64,000 bases of DNA, from positions 62,001 through 126,000 of the forward strand of contig NZ_JAGGJW010000010.1 in assembly GCF_017873175.1 (NCBI RefSeq). Direction: 5' to 3'. Of this stretch, positions 1 to 64,000 are shown piece by piece. Each line of letters begins with the position of its first letter. Positions within the stretch are counted from its first letter, which is position 1. The notes under the pieces are model-generated. The model worked only from the letters and a program-made list of their open reading frames with translations, was not told the origin of the DNA and searched no databases. Made by a program: the position numbers and the translations under genes. The DNA comes from Neorhizobium petrolearium. GTDB taxonomy: Bacteria > Pseudomonadota > Alphaproteobacteria > Rhizobiales > Rhizobiaceae.

Positions 1-1888
1 GAAGACCTCGATCGCCACGGTATCCATCAGCGGCGAGCTTCCGGACAAGCTGGAGGCGATCGCCCGGGCCGGTTTCGACGGTGTCGAGATTTTTGAGAAC
101 GACTTCCTGGCCTTCGACGGCAGTCCGCGTGATGTCGGGCGCATGGTGCGCGATCTCGGGATGGAGATCACGCTGTTCCAGCCGTTTCGCGATTTCGAAG
201 GCATGCCGGAAGAATTCCGAGCCCGTACCTTCGACCGCGCGGAACGCAAGTTCGATGTGATGCAGGAACTGGGCGCCGACCTTCTGCTTGTCTGCTCCAA
301 CGTTTCCGGCGTGTCGCTCGGTGGGATAGACCGGGCGGCGGCCGATTTCCGCGAACTGGGCGAGCGGGCGGCGAAACGTGGCCTGCGGGTCGGCTATGAG
401 GCGCTGGCCTGGGGGCGGCATATCAGCGATCATCGCGACGCCTGGGAGATCGTGCGGCGTGCCGATCATCCCTCGATCGGCCTGATCCTCGACAGCTTCC
501 ACACGCTGTCGCGCAAGATCGACACGAATTCGATCCGCTCCATTCCGAAGGACAAGATCTTCATCGTTCAGCTGGCGGATGCGCCACTGATCGACATGGA
601 CCTGCTCTACTGGAGCCGTCATTTCCGCAACATGCCGGGTGAGGGCGACCTTCGGGTCGCCGAATTCGCCGCCGCCGTCGCCGATACGGGCTATGACGGC
701 TATCTGTCGCTCGAGATCTTCAACGACCAGTTCCGGGGCGGCTCGACGCGCGAGATCGCGGCCGACGGCCATCGTTCGCTGATCTATCTGGGCGACCAGG
801 TAGCGCGCCGCGAAAAGGCGACGGGACTGACCGTGCCGCCCATGCCCGACCGGGCGGTGATCGGAGAGGTGGGGTTCATCGAATTCGCCACCGACGAGGA
901 TGATGCCGCCGGCCTGGTGGACCTGCTGAAGACAATGGGCTTCAAGAAGACCGCTGTCCATCGCAGCAAGAAGGTAAACGTCTATCAGCAGGGGGCGATC
1001 CGGCTGCTGGTCAATACCGAGGACGCCGGCTTCGCCAGCGCGACCCAGGCGATCCACGGAACGTCGGCCTATGCGGTGGCGTTGGCGGTTGACGACGCCC
1101 AGGCCGCGCTGTCGCGCGCGGTCGCGCTCAATGCGGAGCCCTTCAGCCAGGCGGTGGCGGCCGGCGAGCTCGACATTCCGGCCATCCGCGGCGTCGGCGG
1201 CGGGCTCATCTATCTGCTCGACGGCAAGAGCGATCTCGGCCGTTTCGCCGAGATCGACTTCGTCCCCGTGGAGGAAGAAACCGGCGTGCGCGATGCCGGC
1301 CTCGGGCGGATCGACCACCTCGCGCAGACCGTGGGCTACGACGAGATGCTCACTTGGATCCTGTTCTATACCTCCATCTTCGCGACCCATAAGTCGCCGA
1401 TGGTGGACATCATCGACCCCGCCGGCGTTGTGCGCAGCCAGGTGATCGAGAACGATAGCGGCAGTTTCCGCCTCACCATGAATGGCGCGGAAAACCGGCG
1501 CACGCTGGCGGGCCATTTCATCGCCGAGAAATTCGGTTCCGCGATCCAGCATATCGCCTTCGAGACCGATGACATCTTCGCGACCGCCGCCGCGCTCGAG
1601 GAAAACGGCTTCCGGCGATTGCAGATCTCGCCGAACTATTACGGCGACGTGGAGGCGCGGTTCGGGCTGGCCCCGGACCTCGCCGACCGGTTGCGGCGCG
1701 AGAACATTCTCTATGACCGCGACGAGCATGGGGAATATTTCCAGCTCTATAGCGAGACCTATGGCGAAGGTTTCTTCTTCGAGATCGTCCAGCGTCGGGC
1801 ATACCGGGGCTATGGCGCTCCAAACGCCATCTTCCGCATCGCCGCGCTGAAGAAACTGATCAGACCGGAAGGCATGCCTCAGCAATGA
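1..1888 (+). CDS. quiC: 3-dehydroshikimate dehydratase fused to an HPPD-like domain
   Basis: This enzyme dehydrates 3-dehydroshikimate to protocatechuate in quinate/shikimate catabolism. The reading frame is open from base 2, and base 1 is a G, so only the AT of the start codon seems to lie outside the window; the protein would be 629 residues, the usual length of the fused form. The N-terminal ~270 residues are a sugar-phosphate-isomerase TIM barrel carrying the dehydratase. The rest is a double VOC domain like 4-hydroxyphenylpyruvate dioxygenase, with the metal triad apparently intact at H440, H518 and E595. Its stop overlaps the next start by 4 bases. The aroQ gene at 7604 supplies its substrate. 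The function of the C-terminal domain in this family is unclear. Confidence 0.88.
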   Translation, partial: KTSIATVSISGELPDKLEAIARAGFDGVEIFENDFLAFDGSPRDVGRMVRDLGMEITLFQPFRDFEGMPEEFRARTFDRAERKFDVMQELGADLLLVCSNVSGVSLGGIDRAAADFRELGERAAKRGLRVGYEALAWGRHISDHRDAWEIVRRADHPSIGLILDSFHTLSRKIDTNSIRSIPKDKIFIVQLADAPLIDMDLLYWSRHFRNMPGEGDLRVAEFAAAVADTGYDGYLSLEIFNDQFRGGSTREIAADGHRSLIYLGDQVARREKATGLTVPPMPDRAVIGEVGFIEFATDEDDAAGLVDLLKTMGFKKTAVHRSKKVNVYQQGAIRLLVNTEDAGFASATQAIHGTSAYAVALAVDDAQAALSRAVALNAEPFSQAVAAGELDIPAIRGVGGGLIYLLDGKSDLGRFAEIDFVPVEEETGVRDAGLGRIDHLAQTVGYDEMLTWILFYTSIFATHKSPMVDIIDPAGVVRSQVIENDSGSFRLTMNGAENRRTLAGHFIAEKFGSAIQHIAFETDDIFATAAALEENGFRRLQISPNYYGDVEARFGLAPDLADRLRRENILYDRDEHGEYFQLYSETYGEGFFFEIVQRRAYRGYGAPNAIFRIAALKKLIRPEGMPQQ

Positions 1889-2778
1889 CCATCAATACAA
1901 TCGATTCCCGCCGCGTCGAATGCGTGGTGCGGACGAGCGACCAGCTTGGCGAAACGCCGCTGTGGTGCGAACGCAGCAACAAACTGTGGTGGCTCGACAT
2001 CGAAAAGCCGAAACTGCAGAGCCTCGACACGGCCACCGGTCGTCACGACATCCAGGACTTTCCGGAGGCGACCTATGTCGGAAGCCAGGTGCTAACGAAA
2101 TCGGGCGGTCATCTTCTCGCTCGCGATCTCGATCTGCTGCTGCGCGCCGAAGACGGCAGGCTTCAGCCCTTCGTCACCGTTGAGCGAGGCGTCGACAATC
2201 GTCTCAACGACGGTCGAGTCGACCGCTGGGGCCGCCTGTGGATCGGCACGATGGACAACGAACTGCACCGGCCGAACGGCGGATTGTACCGCGTTGATGC
2301 AACGGGCGGCGTGGAAAAGCTGTTTGGCGACGTGATCGTCAGCAACGGTATCGCGTTTTCGCCGGATGGCCGCCGTTTCCATTTCACCGATACGCGTCGC
2401 TACATCAGCTATGTTTTCGACATGGATCCCGAGGACGGCGAGATCAGTGGGCGCCGTGTCTTCGCCGACTATTCGGCGACCGGCGATCGGCCGGACGGGG
2501 CGTGTTTCGACGCCGATGGCGGCTTGTGGACGGCCTTCTTCGCGGGCGGTCGCGTGGTGCGCTACGCGCCGGACGGGAGCATCGACACCGTTGTGCCGCT
2601 GCCGACCACGAACCCGACCTGCGTCTGCTTCGGGGGCCCCGACTATGGGACGCTCTACATCACGACCGCCGCGAAGTTCTTGTCGGTCGAACAGCGGGAC
2701 AAGGAGCCGTTGGCTGGAGCGGTGTTCGCCGTCGAGGGGTTGGCCCAGGGACTGCCTGAGAACCGGTTCGGCATTTGA
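1885..2778 (+). CDS. SMP-30/gluconolactonase family protein
   Basis: This is a 297-residue six-bladed beta-propeller of the SMP-30/regucalcin/gluconolactonase family, which are metal-dependent lactonases. The four metal ligands of the family are visible as E23 (LGETPLW), N108 (LNDGR), N154 (SNGIAF) and D204 (RPDGAC). It overlaps quiC by 4 bases and is followed after 29 bases by a TRAP binding protein, so it belongs to the quinate operon. A lactone substrate such as a quinate-derived lactone would fit, but the sequence does not show the substrate. Confidence 0.85.
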   Translation: MTINTIDSRRVECVVRTSDQLGETPLWCERSNKLWWLDIEKPKLQSLDTATGRHDIQDFPEATYVGSQVLTKSGGHLLARDLDLLLRAEDGRLQPFVTVERGVDNRLNDGRVDRWGRLWIGTMDNELHRPNGGLYRVDATGGVEKLFGDVIVSNGIAFSPDGRRFHFTDTRRYISYVFDMDPEDGEISGRRVFADYSATGDRPDGACFDADGGLWTAFFAGGRVVRYAPDGSIDTVVPLPTTNPTCVCFGGPDYGTLYITTAAKFLSVEQRDKEPLAGAVFAVEGLAQGLPENRFGI

Positions 2779-2807
2779 TCAAAAGAGGATTTGAGGAGGA
2801 AAAATCC

Positions 2808-3794
2808 ATGAGAGACATGACAAGACGCCAGTTGCTCGCGGGCTCGGCGATGGCGGCGGCAATGATCGGCCTGCCGCGGATGGCCCTGGCGGCGACCAAG
2901 CTGCGGTTCGCGGATGTGACGACCGAGGATGCGCCGCGTTCGCAGGCGCTGCTCAACATCTTCGCGAAGGAACTCGGCGCCGACTACGAGTTCACGCCCT
3001 TCTTCAACTCGACTCTGTTCCGTCAGGGAACGGAACTCGTTGCCGTCCAGCGCGGTAATCTCGACATGGCCCTTCTGCCGCCGTCCGATTTCGCCAAGCA
3101 GGCACCCGAATTCGACATTCTTGGCGCGGCCTATGTCGTCCGGGATTCCGCGCACCTATCGCGCATTTTCGACAGCGAGATTGGCGCCGAATTCCGCAAG
3201 AGCGCGCGCGAAAAGCTCAATGTCGAAATCCTCGCTCCCGCCTATTACGGTCGTCGCCAACTCAATTTGCGCGGCAAGAACAAGGTAATGAACCCGGAGG
3301 ACCTCGCGGGCGTCAAGCTGCGCATGCCCGGTGGCGAAAGCTGGCAGTTCCTGGGCAAGTCGCTCGGCGCCAACCCGGTAGCGATGGACTATGCCGAGGT
3401 CTATACCGGCCTGCAGACCGGCGCGATCGATGGGCAGGACAATCCCTTGCCCAACGACAAGATCATGAAGTTCTACGAAGTGACGAACCAGATCGTGCTG
3501 ACCGGCCACAATGTCGGTTTCGGTCTGCTGCTGATCAACGCGAAGGTCTTCAATGGTCTGTCGGCGGACGAGCAGTCGCGCATGCGGGACCTGGCGAAGA
3601 AGGCCTTCGCCTGGAGCACGGCGGAATACGAAAAGCAGGAAGCCGAACTCGTCGACTTCTTCAAGCAGCAGGGGCTCGACGTCTATGTGCCGGATGTCGA
3701 CGCCTTCCGCGCCCATGCGCAGAAGGAATATCTGGCGTCATCGCTGTCTAGTTCCTGGCCGGCGGGCATGCTGGAGCGGATCAACGCCCTCTGA
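2808..3794 (+). CDS. dctP: TRAP transporter substrate-binding protein (DctP family), copy 1
   Basis: This 328-residue periplasmic binding protein captures an organic acid for a TRAP transporter. I chose the ATG at 2808 because GAGGAGGA at 2793-2800 sits just upstream and the protein then starts with a Tat-like signal (RRQLLAGSAM), followed by A-rich hydrophobic sequence and cleavage near ALAA. The family carboxylate-binding arginine lies in KLRMPGG. It is closely related to copy 2 (4698), sharing long stretches around MPGG..WQFLG and YTGLQTGAIDGQDNPLP. Only one DctQ/DctM pair is visible, so the two binding proteins may share it. Context suggests quinate, shikimate or a related hydroxy acid. 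Confidence 0.88.
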   Translation: MRDMTRRQLLAGSAMAAAMIGLPRMALAATKLRFADVTTEDAPRSQALLNIFAKELGADYEFTPFFNSTLFRQGTELVAVQRGNLDMALLPPSDFAKQAPEFDILGAAYVVRDSAHLSRIFDSEIGAEFRKSAREKLNVEILAPAYYGRRQLNLRGKNKVMNPEDLAGVKLRMPGGESWQFLGKSLGANPVAMDYAEVYTGLQTGAIDGQDNPLPNDKIMKFYEVTNQIVLTGHNVGFGLLLINAKVFNGLSADEQSRMRDLAKKAFAWSTAEYEKQEAELVDFFKQQGLDVYVPDVDAFRAHAQKEYLASSLSSSWPAGMLERINAL

Positions 3795-3837
3795 GGTTCG
3801 AGGGGCGGCCGGATCAGCTGAAACGGCCGCTTCTCAG
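3791..3837. terminator. Possible bidirectional terminator between convergent genes
   Basis: Nested inverted repeats lie between the end of the first dctP and the end of the GntR gene: CTGAG (3791-3795) with CTCAG (3833-3837), and GCGGCC (3805-3810) with GGCCGC (3825-3830). There is no clear T run. The location between converging genes supports termination; the structure alone is moderate evidence. Confidence 0.4.
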
Positions 3838-4488
3838 CACATGGCTGGTTCCGTTGTGGACATGTTCCGCGAGGATCGCCTGGGCCCTGGAGACGTCGCG
3901 CTTCAGGGCAAGTTCGAAGAGCTTGCGGTGGTCGTCGGCGACGGCCTGTCCACGAAAGCTCTCCGCCAGAAGGTGATATCGCAGGAAGCGGTCGAAGACC
4001 GTGGAAAGCATCGCCATTAGGCTGGCGGACCGGCAGGCCGAGACGAGCGCCAGATGGAATTCCCAGTCGTAGCGGACCCAGTCGACGGTGCGCACGCTTT
4101 CGCCCTGCAGCAGGCCACGCTCGATGGCGGCGAGCTTGTGATGGGCGGCGACGAGACGGGCCTCCCAGTCTAGGTCACCCTCGGCGAAGGAGGTCCGCAA
4201 GGCATGGCCTTCGAGCAGGATGCGCAGATCGGCAAGCTCAAGGAGTTCGGCGCGGGTGGCGGGGCTGACGATGAAGCCGCGCTGACCCTCGGCGACGACC
4301 AGAGTTTCGGCCGCGAGGTGATTAAGGATCTCGCGCAAGGTCGAGGCGCTCACGGCGTATCGCTCGCGCACCTGCTCGATCTTCAGTCGGGATCCCGGGG
4401 GGAGCGCGCCGGAGATGATGTCGGCGCGAATGCGCCTGTGGGCATTCTCGCCCGTGGTTTCGGTCGGCGGAGCGGCGGAGACGGTCAT
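3814..4488 (-). CDS. GntR family regulator, FCD subfamily
   Basis: This 224-residue regulator has an N-terminal winged helix (about residues 15-75, with the recognition segment ERYAVSASTLREIL) and a C-terminal all-helical FCD ligand domain. FCD domains often bind organic acids. The ATG at 4488 is preferred over the longer frame because it follows an AGGGAA site and removes an AT-rich, non-coding-looking leader. It is divergent from the second dctP, with a 209-base shared promoter region that holds a palindrome in a promoter spacer (4586-4600). It probably controls the TRAP/quinate genes in response to a substrate or intermediate. Confidence 0.85.
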   Translation of the reverse strand: MTVSAAPPTETTGENAHRRIRADIISGALPPGSRLKIEQVRERYAVSASTLREILNHLAAETLVVAEGQRGFIVSPATRAELLELADLRILLEGHALRTSFAEGDLDWEARLVAAHHKLAAIERGLLQGESVRTVDWVRYDWEFHLALVSACRSASLMAMLSTVFDRFLRYHLLAESFRGQAVADDHRKLFELALKRDVSRAQAILAEHVHNGTSHVLRSGRFS

Positions 4489-4579
4489 CCAGCATTCCCT
4501 TTTTGGGTTTGCAGGATATCGGATGAAAATAAAAATGCCAGATAGAAGCAAAAATATATGGTGATCTGTCTGCTATCGA

Positions 4580-4607
4580 TTGACTTAAATGAACCATTTA
4601 GTACAAT
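4580..4607 (+). promoter_or_regulatory. Sigma-70-like promoter with a palindromic operator in its spacer
   Basis: TTGACT (4580-4585) and TACAAT (4602-4607) are separated by 16 bases. The spacer contains TAAATG-AAC-CATTTA (4586-4600), a perfect 6+6 inverted repeat. The site is about 90 bases upstream of the second dctP, in the region shared with the divergent GntR gene. Binding there would block RNA polymerase directly. The promoter match is good; the identity of the binding protein is inferred from position. Confidence 0.55.
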
Positions 4608-4697
4608 TTGTGTATCGGCAAATCTGGAGGATGGCCGAGGGAATGAGGGAAGGTCGATCCGCAAGGCGCGGTAACGACCGCAGAGGAGGATAAATCC

Positions 4698-5687
4698 ATG
4701 ACATTCGAACTGACCCGGCGCCATTTCCTTGGCGCTAGTGCGGCGCTGGCCGGTGGCGCGCTCGCCCTGCCGTCCCTGGCGCAGGACAAGACGGAACTGA
4801 AGTTCTCCGCGGTGTTCTCCGAGCAGGATATCCGCGCAAACATGATCAAGATGTTCGCGGAAGCCGTCAGCGGTTCCTTCAATGTCCAGCCTTACTACGG
4901 CGGCACGCTGTTCAAGCAAGGGACGGAACTCGTAGCGCTTCAGCGCGGCAACCTGCAGATGGGCAATATCGCGCCGCAGGACATTTCCAAGCAGATCCCG
5001 GAATGGTCGGTACTGACCTCGGCCTATCTGTTCCGCGATGCCGCACATCTGACGGCCTTCTTCGCCAGCGATCTCGGGGCTGAATTCAAGCAGATGGCCG
5101 AGGGCAAGCTCGGCATCCATATTCTCGGCCCGACTTATTTCGGCGCGCGCCAGGTTGGGCTGAAGCCGAGCAAGAAGATCAATACGCCGGCCGACATGGC
5201 GGGCATCAAGCTGCGCATGCCCGGCGGCGACGCGTGGCAGTTCCTCGGCGAGGCGCTCGGCGCCAACCCGGTGCCGTTGGCCTATGCGGAAGTCTATACC
5301 GGGCTACAGACCGGCGCGATCGACGGGCAGGACAATCCGCTTCCCAACGTCAAGAACATGAAGTTCTACGAAGTCATGTCGCAGATCGTGATGACGTCCC
5401 ATCTCGTCGGCTATGACCTGCTCACGGTCTCTTCGGAGGTCTGGAAAGCCATGGATGCGGACACGCAGAAGGCCTTCCAGCAGGCGGCCGACAAGGCCAT
5501 GGCCTGGAGCCAGGAGCAGCACCTCGCCCAGGAACAGTCGTTGGTCGAGGAGTTCAAGGCGGCCGGGCTCGATATCTACGCACCCGATATCGATGCATTC
5601 CGCAAGTTCGCCCAGGACAAGTACCTGGGGTCCGATCTGGCGAAATCCTGGCCGGCGGGCGTCCTGGAAAAGGTCGCCGCGATCTGA
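4698..5687 (+). CDS. dctP: TRAP transporter substrate-binding protein (DctP family), copy 2
   Basis: This 329-residue periplasmic binding protein has a twin-arginine-type leader (TRRHFLGASAALAGGALALP, cleavage near LAQ) and the DctP fold with KLRMPGG carrying the substrate-binding arginine. GAGGAGGA at 4683-4690 fixes the ATG at 4698. It heads the dctP-dctQ-dctM-aroQ gene run and is separated from dctQ by a strong terminator-like hairpin at 5733. It is a recent paralogue of the dctP at 2808, and the GntR gene lies between the two. The likely ligand is quinate/shikimate or a similar polyhydroxy acid, inferred from context. Confidence 0.9.
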   Translation: MTFELTRRHFLGASAALAGGALALPSLAQDKTELKFSAVFSEQDIRANMIKMFAEAVSGSFNVQPYYGGTLFKQGTELVALQRGNLQMGNIAPQDISKQIPEWSVLTSAYLFRDAAHLTAFFASDLGAEFKQMAEGKLGIHILGPTYFGARQVGLKPSKKINTPADMAGIKLRMPGGDAWQFLGEALGANPVPLAYAEVYTGLQTGAIDGQDNPLPNVKNMKFYEVMSQIVMTSHLVGYDLLTVSSEVWKAMDADTQKAFQQAADKAMAWSQEQHLAQEQSLVEEFKAAGLDIYAPDIDAFRKFAQDKYLGSDLAKSWPAGVLEKVAAI

Positions 5688-5732
5688 TCAGGCCTCGAGC
5701 TGATTCAGCTATCCACACAAGAGATGCGGTGT

Positions 5733-5761
5733 GTCCGGCGCGTCGCGCGCCGGACTTTCTT
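5733..5761 (+). terminator. Strong hairpin between dctP and dctQ (partial terminator)
   Basis: GTCCGGCGCG (5733-5742) and CGCGCCGGAC (5746-5755) form a perfect 10-bp stem with a TCG loop, followed by TTTCTT. This is a good rho-independent terminator or mRNA-stabilising hairpin. Lying after the binding-protein gene and before the membrane subunits, it would give more DctP than DctQ/DctM, a stoichiometry common for binding-protein transporters. Confidence 0.7.
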
Positions 5762-5775
5762 ATCGGGAGGAATTC

Positions 5776-6276
5776 GTGACGGACAAATTGCGATTCATCG
5801 GCGGTTGGCTCAGACGCCGCGCCGAGAACCTGCTGGCGCTGATGCTGCTGGCGATGTTCGTGGCCTTCCTGCTGCAGATCCTCTTCCGCTATGCCCTCAA
5901 TCTCTCTGTTGGGTGGACCAACGAACTGAGCGTGGTCTTGTGGATGTGGATCGTGCTGTTCGGTTCGGCCTTCGTCATCCGCGAGATCGATGAAATCCGC
6001 TTCGACCTGCTGTGGGCGGGCGCGACGGGCCGGGTGCGGCGGGCCATGCAGATCGTGTCGTCGCTCGCGCTTGTCACCTTGTTCGGCATCTCGCTGCCCG
6101 GCGTCATCGACTACGTCAGCTTCATGAAGGTCGAGAGCACCGCCTACATGAAGATCCGTTTCGACCATCTCTATTCGATCTACGTGGTTTTCGCCGTGGC
6201 GATGATCATCCGTTACGTCTGGCTCGGCGTGCAGGCCCTTCGGTCCGCGCCGGTCGACGATGACGACATCCACTGA
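5776..6276 (+). CDS. dctQ: TRAP transporter small permease DctQ
   Basis: This 166-residue membrane protein has four predicted transmembrane segments and the DctQ pattern around FRYALNLSVGWTNELSVVLWMW. The GTG at 5776 is chosen because GGGAGG at 5765-5770 precedes it; the longer frame would run back into the terminator hairpin. It pairs with DctM, which starts 14 bases downstream, to form the sodium-dependent permease served by one or both DctP proteins. Confidence 0.88.
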   Translation: MTDKLRFIGGWLRRRAENLLALMLLAMFVAFLLQILFRYALNLSVGWTNELSVVLWMWIVLFGSAFVIREIDEIRFDLLWAGATGRVRRAMQIVSSLALVTLFGISLPGVIDYVSFMKVESTAYMKIRFDHLYSIYVVFAVAMIIRYVWLGVQALRSAPVDDDDIH

Positions 6277-6290
6277 ACAGGACCGGTTCC

Positions 6291-7592
6291 GTGAGCTCCA
6301 TCAGCCCCTTCTCCGCCTCGCTTGTCCTCATCACCGTCCTGGCCCTTGTCGGCATGCCGATCGGCCTGTCGATGATGGTCGGCTCGATCCTCTATCTCTG
6401 GATGGCAGGGCTCGATCTCGGCACGGTCGCCGAGCAGTTCCTCAACGGCATGTATTCGAACTACGTCATTCTTGCCGTGCCGCTGTTCGTGCTGGCCGCC
6501 GAATTCATGAATATCGGCTCGATGACCGAGCGGCTGCTGAGTTTCTGCAACCTCATCGTCGGGCGCTTCCGGGGCGGTCTGGCGCTCGTCAACGTTGTCC
6601 AGAGCATCATCTTCGCCGGCATGTCCGGATCGGCGATCGCCGACGCCGCCGGCACCGGCGGGCTGATGCATGCGATGATGACGAAGAACGGCCGCTATCC
6701 TTCGAGCTTCGCCGCCGCGCTGACCGCTGTCACCTCCGTCATCGGGCCGATCATTCCGCCATCGATCCCGATGGTGATTTACGCGCTCGTTTCGGATGCC
6801 TCGATCGGCTATCTCTTCCTCGCGGGCATGCTACCGGGCCTGTTGATGGCCTCTTTGCAGGCGCTGCAGATCTTCATCACCGCCAGCCGACGCAATTTCC
6901 CGGTGGAAGAGGCGGTCGCGCTGCGCGAGGTGCCGAAGATCACATGGCAGGCCCTGCCGGCGCTGATGATGCCGGTGATCCTGCTCGGCTGCATCTATAG
7001 CGGCATCACCACGCCGACCGAGGCCGCCGCGATTGCCGCCGGCTATGCATTGCTGGTGTCGACGGTGATCTATCGCAGCATCTCTCCTGCGCGCTTTTAC
7101 GAAGCACTTTCGAAAAGCGCCAAGACGACGACGACCATCGGCATGCTGATCGCCGGCTCGCTCGTCTTCAACTATGTCGTGACGCTCGAGAACATTCCCG
7201 ACAAGCTGCGGCTGGTGATGATGGGCTGGGATCTCGGGCCGATCGGTTTCCTGATCTTCGTCAACGTCGTGCTGCTGCTGTTTGGCTGCGTTCTCGAAGG
7301 CACGGCCATCCTGCTGATCATCGTGCCGGTCTTCATTCCGACGGCGCAGGCGCTCGGCATCGATCTCGTCCACTTCGGCGTCGTTGTCGTCGTCAACATC
7401 ATGCTGGGTCTAGTGACGCCACCCTACGGGCTGCTGCTGTTCATCGTCGCGAAGATCTCCGGCGCACCGATGCGGGCCATCGTGCGCGACGCCACCCCCT
7501 TCATCCTCTGGATGATCGTCTCGCTCGTTATTATCACATTCGTTCCCGACCTGGTGCTGTGGTTACCGCGCCTGCTCGGATATCAGGGCTAG
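6291..7592 (+). CDS. dctM: TRAP transporter large permease DctM
   Basis: This 433-residue polytopic membrane protein (about 12 helices) forms the ion-coupled transport channel of the TRAP system. Typical features include AGMSGSAIADAAGTGGLM, PPSIPMVIYALVSDAS and TPTEAAAIAAGYAL. It starts at GTG 6291, shortly after dctQ. aroQ begins 11 bases after its stop, so uptake and the first catabolic step are co-transcribed. Confidence 0.92.
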   Translation: MSSISPFSASLVLITVLALVGMPIGLSMMVGSILYLWMAGLDLGTVAEQFLNGMYSNYVILAVPLFVLAAEFMNIGSMTERLLSFCNLIVGRFRGGLALVNVVQSIIFAGMSGSAIADAAGTGGLMHAMMTKNGRYPSSFAAALTAVTSVIGPIIPPSIPMVIYALVSDASIGYLFLAGMLPGLLMASLQALQIFITASRRNFPVEEAVALREVPKITWQALPALMMPVILLGCIYSGITTPTEAAAIAAGYALLVSTVIYRSISPARFYEALSKSAKTTTTIGMLIAGSLVFNYVVTLENIPDKLRLVMMGWDLGPIGFLIFVNVVLLLFGCVLEGTAILLIIVPVFIPTAQALGIDLVHFGVVVVVNIMLGLVTPPYGLLLFIVAKISGAPMRAIVRDATPFILWMIVSLVIITFVPDLVLWLPRLLGYQG

Positions 7593-7603
7593 GATTGCAT
7601 AAC

Positions 7604-8053
7604 ATGACCGACAAGAAACCGATCTACGTGCTGAACGGACCCAACCTCAACCGGCTGGGTAAGCGCGAACCCGAAATTTACGGCACGACGACTCTGGCCG
7701 AGGTCGAGGCCCTGTGCCGCGAGGCCGCCGGCGACCGGCCGGTGGTCTTTTCCCAGACCAATAGCGAGGAAAAGCTGATCGATCTCGTGCATGAGGCGAT
7801 CGACGAAGGTGCGGCCATCATCATCAACCCGGCGGCCTTCACCTTCACCTCGCTCGCCCTGCTTGACGCGCTGAAGATGTTCAAGGGGCCGATCATCGAG
7901 TTCCACATCTCCAATGTCCATCGCCGGGAGTCGATCTATCATCACTCCTACGTCTCGATGACGGCGACGGCGGTCATGGCTGGCCTTGGCGCGCGGGGCT
8001 ATCCCGTCGCCATACGCGCCATTGAAGACCTGCTTGCCGAGCAGAAGCGTTAA
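7604..8053 (+). CDS. aroQ: Type II 3-dehydroquinate dehydratase
   Basis: This 149-residue enzyme dehydrates 3-dehydroquinate to 3-dehydroshikimate. The type II signature NGPNLNRLGKREPEIYG is present, with catalytic Y26 and loop arginine R21; the general acid is H101 in HISNVHRRE, with R108 following. The ATG at 7604 fits family length; the longer frame is a run-on from dctM. The context of TRAP importer and quiC indicates a catabolic rather than biosynthetic enzyme. An upstream quinate/shikimate dehydrogenase is expected but not in the window. The segments FSQTNSEEKL and NPAAFTFTS differ a little from the usual QSNHEGEL and NPGAYTHTS, so it is a divergent member. Confidence 0.88.
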   Translation: MTDKKPIYVLNGPNLNRLGKREPEIYGTTTLAEVEALCREAAGDRPVVFSQTNSEEKLIDLVHEAIDEGAAIIINPAAFTFTSLALLDALKMFKGPIIEFHISNVHRRESIYHHSYVSMTATAVMAGLGARGYPVAIRAIEDLLAEQKR

Positions 8054-8062
8054 CAGTTCCCT

Positions 8063-8076
8063 GCCGCTTCGGCGGC
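8063..8076 (+). terminator. Weak hairpin after aroQ
   Basis: GCCGC-TTCG-GCGGC lies ten bases after the aroQ stop codon. The stem is short with a UUCG-type tetraloop and no clean T run, so this is a weak terminator candidate. Confidence 0.3.
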
Positions 8077-8084
8077 GGATCTTC

Positions 8085-8510
8085 CGCTTTGCCGGTCCGG
8101 TCGGCGTGACGGACGGACGTTATGTGATGATGCACTATCCGCCCGACCTAAAGGCAGAGGGCATATACGAATACAGGCTGATGCCGCAGCATTTGAACGC
8201 ACCTTTTTCCATCGAAGAACTGAAGACAGCGAAGATGTCGCCGCCCTTCGATTTCACCCGAGACGTGCCGGTGATGCAGATAAGGGCCTTATCGGGGGCC
8301 GAGCGTACATCTCGGCCCTTCCAAGATCTTGGCTTCCGTCTCTATGACATGGACAGTGATCCGGATCAGAAGCAACCGGTCCGAAACTTGGAGGTAGAGG
8401 CGCATCTTTATGCCGGCCTTCGTGCATACATGCAGCGTCATGATGCTCCATCCGAATATTATGACTGGTTGGGGCTAGCACCATGCCGGGATAGCCGCAC
8501 TTGGCCGTGA
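8085..8510 (+). pseudogene. C-terminal fragment of a sulfatase-family protein
   Basis: From about 8085 the frame reads GPVGVTDGRYVMMHYPPD, LMPQHLNAPF, GFRLYDMDSDPDQKQPV and a helical end, which matches the last ~140 residues of type I sulfatases. The N-terminal catalytic half, including the formylglycine motif C/S-x-P-x-R, is absent, and upstream in-frame sequence is unrelated (it overlaps the end of aroQ in another frame). It is a truncated relic marking a rearrangement next to the 21-bp repeat at 8690. The following 180 bases (8511-8689) contain nothing I recognise. Confidence 0.6.
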
Positions 8511-8689
8511 AACTGGCCCTTCACTTAGTCTTTCCTGGCCAGCATATGTGTTGATCAAGCCAGAGCCGATAGCCGTGATGGGAAGGCGGATTTTCCGCTG
8601 TGCCCCCGCAATTCGTCATTCCAGCTAAGCTAAGTTCTTGGCTCGTCAACGAATCTGTTACAGAAGAAATTTGTAACAACAAGGTCTCC

Positions 8690-8710
8690 GGTTCGATTCC
8701 CTTCAAGACC
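8690..8710 (+). repeat. 21-bp direct repeat, copy 1 (tRNA T-loop-like)
   Basis: The 21 bases beginning GGTTCGATTCCC and ending TTCAAGACC recur exactly at 44337-44357 in the same orientation. GGTTCGATTCC resembles a tRNA T-arm, but the 3' stem does not pair with the 5' stem, so no intact tRNA is present. The last codons of the amidohydrolase gene overlap it. It may be an attachment-type site or recombination scar bounding ~35.6 kb. Confidence 0.6.
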
Positions 8711-10376
8711 CTAACTCTTCGGCATTAGTCTGCTCGCTGCACAGGTGACTTGCCAAGGCAGAGGTGACTTTGAGCCATTCGGACGTATCTTTGTGATTGA
8801 ATGCTTCTTCTAGGTTCATAGCAATCTGTTGAAGCCGGCTGAGTTCTTCATCGAATAGCGCTGCGTGGGCTGCTTCTCCATAGTGGCGGTCCGCAAAAGC
8901 CTGAGCGGAATGAGCCAGCATGAAGTACCCGACCGCCCGCACGGGGTCGGCGACCGCTGCTTCGCGCGCGGCTACAGCAGCCGCCTGATAGGCTTTTACG
9001 GCATTGCCTTTTTGGCGGATGATGTCTGTGATCTTGGTGAACATAGGGCCATTATCCTTTGCTGTCTGGCTGTCAACCGTGGCCTTGCAGGAGGAGGGGG
9101 GCAAATTGATCAGGAACTGATTCAGAATGAAGGTAGCAATCGCGAAATCGTCGATCTCCATCGCTTCCTGCGGGTTGTGCGAGCCGTTGCGGTTGCGGAT
9201 GAAGATCATGCCGGATGGAATGCCCGCATCGGAAAACACCGCTGCATCATGTCCGCCGCCGGAGGGGATCAACGCCGGCTGCGTGCCGATTGCGCGTGAT
9301 GCATGGGCAAGCTGCTCGATGAGCCCCGTGTCGCAGAGGGCCGGACTAGTCCAAAGAGCCTGCCCGAGGTCGAAGCGCACGGCACGTTCCTTCTCGATGC
9401 GGACCACATGCTTCAGCACCAGCGCATGCATCGTTTCCAGCATGTCGCGGTCCTGGCTGCGGATGTCGAGGCTGAACTCGACGCTGTCGGGGATGCGAGA
9501 AAGCGCGTGTTTCTGCTGGTCAGTGGAGACCATGCCGCTGGTAACGACGAGATCGCGTCCCTTTGCCACGAAATCGTGCCAAGCCGCATCGAGCACGTTG
9601 AGCAATTCCGCCATGGCCAGCACCGGGTCATGCCGGTAGGCGAGGGGAACCGCACCCGAATGTCCAGCCTCGCCGAAGCAGGAGATCTTCTTGTATCGGA
9701 AATTGCCGCGGATGCCGGAAACGATCGCCGCCGGCAGATTGCGCTCGATCAGCACCGGACCCTGTTCGATATGCACTTCTACATAGGCCTTCACCGCTGT
9801 CCGGTCGAGAAGCGGTTTACCGGAGCGGACGGGCATCATGTCTATGCCCACTGCCTCCATATGTTCATCGAGCGTGCGGCCGTCCTTCTTGTGGCGTGCA
9901 GAAAGTTCGGTTTCCGACAGCACGCCGAGCAAGGCTTTGGACGCGATATAACAGGGGCCGAACCAGGCGCTTTCCTCGCCCCGCATAGCGATGACTTTTA
10001 CCGGTTCGGGAAAACGGGTGCCTTCGCGCCGGGCGCGGACGAGGCAGAGCAGGCCGGCCAGCACGCCGGCCAGTCCGTCGAAATTGCCGCCACGCGGCAC
10101 GCTGTCAACATGCGAGCCGATCAGGATATAACGTTCGGCGCTTGTATGTTCGGGCAGCGAGAAGACGACATTGCGGCCGGCGTCCCATTGCGTGAAGAGG
10201 CTCTCGGAACGGGCGAACTCGACCAGGAAATTCAGCGTCTCCGTCTCGATTTCGGAAAAGGCCGGGCGGCTCACGCCTTCTGCATCGGCGGTGCGCGCTG
10301 CGATCTCCGCGAACAGCCGGGTTGCCGTATCGGCGATATCGAAGCAGATGGGCCTTTCGAGAACGGCGGCGTTCAT
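8703..10376 (-). CDS. M20 family carbamoyl-amino-acid amidohydrolase with an extra C-terminal domain
   Basis: The first ~430 residues are an N-carbamoyl-L-amino-acid hydrolase/allantoate amidohydrolase/beta-ureidopropionase-type enzyme. Metal-site residues are visible at H89, D100, E134/E135, H202 and a late NGSHNP histidine. It would remove CO2 and NH3 from an N-carbamoyl amino acid. The family is normally 410-430 residues; this one is 557. The last 113 residues (from M445, ATG at 9044) are alanine-rich, predicted helical and unrelated to M20 enzymes. An AAGGA-like site precedes that internal ATG, so the tail could also be made separately. It overlaps pyrD by 1 base at its start. Its last residues run into the 21-bp repeat. 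Confidence 0.82.
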   Translation of the reverse strand: MNAAVLERPICFDIADTATRLFAEIAARTADAEGVSRPAFSEIETETLNFLVEFARSESLFTQWDAGRNVVFSLPEHTSAERYILIGSHVDSVPRGGNFDGLAGVLAGLLCLVRARREGTRFPEPVKVIAMRGEESAWFGPCYIASKALLGVLSETELSARHKKDGRTLDEHMEAVGIDMMPVRSGKPLLDRTAVKAYVEVHIEQGPVLIERNLPAAIVSGIRGNFRYKKISCFGEAGHSGAVPLAYRHDPVLAMAELLNVLDAAWHDFVAKGRDLVVTSGMVSTDQQKHALSRIPDSVEFSLDIRSQDRDMLETMHALVLKHVVRIEKERAVRFDLGQALWTSPALCDTGLIEQLAHASRAIGTQPALIPSGGGHDAAVFSDAGIPSGMIFIRNRNGSHNPQEAMEIDDFAIATFILNQFLINLPPSSCKATVDSQTAKDNGPMFTKITDIIRQKGNAVKAYQAAAVAAREAAVADPVRAVGYFMLAHSAQAFADRHYGEAAHAALFDEELSRLQQIAMNLEEAFNHKDTSEWLKVTSALASHLCSEQTNAEELGS

Positions 10377-11311
10377 TATGCGTACTCCGCAAGGGTGATG
10401 GCTTCGTCGGCGATGTCGACCGTGCCGATCAGGGCGTCGACGGAAGGAAGGCCGCGTCTTTCGACTTCCTGTTCGAGCTCACGGACAAGGCATGGCATGG
10501 TGGTGGGGCTGATGAAGGTGGCGGTGCCGACCTGCACGGCGCGGGCACCGGCGATTAGGTATTCGAGCACGTCGTCGACGGTCGAGATACCGCCGCAGCC
10601 GATCACCGGAATGGCGACGGCGCGGGCACACTGATAGGTCATGCGCAGTGCGATCGGCTTCAGCGGCGGTCCGGAAAGCCCGCCCATGACATTGCCGAGC
10701 CGGACGCGGCCGGTGCGGCTGTCGATCGCCATGGCGAGCATGGTGTTGGCGGTGACGAGCGCATCTGCGCCAGTTGCTTCTGCAGCCTGCGCTACCTCCA
10801 CGACTTCGCCGGTATTGGGCGAAAGCTTTGCCCAGAGCGGCAGATCGGTGGCGGAGCGCATCTTGCGGATGACGTCGCCGGTCGGGCCGGGCCGCATGGC
10901 GAACGCCTTGCCGTCGTCCTCGATATTGGGGCAGGAGATATTGACCTCGATCGCGGCCACGCCCGGCACGCTGACTTCCTCGGCAAAGCGGGCGAATTCG
11001 TCCGCCGTATTGGCGGAAATGCTGATCACCAGCGGCGCCTCGTAATCCGCATAGAAGGGCACGATGTTCTTCAGGAACCATTCGGCGCCCTTGCTCGGGA
11101 TGCCGATCGAGTTCAGCATCGCACCGCCTATCTCGCAGACGCGTGGCACGGGATTGCCGGGGCGCTTTGCCCGGGTGATCGTTTTCGTCACATGCGCGCC
11201 GAGGCAGTCGAGGTCGAAAACTTCCGCTAGTTCCTCGGAAAACGTGCCGGAGGCCGGCATGATCGGGTTCGTCAGCGTCAGCGCGCCGATCCTGGTGGTA
11301 AGGTCGCCCAT
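10376..11311 (-). CDS. pyrD: Dihydroorotate dehydrogenase-like protein, class 1B catalytic subunit
   Basis: This 311-residue FMN TIM barrel interconverts dihydroorotate and orotate or acts on a related pyrimidine. Class 1 hallmarks are present: K43, N67 in MLNSIG, the catalytic-base cysteine C127 in VNISCPN, and LGNVMGGLSGPPLKPIALRM. The ATG at 11311 overlaps the pyrK stop as TGATG. The adjacent PyrK-like gene makes it the NAD-linked 1B type, whereas alphaproteobacterial biosynthesis normally uses the membrane class 2 enzyme. With an amidohydrolase, nucleoside phosphorylase and importer beside it, a degradative role (orotate or uracil reduction) is more likely than biosynthesis. That is inference. 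Confidence 0.85.
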   Translation of the reverse strand: MGDLTTRIGALTLTNPIMPASGTFSEELAEVFDLDCLGAHVTKTITRAKRPGNPVPRVCEIGGAMLNSIGIPSKGAEWFLKNIVPFYADYEAPLVISISANTADEFARFAEEVSVPGVAAIEVNISCPNIEDDGKAFAMRPGPTGDVIRKMRSATDLPLWAKLSPNTGEVVEVAQAAEATGADALVTANTMLAMAIDSRTGRVRLGNVMGGLSGPPLKPIALRMTYQCARAVAIPVIGCGGISTVDDVLEYLIAGARAVQVGTATFISPTTMPCLVRELEQEVERRGLPSVDALIGTVDIADEAITLAEYA

Positions 11312-12159
11312 CACAGCACCTCCTGCAGATCGAAGACTGGGCCTTCGCGGCAGACGCGCAGGTTGACCGCGCTACTCTCGCTCCGGAAGGGCCGCACGCA
11401 AGCCTGGCACATGCCGATGCCGCAGGCCATGTGCTGTTCGAGCGCCACCTGTCCGCCGATCCCGTGCCGGGCGCCGATCTCCTGCAGCATGCGCATCAGC
11501 CGGGCCGAGCCGCAGGTGAAGAAGGCATCGATGCCACGGCTGCGGATCAGTCCTTCGATCAATGCGGTCAGGTTTTCGACGCTGGAATTGCCGTCTGTAT
11601 CGGTGACGGCAATGACTTCGGCGCCGCAGGAGCGGAAGAGGTCGGTCGACATCAAAAGATCCGGCGAACGGGCACTGCAGACCGCCGTCAGCGGCCGACC
11701 GAGGTTCGCAAATTCCCGGGCGAGCGGGGCGAGCGTAGCAAGCCCGACGCCGCGGGCGACGAGCAGCGGTCGGCGCCATTCGGGCCGGATTTCGAAGCCC
11801 TGCCCGAGCGGGCCGACAATGTTCAGGCTTTCGCCAGGTTTCAGTTCGGCCATCGCGCCGGTGCCGGTGCCTGCGACCTTATAGAGAAAGGAAAGCTCTC
11901 CTTTCATCCGATCATAGGAATAGATGCTCATCGGCCGGCGCAAATAGGGCTTGAAGCGGTCCGTCTGTGGGCAAAGAAGATGGAAGAACCGGCCCGGTGC
12001 GCAATCGAGTACAGCAGCCGGTGCTGCAAGCACGAGCAGGCGATATTGGCCGTTCACCCATTCATGGATTTTCACCCGGGCCTCGACCTCGTGGATCGAA
12101 GGCTGCCGCGAAACGCCGGCAGAAATGGAATCGGGGACGGCACAAAGACTGGCTGACAT
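11311..12159 (-). CDS. pyrK: PyrK-like FAD/2Fe-2S electron-transfer subunit
   Basis: This 282-residue protein resembles the electron-transfer subunit of class 1B dihydroorotate dehydrogenase. A ferredoxin-reductase-type FAD domain (RRPMSIYSYD) is followed by an NAD-binding domain and a C-terminal 2Fe-2S loop with cysteines C246, C251, C254 and C270 (CGIGMCQAC...C). It passes electrons between NAD(H) and the FMN of the partner subunit. It is the first gene of the leftward pyrK-pyrD-amidohydrolase operon and is divergent from the XRE regulator. Confidence 0.85.
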   Translation of the reverse strand: MSASLCAVPDSISAGVSRQPSIHEVEARVKIHEWVNGQYRLLVLAAPAAVLDCAPGRFFHLLCPQTDRFKPYLRRPMSIYSYDRMKGELSFLYKVAGTGTGAMAELKPGESLNIVGPLGQGFEIRPEWRRPLLVARGVGLATLAPLAREFANLGRPLTAVCSARSPDLLMSTDLFRSCGAEVIAVTDTDGNSSVENLTALIEGLIRSRGIDAFFTCGSARLMRMLQEIGARHGIGGQVALEQHMACGIGMCQACVRPFRSESSAVNLRVCREGPVFDLQEVL

Positions 12160-12477
12160 GAGAGCTTCCGAACTGAGAAAAATAGGCCCCTCGGCAGATC
12201 TGGCCGCCGGTCGAGGGCATGTCTATTGTGTGAGGGGGGGGCGACGGAGAGCTGAGTTCAGATCCCGCTCGTCGCGCGCGGCCGGTCGCTTATGGTCAGC
12301 GTCGGGCGGAAAGGCGGTCGGACGTCATAGGGTGCTCCCTGCGTTCAAAAACAGAGCCTAATTTGGAAATGCGAAAGCTGTCAAGACGATTCTCAAAAAT
12401 GAGATTTTTCGCATGAAAATTACCTTCATTGCGAATTGTCCATTTTTTGTATAGAGAGTCGAAGATTTAACAATAAT
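12160..12477. promoter_or_regulatory. Divergent promoter region, pyrK operon / XRE regulator
   Basis: This is 318 bases without a gene. The half near the regulator is AT-rich and carries the operator-like repeat at 12391-12404. The half near pyrK is GC-rich with a run of eight G around 12233-12240 and no structure I can name. Confidence 0.6.
12391..12404. promoter_or_regulatory. Operator candidate TCTCA-N4-TGAGA, site 1
   Basis: TCTCA-AAAA-TGAGA is a perfect inverted repeat 74 bases upstream of the XRE regulator start. The same arms and spacing occur at 13438-13451, and a near match occurs at 21920-21933 by the paralogous regulator. The shared pattern suggests the binding site of these XRE proteins. 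Confidence 0.6.
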
Positions 12478-13392
12478 ATGACGGAAGGAATCGCCTTGGA
12501 CTTCGTGAGTTCCACAGAGGATGTCGGTCGTCGCCTTCGCGCTTTCCGTATGGGGGCCGGTCTTACCCCGGAAGAGCTTGCGGCCAAGGCCGGCGTGTCG
12601 CGAGCCGCAATTTACCGATATGAATCCGGCAAACCGCCGAAGGTCGACACCCTTGGCAAGATCGCCGACCTGCTTGGCGTCTCGCTGCCGACGCTGCTGG
12701 GCGTTGGAGTGGAATACATCGCTTCGGCGATCAGTTTCTTTGAGCGCATGCGCCAGATGGAAGAAGATGTCGATCAGATCACGGTGATGTTCGGACCGAT
12801 CTCCTACCTGCTTACAACCGATCGCTATGACGAACTGCTGCCGAAAGTGCTGGATGAAAGCATTCCGCAGGATGTCGGCGACCGGAAGGCGGCAATCCGC
12901 GAAATCGGCGCGCTGATGGATATCCTCAAGACCCGCAAGGAGACTTTCCGCCGCCGAAGCCCCAATATCGTCAGCCTTGTCTCGGCGGCGGAACTGGAAG
13001 ATTTCGGGCGCGTTGGCTTCATCGGCGCCCATAATCCGCCGGGCATCAATCTGGCCGAACGGCAGGCGGCAGCCCATGACGAAATCCACAATATCGTTCG
13101 CATGCTGCGCGAGCAGCCGATCGGTGTGCAGATCGGTGTGGTGATCGATTCCATGCCGGGCGCGAGCTTCCAGGTATTCAAGCGGGCTGACAAGGCGCAG
13201 GTTGCTGTCAGCCCGTTCCGGCTCGGCGCCTTTGCCAATATCCGTGTCGGGGTCGCGACGATTACGGGCGCGGCGGAAGCCGTGCAGCTTTATGGCAGCA
13301 TGACCGATCAGCTCTGGCGGCGCAGCCTCAAGGGTGATCAGGCCGCCGACTTCGTCGAGAAGAACATTCTTCACCGTCAGGCTGCGGCCTGA
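12478..13392 (+). CDS. XRE-type HTH regulator with a conserved C-terminal domain (copy 1)
   Basis: This 304-residue protein has an HTH_3 domain at about residues 14-70 (VGRRLRAFRMGAGLTPEELAAKAGVSRAAIYRYESG in pieces) and a ~230-residue C-terminal region without a motif I can name. The start at 12478 follows the AT-rich leader. It is clearly paralogous to the regulator at 21993: both share SxxFFERMRQ, FGPxSYLLT, PPIGVQIG/QPIGVQIG and VAVSPFRLG. It sits between the pyrK operon and the ABC/phosphorylase operon and probably controls both through TCTCA-N4-TGAGA sites. The C-terminal domain presumably senses a ligand brought in by the transporter. Confidence 0.82.
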   Translation: MTEGIALDFVSSTEDVGRRLRAFRMGAGLTPEELAAKAGVSRAAIYRYESGKPPKVDTLGKIADLLGVSLPTLLGVGVEYIASAISFFERMRQMEEDVDQITVMFGPISYLLTTDRYDELLPKVLDESIPQDVGDRKAAIREIGALMDILKTRKETFRRRSPNIVSLVSAAELEDFGRVGFIGAHNPPGINLAERQAAAHDEIHNIVRMLREQPIGVQIGVVIDSMPGASFQVFKRADKAQVAVSPFRLGAFANIRVGVATITGAAEAVQLYGSMTDQLWRRSLKGDQAADFVEKNILHRQAAA

Positions 13393-13434
13393 GGACCGTT
13401 CTCATATTTCAGGTGATTGCTGCGATTTTGATAC

Positions 13435-13454
13435 AAATCTCATCTTTGAGATTT
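13435..13454. promoter_or_regulatory. Operator candidate AAATCTCA-N4-TGAGATTT, site 2
   Basis: AAATCTCA-TCTT-TGAGATTT is a perfect 8+8 inverted repeat between the regulator gene and the ABC ATPase gene. Its core matches site 1. It lies about 125 bases before the ATPase start, where it could control the transporter/phosphorylase operon. Confidence 0.65.
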
Positions 13455-13577
13455 TGGTTGCGTCGGTGAAAGTTTTGTGAAAGCTTGGTTTCTTTCCCGG
13501 GCGGGCCAATGACGCAAGAGGATATTTGATCCTCCGAAAAGCTGTTGGCGCCCGGCTGCTAGGCATGGGAGTTTTTG

Positions 13578-14351
13578 GTGGCGCAATCGGAGCGGATGAT
13601 TGACATCGTGGGTGTTCACAAGACATTCGTCTCGGACCACGGCACAGTGACGGCGTTGGAGCCGGTCAGCATCACCATCAAGCCTGGTGAATTCATCTCG
13701 ATCGTCGGCCCTTCCGGCTGCGGCAAGTCCACCCTGCTGCGCCTGATCTCCGGCCTCGACCAGGCGAGCGGCGGTACGATCACCCTCGATACGGCTGGCC
13801 GCAAGCGCCCTGTCGGCTTCGTTTTCCAGGAGCCGGTGCTGCTGCCTTGGAAGACGATCATCGAGAATGTCCGCTTCCCGCTCGATACAGCCGGTGTGGG
13901 CCGCGCCCAGGGCGACAAGATCGCGCTCGACCTCATCAAAATGGTCGGGCTGGCAGGCTTCGAGAAGGCCTTGCCGCGGCAATTGTCGGGTGGCATGCGC
14001 CAGCGCGCCGCGATCGCCCGCTCGCTGTCCGACGATCCGCCGATCCTTTTGATGGACGAACCTTTCTCGGCGGTCGATCTTATGACCCGCGATACGTTGA
14101 ACGACGAGCTGTTGCGCATCTGGCAGTCGACCGGCAAGACGATCCTGCTCGTGACCCACAGCGTCGACGAAGCAGCCTATCTCGCCGACCGGGTGATGGT
14201 GATGACCGCACGGCCCGGCAAATTGAAATGCATCCACGACGTTGATCTGGCCCGTCCGCGCGGCGAGAAAACCAAACTCGATCCGGCCTATCACGCGCTG
14301 GTCGCCCAGCTTCGCCGCGATCTTCGTATTTCCGGCGGGGAGGCGCATTGA
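13578..14351 (+). CDS. ABC transporter ATPase, nitrate/taurine/NMT1 type
   Basis: This 257-residue ATPase has Walker A GPSGCGKST, Q-loop FVFQEPVLLPW, signature LSGGMRQRAAIARSL and Walker B ILLMDEPFSAVD. The FQ(E/D)..LLPW variant is typical of SsuB/TauB/ThiZ-like importers. The GTG at 13578 is taken as start because GGGA lies 7 bases before it; a TTG immediately upstream is possible. It works with the permeases at 14351 and 16913 and the binding protein at 15906. The neighbouring enzymes suggest a pyrimidine nucleoside or base as substrate. Confidence 0.88.
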   Translation: MAQSERMIDIVGVHKTFVSDHGTVTALEPVSITIKPGEFISIVGPSGCGKSTLLRLISGLDQASGGTITLDTAGRKRPVGFVFQEPVLLPWKTIIENVRFPLDTAGVGRAQGDKIALDLIKMVGLAGFEKALPRQLSGGMRQRAAIARSLSDDPPILLMDEPFSAVDLMTRDTLNDELLRIWQSTGKTILLVTHSVDEAAYLADRVMVMTARPGKLKCIHDVDLARPRGEKTKLDPAYHALVAQLRRDLRISGGEAH

Positions 14352-15115
14352 TGGCCAAGCGCCTCGCTGCCTGGGTCGATTACGCGCTGGCACTCATCGT
14401 GCTTCTGGCCGCCTGGTGGTTTGCGACCGGGCCTATGGAAATGCCGACCTATCTCCTGCCGTCGCCGCTGCGCACCTGGAACGCGCTGGTCGGCATCGCG
14501 GTGACCGGTGAACTCTGGGTGCATCTTGGCTTCACGCTGCAGAATATCGTCCTCGGCCTCGTTTTCGGCTGCGTTGCGGGGATTGCTCTCGCTTATCTCA
14601 TGACGCGCTTTCCGAAACTCGCCGTCTGGCTGGACGGCCCGCTGGTCATCCTGCAGACCGCGCCGAAGATTGCGCTGGCGCCTCTCTTCGTCGTCTGGTT
14701 CGGCTTCGGCATCCTGTCGAAGATCATCCTGATCTTCTCGCTGGTCTTCTTTCCGGTCTTCATTGGCGCGGTTTCCGGTTTCCGCTCGCTCGATCCGAAG
14801 ATGAAGGATCTCGCCAAGCTGCTGAGTCTCGGCACCTTCCAGCGGTTTCGCCAGATCGAATTGCCGTCGGCCATGCCGGAGATCTTCGTTGGCCTGAAAA
14901 TCGGCGCGGTGCAGGCGCTGGTCGGCGCGGTTCTCGCCGAATGGATGTCCGGCAAGTTCGGCCTCGGCTACCTGATGACCTTCGCGTCGGCGACGTACAA
15001 GACGCCGCTTCTCTTTGCCGCCGTGCTGATGACGGTCGTGTTGGGGCTTCTCCTGCATGTCATGCTGACCATGCTGGAAAATCGGCTACTGTCCTGGAAG
15101 GGCGCGAAGAAATGA
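14351..15115 (+). CDS. ABC transporter permease (SsuC/TauC-like), subunit 1
   Basis: This is a 254-residue inner-membrane permease with about six helices and the EAA-type loop around the FRSLDPKMKDLAKLLSLGT stretch. It starts in a TGATG overlap with the ATPase stop and overlaps the phosphorylase start by 4 bases, so translation is coupled. A second, related permease lies at 16913, so the channel is probably a heterodimer. Confidence 0.88.
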   Translation: MAKRLAAWVDYALALIVLLAAWWFATGPMEMPTYLLPSPLRTWNALVGIAVTGELWVHLGFTLQNIVLGLVFGCVAGIALAYLMTRFPKLAVWLDGPLVILQTAPKIALAPLFVVWFGFGILSKIILIFSLVFFPVFIGAVSGFRSLDPKMKDLAKLLSLGTFQRFRQIELPSAMPEIFVGLKIGAVQALVGAVLAEWMSGKFGLGYLMTFASATYKTPLLFAAVLMTVVLGLLLHVMLTMLENRLLSWKGAKK

Positions 15116-15909
15116 CCAAGACGAGCGCCGCCTTTCCCTGGAAGAACGGCCGGCCGCCGCATCTGCCCTGCGGCCCGGGCGACATCGCCGAAAATGTGCT
15201 TACACCGGGCGACCCGGATCGTGTGCGACTGCTTGCCGACATGCTGGAAGACGTGACCGATTTCGGCCGCAAGCGCGAATTCGCGGTCATCACCGGTATC
15301 TATGAAGGCCAGCGCCTGACGATATGCTCGACCGGCATCGGCGGTCCTTCGACGGAGATCGCGCTGGTCGAGCTTGCCATGCTCGGCGCCAGGCGTGTGG
15401 TGCGGATCGGCGGCATGTCTTCGCTCGTGGCCGAATATGCAACCGGCTCCTTCGTCGCCGTCGACAGGGCGATCGGCGATACGGGCACCGCGCGCACCTA
15501 TCGCGCCGTTGGCGGGGAAGCGAAGGCCTTCCCCCGTGTTGTCACAGGTCTTGTGAAGGCGGCCGCCGAACTCGGGCTTGCCTGCCGCCCCGGCATGGTC
15601 GCCTCGACGGACAGCTATTATTTTGGTCAGGACCGCCGCTACCGTCCCCAGGGTGATGGGCAGGACCTTTCCGGCAATTTCATCGATCGCTTTCAGGCTG
15701 AGGGCGCCATCGGCATCGAGATGGAAAGCGAAATCATTTTGACCGTCGGCGGGGCGATCGGCCTTGAAACCGGCTGCCTACTTGGTGTCCATGGAAATCG
15801 CGCCACCGACGACTGGCTCGATGACTATGAGACAACCCAGCGAAACCTTCTGCGCATCGCAGGAAGGGCTTTTTCCTCCACTGAATGGGAACTCAGGAGC
15901 CAACCATGA
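15112..15909 (+). CDS. Uridine phosphorylase-like nucleoside phosphorylase (NP-I family)
   Basis: This 265-residue enzyme belongs to the hexameric nucleoside phosphorylase family, which splits a nucleoside with phosphate to give the free base and ribose-1-phosphate. Visible features are the phosphate-site GDPDRVR, STGIGGPSTEIAL, and the ribose-site GIEMESE. The overall pattern is closer to uridine phosphorylase than to purine nucleoside phosphorylase, though specificity is not proven. The ATG at 15112 overlaps the permease stop by 4 bases (ATGA). Phosphopentomutase at 17667 takes ribose-1-phosphate onward, and the pyrD/pyrK/amidohydrolase operon could handle the base. Confidence 0.82.
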   Translation: MTKTSAAFPWKNGRPPHLPCGPGDIAENVLTPGDPDRVRLLADMLEDVTDFGRKREFAVITGIYEGQRLTICSTGIGGPSTEIALVELAMLGARRVVRIGGMSSLVAEYATGSFVAVDRAIGDTGTARTYRAVGGEAKAFPRVVTGLVKAAAELGLACRPGMVASTDSYYFGQDRRYRPQGDGQDLSGNFIDRFQAEGAIGIEMESEIILTVGGAIGLETGCLLGVHGNRATDDWLDDYETTQRNLLRIAGRAFSSTEWELRSQP

Positions 15910-16910
15910 TCCAGTTTCGCGTGACGACCGCAGCGAGCCTCGTCGCTTTGCTCACCTCGCCGCTCTTTGCCATGACCGCCGAAGCCGCTGACAAGGTGGT
16001 GATGCAGATCGATGGCGCCGCCGTGCCTTTCTACGCGCCGCTTTATGCCGGCGTCGAAAAGGGTATTTTCGAGAAGAACGGCATCGAAGTGGAGTTCATC
16101 TACGCCGCTGCCGCAGACATCCTGACCAACATTGCCGCGGGCAATGTCGACTTCGGCTTCCCGAACGGCGATGCCGTGGTCGCCGCCGCTGCCAATGGTC
16201 TGCCAGTCAAGGTTGTGCACACCGCCTATCAGCGGGGCATCGGCGCCCTGCTTGCGAAGGAAACCAGCGGTATCGAGTCCTACAAGGACCTGAAGGGCAA
16301 GAAGGTCGCCGTCACCAGTCTCGCCAGCCCCAACTACCTGCAGCTCCAGGTGGGCCTGCAGCAAGCCGGTTTGACGATCGACGACGTCTCCGTCGAAGTG
16401 GTCGCCACTGGCGCCATCGTCCAGTCGCTGCAGTCCGGCCAGGTCGATGCGATCGTCTTCTCCGAACTGCGCAAGTACAATCTTGAGGCCGACGGCACCA
16501 AGGTCACGATGATCCTGTCGAACGACTTCCTGCCGTCCTTCGGCAACGTCGTCGTCACCAGCGACAAGAAGCTCTCCGAAAATCCGGATCTCGTGAAACG
16601 CTTCACCACCGCCATCAGCCAGTCCTATCAATGGGTGATCGACGGCCATGTCGGTGACGCTCTGGACATAGCACTCGAAAAGTACGCGCCCACCTGGCCG
16701 AAGGACCAGAAGGGCATCCTGACGACCGCTTTCGAGCAGACATTCGTTCCGTCCGTCTGGCAGAGCCCTCTGACCAAGGAAAAGGGCCTTGGTGCGGCAG
16801 ATCTCGCTGCCTGGCAGAAGAATGCCGACATTCTGGCGCAGTACAAAGTCATCGACGATGCGCCGAAGGCTGCCGACTTCGTTGTCGATCCGTCCACCAT
16901 CGGTAAGTAA
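15906..16910 (+). CDS. ABC transporter substrate-binding protein, NMT1/THI5-like
   Basis: This 334-residue periplasmic protein has a Sec signal ending near TAEAAD and the NMT1/SsuA-like fold (PLYAGVEKGIFEKNGIEVEF, NVDFGFPNGDAV, DLKGKKVAVTS). The ATG at 15906 follows CAGGAG. This family binds pyrimidine precursors, alkylsulfonates and similar small molecules. Genetic linkage to a nucleoside phosphorylase makes a pyrimidine nucleoside or base attractive here, without direct evidence. Confidence 0.88.
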   Translation: MIQFRVTTAASLVALLTSPLFAMTAEAADKVVMQIDGAAVPFYAPLYAGVEKGIFEKNGIEVEFIYAAAADILTNIAAGNVDFGFPNGDAVVAAAANGLPVKVVHTAYQRGIGALLAKETSGIESYKDLKGKKVAVTSLASPNYLQLQVGLQQAGLTIDDVSVEVVATGAIVQSLQSGQVDAIVFSELRKYNLEADGTKVTMILSNDFLPSFGNVVVTSDKKLSENPDLVKRFTTAISQSYQWVIDGHVGDALDIALEKYAPTWPKDQKGILTTAFEQTFVPSVWQSPLTKEKGLGAADLAAWQKNADILAQYKVIDDAPKAADFVVDPSTIGK

Positions 16911-16912
16911 GC

Positions 16913-17656
16913 ATGATACTGCGTGGCATAGCGGGTCTGATCGCGACCCTCGTCCTGTGGACTGCGATCGTCGTCATCTTCGACGTTCCGGCTTTTCTCT
17001 TGCCGGGACCCACAGATGTGTTCGATCGTGTCTATTTCCTCTTCGAGAATGCCAAGCTCGCCCGGCATATCTGGGTAACGCTCTCGGAGATCATCGCGGG
17101 CTTCGTCATCGGGACAGCCGCCGGCATTTTGGCCGGCGTCGTTTTCGCGCGCTTCCCGCGTATCGAACGCTTTGCCACGCCGCTCATCCTGCTTCTCCAG
17201 ACCGCGCCAAAGATCGCGATCGCACCCCTTCTTCTCCTCTGGCTCGGCATCGGCCCGGCTCCGAAGATCGTGCTGATCGCGATCGTCACCTTCTTCCCCG
17301 TCATGGCGGGCATGGTGACGGGCTTGCGCTATGGGGAAGGCAGCTTCCGTGATCTCGCGGCGGTACTGAAGCTCAATCCCTGGCAGCGCTTCCGGCACAT
17401 CGAACTGCCTTCTGCACTGCCATCCGTGCTCGCCGGCATGGCGGTGGCCACGACGCTTGCCATGACTGCTGCCGTCATCGGCGAACTGATCGGTGCCAAC
17501 GAAGGCATCGGCTACCTTCTGTCCTCCGGCCAAGAGAACAGCGACACGGCGGTCGTCATCGGCATGGTCATGCTTTTGTCCTTGATCGGTTGGGGCTTCT
17601 ACGAACTCATCGAGCTGATCCGTCGCCGTTCGCTCGGCCGTTTCCAGCTTTCCTGA
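16913..17656 (+). CDS. ABC transporter permease (SsuC/TauC-like), subunit 2
   Basis: This 247-residue, six-helix permease starts two bases after the binding-protein stop. It shows the family motif LLLQTAPKIAIAPLLLLWLGIG followed by an EAA-like loop. It is homologous to the permease at 14351, which has ILQTAPKIALAPLFVVWFGFG, and the two probably pair. The gene order (ATPase, permease, phosphorylase, binding protein, permease, mutase) interleaves transport and metabolism in one operon. Confidence 0.87.
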   Translation: MILRGIAGLIATLVLWTAIVVIFDVPAFLLPGPTDVFDRVYFLFENAKLARHIWVTLSEIIAGFVIGTAAGILAGVVFARFPRIERFATPLILLLQTAPKIAIAPLLLLWLGIGPAPKIVLIAIVTFFPVMAGMVTGLRYGEGSFRDLAAVLKLNPWQRFRHIELPSALPSVLAGMAVATTLAMTAAVIGELIGANEGIGYLLSSGQENSDTAVVIGMVMLLSLIGWGFYELIELIRRRSLGRFQLS

Positions 17657-17666
17657 GTTCGGATCA

Positions 17667-18845
17667 ATGGCACGCGTTTTCCTCTGCGTTCTCGATTCCG
17701 TCGGCTGCGGCGGTGCACCCGACGCGGTGCATTACGGCGACGAGGGATCCAACACGCTGCTGCATATCGCCGAAGCCTGTGCCGCCGGTCGAGCGGAAGA
17801 GGGCAGGAGCGGTCCGTTGAAGGTTCCGAACCTGAATGCCATGGGGCTCGGCGCCGCGATCACACTCGCCTCCGGTAAAGCTGCCCCCGGCCTTTCGGCA
17901 GTGCCTGGCGGATGGTGGGGCGCGGCTGAGGAAATTTCCGCCGGCAAGGATACCCAGTCCGGGCATTGGGAACTCGCCGGCGTACCGGTTGCGCGCGACT
18001 GGCATTATTTTCCGCGAACGGTTCCTGCCTTTCCTGTCGATCTGATGGCTGAACTGATCTCCCGATCCGGCCTTCCCGGGACGCTTGCCAATTGCCATGC
18101 TTCCGGCACGGAGATCATCGATCAATTCGGCCTCGAGCATATCGCGACCGGCAAGCCGATCGTCTACACCTCGGCCGACAGCGTCGTGCAGATCGCTGCC
18201 CATGAGGGGCATTTCGGCCTGGAGCGGCTGCTTGATCTTTGCCGCATCGCCGCCGACATCTTCCACCCGCTGAATGTCGGCCGCATCATCGCACGGCCCT
18301 TTGTCGGCGAGGCGCCGGGCGATTTCGTCCGCACCACCAACCGAAAGGATTTCGCCATCGCCCCGCCGGACGGGACGATCTGCGACCGCGTGGCGGCGTC
18401 GGGCGGCGCAGTCCATGCCGTCGGCAAGATCGGTGATATCTTCGCCATGAAGAGCATTTCTGATGTTTCCAAAGGCGGCGACGACATGGCGCTCTTCGAC
18501 CATGTGCTGGCCTTCACCGATAAGGCCAGGCCGGGTGATCTGATCTTCGCCAATTTCATCGAATTCGACAGCCTCTGGGGACATCGCAGGAATGTCGCCG
18601 GCTATGCCCGCGCACTCGAAGCTTTCGACGCGCGCCTGCCGGAACTGACAGCGCGCCTGCGCCCGGACGACCTGCTGATTATCACTGCGGACCACGGCAA
18701 CGATCCGACCTGGCCGGGTACGGACCACACCCGCGAGCGCGTGCCAGTGCTGGTAACCGGACCCCGCGTGACGGCGCGGAAACTGGGAATCGTTCCTTTT
18801 ACTGCTGTCGCGCAGTTGACTGCCTTGCATCTGAGCTGCCGGTAA
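17667..18845 (+). CDS. deoB: Phosphopentomutase
   Basis: This 392-residue alkaline-phosphatase-superfamily enzyme converts ribose-1-phosphate to ribose-5-phosphate. Expected residues are D10 near the N-terminus, T96 in GKDTQSGHWE (the phosphorylated threonine), FDSLWGHRR, and the metal motifs ADHGNDPTWPGTDHTRE. The usual length is ~405; the C-terminus is slightly divergent but keeps the family pattern. It closes the nucleoside operon by moving the sugar into the pentose phosphate pathway. Confidence 0.92.
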   Translation: MARVFLCVLDSVGCGGAPDAVHYGDEGSNTLLHIAEACAAGRAEEGRSGPLKVPNLNAMGLGAAITLASGKAAPGLSAVPGGWWGAAEEISAGKDTQSGHWELAGVPVARDWHYFPRTVPAFPVDLMAELISRSGLPGTLANCHASGTEIIDQFGLEHIATGKPIVYTSADSVVQIAAHEGHFGLERLLDLCRIAADIFHPLNVGRIIARPFVGEAPGDFVRTTNRKDFAIAPPDGTICDRVAASGGAVHAVGKIGDIFAMKSISDVSKGGDDMALFDHVLAFTDKARPGDLIFANFIEFDSLWGHRRNVAGYARALEAFDARLPELTARLRPDDLLIITADHGNDPTWPGTDHTRERVPVLVTGPRVTARKLGIVPFTAVAQLTALHLSCR

Positions 18846-19232
18846 GGCATCGCCGGACAGGATCGGACCATAGGCCTTCGATGTCATCATGAACCGCTCT
18901 GGAAAATCGCCTCCGAAGGCGCGCGATCCCTCCGTCCTTGCGTCATCAGCCAACTTCCGACCTCACGGGCGGCGGCATTGTCGACACGGCTCGGCCGAAT
19001 AAAGTGGAACCGGGATCGTAACGGAGTAAATCCCCAGGGCGCCACCAGCCTTCCCGTTTCGATTTCCGATTGGACATAGGCTCAGGCCGTCACAGCGATT
19101 CCGATCTCTGCCGAAGCCGCCTCGATCAAAAAGAAATTGTGCTCGAATCCGATCTCTCGCGCGGCAGGAGACAAAACACGCCTTTGTCGGACGACCAACG
19201 CATCCAACCCGGCGGCAAAGGTCTTGCAGCGA
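18846..19232. other. Gene-free interval holding a LysR remnant
   Basis: This is 387 bases between deoB and the next permease. Apart from the leftward LysR fragment described separately, I see no promoter, repeat or gene here. Confidence 0.5.
18930..19180 (-). pseudogene. LysR-family regulator, C-terminal remnant
   Basis: Read leftward, this stretch gives FEHNFFLIEAASAEIGIAVT, then a stop where a tryptophan codon is expected, then AYVQSEIETGRLVAPWGF and DNAAAREVGSWL. This order matches the end of the LysR substrate-binding domain of the GcvA-like group. The HTH domain is missing and the frame carries a TGA, so it is a decayed gene. Confidence 0.6.
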
Positions 19233-20006
19233 TCAGCCACCAATCCCGAATGTTGCGCCGCGCGTAGCCCAGCCTGTCATGCGTTTCTCGATTACCGCGA
19301 AGATCATGTACATGACGACGCCCATCACCGCGATAACCACAAGACCTGCGAAAACCAGCGGGATGCGGAAGTTGGCGGATGCCTGGGTCATCAGGGTGCC
19401 GATGCCGCGGTTCGACGCCAGAGTTTCGGATATCACGGACCCGACAAAGGCGAGGGTTATCGAGATTTTCAAGGATGCGAAAAGATAGGGCATCGAACGC
19501 GGTATCCCGACCTTGCGGACGATATCCAGCTGGCTTGCGCCAAGAGATCGCAGGACATCCCTGAGGTCGGGTTCGATGGTCGCCAGACCGGTGGCGACGT
19601 TGACCGCTATCGGAAAGAAACTCAGCATGAAGGCCGTTATCACTGCCGGGACGGACCCAATGCCGAACCACACCACGAGGATCGGTACAATCGCCACTTT
19701 CGGAATGGAATTAAAGGCGACAAGCAGGGGATAAAGGCTGGTATAGGCCACCCGCGAAGATCCGACCGCAATTCCCAGAAGCGCGCCGAATGCGACGGCG
19801 AATGCAAAGCCGATGACGGTCGTCAGCAGCGTCTGGCTGGAGTGAAACCATATGATGTAGAAATTCTCCGCCAGCGCTTCGGCAATCAGCGACGGCGAGG
19901 GCAGGACGAAGGGCGGGACCTCGAAAGTCTTGCACGACAGTTCCCAGACAAGCAGAAGGGCAACCGACAGAAGGACAGGCCCGGATCGTTCCAACGCGTT
20001 GTTCAT
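19233..20006 (-). CDS. ABC transporter permease (NMT1-type importer 2)
   Basis: This 257-residue permease has about six helices, with FNSIPKVAIVPILVVWFGIGSVP in the position of the family QTAPK..APL motif. It overlaps the ATPase gene upstream by 4 bases. It is the last gene of a leftward binding protein-ATPase-permease operon. The sole permease presumably works as a homodimer. Confidence 0.87.
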   Translation of the reverse strand: MNNALERSGPVLLSVALLLVWELSCKTFEVPPFVLPSPSLIAEALAENFYIIWFHSSQTLLTTVIGFAFAVAFGALLGIAVGSSRVAYTSLYPLLVAFNSIPKVAIVPILVVWFGIGSVPAVITAFMLSFFPIAVNVATGLATIEPDLRDVLRSLGASQLDIVRKVGIPRSMPYLFASLKISITLAFVGSVISETLASNRGIGTLMTQASANFRIPLVFAGLVVIAVMGVVMYMIFAVIEKRMTGWATRGATFGIGG

Positions 20007-20818
20007 GCCTTTTCTCCTGGCGCCGAGGGTTTGACGTCAATCGGCATGCGCTGGGAGCGAATATCGGAGCGCAGATCCATGACGCTTTCATTGAAGGCGG
20101 GTTCGAGGAAGGTCCGCTCCCCCCGAGGTCTGCTGAATTGAACCGTGCCGACGGTGCGGACCACCCGGCCGGGCCTGTTCGACATAACATGCACTTCGTC
20201 GGCGAGGTAGAGCGCCTCTCTCAGGTCATGCGTGACGAGAATTGCTGTAAAGCGCTGCTTCATCCAGATCGTCTGAAGAACATCCCAAAGCTCTTCCCGC
20301 GTGAAAGCGTCAAGGGCGCCGAAGGGTTCGTCAAGCATGAGTAGGCGCGGCTGGTGGATAAGCGAGCGGCACAGCGATGCACGCTGCTGCATGCCTCCCG
20401 ACAATTGCCATGGATAATGGTCGGCAAAGGCATCGAGACCCACGATCCGCAGGAGTTCCATGGCGCGATCCCTGAACTCCTGCTTTCTGGCTCGGAGTTG
20501 ATGCCGCTCCGGTCGCACGACTTCGAGCGGCAACATCACATTTTCGAGTGTTGTGCGCCAGGGTAGTAGATTCGGATTCTGGAAGGCCATTCCAACGATG
20601 TTCACGGGACCTGATATCTCATGACCGTCCACGACGACCGAACCGCCAGTGGCGGGCATCAAGCCCGTCACCAGCTTCATCAAAGATGATTTTCCGCAGC
20701 CGGACGGGCCGACGACAGCGGCAAAGGAACCTTCCGGTACTTTCATTGCCAGGTTAGAGACCGCCAGTGTTTTCCCATAGGAGAGGCTGACGTCGATCAA
20801 CTCAACGAGGTTTTTCAT
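20003..20818 (-). CDS. ABC transporter ATPase (NMT1-type importer 2)
   Basis: This 271-residue ATPase has Walker A GPSGCGKSS, Q-loop MAFQNPNLLPW, signature LSGGMQQRASLCRSL and Walker B LLMLDEPFGALD. The start at 20818 (MKNLVELIDVSL) gives normal family length; the longer frame adds unrelated sequence. It energises uptake with the permease at 19233 and the binding protein at 20859. Confidence 0.88.
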   Translation of the reverse strand: MKNLVELIDVSLSYGKTLAVSNLAMKVPEGSFAAVVGPSGCGKSSLMKLVTGLMPATGGSVVVDGHEISGPVNIVGMAFQNPNLLPWRTTLENVMLPLEVVRPERHQLRARKQEFRDRAMELLRIVGLDAFADHYPWQLSGGMQQRASLCRSLIHQPRLLMLDEPFGALDAFTREELWDVLQTIWMKQRFTAILVTHDLREALYLADEVHVMSNRPGRVVRTVGTVQFSRPRGERTFLEPAFNESVMDLRSDIRSQRMPIDVKPSAPGEKA

Positions 20819-20858
20819 CCATGCTTCCGTGGCTGCTGAGGGGAACGCTCTATACAGC

Positions 20859-21881
20859 TTACTTCGGCGGCATCCGCTCGCCGGCGGCAGGGAGGTACTC
20901 GGTTGTGTAGATCTTGTTGGCTGCCGGTGCGGTAATCTTGAATGCATCGGCATTGGTCTGGATCGTAAGCGCCATACGGGCGGGATCGACGTATCCCAAC
21001 CCATTCTGCTCGAACGACGGCGACTTCAGGACGCCTCGATCCATCAAAAACTTCAGGCGGGCGGCTTCCAGCTTCACATCGTATAGCGGCTCGATTTCCT
21101 TCATTGCCCGCATGCCCGCCGCCGGATCCTTGAGCAAGGCGATAGTGCCTGCGATGGAAGCCTTGACGAACCCCTTGATGACATCCGGATGCTTGGCGAT
21201 GTAGTCCGGCTTCGCCACCAGTGCGCTTCCGTAAAGATCGAGGCCGTTGTCCGCGTAGCCGAGAACGACGATGTCCTTCTCCGGAACGCCGGCGGAAATG
21301 AGATTGAACACCGATGTCGAGGAGAATCCCGAAATCGCGTCCACTTGGCCTTGCGCCAGCATGGTCTCACGGAGGTTTGGCGCCATCGAGGTCCAGTTGA
21401 TCGAAGACGGATCTATCTTATTTGCCTTTGCGAACGCGCTGAACATCAGGCGGCTCGAATCCGCCTCGGGAGCGCCTAGCTTCTTGCCGGCGAGATCGGC
21501 GGGCGTCTTTATACCTGACTTCGCAAGGGCGATGATCGAATTGGGGGTCTTGTCGAACACTTGATAGAAAGCGATAAGGCCGCGATCCGGGTTTTCCGCG
21601 TTGAACTTTATCAGGGAATTGATGTCTGTAAAGCCGATGTCGTAGGCGCCGGCGGCGACCTTGACGATGGTATCACCGGAGCCGTAGCCGCGGTCCATGG
21701 TGACCTTCAGACCATTGGCCTCGAAATCCCTGTTTTTTAGTGCCAGGCCCCATATCGCGTGATTGCCCTGAAGCGTCCAGTCCAGTGAGAATTTCACCGG
21801 AGTGAGCTGCTGCGCTGCCACAGGCATGGCAAAGGCCGCAAACGCGATGACGGCCGAAAAAAGGTTTTTGAAATTTCGCAC
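20859..21881 (-). CDS. ABC transporter substrate-binding protein, NMT1/THI5-like (importer 2)
   Basis: This 340-residue periplasmic protein has a Sec signal (cleavage near VAAQQ) and the ThiY/NMT1 pattern VKFSLDWTLQGNHAIWGLALKNRDFEANGL in parts, GSGDTIVKVAAGAYDIGFTD and DLAGKKLGAP. Proteins with the (F/L)xLDW start commonly bind hydroxymethyl-pyrimidine-like or nucleobase ligands. It is divergent from the second XRE regulator, with an operator-like repeat between them. Confidence 0.88.
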   Translation of the reverse strand: MRNFKNLFSAVIAFAAFAMPVAAQQLTPVKFSLDWTLQGNHAIWGLALKNRDFEANGLKVTMDRGYGSGDTIVKVAAGAYDIGFTDINSLIKFNAENPDRGLIAFYQVFDKTPNSIIALAKSGIKTPADLAGKKLGAPEADSSRLMFSAFAKANKIDPSSINWTSMAPNLRETMLAQGQVDAISGFSSTSVFNLISAGVPEKDIVVLGYADNGLDLYGSALVAKPDYIAKHPDVIKGFVKASIAGTIALLKDPAAGMRAMKEIEPLYDVKLEAARLKFLMDRGVLKSPSFEQNGLGYVDPARMALTIQTNADAFKITAPAANKIYTTEYLPAAGERMPPK

Positions 21882-21919
21882 TGTAAGTTCCCTATTTTTT
21901 GATCTTGATATACCGCGTA

Positions 21920-21942
21920 TCTCAAAAATTAGACACTGTCTA
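21920..21942. promoter_or_regulatory. Operator candidates in the divergent importer 2 / regulator 2 promoter
   Basis: TCTCA-AAAA-TTAGA (21920-21933) matches the TCTCA-N4-TGAGA sites at 12391 and 13438 with one mismatch. It overlaps a second, perfect palindrome, TAGACA-C-TGTCTA (21930-21942). Both lie between the binding-protein start (21881) and the regulator start (21993). Confidence 0.55.
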
Positions 21943-21992
21943 GAAAAGATGTGCCATATAAGATACTGTTCACGGGGGAAGAGGCCGCGACC

Positions 21993-22862
21993 ATGCTGGA
22001 AACTGACGCGCTTCGGGATGTCGGGGCGAGATTGAGGGCTTACAGGCTCGGGCGAAACCTTTCGCCGGAGGCCGTCGCGGATCAGCTCTCCATGTCGCGC
22101 GCGGCTCTTTACCGGGCTGAGCGAGGAGAAATTCTCAAAATTGAGACGCTTGTTCGAATCAGCCGCCTGCTGGATGCGTCACTGCCCAATTTGCTGGGCG
22201 TGGGAATCGAATATGTCGACACGGCCGTGGCTTTTTTCGAAAGGATGCGACAGATCGAAGGCGAAAGCGACCAGATTATCGGCTTTTTCGGGCCGCTCTC
22301 CTATCTGCTGACTTCCGAAAACTACGACGCGATGTTGGCGGTGGCCTTGAGCGATAACCGAAGCGACGATGAGGCGACCGATATGGCCATCGGCAAACTT
22401 CTGGAAATCCTGCGCGAACGCAGGGAGCATTATCAACGAAGACGTCCGTTGCTGGTCAACCTCATCGCGATGCCTGAGCTCAGGCGGTTCGTGGCGAACG
22501 GCCTTGTTTTGCGCGACGATCTATCGGAGGAAGAGCGGGAGAGAAGGCGGCTCATGGCGCGCACAGAAGTCGACCATATACTGAGCCTGGTTCGCAAACC
22601 GCCGATCGGTGTCCAGATCGGCATCATCACCGGCGTGGTGCCTGCGACGAACTTCCAGATATTCAGGCAGCCTCAGCGTTCGCTCGTCGCCGTCAGCCCG
22701 TTCCGGCTCGGCGAGCAGCCAAACGTCCGCGTCGGCGTTGGGACTTTCACCATGTCTGTCGAAGGCGTCAGACTGTACGAGGATATAGCGCAGTCGATGT
22801 GGGAAAAGGCCGCCAAGGGAGATGATGCGGCAAGCCTGCTTATAGACCTCATGAAAAAATAA
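21993..22862 (+). CDS. XRE-type HTH regulator with a conserved C-terminal domain (copy 2)
   Basis: This 289-residue paralogue of the regulator at 12478 has an HTH_3 at about residues 8-62 (VGARLRAYRLGRNLSPEAVADQLSMSRAALYR in parts) and the same C-terminal domain with AFFERMRQIE, FFGPLSYLLT, PPIGVQIGII and VAVSPFRLG. The ATG at 21993 follows GGGGGAAGAGG. It is divergent from importer 2 and probably regulates it and itself. The pair illustrates a regulator family dedicated to NMT1-type importers. Confidence 0.82.
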   Translation: MLETDALRDVGARLRAYRLGRNLSPEAVADQLSMSRAALYRAERGEILKIETLVRISRLLDASLPNLLGVGIEYVDTAVAFFERMRQIEGESDQIIGFFGPLSYLLTSENYDAMLAVALSDNRSDDEATDMAIGKLLEILRERREHYQRRRPLLVNLIAMPELRRFVANGLVLRDDLSEEERERRRLMARTEVDHILSLVRKPPIGVQIGIITGVVPATNFQIFRQPQRSLVAVSPFRLGEQPNVRVGVGTFTMSVEGVRLYEDIAQSMWEKAAKGDDAASLLIDLMKK

Positions 22863-22906
22863 CGGTTGGGTTGCCTGAACGACGGATGCGACAGGAAGTT
22901 ACCAAC

Positions 22907-23035
22907 ATGGTATCGCACGATACGAAACTGCTGGATCTCGACGGAGCTTTGATCGATTCCCAACCGGGAATACTTGCGAGCTGCGGGGCGGCCCTTCGGG
23001 CGTTGGGCCACGACACCGATCCCGTCATCGGGTGA
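22907..23035 (+). pseudogene. HAD phosphatase (phosphoglycolate phosphatase-like), N-terminal fragment
   Basis: The frame reads LLDLDGALIDSQPGILASC, the first HAD motif (DxDGT-like) of Gph-type phosphatases, and stops after 42 codons. The stop codon lies inside the left terminal repeat of the IS6-type element, so the gene was cut by that insertion. No downstream part of the phosphatase is found on the other side of the element. Confidence 0.65.
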
Positions 23036-23836
23036 TGTCACGTTACTGGCGACTTAAGGGTTGAAGGCTAAGCCGGCGCCATGAACCCGTCGATCGTCAG
23101 CTACAAAAATCATCGTTTTCCACCGCAGATCATTGCCATGCCGTGTGGCTTTATTTTCGGTTTCCTCTGAGCCTGCGGCTGGTCGAGGAAATGCTTCTGG
23201 AGCGCGGCATCGTCGTCTCCTATGAAACGATCCGGCGATGGAGCAGTAAGTTCGGTGCTGCCTGCGCAAAGCAGTTGCGAAGAAAGAAGCCGTCGCGAAA
23301 GGACACCTGGTTACCTGGACGAGATGGTGATTTCCATAGGTGGCCAGAAACACTGGCTTTGGCGAGCTGTCGACCAGCACGGATATGTTCTCGATGAAAT
23401 CGTACAGGCTCGTCGTGACACGACGGCTGCCAGGCGATTGCTGGTCAGGCGGCTGAAGAAGCAAGGCCTCACGCCGAAGCGGATCATTACCGACAAGCTG
23501 CGCTCATATGGAGCGGTAAAGCGGGATGTGATGCCTTCAGTCAAACATCGATCGCATAAAGGCTTGAACAATCGCACGGAAAATTCACACCTGCCGCTGC
23601 GAAAGCGAGAACGGGTGATGAAAGGCTTCCGATCCGCCGGCGGATTGCAACGATTCATCGCGGTCTTTTCGGCAATCAGAAATCACTTTGTCCCGTCCCA
23701 CCAGAAGCACACCGCCCTCGCCACCCACATTCATCGTATCCGTGCAATGGCGCAGTCGAAGGCCGTAACCGGTGCAGCTGCCTCAGTTCAACGGCAAGCC
23801 CTTCGCCCGGCTTCAATCAAACAACCTGACATCACC
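23031..23836 (+). mobile_element. Decayed IS6-family insertion sequence
   Basis: The 806-bp element is bounded by GGTGATGTCA (23031-23040) and its inverse TGACATCACC (23827-23836). Flanking 8-mers CGTCATCG and CGTCATTC match at six positions, consistent with an eroded 8-bp target duplication, the IS6 size. The transposase (from ATG 23081) starts MNPSIVSYKNHRFPPQII. It then has a one-base deletion near 23138 (GCCATGCC for GCCCATGCC) and a one-base insertion near 23313 after KDTW, returning to the original frame. YLDEMVISIGG and VKHRSHKGLNNRTENSH are recognisable IS6 DDE-domain parts. It is probably inactive. Confidence 0.72.
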
Positions 23837-23874
23837 CGTCATTCACATGCTCTTCGATCTTTTCGATCGCTGCC

Positions 23875-24531
23875 TTAACTTTGGTGGGAGATAGCCTTGA
23901 TCAATGCCGCCTTACGCATCTGCGGCACGGGATAGGCGTGGCGGCTGTGGGAAAGGCAAAGGCTAACGAGGCTTTCAGCGATTTTCACTGCCAGCGAAAC
24001 AGGATCGACGATCGGGATATTAGGCGCATCAAATCCGGACTTTTGCGTTCCCCCGGCGATCACCAGCACTTCGGCCTTACCGACCACATCCAGGACCTCG
24101 GCCTCGGGCCTCAACAGATGAATGCCGGCGCACTGCGAGTCGAGCGCATATTCGTGCACGAGTTTCTTTACGCGGACATAATCCCGTTCTCCAGTGAGCA
24201 CGCTGAAATGAGCGCCAAGCGTAAGCGCATGCAGCATGGACGCACGGCCGGCGGTGACGACCGGAATATCCAGCAGCGAACGAAGTGCGTTGGCGCCGTA
24301 ATCTCCAAAATCGGCGAGGCAGACTGCGTCGAAGCCTTCAGCCTGTGCGTCCTGTCCGGCGGCCATGATGGCGAGGTCGGCAAGCGCCCAGTCATGCGCG
24401 CCGATCGGCGGGCAGGAGGGATAGATGACACGGCGATGGACGGTTTCGGTGTCGGAATCGGTGACGCCGGTAACGATGACCTCATCGGCTAGGTCGAGGT
24501 CGGCGGGCGACAGTAGAAGAATGCGGGTCAT
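23875..24531 (-). CDS. Asp/Glu/hydantoin racemase-superfamily protein 1
   Basis: This 218-residue protein belongs to the Asp/Glu/hydantoin racemase superfamily. The first half keeps the first catalytic cysteine, C71, in GFDAVCLADFGDYGANALR. The second catalytic position is glycine (VLVIAGGT, about residues 160-161) instead of the usual LGC(T/A). A two-base racemase mechanism is therefore unlikely, and a one-cysteine isomerase or decarboxylase, or a binding role, should be considered. The ATG at 24531 is preferred because GAGGAGG lies 7 bases upstream. It is the last gene of the long leftward operon. Confidence 0.78.
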   Translation of the reverse strand: MTRILLLSPADLDLADEVIVTGVTDSDTETVHRRVIYPSCPPIGAHDWALADLAIMAAGQDAQAEGFDAVCLADFGDYGANALRSLLDIPVVTAGRASMLHALTLGAHFSVLTGERDYVRVKKLVHEYALDSQCAGIHLLRPEAEVLDVVGKAEVLVIAGGTQKSGFDAPNIPIVDPVSLAVKIAESLVSLCLSHSRHAYPVPQMRKAALIKAISHQS

Positions 24532-24542
24532 TTTGGTCCTCC

Positions 24543-25301
24543 TCAAAGTCCGGCTGCAATCTTGCCCATTTCGGCCAGGCGTTTGGTTGCGATCTGCGAA
24601 GGGGAGGGGTAGGAAACGCGACTATGTGCGAGCTTCAGTTTGATCGCTGCATCGGCAAGCCGATAGGTCAATGGACCCGGATTGATGATCGGTACAGGCA
24701 GGCGCTCGGCGAGATAGGCATGTGCCTCGTGCATCGTGGTCGAGCCGAGGATAATCACATCGGCGCCGTCCTCCTCGATGCAGCGCATCGCCGCTTCGTA
24801 AAGCGCCGGGAAGAATTCGTCTTCCTTGCCAGCGAGCAGGCTCTGGTTATTCGGTTGCAGTCCGGCGGAACGTAGCGAGGCGCATTTGTGCTGCAGACCG
24901 AGCTCGGCGAGCGTCTTCGTATAGAGATGCCGCCAGCGATCCCACATGGCGAGGATCGAGAACTTTTCGCCAAGCGTTAGTGCCAGCAGCATGGAATGGC
25001 GGCCTGGGCCGATGACCGGAATATCGAGCACCGAACGCAGCGCCGACATGCCGGAATCGCTCATCGTATCAATGCAAACCGCGTCGTAACCCTCAGCCTG
25101 TGCCTGCAGTCCGGCTTCCAGAATACCGACATCGGCGAGCACCGAATCCTGCTGGCTGACATAATTGACCGGCGCGATGCGCACCGGCTTGAAATCGAAC
25201 TCGATGCCCTCGCCAAGCCTGACCGCGTCGAGTTGTGCCTTACGCTTTGAAAGATTGTCCTCGTCCATCGGAAAGGGGACGATCACTAGAACCTTGGCCA
25301 A
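24543..25301 (-). CDS. Asp/Glu/hydantoin racemase-superfamily protein 2
   Basis: This 252-residue paralogue of the previous protein has C76 in GYDAVCIDTMSDSGMSALR as the first catalytic cysteine. The second is replaced by S187 (VIILGSTTMHE, where LGCTGM is usual). I place the start at TTG 25301 because GGAGGA is 7 bases upstream; a GTG at 25316 would overlap the flavoprotein gene and include that ribosome site. Both paralogues in this operon lack the second cysteine, which argues for a shared non-racemase chemistry or a heteromeric enzyme. Confidence 0.78.
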   Translation of the reverse strand: MAKVLVIVPFPMDEDNLSKRKAQLDAVRLGEGIEFDFKPVRIAPVNYVSQQDSVLADVGILEAGLQAQAEGYDAVCIDTMSDSGMSALRSVLDIPVIGPGRHSMLLALTLGEKFSILAMWDRWRHLYTKTLAELGLQHKCASLRSAGLQPNNQSLLAGKEDEFFPALYEAAMRCIEEDGADVIILGSTTMHEAHAYLAERLPVPIINPGPLTYRLADAAIKLKLAHSRVSYPSPSQIATKRLAEMGKIAAGL

Positions 25302-25303
25302 AC

Positions 25304-26704
25304 TCAGATCCTCCACATCATTTCGTTTGTCTTGCGCTGCCCCAGCAGCGCCGCGGCGCCTTCTCCGGCGAAACGCCCAAGAACAACGGCCGTCAGCAGG
25401 CCGTTGCCGCCGAGATAACCGTAAGAAGCCGGGCCGGAGAGACCACGTGCCGCGCCGCCGGCGGCAAAGAGATTGGGTAGCGCCGAACCATCCGACCGCA
25501 GCACGCGCGCTGATGCATCGACCATCAGGCCGCCCTGGGTGTGAAACAGCGCTCCTCGGACCCGAACCGCCAGAAAAGGCGCTTCGAGCGGCATCAAGTC
25601 GGTAAACTCCCGGCCGAACGGATCAGCCGAAAGGCCGCCGATCGCCGCGGAGACCTGGTCAAAACTCGCCTGCAGTGCTTCGTGTGGAACATCGATCTTG
25701 TCGGCGAGCTCGCCGATGCTATCCGCCGTTACGACCGAACCGCTTTCCAGCACGCGGCGATAATCCTGAAACGTCAGCGCCGGCTCTTCGCAGCGTTTGT
25801 CGTAGATCGTCCAAGCGGTGCCGTCGGGCTGGCTCAGCACTTCGGAGGCCTGCTCGGAATAACCGCTCATCTCGTTGGAAAAACGCCTGCCGGTCGAATT
25901 CACCTGGAAACCGCCGCGGATGACCAATGCCCAAGTGACGGGCAGGTCGGGACCGTCGGCCACGCAATGACCCTGATAGCCGCCAAGATCGGCTGTGGCC
26001 GCGCCGAGTTTTTCGCCCCAGCGCAGCGCGTCGCCCGTCGAGCCGTGATGGCCGCAAAAAACCGCATCCGCCATGCTGGGAATGTGTCGCGCGACGATGG
26101 AGGCATCCGCGCCATAACCGCCCGTTGCCAACACGACCGCGCCAGCACCCATCACCTTGTCTTTACCGTTGAGGCTATAGCCGACCGCCTCCACTCGGCC
26201 GTTTTCCGCCGACAACAGCTGCTGTACCAATGCGCCCGTGACGATCTGCGCACCGGCAGCCTGCGCGGCCCTGAGAAGATTGGCCTCCATCTCGACGCCG
26301 GTTCGGCTTTTCGGGACGTGATAACGATGGCGCGCATGCCCTGGATAAAGAATGTCGTCCAGCAGTTCAAAATGCACGCCGTGCCGGTCATGCAGCCATT
26401 CGACGGCGGGACCGGAAGCTTGTGCAACGGCACGGGCAAGATGCTCGTCGGTCTTGCCCTTGGCCTTCTTCATGATGTCGGCGAGGAAAAGCTGGGGCGT
26501 ATCCTTGATGCCCTTCTCGCGCTGGAAACGCGTGCCGGCGCCCGGAAGCATGCCGAGTGTCATCGCCGTGTTGCCAGCCGGCTCCGTGTCGCGCTCCAGC
26601 ACAATGACGGAAAGACCAGCTTCACAGGCGGCAAGCGCGGCGCAAAGGCCGGCTGCGCCAGCGCCTATGATGACGATGTCGGCCTTGTCACCTGCGCTGT
26701 TCAT
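25304..26704 (-). CDS. FAD-dependent oxidoreductase, fumarate reductase/tricarballylate dehydrogenase-like
   Basis: This 466-residue flavoprotein is of the fumarate reductase/3-ketosteroid dehydrogenase superfamily. The Rossmann motif IIGAGAAGLCAAL is at residues ~11-23, LERDTEPAGNTA follows, and GGLMVDASARVLR..G..LPNLFAAGGAARG near the C-terminus closes the FAD site. Such enzymes move hydrogens across a C-C bond next to a carboxylate. It is about half identical by eye to the flavoprotein at 42703, sharing GGFQVN..G.RFSNE..GYSEQA.EVL.QP and GALFHTQGGL. It overlaps the tautomerase-fusion gene by 4 bases. Confidence 0.85.
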   Translation of the reverse strand: MNSAGDKADIVIIGAGAAGLCAALAACEAGLSVIVLERDTEPAGNTAMTLGMLPGAGTRFQREKGIKDTPQLFLADIMKKAKGKTDEHLARAVAQASGPAVEWLHDRHGVHFELLDDILYPGHARHRYHVPKSRTGVEMEANLLRAAQAAGAQIVTGALVQQLLSAENGRVEAVGYSLNGKDKVMGAGAVVLATGGYGADASIVARHIPSMADAVFCGHHGSTGDALRWGEKLGAATADLGGYQGHCVADGPDLPVTWALVIRGGFQVNSTGRRFSNEMSGYSEQASEVLSQPDGTAWTIYDKRCEEPALTFQDYRRVLESGSVVTADSIGELADKIDVPHEALQASFDQVSAAIGGLSADPFGREFTDLMPLEAPFLAVRVRGALFHTQGGLMVDASARVLRSDGSALPNLFAAGGAARGLSGPASYGYLGGNGLLTAVVLGRFAGEGAAALLGQRKTNEMMWRI

Positions 26705-27192
26705 GCGGTGGTCCAGATTATGTATCCGGAAATCAGCTTTCCGGAAATGGTGAAGCGTTCGATGAAGCGGGCGGAACCGGCCCTACCTTCGGCAAACACC
26801 AGCACGTTCTCGTCGTTGACGGATTCGTCGAAGCGAACATAGACCCGACCGGCTGCGGCGTTCATCAGCCCGGCGAGATTGATCGTGGCACCTTTGGTAT
26901 CCGTGGCGGTAAATTCTGGCGTGAGAAATGCGGACGCCTTCGCCGCATCGCCACTTGCGAGCGCCTTCGCAAAGTCGGCGACGAAATCCGTTGCCGGCGG
27001 GAGTGGCGGACCAGGCACTCGCGGAATACCGCCGCGGGCATAGGAGCTCGGGCTTACTTCACGGATGACGGTGATCGTGCCTTCCGGCACCGCCGCGATC
27101 ACAGAGCGCACCACGCGCGCCATGCCCTTCATCAGACGCGCTTTCGTCTCCGCGTCATATCCTTCGATCAGCGTGGTCTCGATAACGGGCAT
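26701..27192 (-). CDS. Tautomerase domain fused to a SnoaL/NTF2-like domain
   Basis: This 163-residue protein opens with PVIETTLIEGYDAETKARLM, so proline is exposed after Met removal as in 4-oxalocrotonate tautomerases. The first ~60 residues fit that family (ending PSSYARGGIP). A P-rich linker leads to a ~95-residue alpha/beta segment (FAKALASGDAAKASAFLTPEF.., RFIERFTISGKLI) that looks like a SnoaL/NTF2-like fold. The fusion is unusual. Pro2 suggests proton transfer on an enol or unsaturated acid; the second domain may bind or isomerise the same compound. It is coupled by a 4-base overlap to the flavoprotein. Confidence 0.7.
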   Translation of the reverse strand: MPVIETTLIEGYDAETKARLMKGMARVVRSVIAAVPEGTITVIREVSPSSYARGGIPRVPGPPLPPATDFVADFAKALASGDAAKASAFLTPEFTATDTKGATINLAGLMNAAAGRVYVRFDESVNDENVLVFAEGRAGSARFIERFTISGKLISGYIIWTTA

Positions 27193-27213
27193 GATATCCT
27201 CCGATTGTTTGGC

Positions 27214-27822
27214 TCAGCCGAGCTCGGCGCAGATTTCGGCAATGGTGGCGACGCGGGCGACTGGTTTCAGCGCCTCGATCGCGACGTTATGGGTGGCTTG
27301 CGAAAAGGCGGCGCAGCCGTCGGAAAGCACGGTCGTGTCGAAATCCCGGACATGCGCGTCGCGGACCGTGGAAGCGACGCCACCATTGGTGACGATGCCG
27401 CCGACAAGCAGGCGCTCGATGCCGCATTTCTTCAAAACCCATTCGAGTCGCGTCATGTAGAAGGAGGAATATGCAACTTTCTCCACCACCAGATCGGCCG
27501 GCGCCAGCGTGTCGACCAGGCTGTTGCCCCAGCTTCCGGGCGCGAAGTCACCCTTGCCGAGGAAGGGGCGCAGTTCCTTCAGATGCGGCGAGATAATCGG
27601 CTCGCCGCCTTTGGCCGGCACTAGCGTGAACTGTGCCGAGATCACCCAACCGCCTTTGGCGCGCAGGAGGTCGACCAGCGGCTTGATCCTTTCCGGAAGG
27701 GCTGCGATCTCCTGTGCGCCTTGGCCGGCGCGCCCATAAGCCCCATTCGGGGCCAGGAAATCGTTGGTGAGATCGACGATGATCAGACCAGTTTTCTCAA
27801 CCGGAATGGCGGACTTGCTCAT
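27214..27822 (-). CDS. Isochorismatase-family hydrolase lacking the catalytic cysteine
   Basis: This 202-residue Rossmann-like protein is of the isochorismatase/cysteine-hydrolase superfamily. The catalytic Asp and Lys are present as D17 (LIIVDLTNDF) and K115 (VVEKVAYSSF). The position of the nucleophilic cysteine in the usual TNxCV motif is glycine (TNGGVASTVRDA, G148). True isochorismatases and PhzD have Asp-Lys-Gly and hydrolyse vinyl ethers, whereas amidases such as carbamoylsarcosine or maleamate hydrolase need the Cys. Amidase activity should therefore not be assumed. It overlaps hyuA by 4 bases. Confidence 0.83.
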   Translation of the reverse strand: MSKSAIPVEKTGLIIVDLTNDFLAPNGAYGRAGQGAQEIAALPERIKPLVDLLRAKGGWVISAQFTLVPAKGGEPIISPHLKELRPFLGKGDFAPGSWGNSLVDTLAPADLVVEKVAYSSFYMTRLEWVLKKCGIERLLVGGIVTNGGVASTVRDAHVRDFDTTVLSDGCAAFSQATHNVAIEALKPVARVATIAEICAELG

Positions 27823-29894
27823 CCCTTCCGCTCCATGATCACGTTGCCGAAGTCGTCGACGCGAGCCATAAGGTCTGGATCGACCAATACGGTCGCGTCC
27901 GGCTGTTCGAGGATGGCCGGTCCTTGGATCACCGCGCCAACCGGCAGTGCGAGGCGGGCATAGATCGCCGTGTCATGCCAACCGCCATCGAACCAGACGG
28001 GGCGGTTGCCGCGCTTCGCCTGTTCCACGGTCGTACCCGGTTCCGGAGCCAGTGCCCCGAGGCTGAAATGCGGCCGGCGACCGATCGCCGAGGTTCGCAG
28101 GTTGACGATTTTGGCCTGGAGGCCCGGTAGCAGCCGGCTGAATGATGACTGATATGCCGCATCGAATGCGGCCTGGACAATCTCGCGGGTTACGCCTGTC
28201 GAGCCATTTTCGACCGTCACCGGCAGCGGCACGGAAACCGTGTGAGTCTGGCCGACATAGTGCATGTCGAGTTCGAAAATGACATCGATACGCTCTATCT
28301 GCAGGCCGGCTTCCTCAACGATCTGACGGGCGGCTTCCGCCTCCGCCACCATACGCTTGTCGAGGACTTCGGTGTCGAGTGCCGCGACCGTCAGGTTGAC
28401 GGTCTGCACCTGGTCGTGGCGAATGTCGGCTATGACGCAGCCGAGCGCCGAGGTGACGCCCGGAAAACGCGGCACGAGTGCGGCCTGCAGGCCGACATCC
28501 TTTATCAATGAGCCGGCATGGAGTGCGCCGCCGCCGCCGAACGGTACGGCAACGAATTTCGCCGGATCATGGCCGCGTTCGATGGAAACGAGGCGGATGG
28601 CGCCGGCCATCCGCCCGTCGGCGATCTTTACGATCGCTTCGGCGGATTCCATCACACCGAGGCCGGTAGGCTTGGCCACATGTTCCTCGATGGCCTTCTT
28701 GGCGGCTTCGACGTCGAGACGCGCGAGCTTGCCGCCGATTGGGCGGTCGGCATTGATGCGGCCGAGCACGATATTGGCGTCGGTCAGCGTCGGGCGCGTA
28801 TTGCCCTGCCCATAAGCGACCGGGCCGGGGCGCGAGCCGGCGCTTTCCGGCCCGACCTGCAACAGTCCGCCAGCATCCACATGGGCGATCGAACCGCCGC
28901 CGGCGCCGATCGTGGTGATTTCGATCATCGGCGTGCGGATGACGAGGCCGAAGTCGATCGTTGTCTGGGCAGCAAGGGAGGTCTCGCCCTCGACGACCAG
29001 CGAAACGTCGAAGGACGTGCCGCCGAGATCGCCGGTGATGATGTTCGGGAAACCAGCCGCCTTGGAGATTGCCGCCGCAGCGATGACGCCGGCCGCGGGA
29101 CCGGACAGGGCTGTGCGCACCGGCAGGCGACGTGCTGTCTCCGTCGACATGACGCCACCGTTCGACTGGACGATGTGGAATCGTCCGCTAAAGGCTTCGC
29201 TTTTCAGCGCATCCGTCAGCTTGCGAAGATACCCGCCGACGACTGGCTGCAGATAGGCATTAAGCGCCGTAGTGGAGGTGCGTTCGAATTCGCGGATCTC
29301 GGGCAGGATCTGTGAAGAGCACGCGACGTTCTCGTTCGGCCAGACCGATTGGGCGGCGTCCAGCGCCACGAGTTCGTTGGCCGGGTTGGCATAGGCGTTG
29401 ATGAAAACAATGGCGAGCGCCTCGGCACCCGCAGCGAGCGCACGGCGGGCGGCGGCCTTGACTTCTTCCGGATCGAGCGTTTTGCGAACGGTACCATCCG
29501 CCAGAATACGTTCGTTCACTTCGAAACGCAGGTCCCGTTCGATCACGGGTACGAAGTCGCCCCATAGACCCCAGGTATTCAGCCGGTCGCGGCGTCGCAT
29601 TTCCAAAACGTCGCGGAAACCGGTCGTAGTGATGAGCGCAGTGCAGGCGCCCTTGCGCTCCAGAAGTGCATTGGTACCAACCGTCGTGCCGTGCACGATA
29701 GAGCCGAGTTCAGCGATCGAGCCGAAAGTCTTCAGGCCTTCGAGGAAGCCGATCGCCTCATCGCCGCGGTTGGAGGAAACCTTGGCGGTCCGGAAACGGC
29801 CGGTCGCAGCGTCGTGGAAAAAGAGGTCGGTGAACGTACCGCCGACATCGACGCCGACGACGGAGGCGCCGCCCGTCTTTACGTTGGTGTTCAT
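27819..29894 (-). CDS. hyuA: Hydantoinase/oxoprolinase family subunit A
   Basis: This 691-residue protein is of the HyuA/oxoprolinase N-terminal family, with the ATP-binding starts VGVDVGGTFTDLFF and GDLGGTSFDVSLV and the later FVAVPFGGGGALHAG. With HyuB it couples ATP hydrolysis to opening a cyclic amide (5-oxoproline, N-methylhydantoin) or, in relatives, to carboxylating a ketone. It overlaps its partner hyuB and the isochorismatase-like gene by 4 bases each. The substrate is unknown; the company of lyase, dehydratase and racemase-like genes points to a cyclic amide or imide related to a dicarboxylate. Confidence 0.88.
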   Translation of the reverse strand: MNTNVKTGGASVVGVDVGGTFTDLFFHDAATGRFRTAKVSSNRGDEAIGFLEGLKTFGSIAELGSIVHGTTVGTNALLERKGACTALITTTGFRDVLEMRRRDRLNTWGLWGDFVPVIERDLRFEVNERILADGTVRKTLDPEEVKAAARRALAAGAEALAIVFINAYANPANELVALDAAQSVWPNENVACSSQILPEIREFERTSTTALNAYLQPVVGGYLRKLTDALKSEAFSGRFHIVQSNGGVMSTETARRLPVRTALSGPAAGVIAAAAISKAAGFPNIITGDLGGTSFDVSLVVEGETSLAAQTTIDFGLVIRTPMIEITTIGAGGGSIAHVDAGGLLQVGPESAGSRPGPVAYGQGNTRPTLTDANIVLGRINADRPIGGKLARLDVEAAKKAIEEHVAKPTGLGVMESAEAIVKIADGRMAGAIRLVSIERGHDPAKFVAVPFGGGGALHAGSLIKDVGLQAALVPRFPGVTSALGCVIADIRHDQVQTVNLTVAALDTEVLDKRMVAEAEAARQIVEEAGLQIERIDVIFELDMHYVGQTHTVSVPLPVTVENGSTGVTREIVQAAFDAAYQSSFSRLLPGLQAKIVNLRTSAIGRRPHFSLGALAPEPGTTVEQAKRGNRPVWFDGGWHDTAIYARLALPVGAVIQGPAILEQPDATVLVDPDLMARVDDFGNVIMERKG

Positions 29895-31630
29895 GCGGCA
29901 GCTCCTTCACGCAGTTTCATCGTCGCAGTCATATCGATATTGCCTGCGGCATCGGTTTCGACGCCGTAGATCTCGCGGGCTGCTTCACGGCTGACGAAGC
30001 CGAGGCGGACGTCGCGGGCCACCTTTTCGGCAGGCCGCGTCTTCGGATTGCCGAAACCGCCGCCGCCGGGGGCTTCGATGCGCACGCGCTGGCCGGGCTT
30101 GATGCGGACATCCGCGACCTTGGAGGCAAGCGGTGGCGAGTGTTCGCCGTCATCAGCCTGCCAGGTGAAGCGGTTGAGCGCCGCTTCCCCGCCGCCGGCG
30201 ACGCCGAAGGGCGCGTAGACGCCGCGTTCGCCGAGCAGGAAGACATCCGCGTCGGTCATGGCCTCGACCTCGTAGATCGCGCCGACACCGCCGCGGTGAC
30301 AACCGGCACCGGCCGAATCCGGCCGCAGCGCCCATTGGGTGAAGAGCACCGGATAGGAGGCTTCCATGATTTCTGCCGGCGGAATGGTCGCCATGGAGAT
30401 CGGGTTGTTGGCGTGGTTCAAGCCGTCGCTTTCGGGATTGCCGCCAAGGCCGCCACCGAAGAAGGAGAACATCACGTAACGCGAACCGTCATCGCGGTAA
30501 CCGGCGATGGAAAGCGCATTGATCGTGCCGAACGGGCCAGCTGTGGCGCGGGCGGGATCGGCCTGCGCAAGCGCGCCGAACACGACGCCGATGACGCGCA
30601 GGATGGTTTCCGTATACCCGCCGACCGGCTTCGGCGGCTTGACGCCAAGCAGCGTGGTTTCCGGAATGACGAACTCGATCGGCCGCAGGCAGCCGGCATT
30701 GGCCGGCACGCTGGTGAAGACATGCTTCAGCGCCACGTAGCAGCAGGCGGCCGCCGTCGAATAGGCGATGTTGAGCGGTCCGGCGCAGGGGCCGGAGGAG
30801 CGGGAGAAGTCCAGCACCATCTCATCGCCCCTGATCGTCAGGTCGAGCGCGATGGTGAGTTTGTCCGGCGTGATCCCGTCATTGTCGAGATAGTCTTCGA
30901 AGACATATGTGCCATCCGGCAGGGCGCGGATTTCCTCGCGCATCATTGCTTCGGCACGGTTCGAAAAGGCCTCGAACGCTGCCTCCACCGTGTCGTTGCC
31001 ATAGCTGTCCAGTAGCTCGTCGAGCCTTCGTTCGCCAAGGTCGAGCGCGTTCAGCTGACCGTTCAGGTCGCCGTAGTTGGATAGCGGCACTCGCGAATTG
31101 GCAGAAAGGATCTCGACAATGTCGTTGTTGATGACGCCCTTGGTGAAGAGCTTGACGACCGGGATGCGCACGCCTTCCTGGAAACTTTCCGTTGCCTTGG
31201 CGTTGAAGCCTCCTGGCACATTGCCGCCGATATCCAGCCAGTGGCCGACCGAGGCGATCCAGCAATAGAGCTTGTCCTCGCGGAAAACCGGCCTCACGAG
31301 CCGGAAGTCGTTCAGATGTGTACCGCCGGCATAGGGATCGTTGAAGAGGAAAGTATCGCCCGGCGAAAGATTGCCATCTCGGGCCACCTTCTCGATGACC
31401 GCTTTCACCGCAAAGGCCATGGCGCCCACGAAAATCGGCAGACCTCGCGTGCCCTGAACGAGCGTCGCGCCGGTTTCCGCGTGGTAGAGACCGTGGCAGG
31501 CGTCGCGCGCTTCGGCGATGATAGGGTTGAACGCGGAGCGATAGAGCGTCGCGTCCATCTCGTCGGCGATCTGTTCCAGCCGTCCATTGAGGATGGCGAG
31601 TGTTACGGGATCGAGCGTTTTCGTGGTCAT
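29891..31630 (-). CDS. hyuB: Hydantoinase/oxoprolinase family subunit B
   Basis: This 579-residue HyuB-family subunit starts TLDPVTLAILNGRLEQIADEMDATLYRSAFNP.. (split for length), followed by the conserved FNDPYAGGTHLNDF, GHWLDIGG and GGGFGNPKTR. It is the obligate partner of HyuA. Position between the lyase gene and hyuA, with 4-base overlaps on both sides, shows a single translational unit. Confidence 0.88.
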   Translation of the reverse strand: MTTKTLDPVTLAILNGRLEQIADEMDATLYRSAFNPIIAEARDACHGLYHAETGATLVQGTRGLPIFVGAMAFAVKAVIEKVARDGNLSPGDTFLFNDPYAGGTHLNDFRLVRPVFREDKLYCWIASVGHWLDIGGNVPGGFNAKATESFQEGVRIPVVKLFTKGVINNDIVEILSANSRVPLSNYGDLNGQLNALDLGERRLDELLDSYGNDTVEAAFEAFSNRAEAMMREEIRALPDGTYVFEDYLDNDGITPDKLTIALDLTIRGDEMVLDFSRSSGPCAGPLNIAYSTAAACCYVALKHVFTSVPANAGCLRPIEFVIPETTLLGVKPPKPVGGYTETILRVIGVVFGALAQADPARATAGPFGTINALSIAGYRDDGSRYVMFSFFGGGLGGNPESDGLNHANNPISMATIPPAEIMEASYPVLFTQWALRPDSAGAGCHRGGVGAIYEVEAMTDADVFLLGERGVYAPFGVAGGGEAALNRFTWQADDGEHSPPLASKVADVRIKPGQRVRIEAPGGGGFGNPKTRPAEKVARDVRLGFVSREAAREIYGVETDAAGNIDMTATMKLREGAAA

Positions 31631-32526
31631 GCTGCATTGCCCTTCTTGGAGGCGCCCTTCGGTGGAACGAAGGTTTCGTACTCGCGCCCGGCTTGAAGCA
31701 TTTCCGGCGTTCCGATCAGTTCATTCAGGTCGTTGAACTGGAACATCCGGTCGCGGAAGGGCTCATTGCTGCCATTGGCCTGGAGCGAATGATAGTAATC
31801 CTGTGCGGTGCGGGCGATGGCCCGTACGATGCCGCCTGGGAAGATGACGATCTTGAAGCCGAGTTCGCCGAGTTCGCCTGCTGTCATCATCGGCGTATTG
31901 CCGCCTTCCACCATGTTGGCGAGCAGCGGCAAACGGTGGCCGAGTGCCTTGCAGACGGCTTCCAACTGCTGCTGCGAGCGGGGGGCTTCGACGAACAGCA
32001 CGTCTGCGCCGGCATCGGCATAATGCGAAGCGCGTTCGATCGCCGCTTCGAAGCCTTCGACGGCGACGGCATCCGTGCGGGCGATAATCAGGGTTTCTTC
32101 CGTTGTCCGGGCATCAACGGCCGCCTTGATCTTGCCGGCCATTTCGGATGCCGAGATCAGCGATTTGTCCTGAAGATGGCCGCAACGCTTCGGCAGCGTC
32201 TGGTCTTCAAGCTGGATGGCACTGGCGCCAGCCCGTTCGAAGGTCTTGACGGTCCGCAGGACATTCAGCGCATTGCCGTAACCATTGTCGGCATCGACGA
32301 TGACCGGCGTCTCGACACGGTGGCGCACGAGTTCGATCACATCGGCGACTTCCGTCATCGAGACGAGGCCGATGTCCGGACGACCCAGCCTGGTGTAGGC
32401 GATCGCCGCGCCGGAGAGATAAAGCGCATCAAAGCCGGCATCGGTTGCGATGGAACTCGTCAGGGCGTCGTAGATCCCAGGGGCCACGATCGGGCCGGGC
32501 CGGGACAGGAGAGTTTTCAAGGTCAT
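31627..32526 (-). CDS. Isocitrate lyase/PEP mutase family C-C lyase
   Basis: This 299-residue enzyme of the isocitrate lyase/PEP mutase superfamily has metal-site residues D78 and D80 (VDADNGYG), E107 (QLEDQ) and the lyase-type loop KRCGHL with C115. The cysteine loop separates lyases (methylisocitrate lyase, 2,3-dimethylmalate lyase) from mutases and decarboxylases. It would cleave a 2-hydroxy-3-alkyl-succinate-type compound to a keto or glyoxyl acid plus a carboxylic acid. The ATG at 32526 is chosen because the longer frame overlaps prpD. It sits between prpD and hyuB. Confidence 0.85.
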   Translation of the reverse strand: MTLKTLLSRPGPIVAPGIYDALTSSIATDAGFDALYLSGAAIAYTRLGRPDIGLVSMTEVADVIELVRHRVETPVIVDADNGYGNALNVLRTVKTFERAGASAIQLEDQTLPKRCGHLQDKSLISASEMAGKIKAAVDARTTEETLIIARTDAVAVEGFEAAIERASHYADAGADVLFVEAPRSQQQLEAVCKALGHRLPLLANMVEGGNTPMMTAGELGELGFKIVIFPGGIVRAIARTAQDYYHSLQANGSNEPFRDRMFQFNDLNELIGTPEMLQAGREYETFVPPKGASKKGNAA

Positions 32527-32527
32527 T

Positions 32528-33958
32528 TCAGGCTTCCTTGATCGCAGGCTGGGCAAGCAGGCTGTTGAGGCCTGTCAGGTCCGGCGCCGTTTCGATCGTT
32601 TCAATGGCATTCAGAATGCGATCGGCATGGGCCTTGCCCCAGACCGGTACGGCAAGCTCGAAGAACTTCGCGCGGACCTCATCCGGGGTGTAGGGATCGA
32701 CCGCATCGCCGCGATTGGTCATGGTCTCCGCAGCCAGCACGCGGCCGTCGGTGAGGCGGATGGTCAGGTGCGCCGGGCGTTTGTCCGGCAGCATGGCGGT
32801 GTATTCCAGTTTTTCGCGGACCGAGACCTTGCGGGCCAGCGCGCGGATCGTCTCGTTGTCGACAGAGGCTTGGCGGAAAGCCGGCACGGAGGCTTCGCCG
32901 TTGATGATCGTCGTGGCGATCGCGAACGGCAGCGAGAACTTTGCCGCCAGCATGTTGGAGGGTTCGAGACTGTCTAGCTGTGCCGCGTAGGCATAGGTCT
33001 CGACCTCGATCGAAGCGATGTCTTCAGGCGCGATCCTGCCGTGGGCCGTGATCAGCGACCGGACGACATCGAGCGAACCATGGGTAAAGCGGCAGGCGGC
33101 GTGGCGCTTGAAATAGTTGCGCTGGATCTCGTAACGACTACCGAGTTCATCCGCCATCATTTCCGGCTTGAAACCCTCGGCGAGAATGCCGCTATAAACG
33201 GTGCAGACAGAGTCGATCTCACCCTTGAAGCCGGAAGCGACCATATCCCAGGCCATCATGCCGTTGCGGTTGGAAAAACCGCAGAAGCTGTTGCGCACGG
33301 TAGCGCCTTCCAACATTGCGCGCAGGCTGGCGCCGACGCTGAGTGTCGCGGAAACATTGACCGTCTCGATCAGAGCTTCCTCGTCGGCTCCGTCAAGCAG
33401 CGCGGTCGCAAAAGCCGCGCCGATCGTTCCCCATGTTCCATGCGGATGAACGGTGGGGCGCAGGCGGCAGGCAGCCCCCGCCCGCGCGCCCACTTCGTAA
33501 CCGAGGATGAAGGCGGTCATGAAATCCCTGCCGCTCTTGCCACCGGCAAGCGCGGTCGACAATGCCGCCGGCAGAACGTGTATGCCGGGATGGCCGCGTG
33601 CGAACGAGTTGCCTTCATCCAGCTCCAGTGCGGTGCCGGCTGTACCGTTGATGAAAGCCGCATCGTCGCCGCGCAGCGAAATGCCGGCACCGACAGCCGC
33701 TACGTCGCCGCGACCGCGTTTGGCGAGGCGTCCTGCGAGTTTCAGCAGTTCCGGCTCCTGCATGCCGGATGCCATGGCGCCGATGCAATCGAGCAGAACA
33801 AGTTTTGTCTGGGCGACCAGTTCCGGCTGGAGCTTGTCGAAGCCCAGCGTCACGCCGAAACGGCCCCATCGAGTCAGCCAGTCAGGCCGGGGTTCGGCCA
33901 GAAGCACGGATGCGGGAACGATGCCCGGGGTAATGATGTTTCGGGTAACGATGGTCAT
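32528..33958 (-). CDS. MmgE/PrpD family dehydratase-like protein
   Basis: This 476-residue protein belongs to the MmgE/PrpD family (2-methylcitrate dehydratase, cis-aconitate decarboxylase, iminodisuccinate epimerase relatives). Family segments include LLDCIGAMASG, NGTAGTALELDEGN, HPGIHVLPAALS, GYEVGARAG and the histidine-rich FKRHAACRFTH. GAGGAGG precedes the ATG. Directly upstream of a methylisocitrate-lyase-like gene, it could dehydrate or epimerise a citrate-like or alkylmalate intermediate. No methylcitrate synthase is present, so this is not the standard methylcitrate cycle. Confidence 0.87.
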   Translation of the reverse strand: MTIVTRNIITPGIVPASVLLAEPRPDWLTRWGRFGVTLGFDKLQPELVAQTKLVLLDCIGAMASGMQEPELLKLAGRLAKRGRGDVAAVGAGISLRGDDAAFINGTAGTALELDEGNSFARGHPGIHVLPAALSTALAGGKSGRDFMTAFILGYEVGARAGAACRLRPTVHPHGTWGTIGAAFATALLDGADEEALIETVNVSATLSVGASLRAMLEGATVRNSFCGFSNRNGMMAWDMVASGFKGEIDSVCTVYSGILAEGFKPEMMADELGSRYEIQRNYFKRHAACRFTHGSLDVVRSLITAHGRIAPEDIASIEVETYAYAAQLDSLEPSNMLAAKFSLPFAIATTIINGEASVPAFRQASVDNETIRALARKVSVREKLEYTAMLPDKRPAHLTIRLTDGRVLAAETMTNRGDAVDPYTPDEVRAKFFELAVPVWGKAHADRILNAIETIETAPDLTGLNSLLAQPAIKEA

Positions 33959-33986
33959 GATCGTGTCCTCCTCATTCTAACCCGGG

Positions 33987-34685
33987 CTAAAGCCCGAGAT
34001 AGGCCCGCTTCAGTTCCGGATTGGCGGAAATTTCCGCCGCCGTGCCGGACATTGTGATCGTGCCGTTCTCGACGATGTAGGCGCGTGAGGCGATCTCCAG
34101 CGACTGAACGACGTTCTGCTCCACCAGCATGACCGGCAGGCCGTCCTGGTTCAGCCGGCGCACGAGGTTGAACATCTCCTCGACCAGCAGTGGCGAAAGG
34201 CCGAGCGAGGGTTCGTCGAGGATCAGAAGTTTCGGTTCGGCCATCATGCCGCGACCGATTGCCAGCATCTGCTGCTCGCCTCCGGAAAGCGTGCCGGCTG
34301 CCTGGCCCGTGCGCTCCTTGAGGCGCGGGAAGGTGGCGAAGACGTTTTCCAGATTGCGGGTGCGGTTCTTCTTGCCGCGGCGATAGCTGCCGAGCTCGAT
34401 ATTTTCGAGCACGGTCATGTTTGGGAAGATCTTGCGGCCTTCCGGCACATGGATCAGGCCCGCATCAACTGCAGCCGTCGACGAGCCACTGAGGGGGACA
34501 CCGTCGAAGACAATGCGTCCTGCCGTTACCGGCAGGACGCCAGACAGCGCCTTGTTCAGCGTCGTCTTGCCGACGCCGTTGGCACCTAGGACCGCAACGA
34601 TCTCACCTTTGCTGACGGAAATGTCGATGCCGCGCAGCACCTCGACGGCGCCATAGCCGGCGCGAAGGCCTTTGACTTCAAGCAT
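33987..34685 (-). CDS. livF: Branched-chain-type ABC transporter ATPase LivF
   Basis: This 232-residue ATPase has Walker A GANGVGKTT, VPEGRKIFPNMTVLENIELG, signature LSGGEQQMLAIGRGM and Walker B LLILDEPSLGLSP, all LivF-like. It begins at 34685, overlapping livG by 8 bases. It is the second ATPase of a hydrophobic-amino-acid/amide-type importer that feeds the operon. Confidence 0.9.
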   Translation of the reverse strand: MLEVKGLRAGYGAVEVLRGIDISVSKGEIVAVLGANGVGKTTLNKALSGVLPVTAGRIVFDGVPLSGSSTAAVDAGLIHVPEGRKIFPNMTVLENIELGSYRRGKKNRTRNLENVFATFPRLKERTGQAAGTLSGGEQQMLAIGRGMMAEPKLLILDEPSLGLSPLLVEEMFNLVRRLNQDGLPVMLVEQNVVQSLEIASRAYIVENGTITMSGTAAEISANPELKRAYLGL

Positions 34686-35439
34686 TTGGGCCTCCCGTAT
34701 TCTCTGCGCTCTGGCGTGCAATCCGCTCTGCGGAACCCTTGCCAAGGTAGGCCTCGATCACGGCTTGGTCGTTGCAGACCACCGTCGGCGTGCCCTCCGC
34801 GATCATCTTGCCCTGGGCCAGCACGTAGACATGTTCGCACAGGTTCATCACCGCCTGCATCACGTGTTCGATCATCAGGATGGTGACACCGCTATTACGG
34901 ATCGTGCGGATGACCGGGATGATGTCGCGGATTTCCGAAGGGTTGAGACCCGCGAGCACTTCATCAAGCAGCAGGATCTTCGGTTCGGTGGCGAGCGCAC
35001 GCGCCAACTCCAGCCGCTTACGACCGGCTACCGTCAGGCTCGCGGCGGATTTTTCCAGGTCCTTTTCGAGGCCGACCTGGCGGGCGACTTCACGGGCTTT
35101 TTCGACGGCATCGGAAGGCTTTGCATGCCGAAGATAAGCGCCAACAGTGATGTTTTCATGCACGTTGAGACCCGCAAAGGGCTGCACGATCTGGAATGTG
35201 CGGGCAATACCGGAGATGGCGCGCCTGTGGGGCTGCTCGGTGGTGATGTCCTTGCCGTAAAGCGAGATCGCGCCTTCCGTCGGCTTCAGGAAGCCGGCGA
35301 TGATGGCAAACAGGGTGGTCTTGCCGGCGCCGTTCGGGCCGATCAGACCGGTGATCGAGCCTTCTCTGACGTCCAGCGAGGCATTGTTGACGGCGATGAG
35401 GCCGCCGAAACGCATGGTGGCGTTCTCAACCTTAAGCAT
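34678..35439 (-). CDS. livG: Branched-chain-type ABC transporter ATPase LivG
   Basis: This 253-residue ATPase has Walker A GPNGAGKTT, the LivG-specific GIARTFQIVQPFAGLNVHENI and Walker B ILLLDEVLAGLNP. Its signature region is LTVAGRKRLELARAL, lacking the canonical LSGGQ as is common in LivG. The ATG at 35439 overlaps the livM stop as TGATG. Confidence 0.9.
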   Translation of the reverse strand: MLKVENATMRFGGLIAVNNASLDVREGSITGLIGPNGAGKTTLFAIIAGFLKPTEGAISLYGKDITTEQPHRRAISGIARTFQIVQPFAGLNVHENITVGAYLRHAKPSDAVEKAREVARQVGLEKDLEKSAASLTVAGRKRLELARALATEPKILLLDEVLAGLNPSEIRDIIPVIRTIRNSGVTILMIEHVMQAVMNLCEHVYVLAQGKMIAEGTPTVVCNDQAVIEAYLGKGSAERIARQSAENTGGPNA

Positions 35440-36407
35440 CACGCACCTTCCTTCGAGGAAAAGCGGTCGGCCAGTTTCTTGAGAAGGCCGAGGATACCGC
35501 TGGAGGCAAAGGCAATCACGACGATCAGCACGATGGCGAAGACGATCAGGTCTATGCCGGGTACGCGGCCCGCAAAGCTCTTGGTGATTTCGCCAAGGCC
35601 GTGCAGCGTGAAGGCGCCAATCAGAGGCCCAAGCACCATCCCGCGGCCGCCGACCATCGGTGCAAGCAACGCCTCGATCGAAATCCAGATACCGAAGGCG
35701 ATACCGGCGTCGATATAAAGAAAATATTGGACGTAGAGCACGCCGGCCGCCGCCGTCATGGCGCCGGAAAGGCTGATGGCCTTCAGTTTGACGGTCAGCA
35801 CATCGACGCCGAGCGCCTTGGCCGCGTCCTCGTTCTCGCGTACGGCGACGAGATGTGCGCCGAAGCGGGAATTGACGATCTTCTGTGTGATGACGAGACT
35901 GGCGAACACGAAGGCGAGCGCCAGCAGCATGAAGGTCGGGCGGCTGGAGAACTGCATGTTGGCGAAGCCCGGATCGAGCTTCAGCAGCAGGCCGGCCGCT
36001 CCACCCGTCAGTTCCGAGGCATTGGCGAGCACGCGCAGCAGTTCTGCGAATGCGAGCGTCACCAGTGCGAAATATGATCCGCGAAGGCCTGCACGGAAAC
36101 TAAGGAAACCGACGATCAGGCCAGCCAGCGCGCCGGCGGCAATCGCTGCGACCAGCGAGAGCCAGGCATTCACGCCGAGATGAGTCTGGAGCATCGAGGC
36201 GGTATAAGCGCCGATGCCAAAGAACATCGAATGACCGAAGGAGGTCTGTCCGCCGATGCCGCCGAGCAGGTTCCAGCCCTGCGCGGCAAGCGCGATAATC
36301 AGTACCAGAACGGTGAAGTTGAAGAACGAATTCGACGAGATCACCAGCGGGGTTGCCGCGATAAGCAGGGTGACCAGGATGATGGGAAGATAACCGCGTC
36401 CGATCAT
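35439..36407 (-). CDS. livM: Branched-chain-type ABC transporter permease LivM
   Basis: This 322-residue membrane protein has about 9-10 helices and the LivM motifs AQGWNLLGGIGGQTSFGHSMF, RGSYFALVTLAFAELLR and LLAPMVGGRGMVLGPLIGA. It overlaps livH by 4 bases. It forms the channel with LivH. Confidence 0.9.
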   Translation of the reverse strand: MIGRGYLPIILVTLLIAATPLVISSNSFFNFTVLVLIIALAAQGWNLLGGIGGQTSFGHSMFFGIGAYTASMLQTHLGVNAWLSLVAAIAAGALAGLIVGFLSFRAGLRGSYFALVTLAFAELLRVLANASELTGGAAGLLLKLDPGFANMQFSSRPTFMLLALAFVFASLVITQKIVNSRFGAHLVAVRENEDAAKALGVDVLTVKLKAISLSGAMTAAAGVLYVQYFLYIDAGIAFGIWISIEALLAPMVGGRGMVLGPLIGAFTLHGLGEITKSFAGRVPGIDLIVFAIVLIVVIAFASSGILGLLKKLADRFSSKEGA

Positions 36408-37276
36408 GCTTTGGCTCCGAACAGGCCGGTCGGACGCAGGAGCAGGACCAGAATGAAGATGATGAAGATGCCGATCTGACCGAGGCTTTCCCCGAGCAGC
36501 AAGCCGCTCAGACTCTCCACCATGCCGATGATCAGGCCGCCGGCCATGGCGCCTGGAATGGAGCCCATGCCGCCGAGTACCACGACGGTGAAGGCGATGT
36601 TGACGAAAGCGCCGCCGATGCGCGGATTAACGTAGAAGGTCGGCATCAGCAGGCTTGCCGCAACGGCGAGCGCCGCGCAGCCCAATCCGAAGGTGATGGC
36701 GTAGATATGCCCTACATTGATGCCGACGAGATTGGCGCCGAGCTTTTCACGCGCCACGGCGCGGATTGCCTTGCCGGTGTCCGTGCGGCTCATCAGCAGC
36801 CAGAACAGGATTGCCACCACCAGCGAACCGGCTGCACCGACGAGGCGGGCACTCGACAGTAGAAACGGGCCGGCCTCGACGATCGCAAACGAGAAATCCG
36901 AGGGGATCGAGCGGGTATCCGAGCCAAATCCGGCCAGCAACGCGTTTTCGATCAGGATGGAAATGCCAAGCGTGATGAGCAGGATATTGCCATCGTCACC
37001 ATGCGCTGCCGGGCCGATAACGAAGCGCTGCACCACATAACCAAGAACGAAGAATGCAGGCGTGACGATCGGGATCGTCCAGTATGTATCGATTCCGAAA
37101 GCGGCATTCAGGCCCCAGACGGCGAACATGGCAGCCGCGAGCGTTGCTCCATGCGCAAAATTGATGATGTGAAGCACACCGTAGACCAGTGTCAGACCAA
37201 GGGCGACCAGCGCATAGATCGCGCCGGTCAAAAGCCCGTTGATCATCGCTTCGATGATGATGGTAGGAGAAAACAT
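36404..37276 (-). CDS. livH: Branched-chain-type ABC transporter permease LivH
   Basis: This 290-residue membrane protein starts with the LivH pattern MINGLLTGAIYALVALGLTLVYGVLHIINFAHG (in parts). It carries RAVAREKLGANLVGINVGHIYAITF and VLGGMGSIPGAMAGGLIIG. It lies 76 bases after the binding-protein gene and pairs with LivM. Confidence 0.9.
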   Translation of the reverse strand: MFSPTIIIEAMINGLLTGAIYALVALGLTLVYGVLHIINFAHGATLAAAMFAVWGLNAAFGIDTYWTIPIVTPAFFVLGYVVQRFVIGPAAHGDDGNILLITLGISILIENALLAGFGSDTRSIPSDFSFAIVEAGPFLLSSARLVGAAGSLVVAILFWLLMSRTDTGKAIRAVAREKLGANLVGINVGHIYAITFGLGCAALAVAASLLMPTFYVNPRIGGAFVNIAFTVVVLGGMGSIPGAMAGGLIIGMVESLSGLLLGESLGQIGIFIIFILVLLLRPTGLFGAKA

Positions 37277-37352
37277 GCTCTATCCCGCGTCATTCGGCCG
37301 GCAATCGCCCGCGCCCGCGTAACGGCAGGCCCGGGCATCGACTGGATGGCGA

Positions 37353-38576
37353 TCAGCCGTTGGCCGGGAACTTCGGCTTGGCGTTCGCGAAGGTTTCCGG
37401 GAAGACGACCTTGATGTCACCGCCCTGAACCTGGGTCGAAACCGGAGCTGCGCCCATGTTCTGGCCGTTTTCGAACTTGGTTGCGCCGTAAGGCATCAGG
37501 TGGCCGGCAAAGGTCGAGGTGCCGAGTGCCTCGATGATCTTCTTGCGGTCGCCCGAAGCGGCACGCTCGATCGCATCGGCAAGGAGGCCGACGCATGAAT
37601 AGTTGAGCGGGACGTTGTAGTTGTAGATCTTGCCGGCGGCTTCCACACGCTTCTGCAGTGCGACGGCCTTTTCGTTGCGCGGGTCGTGCCAGTGGTTGCA
37701 GTCCATGACGTTTTCGGCTGCTTCCGGGAACTCCTTGACGAAGCGGCGGTTGGAGGCCGCGCCGTTCAGCACGCTGTAGACTCCCTTCGGGCGAACGCGC
37801 TGCTGTTGCATGGTGCGGGCCAGAAGCACGGTCTCACCATAATAGGTGCTCGGGATGACGAGATCGGGGTTGAGCGAACGCAGGCGCAGGACGACGTTGG
37901 AAAGATCGCGCGAAGGGGTCGGAACAGCGATCAGTTCGAGGATTTCGAAACCGTATTTCGGCAGTTCGGCAGCCATCAGCTTGGCGAGACCCGAGCCGAA
38001 CAGGCCGTCTTCGTGCACGAGGGCGACGGTCTTGGCTGCCTTGCCGGAAGCCTCGTTGATCTTGACGAGGTTCTGGATCGCGGCGCCCGTGCAAAGCGAG
38101 AAGCCCGGTGCGAAGCGGAACGTGTTCTTCAGGCCGCGCTGGATGATCTGATCGGTCACGCCGACATCGACGATATAGGGCAGGTCGTAGCGAGCAGCAG
38201 CCTGCGAACCGGCAAGGCAGATCGGGCTGGCGAAACCGCCGATTATCGCCGAAACGCCGGCTTCCTGCATGCGCTCGACTTCCTGCGTGCCGGCTTCCGG
38301 CGTGGAGCGCGCATCACCGAAGACCATTTCGATCTTGGCGCCGCCGAGCGACTTGATACCGCCGGCCTTGTTGATGTCCTCGATGGCGAGTTCGGCGCCC
38401 ATGCGGCCGTATTCACCATCCTGAGCCAATGCACCGGTGACCGGCTGCAGAATGCCGACCTTTATCGGTGAGGGTTCGGCACCACGGACGATTGCCGGGG
38501 CTGCCATGGTTGCGAGGGCGGCTGCGCCACCCTTCAGGGCTGTTCTGCGGTTCAATGTCGTATCGATAAATTTCAT
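37353..38576 (-). CDS. Branched-chain-type ABC substrate-binding protein
   Basis: This 407-residue periplasmic protein is of the LivK/Peripla_BP_6 family with a twin-arginine leader (RRTALKGGAAALATMAAPAIV). It contains KVGILQPVTGALAQDGEYGRMGAELAIEDINKAGG (in parts) and VERMQEAGVSAIIGGFASP. Family members bind amino acids, amides, urea and aromatic acids. It follows the HutC-type regulator with an ATGA overlap. Its ligand is presumably the pathway substrate. Confidence 0.88.
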   Translation of the reverse strand: MKFIDTTLNRRTALKGGAAALATMAAPAIVRGAEPSPIKVGILQPVTGALAQDGEYGRMGAELAIEDINKAGGIKSLGGAKIEMVFGDARSTPEAGTQEVERMQEAGVSAIIGGFASPICLAGSQAAARYDLPYIVDVGVTDQIIQRGLKNTFRFAPGFSLCTGAAIQNLVKINEASGKAAKTVALVHEDGLFGSGLAKLMAAELPKYGFEILELIAVPTPSRDLSNVVLRLRSLNPDLVIPSTYYGETVLLARTMQQQRVRPKGVYSVLNGAASNRRFVKEFPEAAENVMDCNHWHDPRNEKAVALQKRVEAAGKIYNYNVPLNYSCVGLLADAIERAASGDRKKIIEALGTSTFAGHLMPYGATKFENGQNMGAAPVSTQVQGGDIKVVFPETFANAKPKFPANG

Positions 38577-39418
38577 GGTTTTGTTCTCCTCTGAGGGGGC
38601 GGCCGCTTCGTGCGGGTATTCTTCTTGTTTTCGTTGTTCTGTTCCGATGCGCGCACGGCATCGGCAGGTGTCCAGCGCCGGGCGCCATCGGCTCCGGTGC
38701 GTTCGAGATCCATATGGAAAGAGTAGCGATCCGGCCGGTAGAGCGCCTGAAGGTGCTCGATGCCGCGGCCGGAAGGCTCGAAGACGACACGCGTCATCGA
38801 CAGAAGTGCCGCGCCGATATCGAGGTCAAGCGCGCCGGCCGCTTCCGGCCCGGCCAGCGTCGCGCCGATCACCTGTGTCGCCCGCTCGGCGACGAGGCCG
38901 GAGCGTTCCAGCAGTTCCAGCAGTGGCGTCGAGGCGAGATCGGCTTCCGAATAGGACATGCCGATCCGCTCCGGCACGTGGGTGACGAGATAGGAAAACG
39001 GCTGGCCATCGATGAGGCGGACACGAACGGACCGCTGCAGCCGTTCGCCGGGATCGAGCCGTAGCTCTTCCGCCATAGCCGGCGTCGCGTTGACATAGGC
39101 AAACGAAATCAGCCGTACGCCCGTCTTGCGGCCCATTTCGACGAGGTGGGTTAGCACGTTCGAGAAGTCTGCGACGACCGGCATGCTGGTCTTGCCCCCG
39201 CTGACGAAGGTGCCGGACCCTGGCCGCCGTTCGATCATGCCGTCGCTGGCGAGCTTGTCGAGCGCGCGCCGCACGGTGACGCGTGAAACACCATGTTCCT
39301 GCGCCAGCGCCGGCTCGCTCGGCAGGCGCTCGTCGAGCGCCACTTCTCCGCGCAGGATTTGTTCCCGCAGCAAGAGGTAGAGTCGTCTCGCCTTCAGAGG
39401 TTCCATGGTCGAAGACAT
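38573..39418 (-). CDS. GntR family regulator, HutC/UTRA subfamily
   Basis: This 281-residue regulator has an N-terminal winged helix (LPSEPALAQEHGVSRVTVRRALDKL, in parts) and a UTRA ligand domain in the C-terminal half (LQRSVRVRLIDGQPFSYLVTHVPE). The start at 39418 (MSSTMEP) gives family length; the upstream extension is AT-rich leader. It is the first gene of the long leftward operon and lies just below three regularly spaced TGTCTT/AAGACA half-sites at 39434-39463. Autoregulation with release by an imported ligand is likely. Confidence 0.87.
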   Translation of the reverse strand: MSSTMEPLKARRLYLLLREQILRGEVALDERLPSEPALAQEHGVSRVTVRRALDKLASDGMIERRPGSGTFVSGGKTSMPVVADFSNVLTHLVEMGRKTGVRLISFAYVNATPAMAEELRLDPGERLQRSVRVRLIDGQPFSYLVTHVPERIGMSYSEADLASTPLLELLERSGLVAERATQVIGATLAGPEAAGALDLDIGAALLSMTRVVFEPSGRGIEHLQALYRPDRYSFHMDLERTGADGARRWTPADAVRASEQNNENKKNTRTKRPPPQRRTKP

Positions 39419-39433
39419 TGTAGCGTTCCCGAT

Positions 39434-39463
39434 TGTCTTTTTTATAAGACATTTAGTTGTCTT
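39434..39463. promoter_or_regulatory. Triple half-site operator upstream of the HutC-type regulator
   Basis: TGTCTT (39434-39439), AAGACA (39446-39451) and TGTCTT (39458-39463) are spaced by exactly 6 bases, making two overlapping inverted repeats with a 12-bp period. They lie 16-45 bases upstream of the regulator start. On the leftward strand a TTGACA is found further upstream (within 39478-39495). This is a good operator candidate for the adjacent GntR/HutC protein. Confidence 0.6.
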
Positions 39464-39502
39464 ATTGAGAATACAGATTTGATGCCGTGTCAATCGTCTT
39501 CA

Positions 39503-40474
39503 TTAAAGAATGCGGCTGAGATCCGGATATATTAGTAGGGGCCGGCCGATCGCGACGAAATCGGCCTTGCCGGTCGACAGGATGGCCTCGACGTCGGCTA
39601 GGTTGTTGATGCCTCCCACAGCGATCACCGGAATGGAAAGAGCGCTGCGGATGATCTCGGCGCAGGCGAGGGATTCGACCAGTGGCATTGTCTGCGCAGC
39701 CGGTGGCACAAGGCCGCCGGCGGAAACATGCACGGCATCGAGCCCGTGGCCGGCAAGGTAAGACAGCGCCCGTGCCGCCATCTCGGGCGTCAGGCCACTG
39801 TCTGCATTGTCGCTGGCGCTGATGCGCATGGTGACGACCGGTTGCGGCCCGAGTTCGTCCCGGACGGCACGGATGATGCGGGCAGGCAGTACAGCGCGGC
39901 GGTCTTCATCTCCGCCGTATTCGTCGTCACGGCGATTGCTGAGCGGCGACAGGAACTGGTGTAGAAGATAGCCGTGTGCGGCATGCAACTCGACACCTGC
40001 AAAGCCGCTGTCGATGGCTCGACGTGCGGCGATGCGAAAGTCGGCGATCAGCTTTTCGATGTCGGCTTCCGTCATCGCCTGCGGCATGCCGTAGCGCTCG
40101 TCATAGGCGACCGCGCTCGGTGCCAGCAGCGGCCCGCCGCCATAGGGCCGGGACTTGCGACCGCCATGGCTGAGTTGCACCAGCGCCGAGGCGCCCTCCG
40201 CCTTTACCGCCGCTGCGATCCTTGAAAGAGCAAGCGCGTGGGCTTCGGAGAAAATGCCGATATCGTCGCCCATCAGCCGGCCCTCCGGCGAAATCGCCGT
40301 CGATTCCAGGATGACCAGGCCGACACCGCCGCGGGCGCGGCGCGCATAATGGTTGACGTGATAACCGGTCGCGAAGCCTTCCGCCGTGCCTTCGTACCGC
40401 TGCATCGGCGGCATGACGATGCGATTTGCCAATGTCAGGGAACCGATGCGACCGGGCGAGAAGGCGAGCGTCAC
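39503..40474 (-). CDS. Old yellow enzyme family NADH:flavin oxidoreductase
   Basis: This 323-residue FMN TIM barrel is of the OYE/YqjM class: RIVMPPMQRYEG, ALVQLSHGGRKS, GVELHAAHGYLLHQFLSPLSNRRDDEYGG and IPVIAVGGINN. OYEs reduce C=C bonds conjugated to carbonyls, including maleimides and alkylated enones. GTG 40474 is the likely start, two bases after leuD; the longer frame is antisense-like leader. The C-terminus is about 15 residues shorter than YqjM. It ends just before the regulator promoter and is co-transcribed with leuC/leuD. Confidence 0.85.
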   Translation of the reverse strand: MTLAFSPGRIGSLTLANRIVMPPMQRYEGTAEGFATGYHVNHYARRARGGVGLVILESTAISPEGRLMGDDIGIFSEAHALALSRIAAAVKAEGASALVQLSHGGRKSRPYGGGPLLAPSAVAYDERYGMPQAMTEADIEKLIADFRIAARRAIDSGFAGVELHAAHGYLLHQFLSPLSNRRDDEYGGDEDRRAVLPARIIRAVRDELGPQPVVTMRISASDNADSGLTPEMAARALSYLAGHGLDAVHVSAGGLVPPAAQTMPLVESLACAEIIRSALSIPVIAVGGINNLADVEAILSTGKADFVAIGRPLLIYPDLSRIL

Positions 40475-40476
40475 GA

Positions 40477-41112
40477 TCAGGCCTCCGGTTTCGCGGTGGT
40501 CGGCCGGTTCGGCTGCATCCAGGGTCGCCTCTCGCGGTCCGCGGCGGCAAAGGCGGCGATTGCTTCGGAATGGCTGCGGGTCAGGTCGATATCGTCCCAG
40601 CCGTTCAGGAGCTTGGTGCGCCAGACCGGATCGACGGTAAAAGGCACGACGAGATTGGCACAACGGATCGTCAGCGCTTCGAGATCGACGGTCGCCGTGT
40701 CGGCACCATCCTGCAGGCCGGCCAGCAGCGCCTCGCAATCCTCTTCGCTGATCACCGCTGGCAGAAGACCGTTATTGACCGCGTTGGAGGCGAAGATGTC
40801 ACCGTAGGACGGGGCGATGACGCAGCTGACCCCATAATCCACCAGCGCATAAACGGCAGCTTCGCGGGAGGAACCGCTGCCAAAATTGCGGCGGCTGACT
40901 AGGATCTGCGCTCCTTGACGAATGGTATCGTTGAGCGGGCAATCGGTCTTCGGCTCGCCGTTCTCGTCGAAACGCAGGTCATAGAGCAGGAAGCCGCCAT
41001 AGCCATCGGCGCGCGAGCGTTTCATGAAACGGGCCGGGATCAACTGGTCGGTATCGACATTCGATTGGGGCAGGGGGCAGGCGATGGCATCCAGAGTCTT
41101 GAACGGCTTCAT
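40477..41112 (-). CDS. leuD: LeuD-like small subunit of an aconitase-family dehydratase
   Basis: This 211-residue swivel subunit has the LeuD motifs NVDTDQLIPARFMKR, GAQILVSRRNFGSGSSREAAVYAL and GVSCVIAPSYGDIFASNAVNNGLLPA. With LeuC it hydrates or dehydrates an isopropylmalate-, methylmalate- or dimethylmaleate-type substrate. The catabolic surroundings and absence of leuA or leuB argue for a specialised role rather than leucine synthesis. Confidence 0.88.
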   Translation of the reverse strand: MKPFKTLDAIACPLPQSNVDTDQLIPARFMKRSRADGYGGFLLYDLRFDENGEPKTDCPLNDTIRQGAQILVSRRNFGSGSSREAAVYALVDYGVSCVIAPSYGDIFASNAVNNGLLPAVISEEDCEALLAGLQDGADTATVDLEALTIRCANLVVPFTVDPVWRTKLLNGWDDIDLTRSHSEAIAAFAAADRERRPWMQPNRPTTAKPEA

Positions 41113-41125
41113 GGCGCTCCCCCCC

Positions 41126-42562
41126 TCAGTTTCCGGCCGAAACCGGTTCGCGCATCAACTGGCGCATGTCTGTCAGGTGACCGGTGACTGCGGCAGCCGC
41201 GACCATGGCCGGTGACATGAGGTGCGTGCGCGAGCCCGGCCCCTGCCGGCCGCGGAAATTGCGGTTGGTGGTGGAGGCGCAGCGTTCGCCCGGCGGCACG
41301 AGATCGCCATTCATGCCCACGCACATGGAACAGCCCGCATCAACCCATTCCAGGCCGGCGTCGCGGATAATGCGGTCCAATCCTTCTTCTTCGGCTTGCT
41401 TCTTCACCAGCATCGAACCCGGCGAAACAAGGCCCGGTACCTTGGCTTTGCGGCCGGCGAGAATTGCGGCGGCTGCGCGGATATCCTCGATGCGGCTGTT
41501 GGTGCAGGAGCCGATGAAAACCCGGTCGATACGAATATCAGTGAGGCTCTGGCCGGGCCTGATGTCCATGTAATCCAGCGCATCGCGAACCTGAGCGGCG
41601 CGGGCAGGATCGGCAATCTGTTCCGGGTCCGGCACGGTTGCGGTAATAGGCGATGCATCTTCCGGCGTGATGCCCCAAGTGACGACGGGGGCGATCTCGG
41701 TGGCATCAAACAGGACTTCGCGGTCGAAAACGGCATCCGGATCGCTGGCCAACGCCAGCCAATCCTTCGCAGCGGCCTCGAAAGCCTCGCCCTGTGGTGC
41801 AAATGGCCGGCCGCGAAGATAGTCGACGGTCGTCTGGTCGGGGGCGACCATACCGCAACGGCCACCGGCCTCGATGGAAAGATTGCAGAGCGTCAATCGG
41901 CCTTCCATGGAAAGACCACGGATCGCCGAGCCAGCATATTCGATCGCATGACCGGCCGCGCCGTCCGCGCCGATCTTGGCGATGATCGACAGTGCGATAT
42001 CCTTGGCCGTGACACCCGGCGCCAACGTGCCATCGACGGTCACGCGCATCCGCTTCGGCTTCTTCTGCCAGAGTGTTTGTGTCATCAGCACATGCGCGAC
42101 TTCCGAAGCGCCGATGCCGAAGGCGATGGCCCCGAAAGCGCCGTGGGTAGCGGTGTGGCTATCGCCGCAGACCATGGTGAGGCCTGGCAAGGTAAGCCCC
42201 TGTTCCGGGCCGACAACATGCACGATGCCCTGTCCGGGGTCGTCGAGATCGAAGAGGCGCAACCCATGGCGTTCGCTATTGCCGCGCAGCTGCTCGATCA
42301 TGCCCCGGATAGCCGGATCGATCTTGCTTAGATCCCGAGTGCGGGTTGGGACATAATGGTCCTCGATGCCGAAGGTCAGGTCCGGACGAGTGACCTCCGC
42401 ATCACGGTCCTTCAGCTTGTTGAACGCGTGGAACGAGCCTTCATGCAGGAAGTGCCGGTCGATCCACAGAAGACATTGGCCGTCCTCGCGCCTGACGACC
42501 ACATGCGCGTCGAAAACCTTGTCGAAAAGCGTTTTGCCGCCTCCAGCATCGATGCCTGGCAC
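41126..42562 (-). CDS. leuC: LeuC-like large subunit of an aconitase-family dehydratase
   Basis: This 478-residue 4Fe-4S hydro-lyase subunit has cluster cysteines C353 (IGSCTNSR), C411 and C414 (GCSMC), and VCGDSHTATHGAFGAIAFGIG. GTG 42562 is chosen as start because GGAAGGAGGG precedes it. The family includes isopropylmalate isomerase, homoaconitase, citramalate isomerase and 2,3-dimethylmaleate hydratase. It is the first gene of the leuC-leuD-OYE operon and is divergent from the flavoprotein at 42703. Confidence 0.88.
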   Translation of the reverse strand: MPGIDAGGGKTLFDKVFDAHVVVRREDGQCLLWIDRHFLHEGSFHAFNKLKDRDAEVTRPDLTFGIEDHYVPTRTRDLSKIDPAIRGMIEQLRGNSERHGLRLFDLDDPGQGIVHVVGPEQGLTLPGLTMVCGDSHTATHGAFGAIAFGIGASEVAHVLMTQTLWQKKPKRMRVTVDGTLAPGVTAKDIALSIIAKIGADGAAGHAIEYAGSAIRGLSMEGRLTLCNLSIEAGGRCGMVAPDQTTVDYLRGRPFAPQGEAFEAAAKDWLALASDPDAVFDREVLFDATEIAPVVTWGITPEDASPITATVPDPEQIADPARAAQVRDALDYMDIRPGQSLTDIRIDRVFIGSCTNSRIEDIRAAAAILAGRKAKVPGLVSPGSMLVKKQAEEEGLDRIIRDAGLEWVDAGCSMCVGMNGDLVPPGERCASTTNRNFRGRQGPGSRTHLMSPAMVAAAAVTGHLTDMRQLMREPVSAGN

Positions 42563-42662
42563 GATGCCCTCCTTCCGTTCCCTTTTTCCAAATCTAGGCA
42601 CGGGCGATCGCGAAAATCAAATGTTGTTTTAAAAATAATACAGATTATTGTCCTCCAAAAAT

Positions 42663-42676
42663 GACAGATAGCTGTC
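42663..42676. promoter_or_regulatory. Inverted repeat GACAG-N4-CTGTC in a divergent promoter
   Basis: GACAG-ATAG-CTGTC is a perfect inverted repeat 27 bases upstream of the flavoprotein start (42703), in the 140-base region shared with leuC. An AT-rich stretch with many TTATT/AATAAT words lies beside it. It is an operator candidate with no known binding protein. The half-site is related to the TGTCTT arms at 39434. Confidence 0.4.
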
Positions 42677-42702
42677 TGCAATGCGGGAACGGAGAGACGA
42701 GA

Positions 42703-44184
42703 ATGGCCAAGGTGACGCGGATAGAGAGCCGGGAGTTCGATTATTCCGTGCCGGTAGTGATCATCGGCGGAGGTGCGGCTGGCATGGTGGCCGCGCTTGC
42801 CGCGCATGAAGCAGGTGCCGAGGTTCTGGTCCTCGAACGCGATCCTCTGCCGCGCGGTTCTACCGCCCTTTCCGCTGGCCTGGTGCCGGCCGCTGCGACC
42901 CGATGGCAGGCCGAAGCTGGCATCTCCGACGATGCAGACAGTTTTGCGCGCGACGTGATGAAGAAGGCGCATGACGAACCGGATGCCGAGATTGTCGATC
43001 TTGTCACCCGCACGACAGGGCCGGCGCTGGAATGGCTAGCGGATACATACGGGCTGAAATTCTCGGTCGTTGCGGATTTCTCCTATCCTGGTCATTCGGC
43101 GCGGCGCATGCATGGTTTGCCAACGCGTTCCGGCGAGGAACTGATCGATGCGCTACGCGAAGCCGTCGAGAATGCAGGGATTCCGGTTCTCTGTAACGCT
43201 CATGTCACGGAGCTTTTCGCCGATAAGGAGAGCAGGGTGTTTGGCCTGCATTTCGAGCGTCCGGGCGGCAGTTCCGAAGAGGTCGGCTGCGACACCCTCG
43301 TGCTTGCGTGCAACGGTTATGGCGGCAACAAGGAGCTGGTGGCAAAGCACATCAAGCCACTGGCCGATGCACTGTATTTCGGGCATCCCGGCAATCAGGG
43401 TGATGCGTTGATCTGGGGGGAAGCGCTTGGCGCAAAGAGCCGGCATCTGAATGGCCATCAGGGCCACGGTTCGGTCGCACATCCCGCCGGCTTCCTGATC
43501 TCTTGGGCAACTATCACCGAAGGCGGTTTTCAGGTGAATGTCGAGGGCGAGCGCTTCAGCAACGAGGCGAAGGGCTATTCGGAACAGGCAGCCGAGGTGC
43601 TGCGCCAGCCCGAACAGATCGCCTGGTCGGTGTTCGACAGTCGTATCGCAGGGATCACCCGACAGTTCGAGGATTTTCGCCGCGCGGAAGGCATGGGCGC
43701 TGTCCTGACGGCGGATACCATTCCGGCGCTTGCTACTCTGATGAACGTGCCGGCCGACGTGTTTGTGGCGAACTTCGAAAATGTTCGGTCCTACGCGAGA
43801 GGCCGCGCCTCGGACCCCTTCGGCCGTTCCTTCAGAGATATGCCGGAACTCCAGCCTCCCTATTGCGCCGTGAAGGTTACCGGGGCCCTATTCCATACGC
43901 AAGGTGGCCTCGTCGTCGATACGTCTGCGCGCGTTATCGGTGAAAGTGGCAGGCCGATGCCCAATCTTTATGCCGCAGGCGGCGCTGCTTGCGGCGTTTC
44001 GGGCAATGAGGCGTCCGGTTATCTGTCCGGAAACGGACTGTTGACGGCGATCGGACTTGGCCTCATCGCTGGCCGGCAAGCCGCTGCCGCCGTTACGAGC
44101 GGATTAATCGCCGAACAGCAGTCACTCTCATCCGCGACTGACCGTTCGACCTTGACCGAGGGCCACACAAGCGAAAGGCTGTAA
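42703..44184 (+). CDS. FAD-dependent oxidoreductase, fumarate reductase-like (copy 2)
   Basis: This 493-residue flavoprotein is paralogous to that at 25304. The Rossmann motif VIIGGGAAGMVAAL is at residues ~20-33, with LERDPLPRGSTALS following and the FAD-closing segment MPNLYAAGGAACGVSG near the C-terminus. The ATG at 42703 follows GGAGAGACGAGA; a longer frame from 42661 would start inside the inverted repeat. It is transcribed away from leuC/leuD. Having two related flavoproteins suggests two successive or alternative C=C redox steps. Confidence 0.85.
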   Translation: MAKVTRIESREFDYSVPVVIIGGGAAGMVAALAAHEAGAEVLVLERDPLPRGSTALSAGLVPAAATRWQAEAGISDDADSFARDVMKKAHDEPDAEIVDLVTRTTGPALEWLADTYGLKFSVVADFSYPGHSARRMHGLPTRSGEELIDALREAVENAGIPVLCNAHVTELFADKESRVFGLHFERPGGSSEEVGCDTLVLACNGYGGNKELVAKHIKPLADALYFGHPGNQGDALIWGEALGAKSRHLNGHQGHGSVAHPAGFLISWATITEGGFQVNVEGERFSNEAKGYSEQAAEVLRQPEQIAWSVFDSRIAGITRQFEDFRRAEGMGAVLTADTIPALATLMNVPADVFVANFENVRSYARGRASDPFGRSFRDMPELQPPYCAVKVTGALFHTQGGLVVDTSARVIGESGRPMPNLYAAGGAACGVSGNEASGYLSGNGLLTAIGLGLIAGRQAAAAVTSGLIAEQQSLSSATDRSTLTEGHTSERL

Positions 44185-44219
44185 GTGTGATTCAGGCAAG
44201 CGTTATGTCACCATTACCG

Positions 44220-44244
44220 ACCGGCGATGAGATATAGCGCCGGT
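44220..44244 (+). terminator. Hairpin after the flavoprotein gene
   Basis: ACCGGCG (44220-44226) and CGCCGGT (44238-44244) form a 7-bp GC-rich stem with an 11-base loop, 36 bases after the stop, followed by ACACATTTTAC. It is terminator-like without a perfect T run. Confidence 0.4.
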
Positions 44245-44311
44245 ACACATTTTACACCCAACCAAGTCTCATAAATCGGCGTTATTCCCCAAAGCCCGTC
44301 CTATCAAGCAC

Positions 44312-45013
44312 TTAACCCCTCTGGTAAGGCGTCGCTGGTTCGATTCCCTTCAAGACCTTTATCTTTTTCAACCTGACCGAGGCGCCTGCTATTGCGATCT
44401 GGGCAAGTGTATCTGAAACAGTCGATGTGAATATTTCCGAACTGACCTGAGACCCAATATCCCCCCAGTTTTCGGGAGAATCTTTGGTTTCCAATCTGGC
44501 CTTATGCGGCCTGTTTTTCCATTGCCATTTCATTGCAAATTCGCTGGGGATGTAATCCTCCTTCCATGCGGTGATGGCAGGGCGGGCCTGAACCAGTGAC
44601 GAGAACAGCGTCTCGTTGAGGCACGCGTCGCGGAAGCTGCCGTTGAAGCTTTCGACGAAGCCGTTTTGCATCGGCTTGCCGGGGGCGATGTAGTGCCATT
44701 CGACACGAGTCTGCTGGCACCACCTAAGTATTGCCATCGAGGTCATCTCGGTACCGTTGTCCGAGACAATCGTCTTAGGCTTTCTCCGTCTGGCGACAAG
44801 GCTATCCAACTCGCGGACAAGCCGAGTGCCCGACAGGGATGTGTCGGTGACCAGGCATAGGCATTCGCGGGTGAAGTCGTCAACGACCGCCAGCACACGG
44901 AAGCGGCGACCGTCTGCGACGGCATCGCTGACGAAGTCCAGGCTCCAGCGCTCATTGGGACGCGTGGGCAGAGCCAGAGGACGCCCCGTCCCCAAGGCCC
45001 GCTTGTCGCTCTA
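44312..45013 (-). pseudogene. IS3-family transposase (OrfB), truncated remnant
   Basis: Leftward reading gives the IS3 DDE integrase core: [14 protein letters not shown] (first Asp), [14 protein letters not shown] (second Asp), [19 protein letters not shown] (Glu). The N-terminal part before about KRALGT is missing. The C-terminus is disrupted after AWKEDY, where the RPHS..LG segment seems deleted before PSEFA. The frame then runs on into non-transposase sequence including the 21-bp repeat. It is an inactive element fragment at the boundary of the large catabolic block. Confidence 0.7.
44337..44357 (+). repeat. 21-bp direct repeat, copy 2 (tRNA T-loop-like)
   Basis: This is identical over 21 bases to 8690-8710 and in the same orientation; identity stops abruptly at both ends. 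The bases before it (CTGGTAAGGCGTCGCT) resemble a tRNA-Thr(GGT) anticodon-to-T-arm stretch, but the following stem does not pair, so it is not a functional tRNA. It abuts the IS3 remnant. Confidence 0.6.
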
Positions 45014-45530
45014 CCCACGCTACTCACCTATCAGGCCATCAAACACTTCCAACATCGCATCACTGATGGTCTTGCCGAGCGCGGCTGCAGTGTTCGCCAG
45101 CGTCTCCTGAATAATGTTGATCGATTGGGAGAAATTGCCGGCATGTCGTCGACATGACCAGGTTCATCCCGAAAAAGTATTTTGCGCCGCAAGATCTCGG
45201 CCGTTCGCATGGAGACGGTCGCCAACGCTATCCTTGAGGAGAAAACAACAGATCCTTGCCATGGTTTCGAGCCTCTTCAAGCTCGTCATTGACGGCAACG
45301 AGTTTGAAGCCGGGCAGGGGATCTTGTCTTCTTCCTGCTGGGTCGCGCCTCGCCGCGATTGGCACCGGATCCGAATGACGCGTCTACCATCAGACTTTCG
45401 GTCCGGCGCGCCGATCAGTTGCCGGATGAATCGGTTCAGCTGTTTCGAAAGTCGGCGATTTAATTAAGTTCGGGCGAAGGTCTCGGGCCTGCTAGTATCA
45501 TTGCTTGAAACGCCGCCCAGGATCAAACAT
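45014..45530. other. Decayed, unassigned interval
   Basis: This is 517 bases without an intact gene. A short leftward stretch ending in a TAG near 45020 reads like coding sequence (NIIQETLANTAAALGKT, then ISDAMLEVFDGLIGE) but is interrupted upstream by a stop, and I cannot assign it. The rest shows no promoter or repeat I recognise. Confidence 0.4.
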
Positions 45531-46307
45531 CTAGGTAGACGATCCAAGTGTTCGGGAGAGGTCCCTGGTCGTATCGAGCACCAGCTCTGCCGCTCTGCTC
45601 TCCAGCGAAAGATCGGTGCGGCCGTTCATGCCGAGAATGGTGATTGCCGCAACCAGATGTTCCTCGTGATCGAAGATGCCGGCTGAAACGGAGCAGAAAG
45701 CGAGGTCGAACGCCCGTTCGGACACCGCCACCCCGTCGCGTCGCGTCCGGGTGACAATCTCCTCAATCGCCGCAAGATCCGGATCTCTTCCCGTTTCCTG
45801 CCGGATGATACCGGTCAATTGATGCAGCGGGAGATAGCTTAAAAAGATTGCGCCCGTGCCCGACGACATGAGTGGTAACACATGCCCCAGCTTCATCGTC
45901 ACCAGAAGCTGCGAATCCCAGTCGAACTTGCGCACGATGGTCGGGCCAAGATTGCCGAGCACCGAGAGATAGACCGGCAACTGCACCTGATCCTGCAGTA
46001 TCTGCATCTTTTCTGGTGCAAGCGAGAGGACATCTGCCTGGGAAATGGCAGAAAGTCCTAGCATGGCCGCGCCGGGGCCGAGCCCGTAGCATAGCGTATC
46101 GGGATTCTGGACGACGATCCCCATGCGCGCCAAGCTGACGAGGTAGGGATAGGCTTTCCAGGATGGCATGTCCGCCGCCGCCGCGACAGCCTTCAGCGTC
46201 TGCCCCCGGCCACCCTGTTCCAGCGCCTGAACCAACCGGTACCCGACCGTGATGGTCTGCACGAACCCCTGTTCGCGATCGGTCTCAGCGCTGTCTTCTA
46301 CATTCAT
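45531..46307 (-). CDS. IclR family regulator (copy 1)
   Basis: This 258-residue regulator has an N-terminal winged helix (VGYRLVQALEQGGRGQTLKAVAAAADMP, in parts) and the C-terminal IclR effector domain with GHVLPLMSSGTGAIFLSYLP and AGIFDHEEHLVAAITILG. IclR proteins often control aromatic-acid catabolism. It is the last gene of the leftward UbiD-molybdoenzyme-hydratase-monooxygenase operon, overlapping the monooxygenase by 4 bases. It is related to the IclR at 52344 (shared SxKAxxYLVSxxRxGxVVQxPxTxxYGLGP pattern). Confidence 0.87.
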   Translation of the reverse strand: MNVEDSAETDREQGFVQTITVGYRLVQALEQGGRGQTLKAVAAAADMPSWKAYPYLVSLARMGIVVQNPDTLCYGLGPGAAMLGLSAISQADVLSLAPEKMQILQDQVQLPVYLSVLGNLGPTIVRKFDWDSQLLVTMKLGHVLPLMSSGTGAIFLSYLPLHQLTGIIRQETGRDPDLAAIEEIVTRTRRDGVAVSERAFDLAFCSVSAGIFDHEEHLVAAITILGMNGRTDLSLESRAAELVLDTTRDLSRTLGSST

Positions 46308-47530
46308 GAAATCTCCGCGACAGATTTTTCGTTCAAGGGAACGGAGCTCGCATCATATTCGAATAGCCAGTTATAACGTGCATTAACACGATCGCCCCGC
46401 CATTCGCGCGTTACATAAGCTTCCGCTGTTTCCTTATTCGCCATTTCGGGATTATGGAAGCGCCGTCCGTTTTCGAGCGAGCCGGTGACCACCCGCGAGG
46501 TGCGCTCCAGGCGGAGCGCCTCGTAACGCAAGAGCGCCGTTTCGTAATCCGGCCAGAAGGCATCTAGGCAACGGGCAAGCACCACGCCGTCCTCGATCGC
46601 CATGCCGGCACCCTGCGCCAGGAAAGGCAGCGTCGGATGGCAGGCATCGCCAAGCAGCGTCGTCCGGCCCTCGGACCAGGCTTGCATCGGCGCGCGGCCG
46701 ATCAGCGCCCACTTGTAGGGCACTTCGATATTCTCAATCATCGTATGCACGTCTTCGTGCCAGCCCTCGAAGTCCGCGTGGCATTCCGCATGACTGCCTG
46801 CCGCCGTCCAGGATTCCACCGTCCAGTCGCCGCGCTCTACGACGCCGACGAAATTCATCAGCTCGCCGCGGCGAACCATATACTGGATCACATGCCGGTT
46901 CGGCCCGACCCAATTGGTGCCGACCTGCCGCAGCAGATGTTCCGGCAGTTTCTTCGTGGGGATGATGCCGCGCCAGACCATTAGGCCGGTATATTCAGGC
47001 TTGGCCGCACCGAAGATTTTTCCGCGAACGGCGGAATGGACGCCGTCCGCGCCGATGAGGAGATCACCGGAAAAGCGCCGGCCGTCAGCATTGACCACAT
47101 GCACGCCCCTGTCGTCCTCAGTGAAGTCGATGATCCGCGACGACAGGCGGATGGCGCCCGGCGCCCGCTTGTTCACCGCATCCACCAGCATCTGGTGCAG
47201 ATCGGCGCGATGAACCATGTAATAGGGGGCGCCGAATCGGTCAACGGATTCCTGCGCGAGATCGAAGAGAGTCCAGACGCGGCCGGTGCTCCACAGGCGG
47301 ATTTCCTTGCCCTGCGGCTCCCAGGAGATGTCGGCAAGTTCGCGCCCAAGACCTACATCGATGATCAGCCGGGTGGAATTGGCCGCAAGCTGCAGGCCCG
47401 CACCGATTTCCTTCAGTTCCGGCGCCTGTTCATGGATTTCGACCTCGAAACCGCGTTCTATCAGCGCAAGCGCCGCAATGAGGCCCCCGATGCCGGCGCC
47501 GCCGATGATCACCTTTGCCCGATCCGCCAT
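46304..47530 (-). CDS. FAD-dependent aromatic monooxygenase (salicylate/3-hydroxybenzoate hydroxylase-like)
   Basis: This 408-residue class A flavin monooxygenase has GxGxxG at GGAGIGGLIAALAL, the DG motif DLLIGADGVHSAVRG and the GD motif TTLLGDACHPTLPFLAQGAGMAIEDG. It hydroxylates (or decarboxylatively hydroxylates) a phenolic acid with NAD(P)H and O2. In the same operon as a UbiD-type decarboxylase and a molybdenum hydroxylase subunit, it suggests oxidative handling of an aromatic or N-heteroaromatic acid. Related enzymes include salicylate 1-hydroxylase, 3-hydroxybenzoate 6-hydroxylase and 6-hydroxynicotinate 3-monooxygenase; the sequence does not decide among them. Confidence 0.85.
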   Translation of the reverse strand: MADRAKVIIGGAGIGGLIAALALIERGFEVEIHEQAPELKEIGAGLQLAANSTRLIIDVGLGRELADISWEPQGKEIRLWSTGRVWTLFDLAQESVDRFGAPYYMVHRADLHQMLVDAVNKRAPGAIRLSSRIIDFTEDDRGVHVVNADGRRFSGDLLIGADGVHSAVRGKIFGAAKPEYTGLMVWRGIIPTKKLPEHLLRQVGTNWVGPNRHVIQYMVRRGELMNFVGVVERGDWTVESWTAAGSHAECHADFEGWHEDVHTMIENIEVPYKWALIGRAPMQAWSEGRTTLLGDACHPTLPFLAQGAGMAIEDGVVLARCLDAFWPDYETALLRYEALRLERTSRVVTGSLENGRRFHNPEMANKETAEAYVTREWRGDRVNARYNWLFEYDASSVPLNEKSVAEIS

Positions 47531-47572
47531 GAAATCCTACTCCCCTGTAAATTCGATGTTCTTGGATGCCGA

Positions 47573-48331
47573 TCAGGCCGATTGGCCAAAGCGGGCCGAG
47601 ACCGCCGTCGCAATACTGTCCGCCGCATAGGCCCGCCTTGCGGCAAAGCTCATTTCCGGCGAAAGATTGAGGAACGCCTTCACGGCAGAAAGCGTGACCG
47701 CCGAATTGGCGGAAAGCTTATGCCGGTAGAAGGCGATCCGCGCATCAAGTTCGCCGGCGGCACAGGTTTCCGAAACGAGGCCGAGCTTTTCGGCCGCCGT
47801 AGCGGAAAACGCCTCGCGCGATAGGACGAGGCGAGCGAGCGCCGCGCGGCCGATCCGATCGGCAAGCCCGGTCATGACGAGAAGCGGCGGAATATCCCGC
47901 TCCAGCTCAGGCACGACGAATTTCGCCGTCTCGTCGGCAATCACGATATCCGCCAACCCCGCCAGCGCGCAGCCGACGCCGAAGGCGCGGCCGGAAACCG
48001 CCGCGATGACCGGCACAGGCACGGACCGCAACGCCTCGTAAAAATCCAGCACCGGATCGGCGACGCGCTCGCGGATCGTGCGCGCCGTCGGCTTGGTCGA
48101 CGGGTCGGGCATGGGCGAGGTGCGGCCGGCGCAGAAATCCGCTCCGTTGCCGCGGATCAGCACGAATTTCGTGCCCTCCGGCAGGTCGGAGATGGCCGCC
48201 AGAAAGGTCGAGGTCATCGCAAAGGTCAGCAGATTGGCCTCGGCCGGATTGCCAATGACGATTTCGAGGCAGCCGTCAGGGGCCAGGGTGCTCGACACAT
48301 TTCCGGTGGCTGTGCTGGATACGGAGCTCAT
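47573..48331 (-). CDS. Enoyl-CoA hydratase/isomerase family protein
   Basis: This 252-residue crotonase-fold protein keeps the first oxyanion-hole segment GADFCAGRTS and the second around GRAFGVGCALAGLADIVIADE, with FVVPELERDIPP following. Crotonase family members hydrate, isomerise or cleave CoA thioesters or beta-diketones. No CoA ligase is visible nearby, so the substrate may come from elsewhere or be a non-CoA ring-cleavage product. It overlaps the molybdoenzyme gene by 4 bases. Confidence 0.83.
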   Translation of the reverse strand: MSSVSSTATGNVSSTLAPDGCLEIVIGNPAEANLLTFAMTSTFLAAISDLPEGTKFVLIRGNGADFCAGRTSPMPDPSTKPTARTIRERVADPVLDFYEALRSVPVPVIAAVSGRAFGVGCALAGLADIVIADETAKFVVPELERDIPPLLVMTGLADRIGRAALARLVLSREAFSATAAEKLGLVSETCAAGELDARIAFYRHKLSANSAVTLSAVKAFLNLSPEMSFAARRAYAADSIATAVSARFGQSA

Positions 48332-50688
48332 CGCGAACTCTCCCGTTTGGATTGGACGGCGGACCAGATGCGTGCCGGCGTCGCCGGCATGTCGATATGT
48401 TCGATGCCGAAATCCGAAAGCGCATCGACGACGGCGTTGATCGTCGTGGCAAGCGACGGCGTGATGCCACTTTCGCCGCCGCCCTTCACGCGCAGCGGAT
48501 TGCCGCTTGTCGGGTCCTCGACCAGCGCGACAGAGAAGCTCGGATACTGATCCGAGTGCGGCATGGCGTAATCCAGGAAGGTCGCGGAAATCAGCTGCCC
48601 GCTTGCCTTGTCGTGGATCACCTGCTCGACCAGCGCCTGGCCGGTGCCCTGCACGATGCCGCCATGCACCTGCCCGTCGAGGATCAGCGGATTGATCGGC
48701 TGGCCGGCGTCATCGATCGAGGTGTAGCGCAAGATCCGAGCGGCAAAGGTCTCCATGTCGATTTCGAGTTCGCAGACCGCGGCGCCCGTCGGATAGGCCG
48801 GCATGCGGCCCGTGAAACTTGCCGTCGAGGCAAGCACGGTGCCCACCTCTTCGGCAATTTCCGCCACCTCGAAGATCGTCAGCGCCTCGTTGCTGTCGCT
48901 GACCCGCCAGAGCCCATCCTTCTCGAAAACGTTGTCCACCGTCGTCTGGTGATAGTCGGCGACGATCTGCTTGATCTGCGCCACGAGCTTCTTCGAATTC
49001 TCGACAAGCAGCATACCGCCGAGCCGCATGGAACGGTCGGAATGAGACCCGCCGCCGGATTGCACGATCCGCGTATCACCGGAAATCAGCCGTACCTGTT
49101 GCGGCTCCACATGCAGGAGGTCCGCCACCACTTGGGCGAAGGTCGTCTCGTGCCCCTGGCCGGTCGATTGCGTACCAGTAACCACGTCGATGCGCCGCTC
49201 CCGTGGCCTCACCGACATGTCAATCCGCTCATGTGGGATGCCGACCGGCGATTCCACATAGTTGGAAAAACCGATGCCACGCCACTTGCCACGCGAGCGG
49301 GATTCCGCGCGGCGCGCCTCGAAACCTTGCCAGTCGGCGGCTTCCAACGCCCTGTCCATGTTGGCGGCAAAATCGCCGCTGTCATAGGTCAGGCCCATGG
49401 CGGAGGTATAGGGCAGTTGATCCTTACGGACGAGGTTGCGGCGGCGGATTTCCAGCCGGTGGATACCGAGCCTGAAGGCGGCGATATCTATCAGCCGTTC
49501 GATCGCAAAATGTGCTTCCGGCCGGCCGGCGCCGCGGAAAGGCGCGGTCGGCACGGTATTGGTCATCGCGCCACGGATCTCAACCGAGGCAAAGGGCACG
49601 TCATAGACCGTTGTCAGCACGCGATAGCTGTTCGCCATCGGCACGTAGGCGACTGTGTAGGCGCCGACATTGCCGGTCATTTCCACTGCGTAACCGGTGA
49701 TTCGCCCGTCTTTCGTAAACCCCATCCGCACGTGATGCACCATGTCGCGCGCCTGATAGTCGGACATGAAAGATTCGGTGCGGGTGCTCGTCCAGCGCAC
49801 CGGCCGGCCGAGCTGCTTTGCCGCGATCGCCAGCATTGGTTGTTCCGGCGAAAGATTGGTGCGAGGGCCGAAACCGCCGCCTGTATCCGGGCAGATAACC
49901 TCAATCTCATCCTTGGTAATACCGAGACATGCGGCCATCGTGTCACGATGACGGATGGCACCCTGGCTGCCGGCGATCATGTGATATCGGCCGGTCTTCG
50001 CATCGTAGCGCACCATGGCCGAACGCGGCTCCATCTGCGCATTGGCAATGCGCTGATTGACAAAGATCTTTTCGATGACCAGCGCCGAGCCCTCAAGCGC
50101 CGCCTTCGTCTTCTCCTTATCGCCGAATGTCGCCCGAACGGCCAAATTCCCTGGGATCTCCGGTTCCAGCAGGTGGGCGCCCGGCTCAAGGGCTTCCCGT
50201 GCATCGATGACGAAGGGAAGCTCCTCGTATTCGATCATCACCAGTTCAGACGCATCCTGGGCGATGGCCGCACTTTCGGCGACCACCATGACCACCGGCT
50301 CACCGACATAGCGCACGCGGTCGAGCGGCAGCGGAAGCTGGTGGATATCGAAGGAAATGTTGTCCGGGTTGTGCCGGAAGGCACGCTTCGTGTGGTCGCG
50401 CGCATCGGCCGGGTCGGCGAGATGGTTGATCGGCTTGCCGCCCGCCGCGACATAGTCCTCGCCGGTGAAGACGCCCAGAACACCTGGATATTCCAACGCC
50501 GCCGACGGATCGATCGAGACGATCTTCGCCGACGGATAGGGACTGCGCAGGAACACCGCATGGCACTCGTTTTCGAGCCGGAAATCATCCGTGTAGCGCC
50601 CGTTGCCGGTGACCAGCCGCCGGTCCTCGAACCGCGGCATCGGTCGGCCGATGAAAGGGCGTCTGCTGGCGGGCGGTTCCATCGACAT
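48328..50688 (-). CDS. Xanthine dehydrogenase-family molybdopterin-binding subunit
   Basis: This 786-residue protein is the large (CoxL/XdhB-type) subunit of a molybdenum hydroxylase. It starts with the FIGRPMPRFEDRRLVTGNGRYTDD pattern (split) and has VRYVGEPVVMVVAES, DTGGGFG, APFRGAGRPEAHFAIERLID, TGTQSTGQGHET and the putative catalytic glutamate E739 in KGGGESG. These enzymes hydroxylate electron-poor carbons of aromatic or heteroaromatic rings. The 2Fe-2S and FAD partner subunits that normally accompany it are not in the window. It lies 15 bases after a UbiD-family gene. Confidence 0.87.
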   Translation of the reverse strand: MSMEPPASRRPFIGRPMPRFEDRRLVTGNGRYTDDFRLENECHAVFLRSPYPSAKIVSIDPSAALEYPGVLGVFTGEDYVAAGGKPINHLADPADARDHTKRAFRHNPDNISFDIHQLPLPLDRVRYVGEPVVMVVAESAAIAQDASELVMIEYEELPFVIDAREALEPGAHLLEPEIPGNLAVRATFGDKEKTKAALEGSALVIEKIFVNQRIANAQMEPRSAMVRYDAKTGRYHMIAGSQGAIRHRDTMAACLGITKDEIEVICPDTGGGFGPRTNLSPEQPMLAIAAKQLGRPVRWTSTRTESFMSDYQARDMVHHVRMGFTKDGRITGYAVEMTGNVGAYTVAYVPMANSYRVLTTVYDVPFASVEIRGAMTNTVPTAPFRGAGRPEAHFAIERLIDIAAFRLGIHRLEIRRRNLVRKDQLPYTSAMGLTYDSGDFAANMDRALEAADWQGFEARRAESRSRGKWRGIGFSNYVESPVGIPHERIDMSVRPRERRIDVVTGTQSTGQGHETTFAQVVADLLHVEPQQVRLISGDTRIVQSGGGSHSDRSMRLGGMLLVENSKKLVAQIKQIVADYHQTTVDNVFEKDGLWRVSDSNEALTIFEVAEIAEEVGTVLASTASFTGRMPAYPTGAAVCELEIDMETFAARILRYTSIDDAGQPINPLILDGQVHGGIVQGTGQALVEQVIHDKASGQLISATFLDYAMPHSDQYPSFSVALVEDPTSGNPLRVKGGGESGITPSLATTINAVVDALSDFGIEHIDMPATPARIWSAVQSKRESSR

Positions 50689-50703
50689 GCCTTTACACCC
50701 CGC

Positions 50704-52248
50704 TCAACCGGCAGCCTTGGCGTCAAGTGTCCAGGCGCCATCCCTGGTCCGGCTCAGCCGCCCCGCGGCCCGGAAATCGTCGAAGGCTTCGAGAATTTCG
50801 CGACCGTCACGCGAACCGGTGGCGGTCATCAGCGCGTTGAAGGTTTTCGGGCCATCGAGGAGCGCCGCTTCCAGCGAAGCGAAACGCGGGCCTTCGAGAG
50901 CCGGCGGGCTCGGGATGCGGCCTTCGATGGAACGGGCCACCTCGATCGGCATGGTGCAATCGAAACCCGCTTTCGAACCCAGATGGGCCCCGGCCAGCGA
51001 GGGATCGAGCGGCAGGGCGCGATAACCGGAACCGACGATCAGATCGCGATCCGCCTGGAAGCGCGTCGCAAAGGCCCAATCGGTCTGCTGGTCGGAGAAG
51101 ATGTCGATATCCGGATCGAAGACGAAGATGTGCTTGACGTTGGCGAGCGAACCGAAAGCGGCGGCGATCGCATTGCGTGCCTCGCCCGGCACGCGCTGGC
51201 GCATGGAGATGCGCACGTTGAACATGCCGCCGGAGGATGTGGTCGCATAGACGCAGAGCGGCTCGCGGATGGCATTCTGCAGAGCCCGCCAGACGGTCAC
51301 TTCGGTGCGCAACGCAATGAGCTGCGCCGCATCGGTGATCGCAAGCTGGCGGCCGGCAATGGTCGAGGTCTGGAAGACCGGCTTGGCGCGGTGGGTGATG
51401 GCGGTCAGGTGGAAGACCGGGTTCATCTTCACGCCGCCGTAGTAACCGAGGAATTCGCCATATGGCCCTTCCGGTTCCACATGACCCTCGGCACTCAGAT
51501 AACCTTCCAGGATGAATTCCGCGTCCGCCGGCACCATGAGGTCGTTGGTGACGCATTTCACGAGCGGCAGCGCCTCGTCGCGCAGCGTGGCAATGAGGCC
51601 GACTTCATCGACCGGAATGCGCATGGTCGCGGCCACCTGATCGATCGGATGCGATCCGACCACGAAGGCAATCGGCAGCGGCTTGCCCTGCTGCGCCTCA
51701 TACTCGTAGATCGCCTTGAGGTCACTCGGCGCCACGAGATCGACGCCGGCATCATGGCGCCCGCGCAGCATCAGCCGGCGCATGCCGACATTGGTCAACC
51801 CCGTGCGCGCATCCTTCACGACATCGACAGCGGCGGAGATATAAAGCGAGCCATCCATCTCATGCTGCAGATGCACCGGAAGCTTGGTGAAATCGGCGTC
51901 CTTGCCGAGCTTCACAACTTCCTGCACCGGCGCTTCATCGCGGGAAACTTGCCTGAAGGTGGGCGTTTTGCTAAGCCGGCGAAGGACTTCCGCGAGAAGG
52001 TTCGGCACGGTCGTATCGAAAGCGATCGCCAGCCGTTCGCGGGTCGCGGCGACATTTCCGACCAGAGGAATGCCCTCATTGCAGACGTCGTTGAACAGCA
52101 CCGCCCTGGAATTGCCGTCGAGCCGGTGCGCGACGTCGAGAAGCTCGGTGCGGCCGTCCTCCACCTCAAGCTCGCCGGCCGCCTTCAGGCGATCCAGAAA
52201 AGCCTGCAGCGCGAAATTGCTATCACCCTTTTTGAGACCGCTCGACAT
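50704..52248 (-). CDS. UbiD family decarboxylase 1
   Basis: This 514-residue prenylated-FMN-dependent (de)carboxylase has the E-R-E active-site pattern R158 (TNVGMRR) with E260 and E265 (PEGPYGEFLGYYG), and metal-site N153. The position that aligns by spacing with Mn-ligand H191 of fungal Fdc1 is D176 here. It would decarboxylate an unsaturated or aromatic acid. It is the first gene of the leftward operon ending in the IclR at 45531 and is divergent from the IclR at 52344. No UbiX-type prenyltransferase is visible in the window. Confidence 0.88.
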   Translation of the reverse strand: MSSGLKKGDSNFALQAFLDRLKAAGELEVEDGRTELLDVAHRLDGNSRAVLFNDVCNEGIPLVGNVAATRERLAIAFDTTVPNLLAEVLRRLSKTPTFRQVSRDEAPVQEVVKLGKDADFTKLPVHLQHEMDGSLYISAAVDVVKDARTGLTNVGMRRLMLRGRHDAGVDLVAPSDLKAIYEYEAQQGKPLPIAFVVGSHPIDQVAATMRIPVDEVGLIATLRDEALPLVKCVTNDLMVPADAEFILEGYLSAEGHVEPEGPYGEFLGYYGGVKMNPVFHLTAITHRAKPVFQTSTIAGRQLAITDAAQLIALRTEVTVWRALQNAIREPLCVYATTSSGGMFNVRISMRQRVPGEARNAIAAAFGSLANVKHIFVFDPDIDIFSDQQTDWAFATRFQADRDLIVGSGYRALPLDPSLAGAHLGSKAGFDCTMPIEVARSIEGRIPSPPALEGPRFASLEAALLDGPKTFNALMTATGSRDGREILEAFDDFRAAGRLSRTRDGAWTLDAKAAG

Positions 52249-52343
52249 TCAATCCTCCACTCGACCTTCGGCGATATTTGAAATTAATGAACTTTGTTGT
52301 ACTATTCTGAAGAATTGGACGTCGTCAATGTCAAAGGCTGGTC

Positions 52344-53132
52344 ATGAGTGAATTGAAGAAAAAGGAAACGGACGACCGCCGCGGCATCCAATCCGTGGAA
52401 GTGGGCTTTTCCCTGATCCAGGTCCTGGCCCAGGCGCCCGCCAAGATGCCGCTGAAGACGCTGGCGGCGGCGGCGGACATGATTCCCAGCAAGGCGCACC
52501 TTTATCTCGTGAGCTTCACGCGGCTCGGTCTGGTGGTCCAGGACCCGGTGACGGCCCGTTACGGGCTTGGCCCCGCGGCGATCCGGCTTGGCATCGCGGC
52601 GATCAACCAGCTCGATGTAGTTGAAGTCTCCCGGCGCCATCTGGAACGTTTCCTCGAAATCTACGGCATTTCGGTTAGTCTGGCGGTCTGGTCCAATCGC
52701 GGCCCAACAATCATATACCGGGTCGACGGCCGCCTGCCTGTACCTGCCTCGGTGCGTGTCGGCCACGTGCTTCCGGTGCTGCAGACGGCGACTGGCCGCA
52801 TCTTCATGGCCTATCTGCCGGAAAAGGAATGGAAGAGCATCGCCTCTTCCGAAGCCAGCCTGTCGCCGGACTTTCTCGAATGGACGAGCAAGACGCTGAA
52901 CGCGGTCCGCAGTCAGCAGATCGCGGTGACGAACGGCCAGCTTCATACGGGCTTCTTCGGCGTTTCCGCGCCGATCTTCGACAACGAGAACCGCATCTGC
53001 GCCGCGGTTTCCGCCCATGGTCTCAGCGAAGCGATCGATCTTAGCCCCGAGGGTCCGATCGCCTCTGGCATCCGCGCAGCGGCCCGGGAGATCAGCACCG
53101 AACTCGGAGCTGCGGTCTTGGAAACTGCCTGA
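52344..53132 (+). CDS. IclR family regulator (copy 2)
   Basis: This 262-residue regulator has an N-terminal winged helix (about 15-75) and the IclR effector domain (GHVLPVLQTATGRIFMAYLPE, FFGVSAPIFDNENRICAAVSAHG). It is divergent from UbiD 1 across a 95-base AT-rich region containing ATTCT-GA-AGAAT (52304-52315), a possible operator. It is convergent with the TctA gene. It likely senses an aromatic acid and controls one or both flanking UbiD operons. Confidence 0.87.
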   Translation: MSELKKKETDDRRGIQSVEVGFSLIQVLAQAPAKMPLKTLAAAADMIPSKAHLYLVSFTRLGLVVQDPVTARYGLGPAAIRLGIAAINQLDVVEVSRRHLERFLEIYGISVSLAVWSNRGPTIIYRVDGRLPVPASVRVGHVLPVLQTATGRIFMAYLPEKEWKSIASSEASLSPDFLEWTSKTLNAVRSQQIAVTNGQLHTGFFGVSAPIFDNENRICAAVSAHGLSEAIDLSPEGPIASGIRAAAREISTELGAAVLETA

Positions 53133-53236
53133 GCGGCGGATGCGCATAGAGAGCTCACTGAATAGAATTCACTATCGGCAAAATGCCGGCGTCATACGGG
53201 AGAGAGCCACGGTCCATCAGGCCGTGGCTTTCTTTT

Positions 53237-55261
53237 TCAAAGGATTCGGGTGGCTGAACGGAGCCGGGGCATGAGATCGCCGATCACCGATTGCGGCCAA
53301 TGGACGTGCACGATGTGCTGGAACAGCATGTACATGAAAATCGCATAACCGATGGAGACGGGCAGAATGAGCCCCCAGCGCTCCTTGCCGACCAGTCGCA
53401 TGAAGGCGATCTGGAAGACGAGGACGGCCGGCAGCAATCCGATCAGCGCGATCCCCGCCAATAGCCCTGTGCACCACATCACATAGGTCCGCGTCCGGCG
53501 ACAGAAACCCGGCGCACTCGTCTCGCCGCCATGCGCCATGCCACCGTTCCCGGCAGCCTGCACCGCGCCGCCCCTCAACTCCATGAAGAGCTGCAACGCG
53601 CAGCAGATGGCGCCCGTCCAGCAGATGATCTGCGGAATGAGCTGCGAGCGAACCGGCCAGCTCGTGGAACCGATCAGCGCCGCCACGAAGACGAGGAGCG
53701 CCAAAATGGTGAAGAGGTTCTTCGCCTTCGGCATGCTGAAGGAGACCGCCGCCCGCTCGCTCCGGTTCGCCATCGCCGTCTTTATCGCCGACCAGCCCGC
53801 CCAGAGAATGCCGGCCACGGATACGGTAATCACGATTAGCACGAAGGGACGGAAGATCCAGCCGATGCCATAACGCTCGAACGAGATGAACATGTAGTTC
53901 TCGATCAGCGCGCCGAGCACGAAGCCGAGGATAAGCGGTGGACGCGGCCAGCCGGAACGCTTCATCACCCAGCCGATCACGCCGAAGACCGCGAGCGTAT
54001 AGAAGTCACCCCACTCCTGATTGCTCTGATAGGCGCCGATGAAGATGATGGACAGGATGAGCGGAATGATGATGCCGACCCGCACCATGGCGAGCTTGGC
54101 GAACTGGTTGGCGAAGAGGAAGCAGAGCGCCGTACCGATGACGTTGGCAAGCGCGATGGTCCAGACCAGCGAATAGGTGATATCGAGCCGCGTCGACAGC
54201 ATTTCCGGTCCGGGCGTGATGTTGTGGACCAGAAAGGCGCCGAGGATCAGCGCCATCGGCGGTCCGCCCGGCACACCGAAAGCGATGGTCGGCACCATGT
54301 GGCCGCCGTCCTTGGCGCTGTTGGCACTTTCGGCGGCGATGATGCCGCGCACGTCGCCATTGCCGAAGTCGGCGTTCTTCACCGTGCGCTTGGCATGCGC
54401 ATAGGCGATCCAGTCGATGACGGCGGCACCTATGCCGGGCACGGACGACAGGGAAACGCCGATCAAGCTGCTGCGGATCAGCAGCCATTTGTTGCGAAGA
54501 ACCTGCTTGGCGCCCTCGATCTGCGAAAAGCGCGTCGCCTTGGTGCCTTCCTGGGCGATCTGTTTTGCGCCGCTCGCAAAGAGATCGGCCAATTCCGGCA
54601 GCGCGAAAAGGCCAAGCGCCACGAGCACCACTTCGATACCGTCCCAGAGATAAAGATTGCCGAAGGTCCAGCGCATGACGCCGGTATTGGCATCCATGCC
54701 AATGGTCGAGATCAGGATGCCGAGCGCTGCTGCCGCAAGGCCCTTGAGCAGCATGCCGCTGCTCAGCACCGCGACAAGCGAAAGGCCTAGCACGCAGATA
54801 GCGAGAAGCTCCGGCGTTCCGACCGCCAGCACCAGCGGCCGCATGATCGGAATGCTGACCGCAAGGCACAGCGCACCGATGACGCCGCCCGACATGGAGG
54901 AAAAGAAGGAGGCGCCCAGCGCCTCGCCGGCCTTGCCCTGCTTGGCCAGCGGATGGCCGTCAAGAATAGTCGCCGCCGCACCAACCGTGCCGGGCACGCC
55001 GATCAGGACGGACGGAATGGAGTCGGAACAGGATGTCGCCGCAAGCAGCCCGAGCATGATCGCAATGGCCGCGAACGGATCCATCGTGAACGTGAACGGA
55101 AGGAGCAGTGAAAGACCCAGAATGCCACCAAGCCCCGGGATGACGCCCAGGAACAAGCCGAACAGCACGCCAATCACCAGAAAGACGAACCGGGCCGGGT
55201 CGAAGACCACCAGAAGCGCGTGCCCGGCCGCGCCCAGAGTGCTGAAATCCGCTGCTTCCAC
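53237..55261 (-). CDS. tctA: Tripartite tricarboxylate transporter permease, TctA fused to TctB
   Basis: This 674-residue membrane protein has a TctA domain over the first ~500 residues (FLGVIPGLGGILGLSLLLPFTF, PSVLIGVPGTVGAAATILDG, TIAFGVPGGPPMALILGAF). A C-terminal ~170-residue segment with about four helices resembles the small TctB subunit. The fusion explains the lack of a separate tctB. GTG 55261 is chosen as start because GGGGAGG lies 6 bases upstream. It works with the TctC binding protein at 55353. Confidence 0.85.
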   Translation of the reverse strand: MEAADFSTLGAAGHALLVVFDPARFVFLVIGVLFGLFLGVIPGLGGILGLSLLLPFTFTMDPFAAIAIMLGLLAATSCSDSIPSVLIGVPGTVGAAATILDGHPLAKQGKAGEALGASFFSSMSGGVIGALCLAVSIPIMRPLVLAVGTPELLAICVLGLSLVAVLSSGMLLKGLAAAALGILISTIGMDANTGVMRWTFGNLYLWDGIEVVLVALGLFALPELADLFASGAKQIAQEGTKATRFSQIEGAKQVLRNKWLLIRSSLIGVSLSSVPGIGAAVIDWIAYAHAKRTVKNADFGNGDVRGIIAAESANSAKDGGHMVPTIAFGVPGGPPMALILGAFLVHNITPGPEMLSTRLDITYSLVWTIALANVIGTALCFLFANQFAKLAMVRVGIIIPLILSIIFIGAYQSNQEWGDFYTLAVFGVIGWVMKRSGWPRPPLILGFVLGALIENYMFISFERYGIGWIFRPFVLIVITVSVAGILWAGWSAIKTAMANRSERAAVSFSMPKAKNLFTILALLVFVAALIGSTSWPVRSQLIPQIICWTGAICCALQLFMELRGGAVQAAGNGGMAHGGETSAPGFCRRTRTYVMWCTGLLAGIALIGLLPAVLVFQIAFMRLVGKERWGLILPVSIGYAIFMYMLFQHIVHVHWPQSVIGDLMPRLRSATRIL

Positions 55262-55352
55262 AACCTGCCTCCCCTGTGGCACGCGATCGGCCGGAGGCGC
55301 GATTAGATTGCGCCTTCGTCAGTTTGGATCGAACGATGAGAACCGGCGTCGG

Positions 55353-56372
55353 TTACTCCGCGCCGATCGCCTCGCGGACGATGGCGACGACCGCCGGATC
55401 GTAGTTCACGGTATTGGCCGCGAGCTTTTCGAGGTCTTCATGCTCCACCGCATGCGGGTCGATATCCCGTTCGCCGGCGAGCTTGATGAATTCCGGGTCC
55501 TTAGTGACGGCGAGAAGCGCCTCGCGCAGTGCCTTGACGCGCTCTTCCGGAACGCCCGGAGGCGCCACGAAAACGCGGCCGAGTGCATTGGACAGCCCGT
55601 AGAACTCAAAAACCGGGCGCTTGTCCTTGGGCGCGATATCGATCAGCGTCGGAACGTTCGGCAGGTCGGCCTCGGGCAACAGTCCCGACTGTACGAGAAC
55701 TTTGAAGGAGCCTTCCTTCAACCATTGTGGCTGACTTGACTTCAGGCCGCTCCAGTTCGCCGCCATGCCGTCCACTTCGCCGCGTTCGACCGCGAGCTCG
55801 ATATTGCCGGCGCCCTGATAACCCGTCACGACGCCAAACTGCGTGCCGATGAACTTGTTCATCAGCTTCGGCACGATCGAGGTATTCGACGTAAGCCCCG
55901 TGGAGCCAAGTACGGCTTTCTTTTCCACAATCTGCTTCCAGTCGGTGAAACCGGACTTGGCGCTGACGCCGACGACGATCGGCTCCTGCTGTACGCTGAG
56001 CAGAAAGTTGAACTTATTCACGTCATAGGCGACGCCATCAACCTTGAAGACCTGATTGAGGGCAAGCGTCGGCAGCGTGATGCCGATCACCGAACCGTCC
56101 TTCGGGGCCTTGGCGTAGAGATAGTTGGCCGCCGTCAGACCGCCGGCACCCGCCATGGCCTGCACGATGATGTTCGGATTTCCGGGCAGGTATTTCTTCA
56201 GATATGGCTCGATGGTGCGGGCCAGAATATTGTAGGGACCGGCAGCGCCGCCGGCCGTAATCAGCGTGAGGGTATTGCTCGAATAGAATTCCTTGACGTC
56301 TTCCGCCTTAGCGCTTCCGGTGGCCATCCCGCCCACGAGAAGCGCCGCCGCGAATGCAGCGATTTTCCTCAT
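55353..56372 (-). CDS. tctC: Tripartite tricarboxylate transporter binding protein TctC (1)
   Basis: This 339-residue periplasmic protein is of the TctC/Bug family with a Sec signal ending near GSAKAED. Family features include NPNIIVQAMAGAGGLTAANYLY, DGSVIGI and the late VFVAPPGVPEERVKALREA. The ATG at 56372 follows GAGAGGACAAACGG. It lies between UbiD 2 and the fused TctA gene, so it probably captures the UbiD 2 substrate. Confidence 0.87.
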   Translation of the reverse strand: MRKIAAFAAALLVGGMATGSAKAEDVKEFYSSNTLTLITAGGAAGPYNILARTIEPYLKKYLPGNPNIIVQAMAGAGGLTAANYLYAKAPKDGSVIGITLPTLALNQVFKVDGVAYDVNKFNFLLSVQQEPIVVGVSAKSGFTDWKQIVEKKAVLGSTGLTSNTSIVPKLMNKFIGTQFGVVTGYQGAGNIELAVERGEVDGMAANWSGLKSSQPQWLKEGSFKVLVQSGLLPEADLPNVPTLIDIAPKDKRPVFEFYGLSNALGRVFVAPPGVPEERVKALREALLAVTKDPEFIKLAGERDIDPHAVEHEDLEKLAANTVNYDPAVVAIVREAIGAE

Positions 56373-56416
56373 CCGTTTGTCCTCTCTCCCAGTACCGGCT
56401 ATTGCCAGGGTTGAAT

Positions 56417-57892
56417 TCAACCCTGGCGCGGCGCCAGCTTGCCCGCCCATTTTGCTGCAACCTTCTCCCGCAACTCCCGGCTCGCCGAAGCGACCTCCGG
56501 AAATTCGTTGCGCCATCCCCAGGGGCGGCACGCATCGACGATGGCGCGGCTGTTCTGCCATGGCGGCTTGCGCAGCATCGGATCGAGTGGCGTGCTCCAG
56601 GCGCGCTTGATGAACTCGATCTCCTCGGCTGGCTCGCAACGCGTCGCCATCGCCCAGATGACGTCGGCAAGGTTGGTGGGATCGATATCGTCGTCGACCA
56701 CCACGACCCATCGGCCGGCATAATTGCCTGAGTGGCAATTGGCGGCGAGGAAACCCGCCCGCGCCGCATGGCCCGCATGCATCTGCTTGATCGACACGAC
56801 CACGAACATGCGGATTGCACCCGCCTCATGACACCAGACACCCTGCACACCAGGCAGGCCGGCATTTTCGATCTCTTCCCAGATCATCGCCGACTGCACG
56901 ATGCACTTGGCGAAAGACACATCGGTCGGCGGCCGCATCGGCGAGGCCATGGTGAGGATCGGATTGTTGCGGTGATAGACACGCCGGATACGGGTTTCCG
57001 GCAAGTCATGCGTGCCGCTCGCATAATAGCCGGTGAATTCGCCGAACGGTCCTTCGCGGTGATTGGTATTCGGAACGATTTCGCCCTCCAGCACCACCTC
57101 CGCATAGGAGGGGATCGGCAGGCCATGCAGTTCGCTCGCAATGACCTCGAACGGCCGGCCGCGCTGGCCGCCGGCATAGGCGAACTCGCTGACGCCCATC
57201 TTGATCTCATGGCTTGCCGCCAGGAAGAGCAGCGGATCGAGGCCGCAGCAGATAAGGACCGGGCACGGCTCGCCGCGGGCGAAATATTTCTCCTGGATCA
57301 TCCGGCCGTGCTTGCTGGGCGACATCCAGATGCCGACCGTTTTCTTGTCGTGAACCTGAACGCGGTAGGTTCCGCCGTTGACCCAGCCGTTATCCGGGTC
57401 CTTCATGATCACCATGTCATAGGTGCCGATATAACGGCCGCCATCCATTTCGTGGATGAACGGGACCGGGAACTTGAAGATGTCGACGTCGTCGTCGCGA
57501 TCGACATTTTCGAGGATCGGCCCGGTGCTCACCTCGACAGGTGGCATGAACTTGAACTCGGACTTCATCCGCTCGCGGTAGGACTTCACCAGCTCCATCT
57601 GGCTGTCGGTCGAGGGAAGGCCGAGCGTGTAGGCAAGCCGCCGCGTGGAATTGTGAATGCCCGAGACGACCCGCATGCCGGGCGCGTAGCCGGGAAAATT
57701 GTCGAAGAGAATGGCGGGCGCCTTGCCGGCCGTCGAATGGGCGACGATCTCGGCGATAACCCCGGCCTCAAGGTTCCAGTCCGCGCCATCGACATGCACC
57801 AGCTGACCGCTGGCGTCGGCATGCTCGATAATGTCGCGAAGATCTTCATGCCGCCGCGCTTCATGCGTGCGGACGTCATACGGCTGGTTCAT
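56417..57892 (-). CDS. UbiD family decarboxylase 2
   Basis: This 491-residue UbiD-family enzyme keeps R177 (NGGTYR), N172, H195 at the Fdc1 H191-equivalent position (MSPSKHGR), and E280/E285 (REGPFGEFTGYYA). It is the most canonical of the three UbiD proteins here. It heads a UbiD-tctC-tctA operon, implying uptake and decarboxylation of the same acid. Two near-identical 20-bp direct repeats exactly 50 bp apart lie upstream (57930-57999). Confidence 0.88.
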   Translation of the reverse strand: MNQPYDVRTHEARRHEDLRDIIEHADASGQLVHVDGADWNLEAGVIAEIVAHSTAGKAPAILFDNFPGYAPGMRVVSGIHNSTRRLAYTLGLPSTDSQMELVKSYRERMKSEFKFMPPVEVSTGPILENVDRDDDVDIFKFPVPFIHEMDGGRYIGTYDMVIMKDPDNGWVNGGTYRVQVHDKKTVGIWMSPSKHGRMIQEKYFARGEPCPVLICCGLDPLLFLAASHEIKMGVSEFAYAGGQRGRPFEVIASELHGLPIPSYAEVVLEGEIVPNTNHREGPFGEFTGYYASGTHDLPETRIRRVYHRNNPILTMASPMRPPTDVSFAKCIVQSAMIWEEIENAGLPGVQGVWCHEAGAIRMFVVVSIKQMHAGHAARAGFLAANCHSGNYAGRWVVVVDDDIDPTNLADVIWAMATRCEPAEEIEFIKRAWSTPLDPMLRKPPWQNSRAIVDACRPWGWRNEFPEVASASRELREKVAAKWAGKLAPRQG

Positions 57893-58222
57893 AAAACTCC
57901 CTCCCCGAGTTCAATGACGACTGTATGAGATTCAGCAATATCCAATTCGTGCTCGCCTGACAATATACTTTAGAATTGAATTCAGCAATTTCCTATTCGC
58001 TGGCATTTGAGACAAGTCTGCATGCACCCTTCGCAGATGGTGAAAGGGGCGTAGAGAACGTAAATGCATCGCAGGATGCCTGATAAAAACGCATAAAAAA
58101 CGAAAGCTCCCGTGGCCGAGGAAGATTGCCATAATTAAATTTAATTATACAATGGACAATCACTGCCCTTATGGCGATACCGACACGCCGCTTGGGCAGC
58201 GGGAAATATTGGGAGGATTTTG
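57893..58222. promoter_or_regulatory. Divergent promoter region, UbiD 2 / TctC 2
   Basis: This is 330 bases without a gene, AT-rich, with two direct repeats on the UbiD 2 side (57930-57999) and a TTTAATTATA-like stretch around 58139-58150 on the tctC side that could be part of the rightward promoter. Confidence 0.5.
57930..57999. repeat. Pair of 20-bp direct repeats 50 bp apart upstream of UbiD 2
   Basis: ATTCAGCAAT-A-TCC-A-ATTCG (57930-57949) and ATTCAGCAAT-T-TCC-T-ATTCG (57980-57999) differ at two positions. The 50-bp offset is close to five helical turns, so two regulator molecules could bind the same DNA face. They lie about 38 and 88 bases from the UbiD 2 start. An IclR-type regulator is a natural candidate. 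Confidence 0.55.
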
Positions 58223-59215
58223 ATGAAAACTATCACTCGCAGATCCATGCTTGCAGCAGGCATCGCGCTTGGCATTGCGGGCGCCGCCTGGTCTCCGGCT
58301 TCGGCACAGGACGCTGCTGCCGATTATCCGAAAAAGCAGACAGTCAGCTTCATCTGCGCATTCCAGGCCGGCAGCGGCGCCGATATCGTCGTGCGCTATT
58401 TCGCCGACCAGTTTGCCAAGCTGACGGGCTCCACCGTCATCGTGGAGAACAAACCGGGAGCCGGCGGCAACATTGCCGGCCAGTATGTCGTCCGCGCCAA
58501 GCCGGACGGCTATACGATCTTCTTCCACACCGGCAGCTCGCTCGCCGGCAACATGCACATGTTCAAGAGCCCACCCTTCAATGCTGACAAGGACCTTGCG
58601 GTAGTCTCGACGATCAACAAGCAGCCCTTCATGATCAACGTGCCGATTTCGAGCCCGATTCAGAATATGAAGGAACTGACCGAGCTGCTGAAAAAGGAAG
58701 GTTCAAACGCAAGCTACGCCGTCAACAACACTTCCGGCAAGGTTCTCGGCGCGACCTACGTCAAGATGGCTGGCCTTGAAACGGTGGAAGTGGCCTACAA
58801 GAGCAGCGCCGACTCGATGAACGACATTATGAGCGGTGCCGTGGCCTTCGCCTCGCAGGACCCGATCTTTTCGCTCGGCCAGTATCGCGAAAAGCGCTAC
58901 CGCATCCTGGCGGTCAGCTCCGCCGAGCGCCTGCCGGCAATACCGGATGTGCCCACGATGACTGAGTCCGGCTTCCCAATGGATCAGGTCGGCTGGTTCG
59001 TCACCATGGTGCCGGCCGCCACGCCGAAACCCATCGTCAACAAGCTGAACGGCTATTTCAACGAACTCCTGAAGCGCGATGATGTGAAGAAGTTCGTCGA
59101 GGAACAGGGCGGCGCTGTCTATATCAGTACGCCGGAACAGGGCCAGGCCTTCCTCAAGAAGGAAATCGCCGCCTGGGCTGACCTGGTGAAGGTCGCCAAT
59201 ATCCCGCAGCAATGA
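58223..59215 (+). CDS. tctC: Tripartite tricarboxylate transporter binding protein TctC (2)
   Basis: This 330-residue Bug/TctC-family periplasmic protein has a twin-arginine-type leader (TRRSMLAAGIALGIAGAAW) and cleavage near ASAQD. It contains FICAFQAGSGADIVVRYFADQ, VENKPGAGGNIAGQYV and PDVPTMTESGFP. The ATG at 58223 follows GGGAGG at 58211-58216. No membrane subunit follows it, so it may share the TctA at 53237. Confidence 0.88.
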   Translation: MKTITRRSMLAAGIALGIAGAAWSPASAQDAAADYPKKQTVSFICAFQAGSGADIVVRYFADQFAKLTGSTVIVENKPGAGGNIAGQYVVRAKPDGYTIFFHTGSSLAGNMHMFKSPPFNADKDLAVVSTINKQPFMINVPISSPIQNMKELTELLKKEGSNASYAVNNTSGKVLGATYVKMAGLETVEVAYKSSADSMNDIMSGAVAFASQDPIFSLGQYREKRYRILAVSSAERLPAIPDVPTMTESGFPMDQVGWFVTMVPAATPKPIVNKLNGYFNELLKRDDVKKFVEEQGGAVYISTPEQGQAFLKKEIAAWADLVKVANIPQQ

Positions 59216-59224
59216 TAGGAAAGG

Positions 59225-59253
59225 CGAAGCCGGAGAACCATCCTCGGGCTTCG
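59225..59253 (+). terminator. Hairpin after TctC 2
   Basis: CGAAGCC (59225-59231) pairs with GGCTTCG (59247-59253), extended inward by GAG/CTC after a mismatch, ten bases after the stop. There is no T run, so termination is plausible but not certain. Confidence 0.45.
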
Positions 59254-59369
59254 TCTCAAGCTTGCGCTGCAATACTAGACATTCTATGGCAACTGCACCG
59301 CGAGGCCCCTGCCGACACGCCTTTCGTCTGCGCGAGTATCGGGAGCGTGATGCGCTCTAACGAAGGCAG

Positions 59370-59535
59370 TTCGAGCCTACAGCATCAACTCATCGTCAGT
59401 GCGGTCGTGCACTGGAATACGGTCTAACTCGACCGTGTGGCTAGGCGGCTGAAAAAGCGGGGCGATATATTCCTGGCACTCTGTGAAACACACCAACCTT
59501 ACCGCCATCTATACCTGAGATGCGGAATGTAGATC
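59370..59535 (+). pseudogene. Tn3-family transposase, C-terminal relic
   Basis: The frame reads SSLQHQLIVSAVVHWNTV, a stop, then LDRVARRLKKRGD. A shifted frame reads KHTNLTAIYT. This order resembles the end of Tn3-type transposases (NLVV.A...WNT.YL..A...L...G, then H..INL.G.Y.W). Stops and shifts show it is dead. It separates two importer modules. Confidence 0.5.
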
Positions 59536-59730
59536 GGCGGGGGCCTGATGCCGACTCATACGCGATCCAAGTAGAATACCCGGAATCTGAATCGGGTCGC
59601 ATTAACCTACACCACCATCGATGTCCGGTTTTGGGGCGTTGCCGTCAATGTTCCTGCGGGCCGATCAAAAAATGTGCAGCGGAAATTCGTGCACATTTTT
59701 TATTTTTCTTCTTGAACATTTCAGAATGCA

Positions 59731-59749
59731 GTTGTAGGCTTCCTACGAC
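59731..59749. promoter_or_regulatory. Inverted repeat upstream of UbiD 3
   Basis: GTTGTAGG-CTT-CCTACGAC has 8-bp arms with one G-T mismatch, about 120 bases upstream of the preferred UbiD 3 start. The position fits an operator; no regulator gene is adjacent. Confidence 0.4.
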
Positions 59750-59871
59750 TATTGCTGAAGCCGATGCTGATTGGCCTCGGCGTCGTTGCCGATCAAAATT
59801 AAACCATGTCGCTGTGTCCGACGCCGGACGCAGACGGATGGACCGTGTTCGAATCAGGGGAATGCAAGGCG

Positions 59872-61470
59872 ATGCACTATCAGGAGTCGTTTCGTTCGTT
59901 TATCGAACGCTTGCGAAGGGAAGGCGAGTTGGTCGATCTCCACCAGCCGGTGGATATTCGGCATATTGCGACACTGGTCGATCAGTCTGACAAGGCGCTG
60001 ATGTTTCACAACGTCATCGGCTATGAGATGCCGGTGGTGTCCGGCATCATCCGTTCTCAAAAGCGCGCGATCATGTCGATGGGCTGCGAAACCTATCCGG
60101 AAATAGAAGCGAAGCTGAAGCGTGGCATCGACAATCCGATCCCTCCGAAAATGGTAGAGACGTCTCCCGCGCATGAAATAGTCACCGAGGGCGACGACGT
60201 CGATCTTTACAAGCTGCCGATACCGATGAGCTCGATTTATGACGGCGGCCCGATGATCACTGCAGGCGTCGTGATGGCGCGTGACCTAGAGTTCGGCCTG
60301 AATTCGGGCATCTATCGCTTCATCGTAAAGGAGAAAAACCTTACGGGCATCGATATCGTCACGCCGAACAATATGCGCCTCTTCGCGCAGCGAGCCTATG
60401 AAGCGGGACGACCGTGCCCGATCTCGATTTCCATTGGAACGCACCCCTATGAGATCATGGGCTCTGGTTTTCGTGCGCCACTCGGTGTTGACGAAATGGC
60501 GATCGCAGGCGGAATACGCGGGCACGCGGTGGAACTGGGCCAATGCAAGACGATCGATGTGCCATATATCGCCGATGCCGAGATTGTCATCGAGGCTGAA
60601 ATTCTGCCGACGGGCTGGGTCTATCCCGAGGGACGTTTCGGCGAATTTACCCGCCTGATGGGAGGGCTGCACTGGAATCCGATCGTCCGCATCAAGGCGG
60701 TCTGCATGCGCAAGGACGCGATGTATTACGCGCTGCATATGCCTTGGGAAAACACCTGGCTTGCTGCGCCGACGCGCTACACCCAGATACGCCAAGCACT
60801 GAAGACGGCCGGTGTCGCGGTCAAGGACATCAATGTCACCTTGGGCGGATGTGCCTTCTGGCATGCTGTCATCTCGATCCACAAGCAGGCAGGCGAGGGT
60901 AAGAATGCATTGCTTGCCGCACTTTCGGTTCTTGATCTCAAGCATGTGGTGGTCGTGGATGACGACATTGACGTATTCAATCCCATTGATGTGGAATGGG
61001 CGATCGCGACCCGTGTTCAGGCGGACAAGGATATTGTGGTGATTAGCGGCGCGCGCGGAAAGCCGCTGGATCCCAGCTTGCCGGTGACGCCGCCTGGCGT
61101 CGTGCCGACAACTGCGAAGCTCGGCATCGACGCGACGATCTCGGAAGGAATTCCGAAGGAGAGGTTTGAGCGTATCGCTTATGCGTATGCGGATACTGCG
61201 CTTCTCAATGACTATCTCGATGGAAAGCAGGATCCGTCCGGTGTGACTGCCGGCGATGTTGACGTCGGCTTTGTCGCAGACGAAATCCTGCGGATGATCC
61301 GCGACGAACCGCGCTACTATACGGACATTGCGGAATCCCTGTCTCGATACAACTTCGAAACGGTCGCACGTGCGCTCGGTCATCTGCACGCGGAGGATCT
61401 CCTCTGGCAGGATGCACGTGGTCGCATGTGCGAGAAAGCCTCGCGATTTGCCGTTCAGCCGCCGGGCTGA
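59872..61470 (+). CDS. UbiD family decarboxylase 3
   Basis: This 532-residue UbiD-family protein has R149 (NSGIYR), N144, and E253/E258 in PEGRFGEFTRLMG, so the E-R-E pattern is kept although the usual EGPxGE proline is arginine. The residue aligned by spacing with Fdc1 H191 is N167. I prefer the ATG at 59872 (MHYQESFRSFIERL), where homology begins; a frame from 59806 adds 22 unrelated residues. It is followed by an NMT1-type ABC importer, unlike the TTT-linked UbiD 2, so it probably acts on a different acid. Confidence 0.85.
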   Translation: MHYQESFRSFIERLRREGELVDLHQPVDIRHIATLVDQSDKALMFHNVIGYEMPVVSGIIRSQKRAIMSMGCETYPEIEAKLKRGIDNPIPPKMVETSPAHEIVTEGDDVDLYKLPIPMSSIYDGGPMITAGVVMARDLEFGLNSGIYRFIVKEKNLTGIDIVTPNNMRLFAQRAYEAGRPCPISISIGTHPYEIMGSGFRAPLGVDEMAIAGGIRGHAVELGQCKTIDVPYIADAEIVIEAEILPTGWVYPEGRFGEFTRLMGGLHWNPIVRIKAVCMRKDAMYYALHMPWENTWLAAPTRYTQIRQALKTAGVAVKDINVTLGGCAFWHAVISIHKQAGEGKNALLAALSVLDLKHVVVVDDDIDVFNPIDVEWAIATRVQADKDIVVISGARGKPLDPSLPVTPPGVVPTTAKLGIDATISEGIPKERFERIAYAYADTALLNDYLDGKQDPSGVTAGDVDVGFVADEILRMIRDEPRYYTDIAESLSRYNFETVARALGHLHAEDLLWQDARGRMCEKASRFAVQPPG

Positions 61471-61512
61471 AGACAAAGTAGACAGTTCCAGCAGTGATGA
61501 TCATTCGACGGT

Positions 61513-61531
61513 TCCGGCGATAGTCGCCGGA
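61513..61531 (+). terminator. Hairpin between UbiD 3 and the ABC binding protein
   Basis: TCCGGCGA-TAG-TCGCCGGA is a perfect 8-bp stem 43 bases after the UbiD 3 stop. Without a T run it may be a weak terminator, an mRNA-stabilising hairpin or an operator for the downstream importer genes. Confidence 0.45.
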
Positions 61532-61612
61532 GTCCTGCAGCCCGGCTATTCGAACGTAACTTGATCAGCATGCACAAAAACAGCGACCTAAACTCGTGAA
61601 GGGAACAGCGAC

Positions 61613-62575
61613 ATGTCAATATTGAAATCCTCCGTAATTGCAGGTGCATTGATAGTTCTGGGCGGGATGCTCGGATCCGCTTCGGCGCAGGAAAAAACGC
61701 TGAAAATCGGCGCTGCCCAGACCTCCGCAGGTTCGCTGCCAATCATCATCGCCGACCAGAAAGGTCTGCTGAAGGCTGAGGGCCTTTCCTACGAGCGCTT
61801 TGATTTCAAGGGCGGTGGTCCGGCTGTTCAGGCCCTCGCCTCTGGCAGCATCGATATGTGCATCTGCGCGGCCGAGCATGCGGTCAGGCTCCAGGAACAA
61901 GGTCTCGGCGGCAAGGTGCTCGTGTCGCTACTGGACCATCACAGCTACGCCCTGCTGACCAGCGCCGATTCGACGGCCAAGAGCCTTGCGGACCTGAAAG
62001 GGCAGAAGATCGGTATCACCTCTGCTGGAAGTCTCACCGATACGACGATGCGCTATGCCATCCATAAGCTCGGTCTTGATCCGGACAAGGATTTCCAGCT
62101 CATCGCCGTCGGTCGCGCCGGCGCGCAGCAGGCTGCCATCAAGGCGGGCGTCGTTGCTGCCGGCATGTTCACTACCCCGGATATCCAGATCACTCTTGGA
62201 GAAAGCAAGGACTTCAAGATCGTCGAGGATTTCCGTACCCTTGCCTACCCGACAAACGGGTTGATCGTCACCGACGGTTGGCTCAAGGAGAATCCGGAAA
62301 CCGCCGCCAAGGTCGTGCACGCAGTCAAGACCGCACTGGCGGATATCCAGAAGGACCCGACCATTCTCACCGGTGCCCTCAAGGAGCTTTACCCGGCGGT
62401 CAGGGACGAAGCGATCATCAAGCAGATAGTCAACGACGTAGCGACGGGTGCCGTTTCCAAGGACGGAGTTTTGTCGCAGGAGAGCTACACTGTTCTTGAC
62501 GGTATGTTGCGGGCCGCGAACGCTGATGCGAAAGTGACTGCGTACGACGACCTTGTTGTGAAGAATCTCCAGTAA
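61613..62575 (+). CDS. ABC transporter substrate-binding protein, NMT1-like (importer 3)
   Basis: This 320-residue periplasmic protein has a Sec signal with cleavage near ASAQE and an SsuA/NMT1-like fold: KIGAAQTSAGSLPIIIADQKGLLKAEGL, ALASGSIDMCICAAEHAV and DLKGQKIGITSAGS. It heads a binding protein-permease-ATPase operon downstream of UbiD 3. The ligand is likely an aromatic or heteroaromatic acid decarboxylated by UbiD 3, by context only. Confidence 0.88.
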   Translation: MSILKSSVIAGALIVLGGMLGSASAQEKTLKIGAAQTSAGSLPIIIADQKGLLKAEGLSYERFDFKGGGPAVQALASGSIDMCICAAEHAVRLQEQGLGGKVLVSLLDHHSYALLTSADSTAKSLADLKGQKIGITSAGSLTDTTMRYAIHKLGLDPDKDFQLIAVGRAGAQQAAIKAGVVAAGMFTTPDIQITLGESKDFKIVEDFRTLAYPTNGLIVTDGWLKENPETAAKVVHAVKTALADIQKDPTILTGALKELYPAVRDEAIIKQIVNDVATGAVSKDGVLSQESYTVLDGMLRAANADAKVTAYDDLVVKNLQ

Positions 62576-62586
62576 GGCGAATTGCC

Positions 62587-63387
62587 ATGGTTTTCACCAG
62601 GACAAACGACGCATCCGAGCCGACGAAGGCCGGTCGGGGCAGCCGGATTTCGTCGCCCCTTCCCGGACAGGTTGCTCTAATCCTTTTCCTTCTCGTTCTT
62701 TGGGAGCTTGCATCCTATTATTTGTACAATCCATTCTGGGGCAGCCGCCCCAGTCTGATCGCCCAGCGGCTTTGGCAGCTCGCGATTAGCGGAGACCTCT
62801 GGATGCACACGTCCACGACGCTTCAGGAGGCCGGGGCTGGCCTTCTGTTCGCAGCGGTCGTGGGGGTTCCTATCGGCATCGGTCTTGCGCGTGCACCGCG
62901 CTTGGCGCGTTTGCTCGATCCCGTCATCATGGGCCTTTATGGCCTGCCGCGGGTGGCGCTGGCGCCGCTCTTCATCCTGTGGTTCGGCATCGGGCTTTTC
63001 TCGAAGATCATGATGTCCTTCACCATGGTTCTGTTCATCTTCATCCTCAACGTGATGGAGGGAATCAGGACGATCGACAAGGACCAACTCGACCTCATGA
63101 CATCCATGCGTGCCGGCCGGTTTTACGTGGTCTGGACGGTCCTGTTGCCTGCCATCGTGCCTTGGATCCTTGCGTCGTTCCGTATCGGCGTCGGTCTTGC
63201 GCTGATCGGCGCTGTAGTCGGTGAATTGATCGGCTCCAACCGCGGACTTGGCTGGTATGTCGAAAGCTCCGGCGGTCAGCTCGATACGACAGGTGTATTC
63301 AGCGGCCTTATCGTGCTCATGGTTCTGGCGATGCTCGCCAACTACCTGATTGGTTTCATGGAAAGGAAGATCGTCAGATGGCGGTGA
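62587..63387 (+). CDS. ABC transporter permease (SsuC/TauC-like, importer 3)
   Basis: This 266-residue permease has about six helices and the family stretch YGLPRVALAPLFILWFGIGLFSKI, followed by an EAA-like loop (TIDKDQLDLMTSMRAG). It lies 11 bases after the binding-protein gene and overlaps the ATPase start by 10 bases. Confidence 0.88.
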   Translation: MVFTRTNDASEPTKAGRGSRISSPLPGQVALILFLLVLWELASYYLYNPFWGSRPSLIAQRLWQLAISGDLWMHTSTTLQEAGAGLLFAAVVGVPIGIGLARAPRLARLLDPVIMGLYGLPRVALAPLFILWFGIGLFSKIMMSFTMVLFIFILNVMEGIRTIDKDQLDLMTSMRAGRFYVVWTVLLPAIVPWILASFRIGVGLALIGAVVGELIGSNRGLGWYVESSGGQLDTTGVFSGLIVLMVLAMLANYLIGFMERKIVRWR

Positions 63388-64000
63388 TGACAACGGAAAA
63401 AAGAGCCGTTTCGGCACCTGCAAAGGCCGGCTCTGAGCCTGCCGGACGTGTGAGGGCCGAGCTGCGAGATTTGCAGATTTCGTTTCGTCTACCCGACATG
63501 TCCACCCTGGATGTGATCTCCGGCATTTCAATGACTGTTTCCGAAGGCGAGTTTGTGGCCGTCGTCGGCCCCAGCGGCTCGGGGAAGTCGACGATCCTGC
63601 GCGCGCTTTGCGGTCTGCTGAAACCGTCCGGCGGCCACGTGGCTGTGGATGGTGTTCCGGTGTCGTCGCCGCCGCCCGGTGTGGGCTTCATGTTTCAGAA
63701 GGATGCACTGCTTCCCTGGCGCACGGTTGCCGGCAACATACGCGTCGGTGCGGAGCTTGGAGGCATGCCGGCGGAAGAACACGAGGAACGGATCGGCAGG
63801 CTGGTCAAATTGCTGCGGCTCGACGGTTTCGAAAACGCTTGGCCGAACCAGCTTTCCGGCGGCATGCGGCAGCGTGTCTCGCTGGGCAGGCTGCTGGCTT
63901 ATCAGCCTTCTCTGATGCTGATGGACGAGCCCTTCGGCGCGCTCGACTACCAGACCAAGATTGCCATGGGCAAGGAGCTGCTTAGTGTTTGGGAAGCGGA
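63378..64000 (+). CDS. ABC transporter ATPase (importer 3), cut by the window edge
   Basis: The frame starts at ATG 63378 (MAVMTTEKRAV), inside the end of the permease gene, and stays open to the right edge, giving 207 visible residues. Walker A is GPSGSGKST, Q-loop GFMFQKDALLPWR, signature LSGGMRQRVSLGRLL, and Walker B LMLMDEPFGALD. The C-terminal ~50 residues lie outside the window. It completes importer 3. Confidence 0.88.
   Translation, partial: MAVMTTEKRAVSAPAKAGSEPAGRVRAELRDLQISFRLPDMSTLDVISGISMTVSEGEFVAVVGPSGSGKSTILRALCGLLKPSGGHVAVDGVPVSSPPPGVGFMFQKDALLPWRTVAGNIRVGAELGGMPAEEHEERIGRLVKLLRLDGFENAWPNQLSGGMRQRVSLGRLLAYQPSLMLMDEPFGALDYQTKIAMGKELLSVWEA

Follow-up and report, generated by a model that had tools for sequence, protein, structure and literature searches.

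The locus analysed here, a window of 64,000 nucleotides from a contig of Neorhizobium petrolearium, raises the question whether a short palindrome that recurs between its regulatory, transport and catabolic genes is the operator of a shared regulon. A sequence-only reading of this stretch had placed three copies of TCTCA-N4-TGAGA at promoter positions beside two XRE regulators of the same family, and these were indeed found: O1 (12391–12404, TCTCAAAAATGAGA) and O2 (13438–13451, TCTCATCTTTGAGA) are exact, and the operator-like O3 (21920–21933, TCTCAAAAATTAGA) has one mismatch. O1 is located between regulator 1 and a pyrK-dihydroorotate dehydrogenase (DHOD)-hydrolase operon (8703–12159, minus strand), in the promoter region that these divergent units share; its place at the promoter of the operon had been overlooked. 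O2 lies upstream of the operon for importer ABC1, and O3 between the binding protein gene of importer 2 and regulator 2. The repeat reported around O2 proved to be a perfect 8+4+8 inverted repeat (13435–13454). With ATG 12478 and ATG 21993 as starts of regulators 1 and 2, chosen from the sequence and from alignment to relatives, all three named copies are intergenic as claimed, but a fourth exact match that had been missed (22133–22146, plus strand) lies inside the regulator 2 gene. Versions with one to two mismatches occur at apparently the same coding place in the homologues L017, L018, L020 and L023; this copy was therefore set aside as an operator and is probably a coding coincidence.

Counting copies in the window alone is a weak statistic, barely above chance: four matches with at most one mismatch compare with 1.64 expected, and four were reached in 6 of 100 shuffles. 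The whole genome of 6.97 Mb contains five exact dyads, three of them in this 9.8-kb region, including the one inside regulator 2, and eight places that combine an A/T spacer with at most one mismatch, four of which are in the same 9.8 kb. Five other genomic copies (L001, L037, L038, L041 and L042) are all situated within open frames of more than 100 codons. The window statistic being weak, the case for an operator has to be made by conservation in relatives.

We therefore surveyed 80 named loci, the best 80 of at least 542 stretches matching the regulator, near-duplicates included. Lack of conservation in orthologous promoters and frequent copies inside genes had been named in advance as findings that would speak against an operator, and neither was seen. 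In the 350 bp preceding the regulator, the dyad is exact in 41 of these 80 loci and carries one mismatch in another 16. The 1.49 Mb of the 80 loci contain 63 exact copies, of which not one falls inside a recognised gene, defined as a homologue of one of 17 window proteins; 58 of the 63 lie no more than 450 bp upstream of a gene for the regulator, the ABC1 ATPase, PyrK or the hydrolase. When every 5-mer half-site at spacings of 0–12 was considered de novo in the upstream stretches of the 80 relatives, TCTCA at spacing 4 ranked first (41/80 loci), while each of the 29 remaining permutations of its letters occurred at that spacing in 0 loci and mononucleotide shuffles averaged 0.02 loci. Chance occurrence of AT-rich palindromes has the window shuffles in its favor, but position, sequence and spacing are all conserved across families, and the de novo scan rules this explanation out; we regard it as extremely improbable.

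The exact O1 and O2 dyads are each present in all nine close orthologues (L064–L072), and O1 is also exact in L178 and L179 of N. galegae, L178 being strain HAMBI 540, in which both systems are present. Further afield, the dyad is kept across Rhizobiaceae, Phyllobacteriaceae, Roseobacteraceae and Paracoccaceae, with a one-mismatch form in Thalassospira and Desulfovibrionaceae, and ABC1 or PyrK operons that are located elsewhere still carry the site (L047, L075, L078, L107, L113, L121 and L181). At the genome level, 21 of the 29 genomes that encode the regulator contain the exact dyad with an A/T spacer, 19 of them within 400 bp of a regulator match, as against one of 20 genomes without regulator; the locus and genome surveys are not independent because of the near-duplicates and because some genomes were counted in both (the 3452-bp contig of G262 is L102, for example). 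The most constant partner of the operator in relatives is the DHOD operon, ahead of either importer, and six of the seven annotated plasmid records read list orotate-related genes next to the regulator.

What would such a regulon do? The operon divergent to regulator 1 encodes, all on the minus strand, a PyrK-like electron-transfer subunit (11311–12159), a class 1B-type DHOD (10376–11314) and an amidase of the hydantoinase/carbamoylase family with a C-terminal extension (8703–10376). The DHOD exceeds the cut-off of the PyrD equivalog NF005574 (322.6 versus 269 bits) and matches the PyrD subunit of DHODB (1ep1) with an E value of 3.8e-65, the amidase scores 263.8 bits for TIGR01879 (cut-off 204) and is a candidate ureidosuccinase, and the PyrK-like protein stays below its family cut-off (124.4 at best versus 270), its top matches still being PyrK families. 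In the reductive degradation of orotate by anaerobic orotate fermenters, orotate is converted via dihydroorotate and N-carbamoyl-aspartate to aspartate. The operon resembles this system in that the predicted activities of a class 1B-type DHOD, a PyrK-like subunit and a carbamoyl-amino-acid hydrolase are combined in one apparent operon, and its products would accordingly reduce orotate to dihydroorotate and hydrolyze N-carbamoyl-aspartate. No dihydroorotase gene was seen in the neighborhood read, unlike the Klebsiella and Variovorax clusters, which include pyrC. The operon is preceded by a leader ORF of 10 codons (12296–12328, minus strand; MTSDRLSARR-stop) that is present in the window and in all ten orthologues examined and reads MTLYRFVARR-stop in Agrobacterium L181. 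The leader RNA had no Rfam match at E 0.1, and its fold is no better than that of shuffles (z 0.41).

On the plus strand downstream of O2, the ABC1 operon encodes an ATPase (13575–14351), permease 1 (14348–15115), a divergent, uridine phosphorylase-like nucleoside phosphorylase (15112–15909), an NMT1-type binding protein (15885–16910), permease 2 (16913–17656) and a phosphopentomutase (17667–18845; TIGR01696, 424.4 bits, cut-off 341.2). The phosphorylase belongs to PNP_UDP_1 and remains below the uridine phosphorylase equivalog cut-off (TIGR01718, 145.4 versus 280.3 bits); in an alignment with a solved uridine phosphorylase, its FGQDR and EMES stretches fall on PGQER and EMES, the GQxR and EMES stretches being those that bind the pyrimidine. 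The ABC2 genes on the minus strand specify an NMT1-type binding protein (20859–21881), an ATPase with an inferred start (20003–20818) and a permease (19233–20006).

Both regulators contain an XRE helix-turn-helix above the Pfam cut-off of 23 bits for HTH_3 (regulator 1, 12478–13392, plus strand, 56.3 bits; regulator 2, 21993–22862, plus strand, 34.3 bits), they are 43% identical, and a tree in which every row was ended at its first stop identifies them as deep paralogues. In an alignment of 51 of 54 recognition helices (L086, which contains a stop, L088 and the regulator 2 copy of L071 were left out), S41, Y46 and R47 are invariant and R42 is nearly so. The sole row with Ile in place of R42, L098, carries TATCA-N4-TGATA instead of the dyad, and L134 has this altered dyad without the Ile. 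The two paralogue clades have the same dyad and near-identical recognition helices, and a regulator dimer probably binds the dyad. The N-terminal domain matches the P22 c2 repressor (3jxb; Z 11.8, rmsd 1.9, 66 residues) and SinR (3qq6; Z 11.5, rmsd 1.3, 66 residues). To our knowledge, the effector domain of XRE regulators of the P22 c2/SinR type is unlike that of regulators 1 and 2, whose TCTCA-N4-TGAGA operator and metabolic regulon would set them further apart from known XRE/Cro-C1 regulators.

The C-terminal effector domain adopts a phospholipase D (PLD)-like fold in a structure model (pLDDT 89.9). It resembles the PLD-superfamily nucleases SauUSI (7clg; Z 11.0, rmsd 3.0, 148 residues) and NucT (6ehi; Z 10.6, rmsd 2.9, 132 residues), but differs from these and from Zucchini in the absence of HxKxxxxD; as this HKD motif is found in none of 38 selected rows of an effector-domain alignment, PLD catalysis is not expected. 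Likeness to the PLD-like domains of the archaeal regulators TrmB (2f5t; Z 9.0, rmsd 3.4, 124 residues) and TrmBL2 (5bqt; Z 9.1, rmsd 3.2, 122 residues) is one of fold and implies no function, the scores are equalled or surpassed by those of several PLD-family proteins, and the helix-turn-helix is of the XRE type here. Pfam includes a TrmB family; the full-length regulators match only HTH families in Pfam and no TrmB family by sequence. Both C-terminal domains failed to retrieve any Pfam family at E values up to 10, and searches of NCBIfam, PDB sequences and Pfam did not put a name to the effector domain.

Taken together, we consider it quite probable that a conserved XRE-type family, which combines a helix-turn-helix with a PLD-like domain lacking HKD, has TCTCA-N4-TGAGA as its operator and controls genes for orotate catabolism and import. 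A regulator dimer would bind the dyad, at O1 it would control the divergent pyrK-DHOD-hydrolase operon and through O2 the operon for ABC importer, nucleoside phosphorylase and phosphopentomutase; control of regulator 2 and importer 2 through the weaker O3 is probable. The sequences themselves establish the conserved site, its positions and spacing, the gene content around it and the shared recognition helix, and from these we infer binding, direction of regulation, pathway, inducer and paralogue cross-talk.

The direction of regulation can be approached through promoter geometry. On the minus strand, a perfect TTGACA –35 hexamer of the catabolic operon (12379–12384) is 6 bp away from O1 and is followed after an 18-bp spacer by a putative weak –10, TAGGCT (12355–12360), which was read from the sequence and is also found in L064–L072. 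A –35-like TTGCGT (13458–13463, plus strand) is likewise 6 bp away from O2, and L047, L075, L107 and L121 have TTGAC at this place. Overall, TTGAC on the catabolic side starts exactly 6 bp from the operator in 43 and 6–8 bp from it in 50 of 57 cases, compared with 0/57 at 6–8 bp on the regulator side. The best –10 candidates (n = 53) match TATAAT mostly at three of six positions (41 cases), at two in five, at four in six and at five in a single case. A generic scan found no promoters, not even the putative –10 at 12355–12360, and a single terminator-like site, which lies on the plus strand within regulator 1; these numbers do not exceed those for shuffles. The near-fixed spacing of TTGAC on the catabolic side suggests activation, and ligand-dependent activation, with the –35 about 13 bp downstream of the center of the site, is the most likely mode at the pyrK-DHOD-hydrolase and ABC1 operons; orotate or a nucleoside of orotate would be the inducer. 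With the same operator and targets, the protein could instead be a repressor that blocks RNA polymerase beside the –35 until it is freed by inducer. Many XRE regulators are repressors, the combination of a perfect –35 and a weak –10 in the window also suits a repressed promoter, and the mismatch in O3 creates TCTAAT on the ABC2 strand, which is close to a –10, so that occlusion may occur there. Operator and –35 do not overlap, however, the –10 candidates are poor, and an occluding repressor would need no such near-fixed spacing as the 6 bp found in 43 of 57 cases. Repression thus appears unlikely, though well worth considering.

The sequence-only reading had also held cross-regulation of the two importers possible. 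Such a network, in which each regulator also binds the sites of the other and both importers answer to both regulators within one cell, is compatible with the operator model and plausible, if somewhat doubtful. It is favored by the two clades of deep paralogues with near-identical recognition helices, by the exact same dyad in regulator 2 clade members of Nitratireductor, Stappia and others, and by G007 and G183, each of which encodes two neighboring paralogues together with an exact dyad and a one-mismatch dyad. On the other hand, the half-site change of O3 is retained as TCTCAAAATTTAGA at the same place in the near-identical Neorhizobium orthologues L071, L178 and L179, O3 being without the –35 spacing found at other operators, other loci with two paralogues (L107, L166, L161 and L102, apparently two genomes, each twice) have one dyad or none, and flanking bases may discriminate between the regulators.

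The operator model does not cover every locus. Upstream of the regulator, 23 of the 80 loci have two or more mismatches and thus no dyad; L102 offered only about 110 bp. A clade of nine (L118, L119, L122–L124, L126, L133, L139 and L142) contains none with at most one mismatch in the whole locus outside recognised genes, and PyrK/DHOD genes are close by in seven of the nine. The gene upstream extends to the regulator in several dyad-less loci, which is not enough to account for all, and a search for an alternative shared dyad in 14 of them (L113, L114, L118–L120, L122–L124, L126, L131, L133, L136, L139 and L142) yielded none that explains the group. L113 (exact) and L136 (one mismatch) have the dyad after the regulator and before PyrK. 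The dyad is absent at the target operons of L088 and L111, and from beside the regulator in L144, L147, whose neighbors are xanthine dehydrogenase-family genes, and L149; L180 has no site with at most one mismatch adjoining its broken-up regulator 2 copy. Conversely, G251 has two exact hits about 5 kb from its regulator, one of which, L056, is without TTGAC nearby, L052 (G055:C28) has a dyad without adjoining homologue of window genes, and a third copy in G061 and one in the regulator-less G016 are unexplained by the model.

A more far-reaching proposal is speculative and, in our estimation, rather improbable as a whole: the locus could specify an undescribed, complete route for orotidine and orotate, in which ABC1 imports orotidine, the phosphorylase acts on orotidine to give orotate and ribose-1-phosphate, the phosphopentomutase takes the sugar, PyrK, DHOD and ureidosuccinase convert orotate to aspartate, an XRE-type activator with a dead PLD-like domain senses orotate or orotidine, and leader peptide plus hairpin form a second control layer. 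The titles and abstract openings covered by a literature search, subscription papers mostly lying outside, contain no description of regulator, operator or regulon, and the passages seen of PMC10041152 and PMC5320631 have no bearing on them. A large unnamed regulator family with at least 542 matching stretches, which pairs an XRE helix-turn-helix with a PLD-like effector domain devoid of the catalytic motif, is thereby given a probable site of binding, a pathway to act on and a mode of regulation open to testing: the near-fixed distance between operator and –35 makes the choice between activation and repression directly testable, and the operator provides a means to find operons for orotate and pyrimidine catabolism.

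The three copies of TCTCA-N4-TGAGA that the sequence-only reading had placed beside two XRE-type regulator genes lie where it put them: O1 (12391-12404) and O2 (13438-13451) are exact, O3 (21920-21933) carries one mismatch, and the repeat around O2 proves to be a perfect 8+4+8 inverted repeat. A degenerate dyad with two mismatches, TCTCATATTTCAGG, is located 38 bp upstream of O2 (13400-13413) and is possibly a weak second site. A further exact copy is found at 22133-22146 within the regulator-2 gene. Judged from the window alone, the excess of dyads is slight, with four at up to one mismatch against 1.64 expected and 6 of 100 shuffles equally high. The 6.97-Mb genome contains five exact dyads, three of them within this stretch when the intragenic copy is counted; the five copies with at most one mismatch that were examined elsewhere in the genome are all situated within open frames of more than 100 codons.

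The regulator occurs in 30 of 297 family genomes (E 1e-20, the window's own counted) and is accessory, since seven other listed genomes of the same genus gave no match at E 1e-60. An exact dyad with an A/T spacer is present in 21 of 29 regulator-bearing genomes, 19 of these 21 having one within 400 bp of the regulator match; of 20 genomes that lack the regulator, one has such a dyad. Named loci were surveyed in the best 80 of at least 542 matching stretches (1.49 Mb in total), and here the expected conservation in orthologous promoters was borne out: the 350 bp upstream of the regulator match contain an exact dyad in 41 and a one-mismatch dyad in 16 of these best 80. The counts of both surveys are loci and not independent events, because near-duplicate loci are included and some genomes enter both. 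When the upstream stretches were scanned for any 5-mer dyad at spacings of 0 to 12, TCTCA at spacing 4 ranked first (41 loci), followed at that spacing by a half-site with 6; the other 29 permutations of TCTCA gave none, and mononucleotide shuffles averaged 0.02 loci. Nor are intragenic copies frequent, as none of the 63 exact dyads in the 80 loci falls in a recognised gene, that is, a homologue of one of 17 window proteins, other genes being unannotated. Fifty-eight lie at most 450 bp upstream of a regulator, ABC1 importer, PyrK or hydrolase gene, and the remaining five (L075, L092, L137, L138, L141) have TTGAC 6 or 7 bp off. From its sequence conservation, the dyad is very probably a real operator of this regulator family, of which our literature searches found no description.

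On the side facing away from the regulator, TTGAC begins 6 bp beyond the operator in 43 of 57 cases, and in 50 the distance is 6-8 bp; otherwise it lies at 12 (one) or 24 (two) or is absent within 30 bases (four), and on the regulator side it is found at that distance in 0 of 57. O1 (12391-12404) is accompanied by TTGACA at 12379-12384 and TAGGCT at 12355-12360, and the O2 hexamer, TTGCGT, is likewise 6 bp off. Candidates for the −10 element are poor (3 of 6 consensus matches in 41 of 53). A spacing so nearly constant across several families suggests that the regulator makes contact with RNA polymerase and therefore acts as an activator; that it is a repressor instead appears less likely. O3 bears on the latter reading. 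Its sequence is TCTCAAAAATTAGA, and TCTCAAAATTTAGA occupies the equivalent place in L071, one of the nine closest orthologous loci, and in two N. galegae plasmids that are near-identical to each other, so O3 and its half-site change are conserved together. TTGAC is missing on either side of O3 in all four, and no site adjoins the regulator-2 copy of L180 (three pieces by tblastn). On the strand of importer 2 (19233-21881, minus) the change creates TCTAAT, which could be the −10 of this importer; a bound regulator would then repress, and repression of importer 2 via O3 is our guess. Activation is the reading we prefer for O1 and O2.

Regulators 1 and 2 share 43% identity and, in a quickly computed tree of 91 rows with SH-aLRT support, belong to separate clades of 52 (95) and 23 rows (99), the exact dyad being found with members of both. 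In a third clade of nine members (99), no dyad with one mismatch or fewer is present outside recognised genes; PyrK/DHOD genes are nearby in seven of the nine. Two genomes with neighbouring paralogues (L163, L164) pair an exact dyad with a near-exact one; in two other such genomes, both encountered twice, there is a single dyad or none. As far as sequence goes, the site is demonstrably shared by regulators 1 and 2, as had been proposed, and common to both clades; the suggested cross-regulation of the two importers is unproven. Just downstream of regulator 2, an open frame that looks transposase-like by eye (23222-23878) separates it from genes at 23875-26704.

The recognition helix is near-invariant. 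In L098, SIAS replaces SRAA, with Ile for the conserved Arg, and the upstream dyad TATCAAATTTGATA reads TATCA-N4-TGATA, making it a single candidate for a natural specificity variant; this reading is weakened by L134, where a dyad of that type, TATCAAAATTGATA, lies near an exact one, TCTCATAAATGAGA, yet the helix is still SRAA, without Ile. No Pfam family matches the C-terminal domain. Its model (pLDDT 89.9) matches PLD-fold proteins, SauUSI being the top hit (Z 11.0), as well as the TrmB and TrmBL2 regulators (Z 9.0-9.1), and the HKD motif is present in 0 of 38 rows. By analogy with TrmB, the natural reading is that it would be effector-binding and non-catalytic.

O1 and O2 are both retained in the nine closest relatives. 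ABC1 operons separated from the regulator's other flank come with a dyad of their own (L047, L075, L078, L107, L121, L134), in L110 with a mismatch and without TTGAC; the ABC1 operon of L111 has none. Displaced PyrK operons likewise carry their own (L075, L113, L121, L181), also with intervening genes (L137, L138, L141). A possible further target is an MFS transporter gene adjoining the regulator on two Agrobacterium plasmids, directly preceded by a dyad with one mismatch, TCTAAATA(A/C)TGAGA (L146, 7323-7336; L181, 8348-8361).

In annotated plasmids of Klebsiella, Nitratireductor, Roseicitreum, Variovorax and Agrobacterium, the regulator is adjoined by dihydroorotate dehydrogenase (DHOD) and hydrolase genes; four of these five records name an electron-transfer subunit, and each includes orotate phosphoribosyltransferase, dihydroorotase or orotidine-phosphate decarboxylase. 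On a second Agrobacterium plasmid there are two genes for orotidine-phosphate decarboxylase, and the Alicycliphilus record is the unlike one among the annotated plasmids. The window's counterpart is the pyrK operon (8703-12159, minus), divergent from regulator 1. Its DHOD scores above the family cut-off and, among solved structures, comes closest to DHODB-type PyrD proteins; neither the PyrK-like subunit nor the nucleoside phosphorylase of the ABC1 operon reaches its own cut-off. The hydrolase has a 132-aa C-terminal extension (8703-9101, minus) with 31% identity to a separate protein of ~108 aa beside the Roseicitreum orotate cluster (L148). Of 86 loci searched, 11 encode this extension, namely those of the Neorhizobium group and Agrobacterium L181. 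The operon's leader (12160-12330, minus) comprises a GTTTTTG run directly past the −10, a conserved 10-codon ORF ending Arg-Arg-stop (Leu-Arg in L064) and, in most orthologues aligned, a CGGCGG/CCGCCG-type hairpin followed by a T-run right before pyrK. Control by attenuation or UTP-sensitive initiation is possible; the leader folds no better than shuffles. Gene content points to orotate catabolism as the putative pathway of these operons, and this would be the most constant target of the operator, with the ABC1/nucleoside phosphorylase operon as the second.
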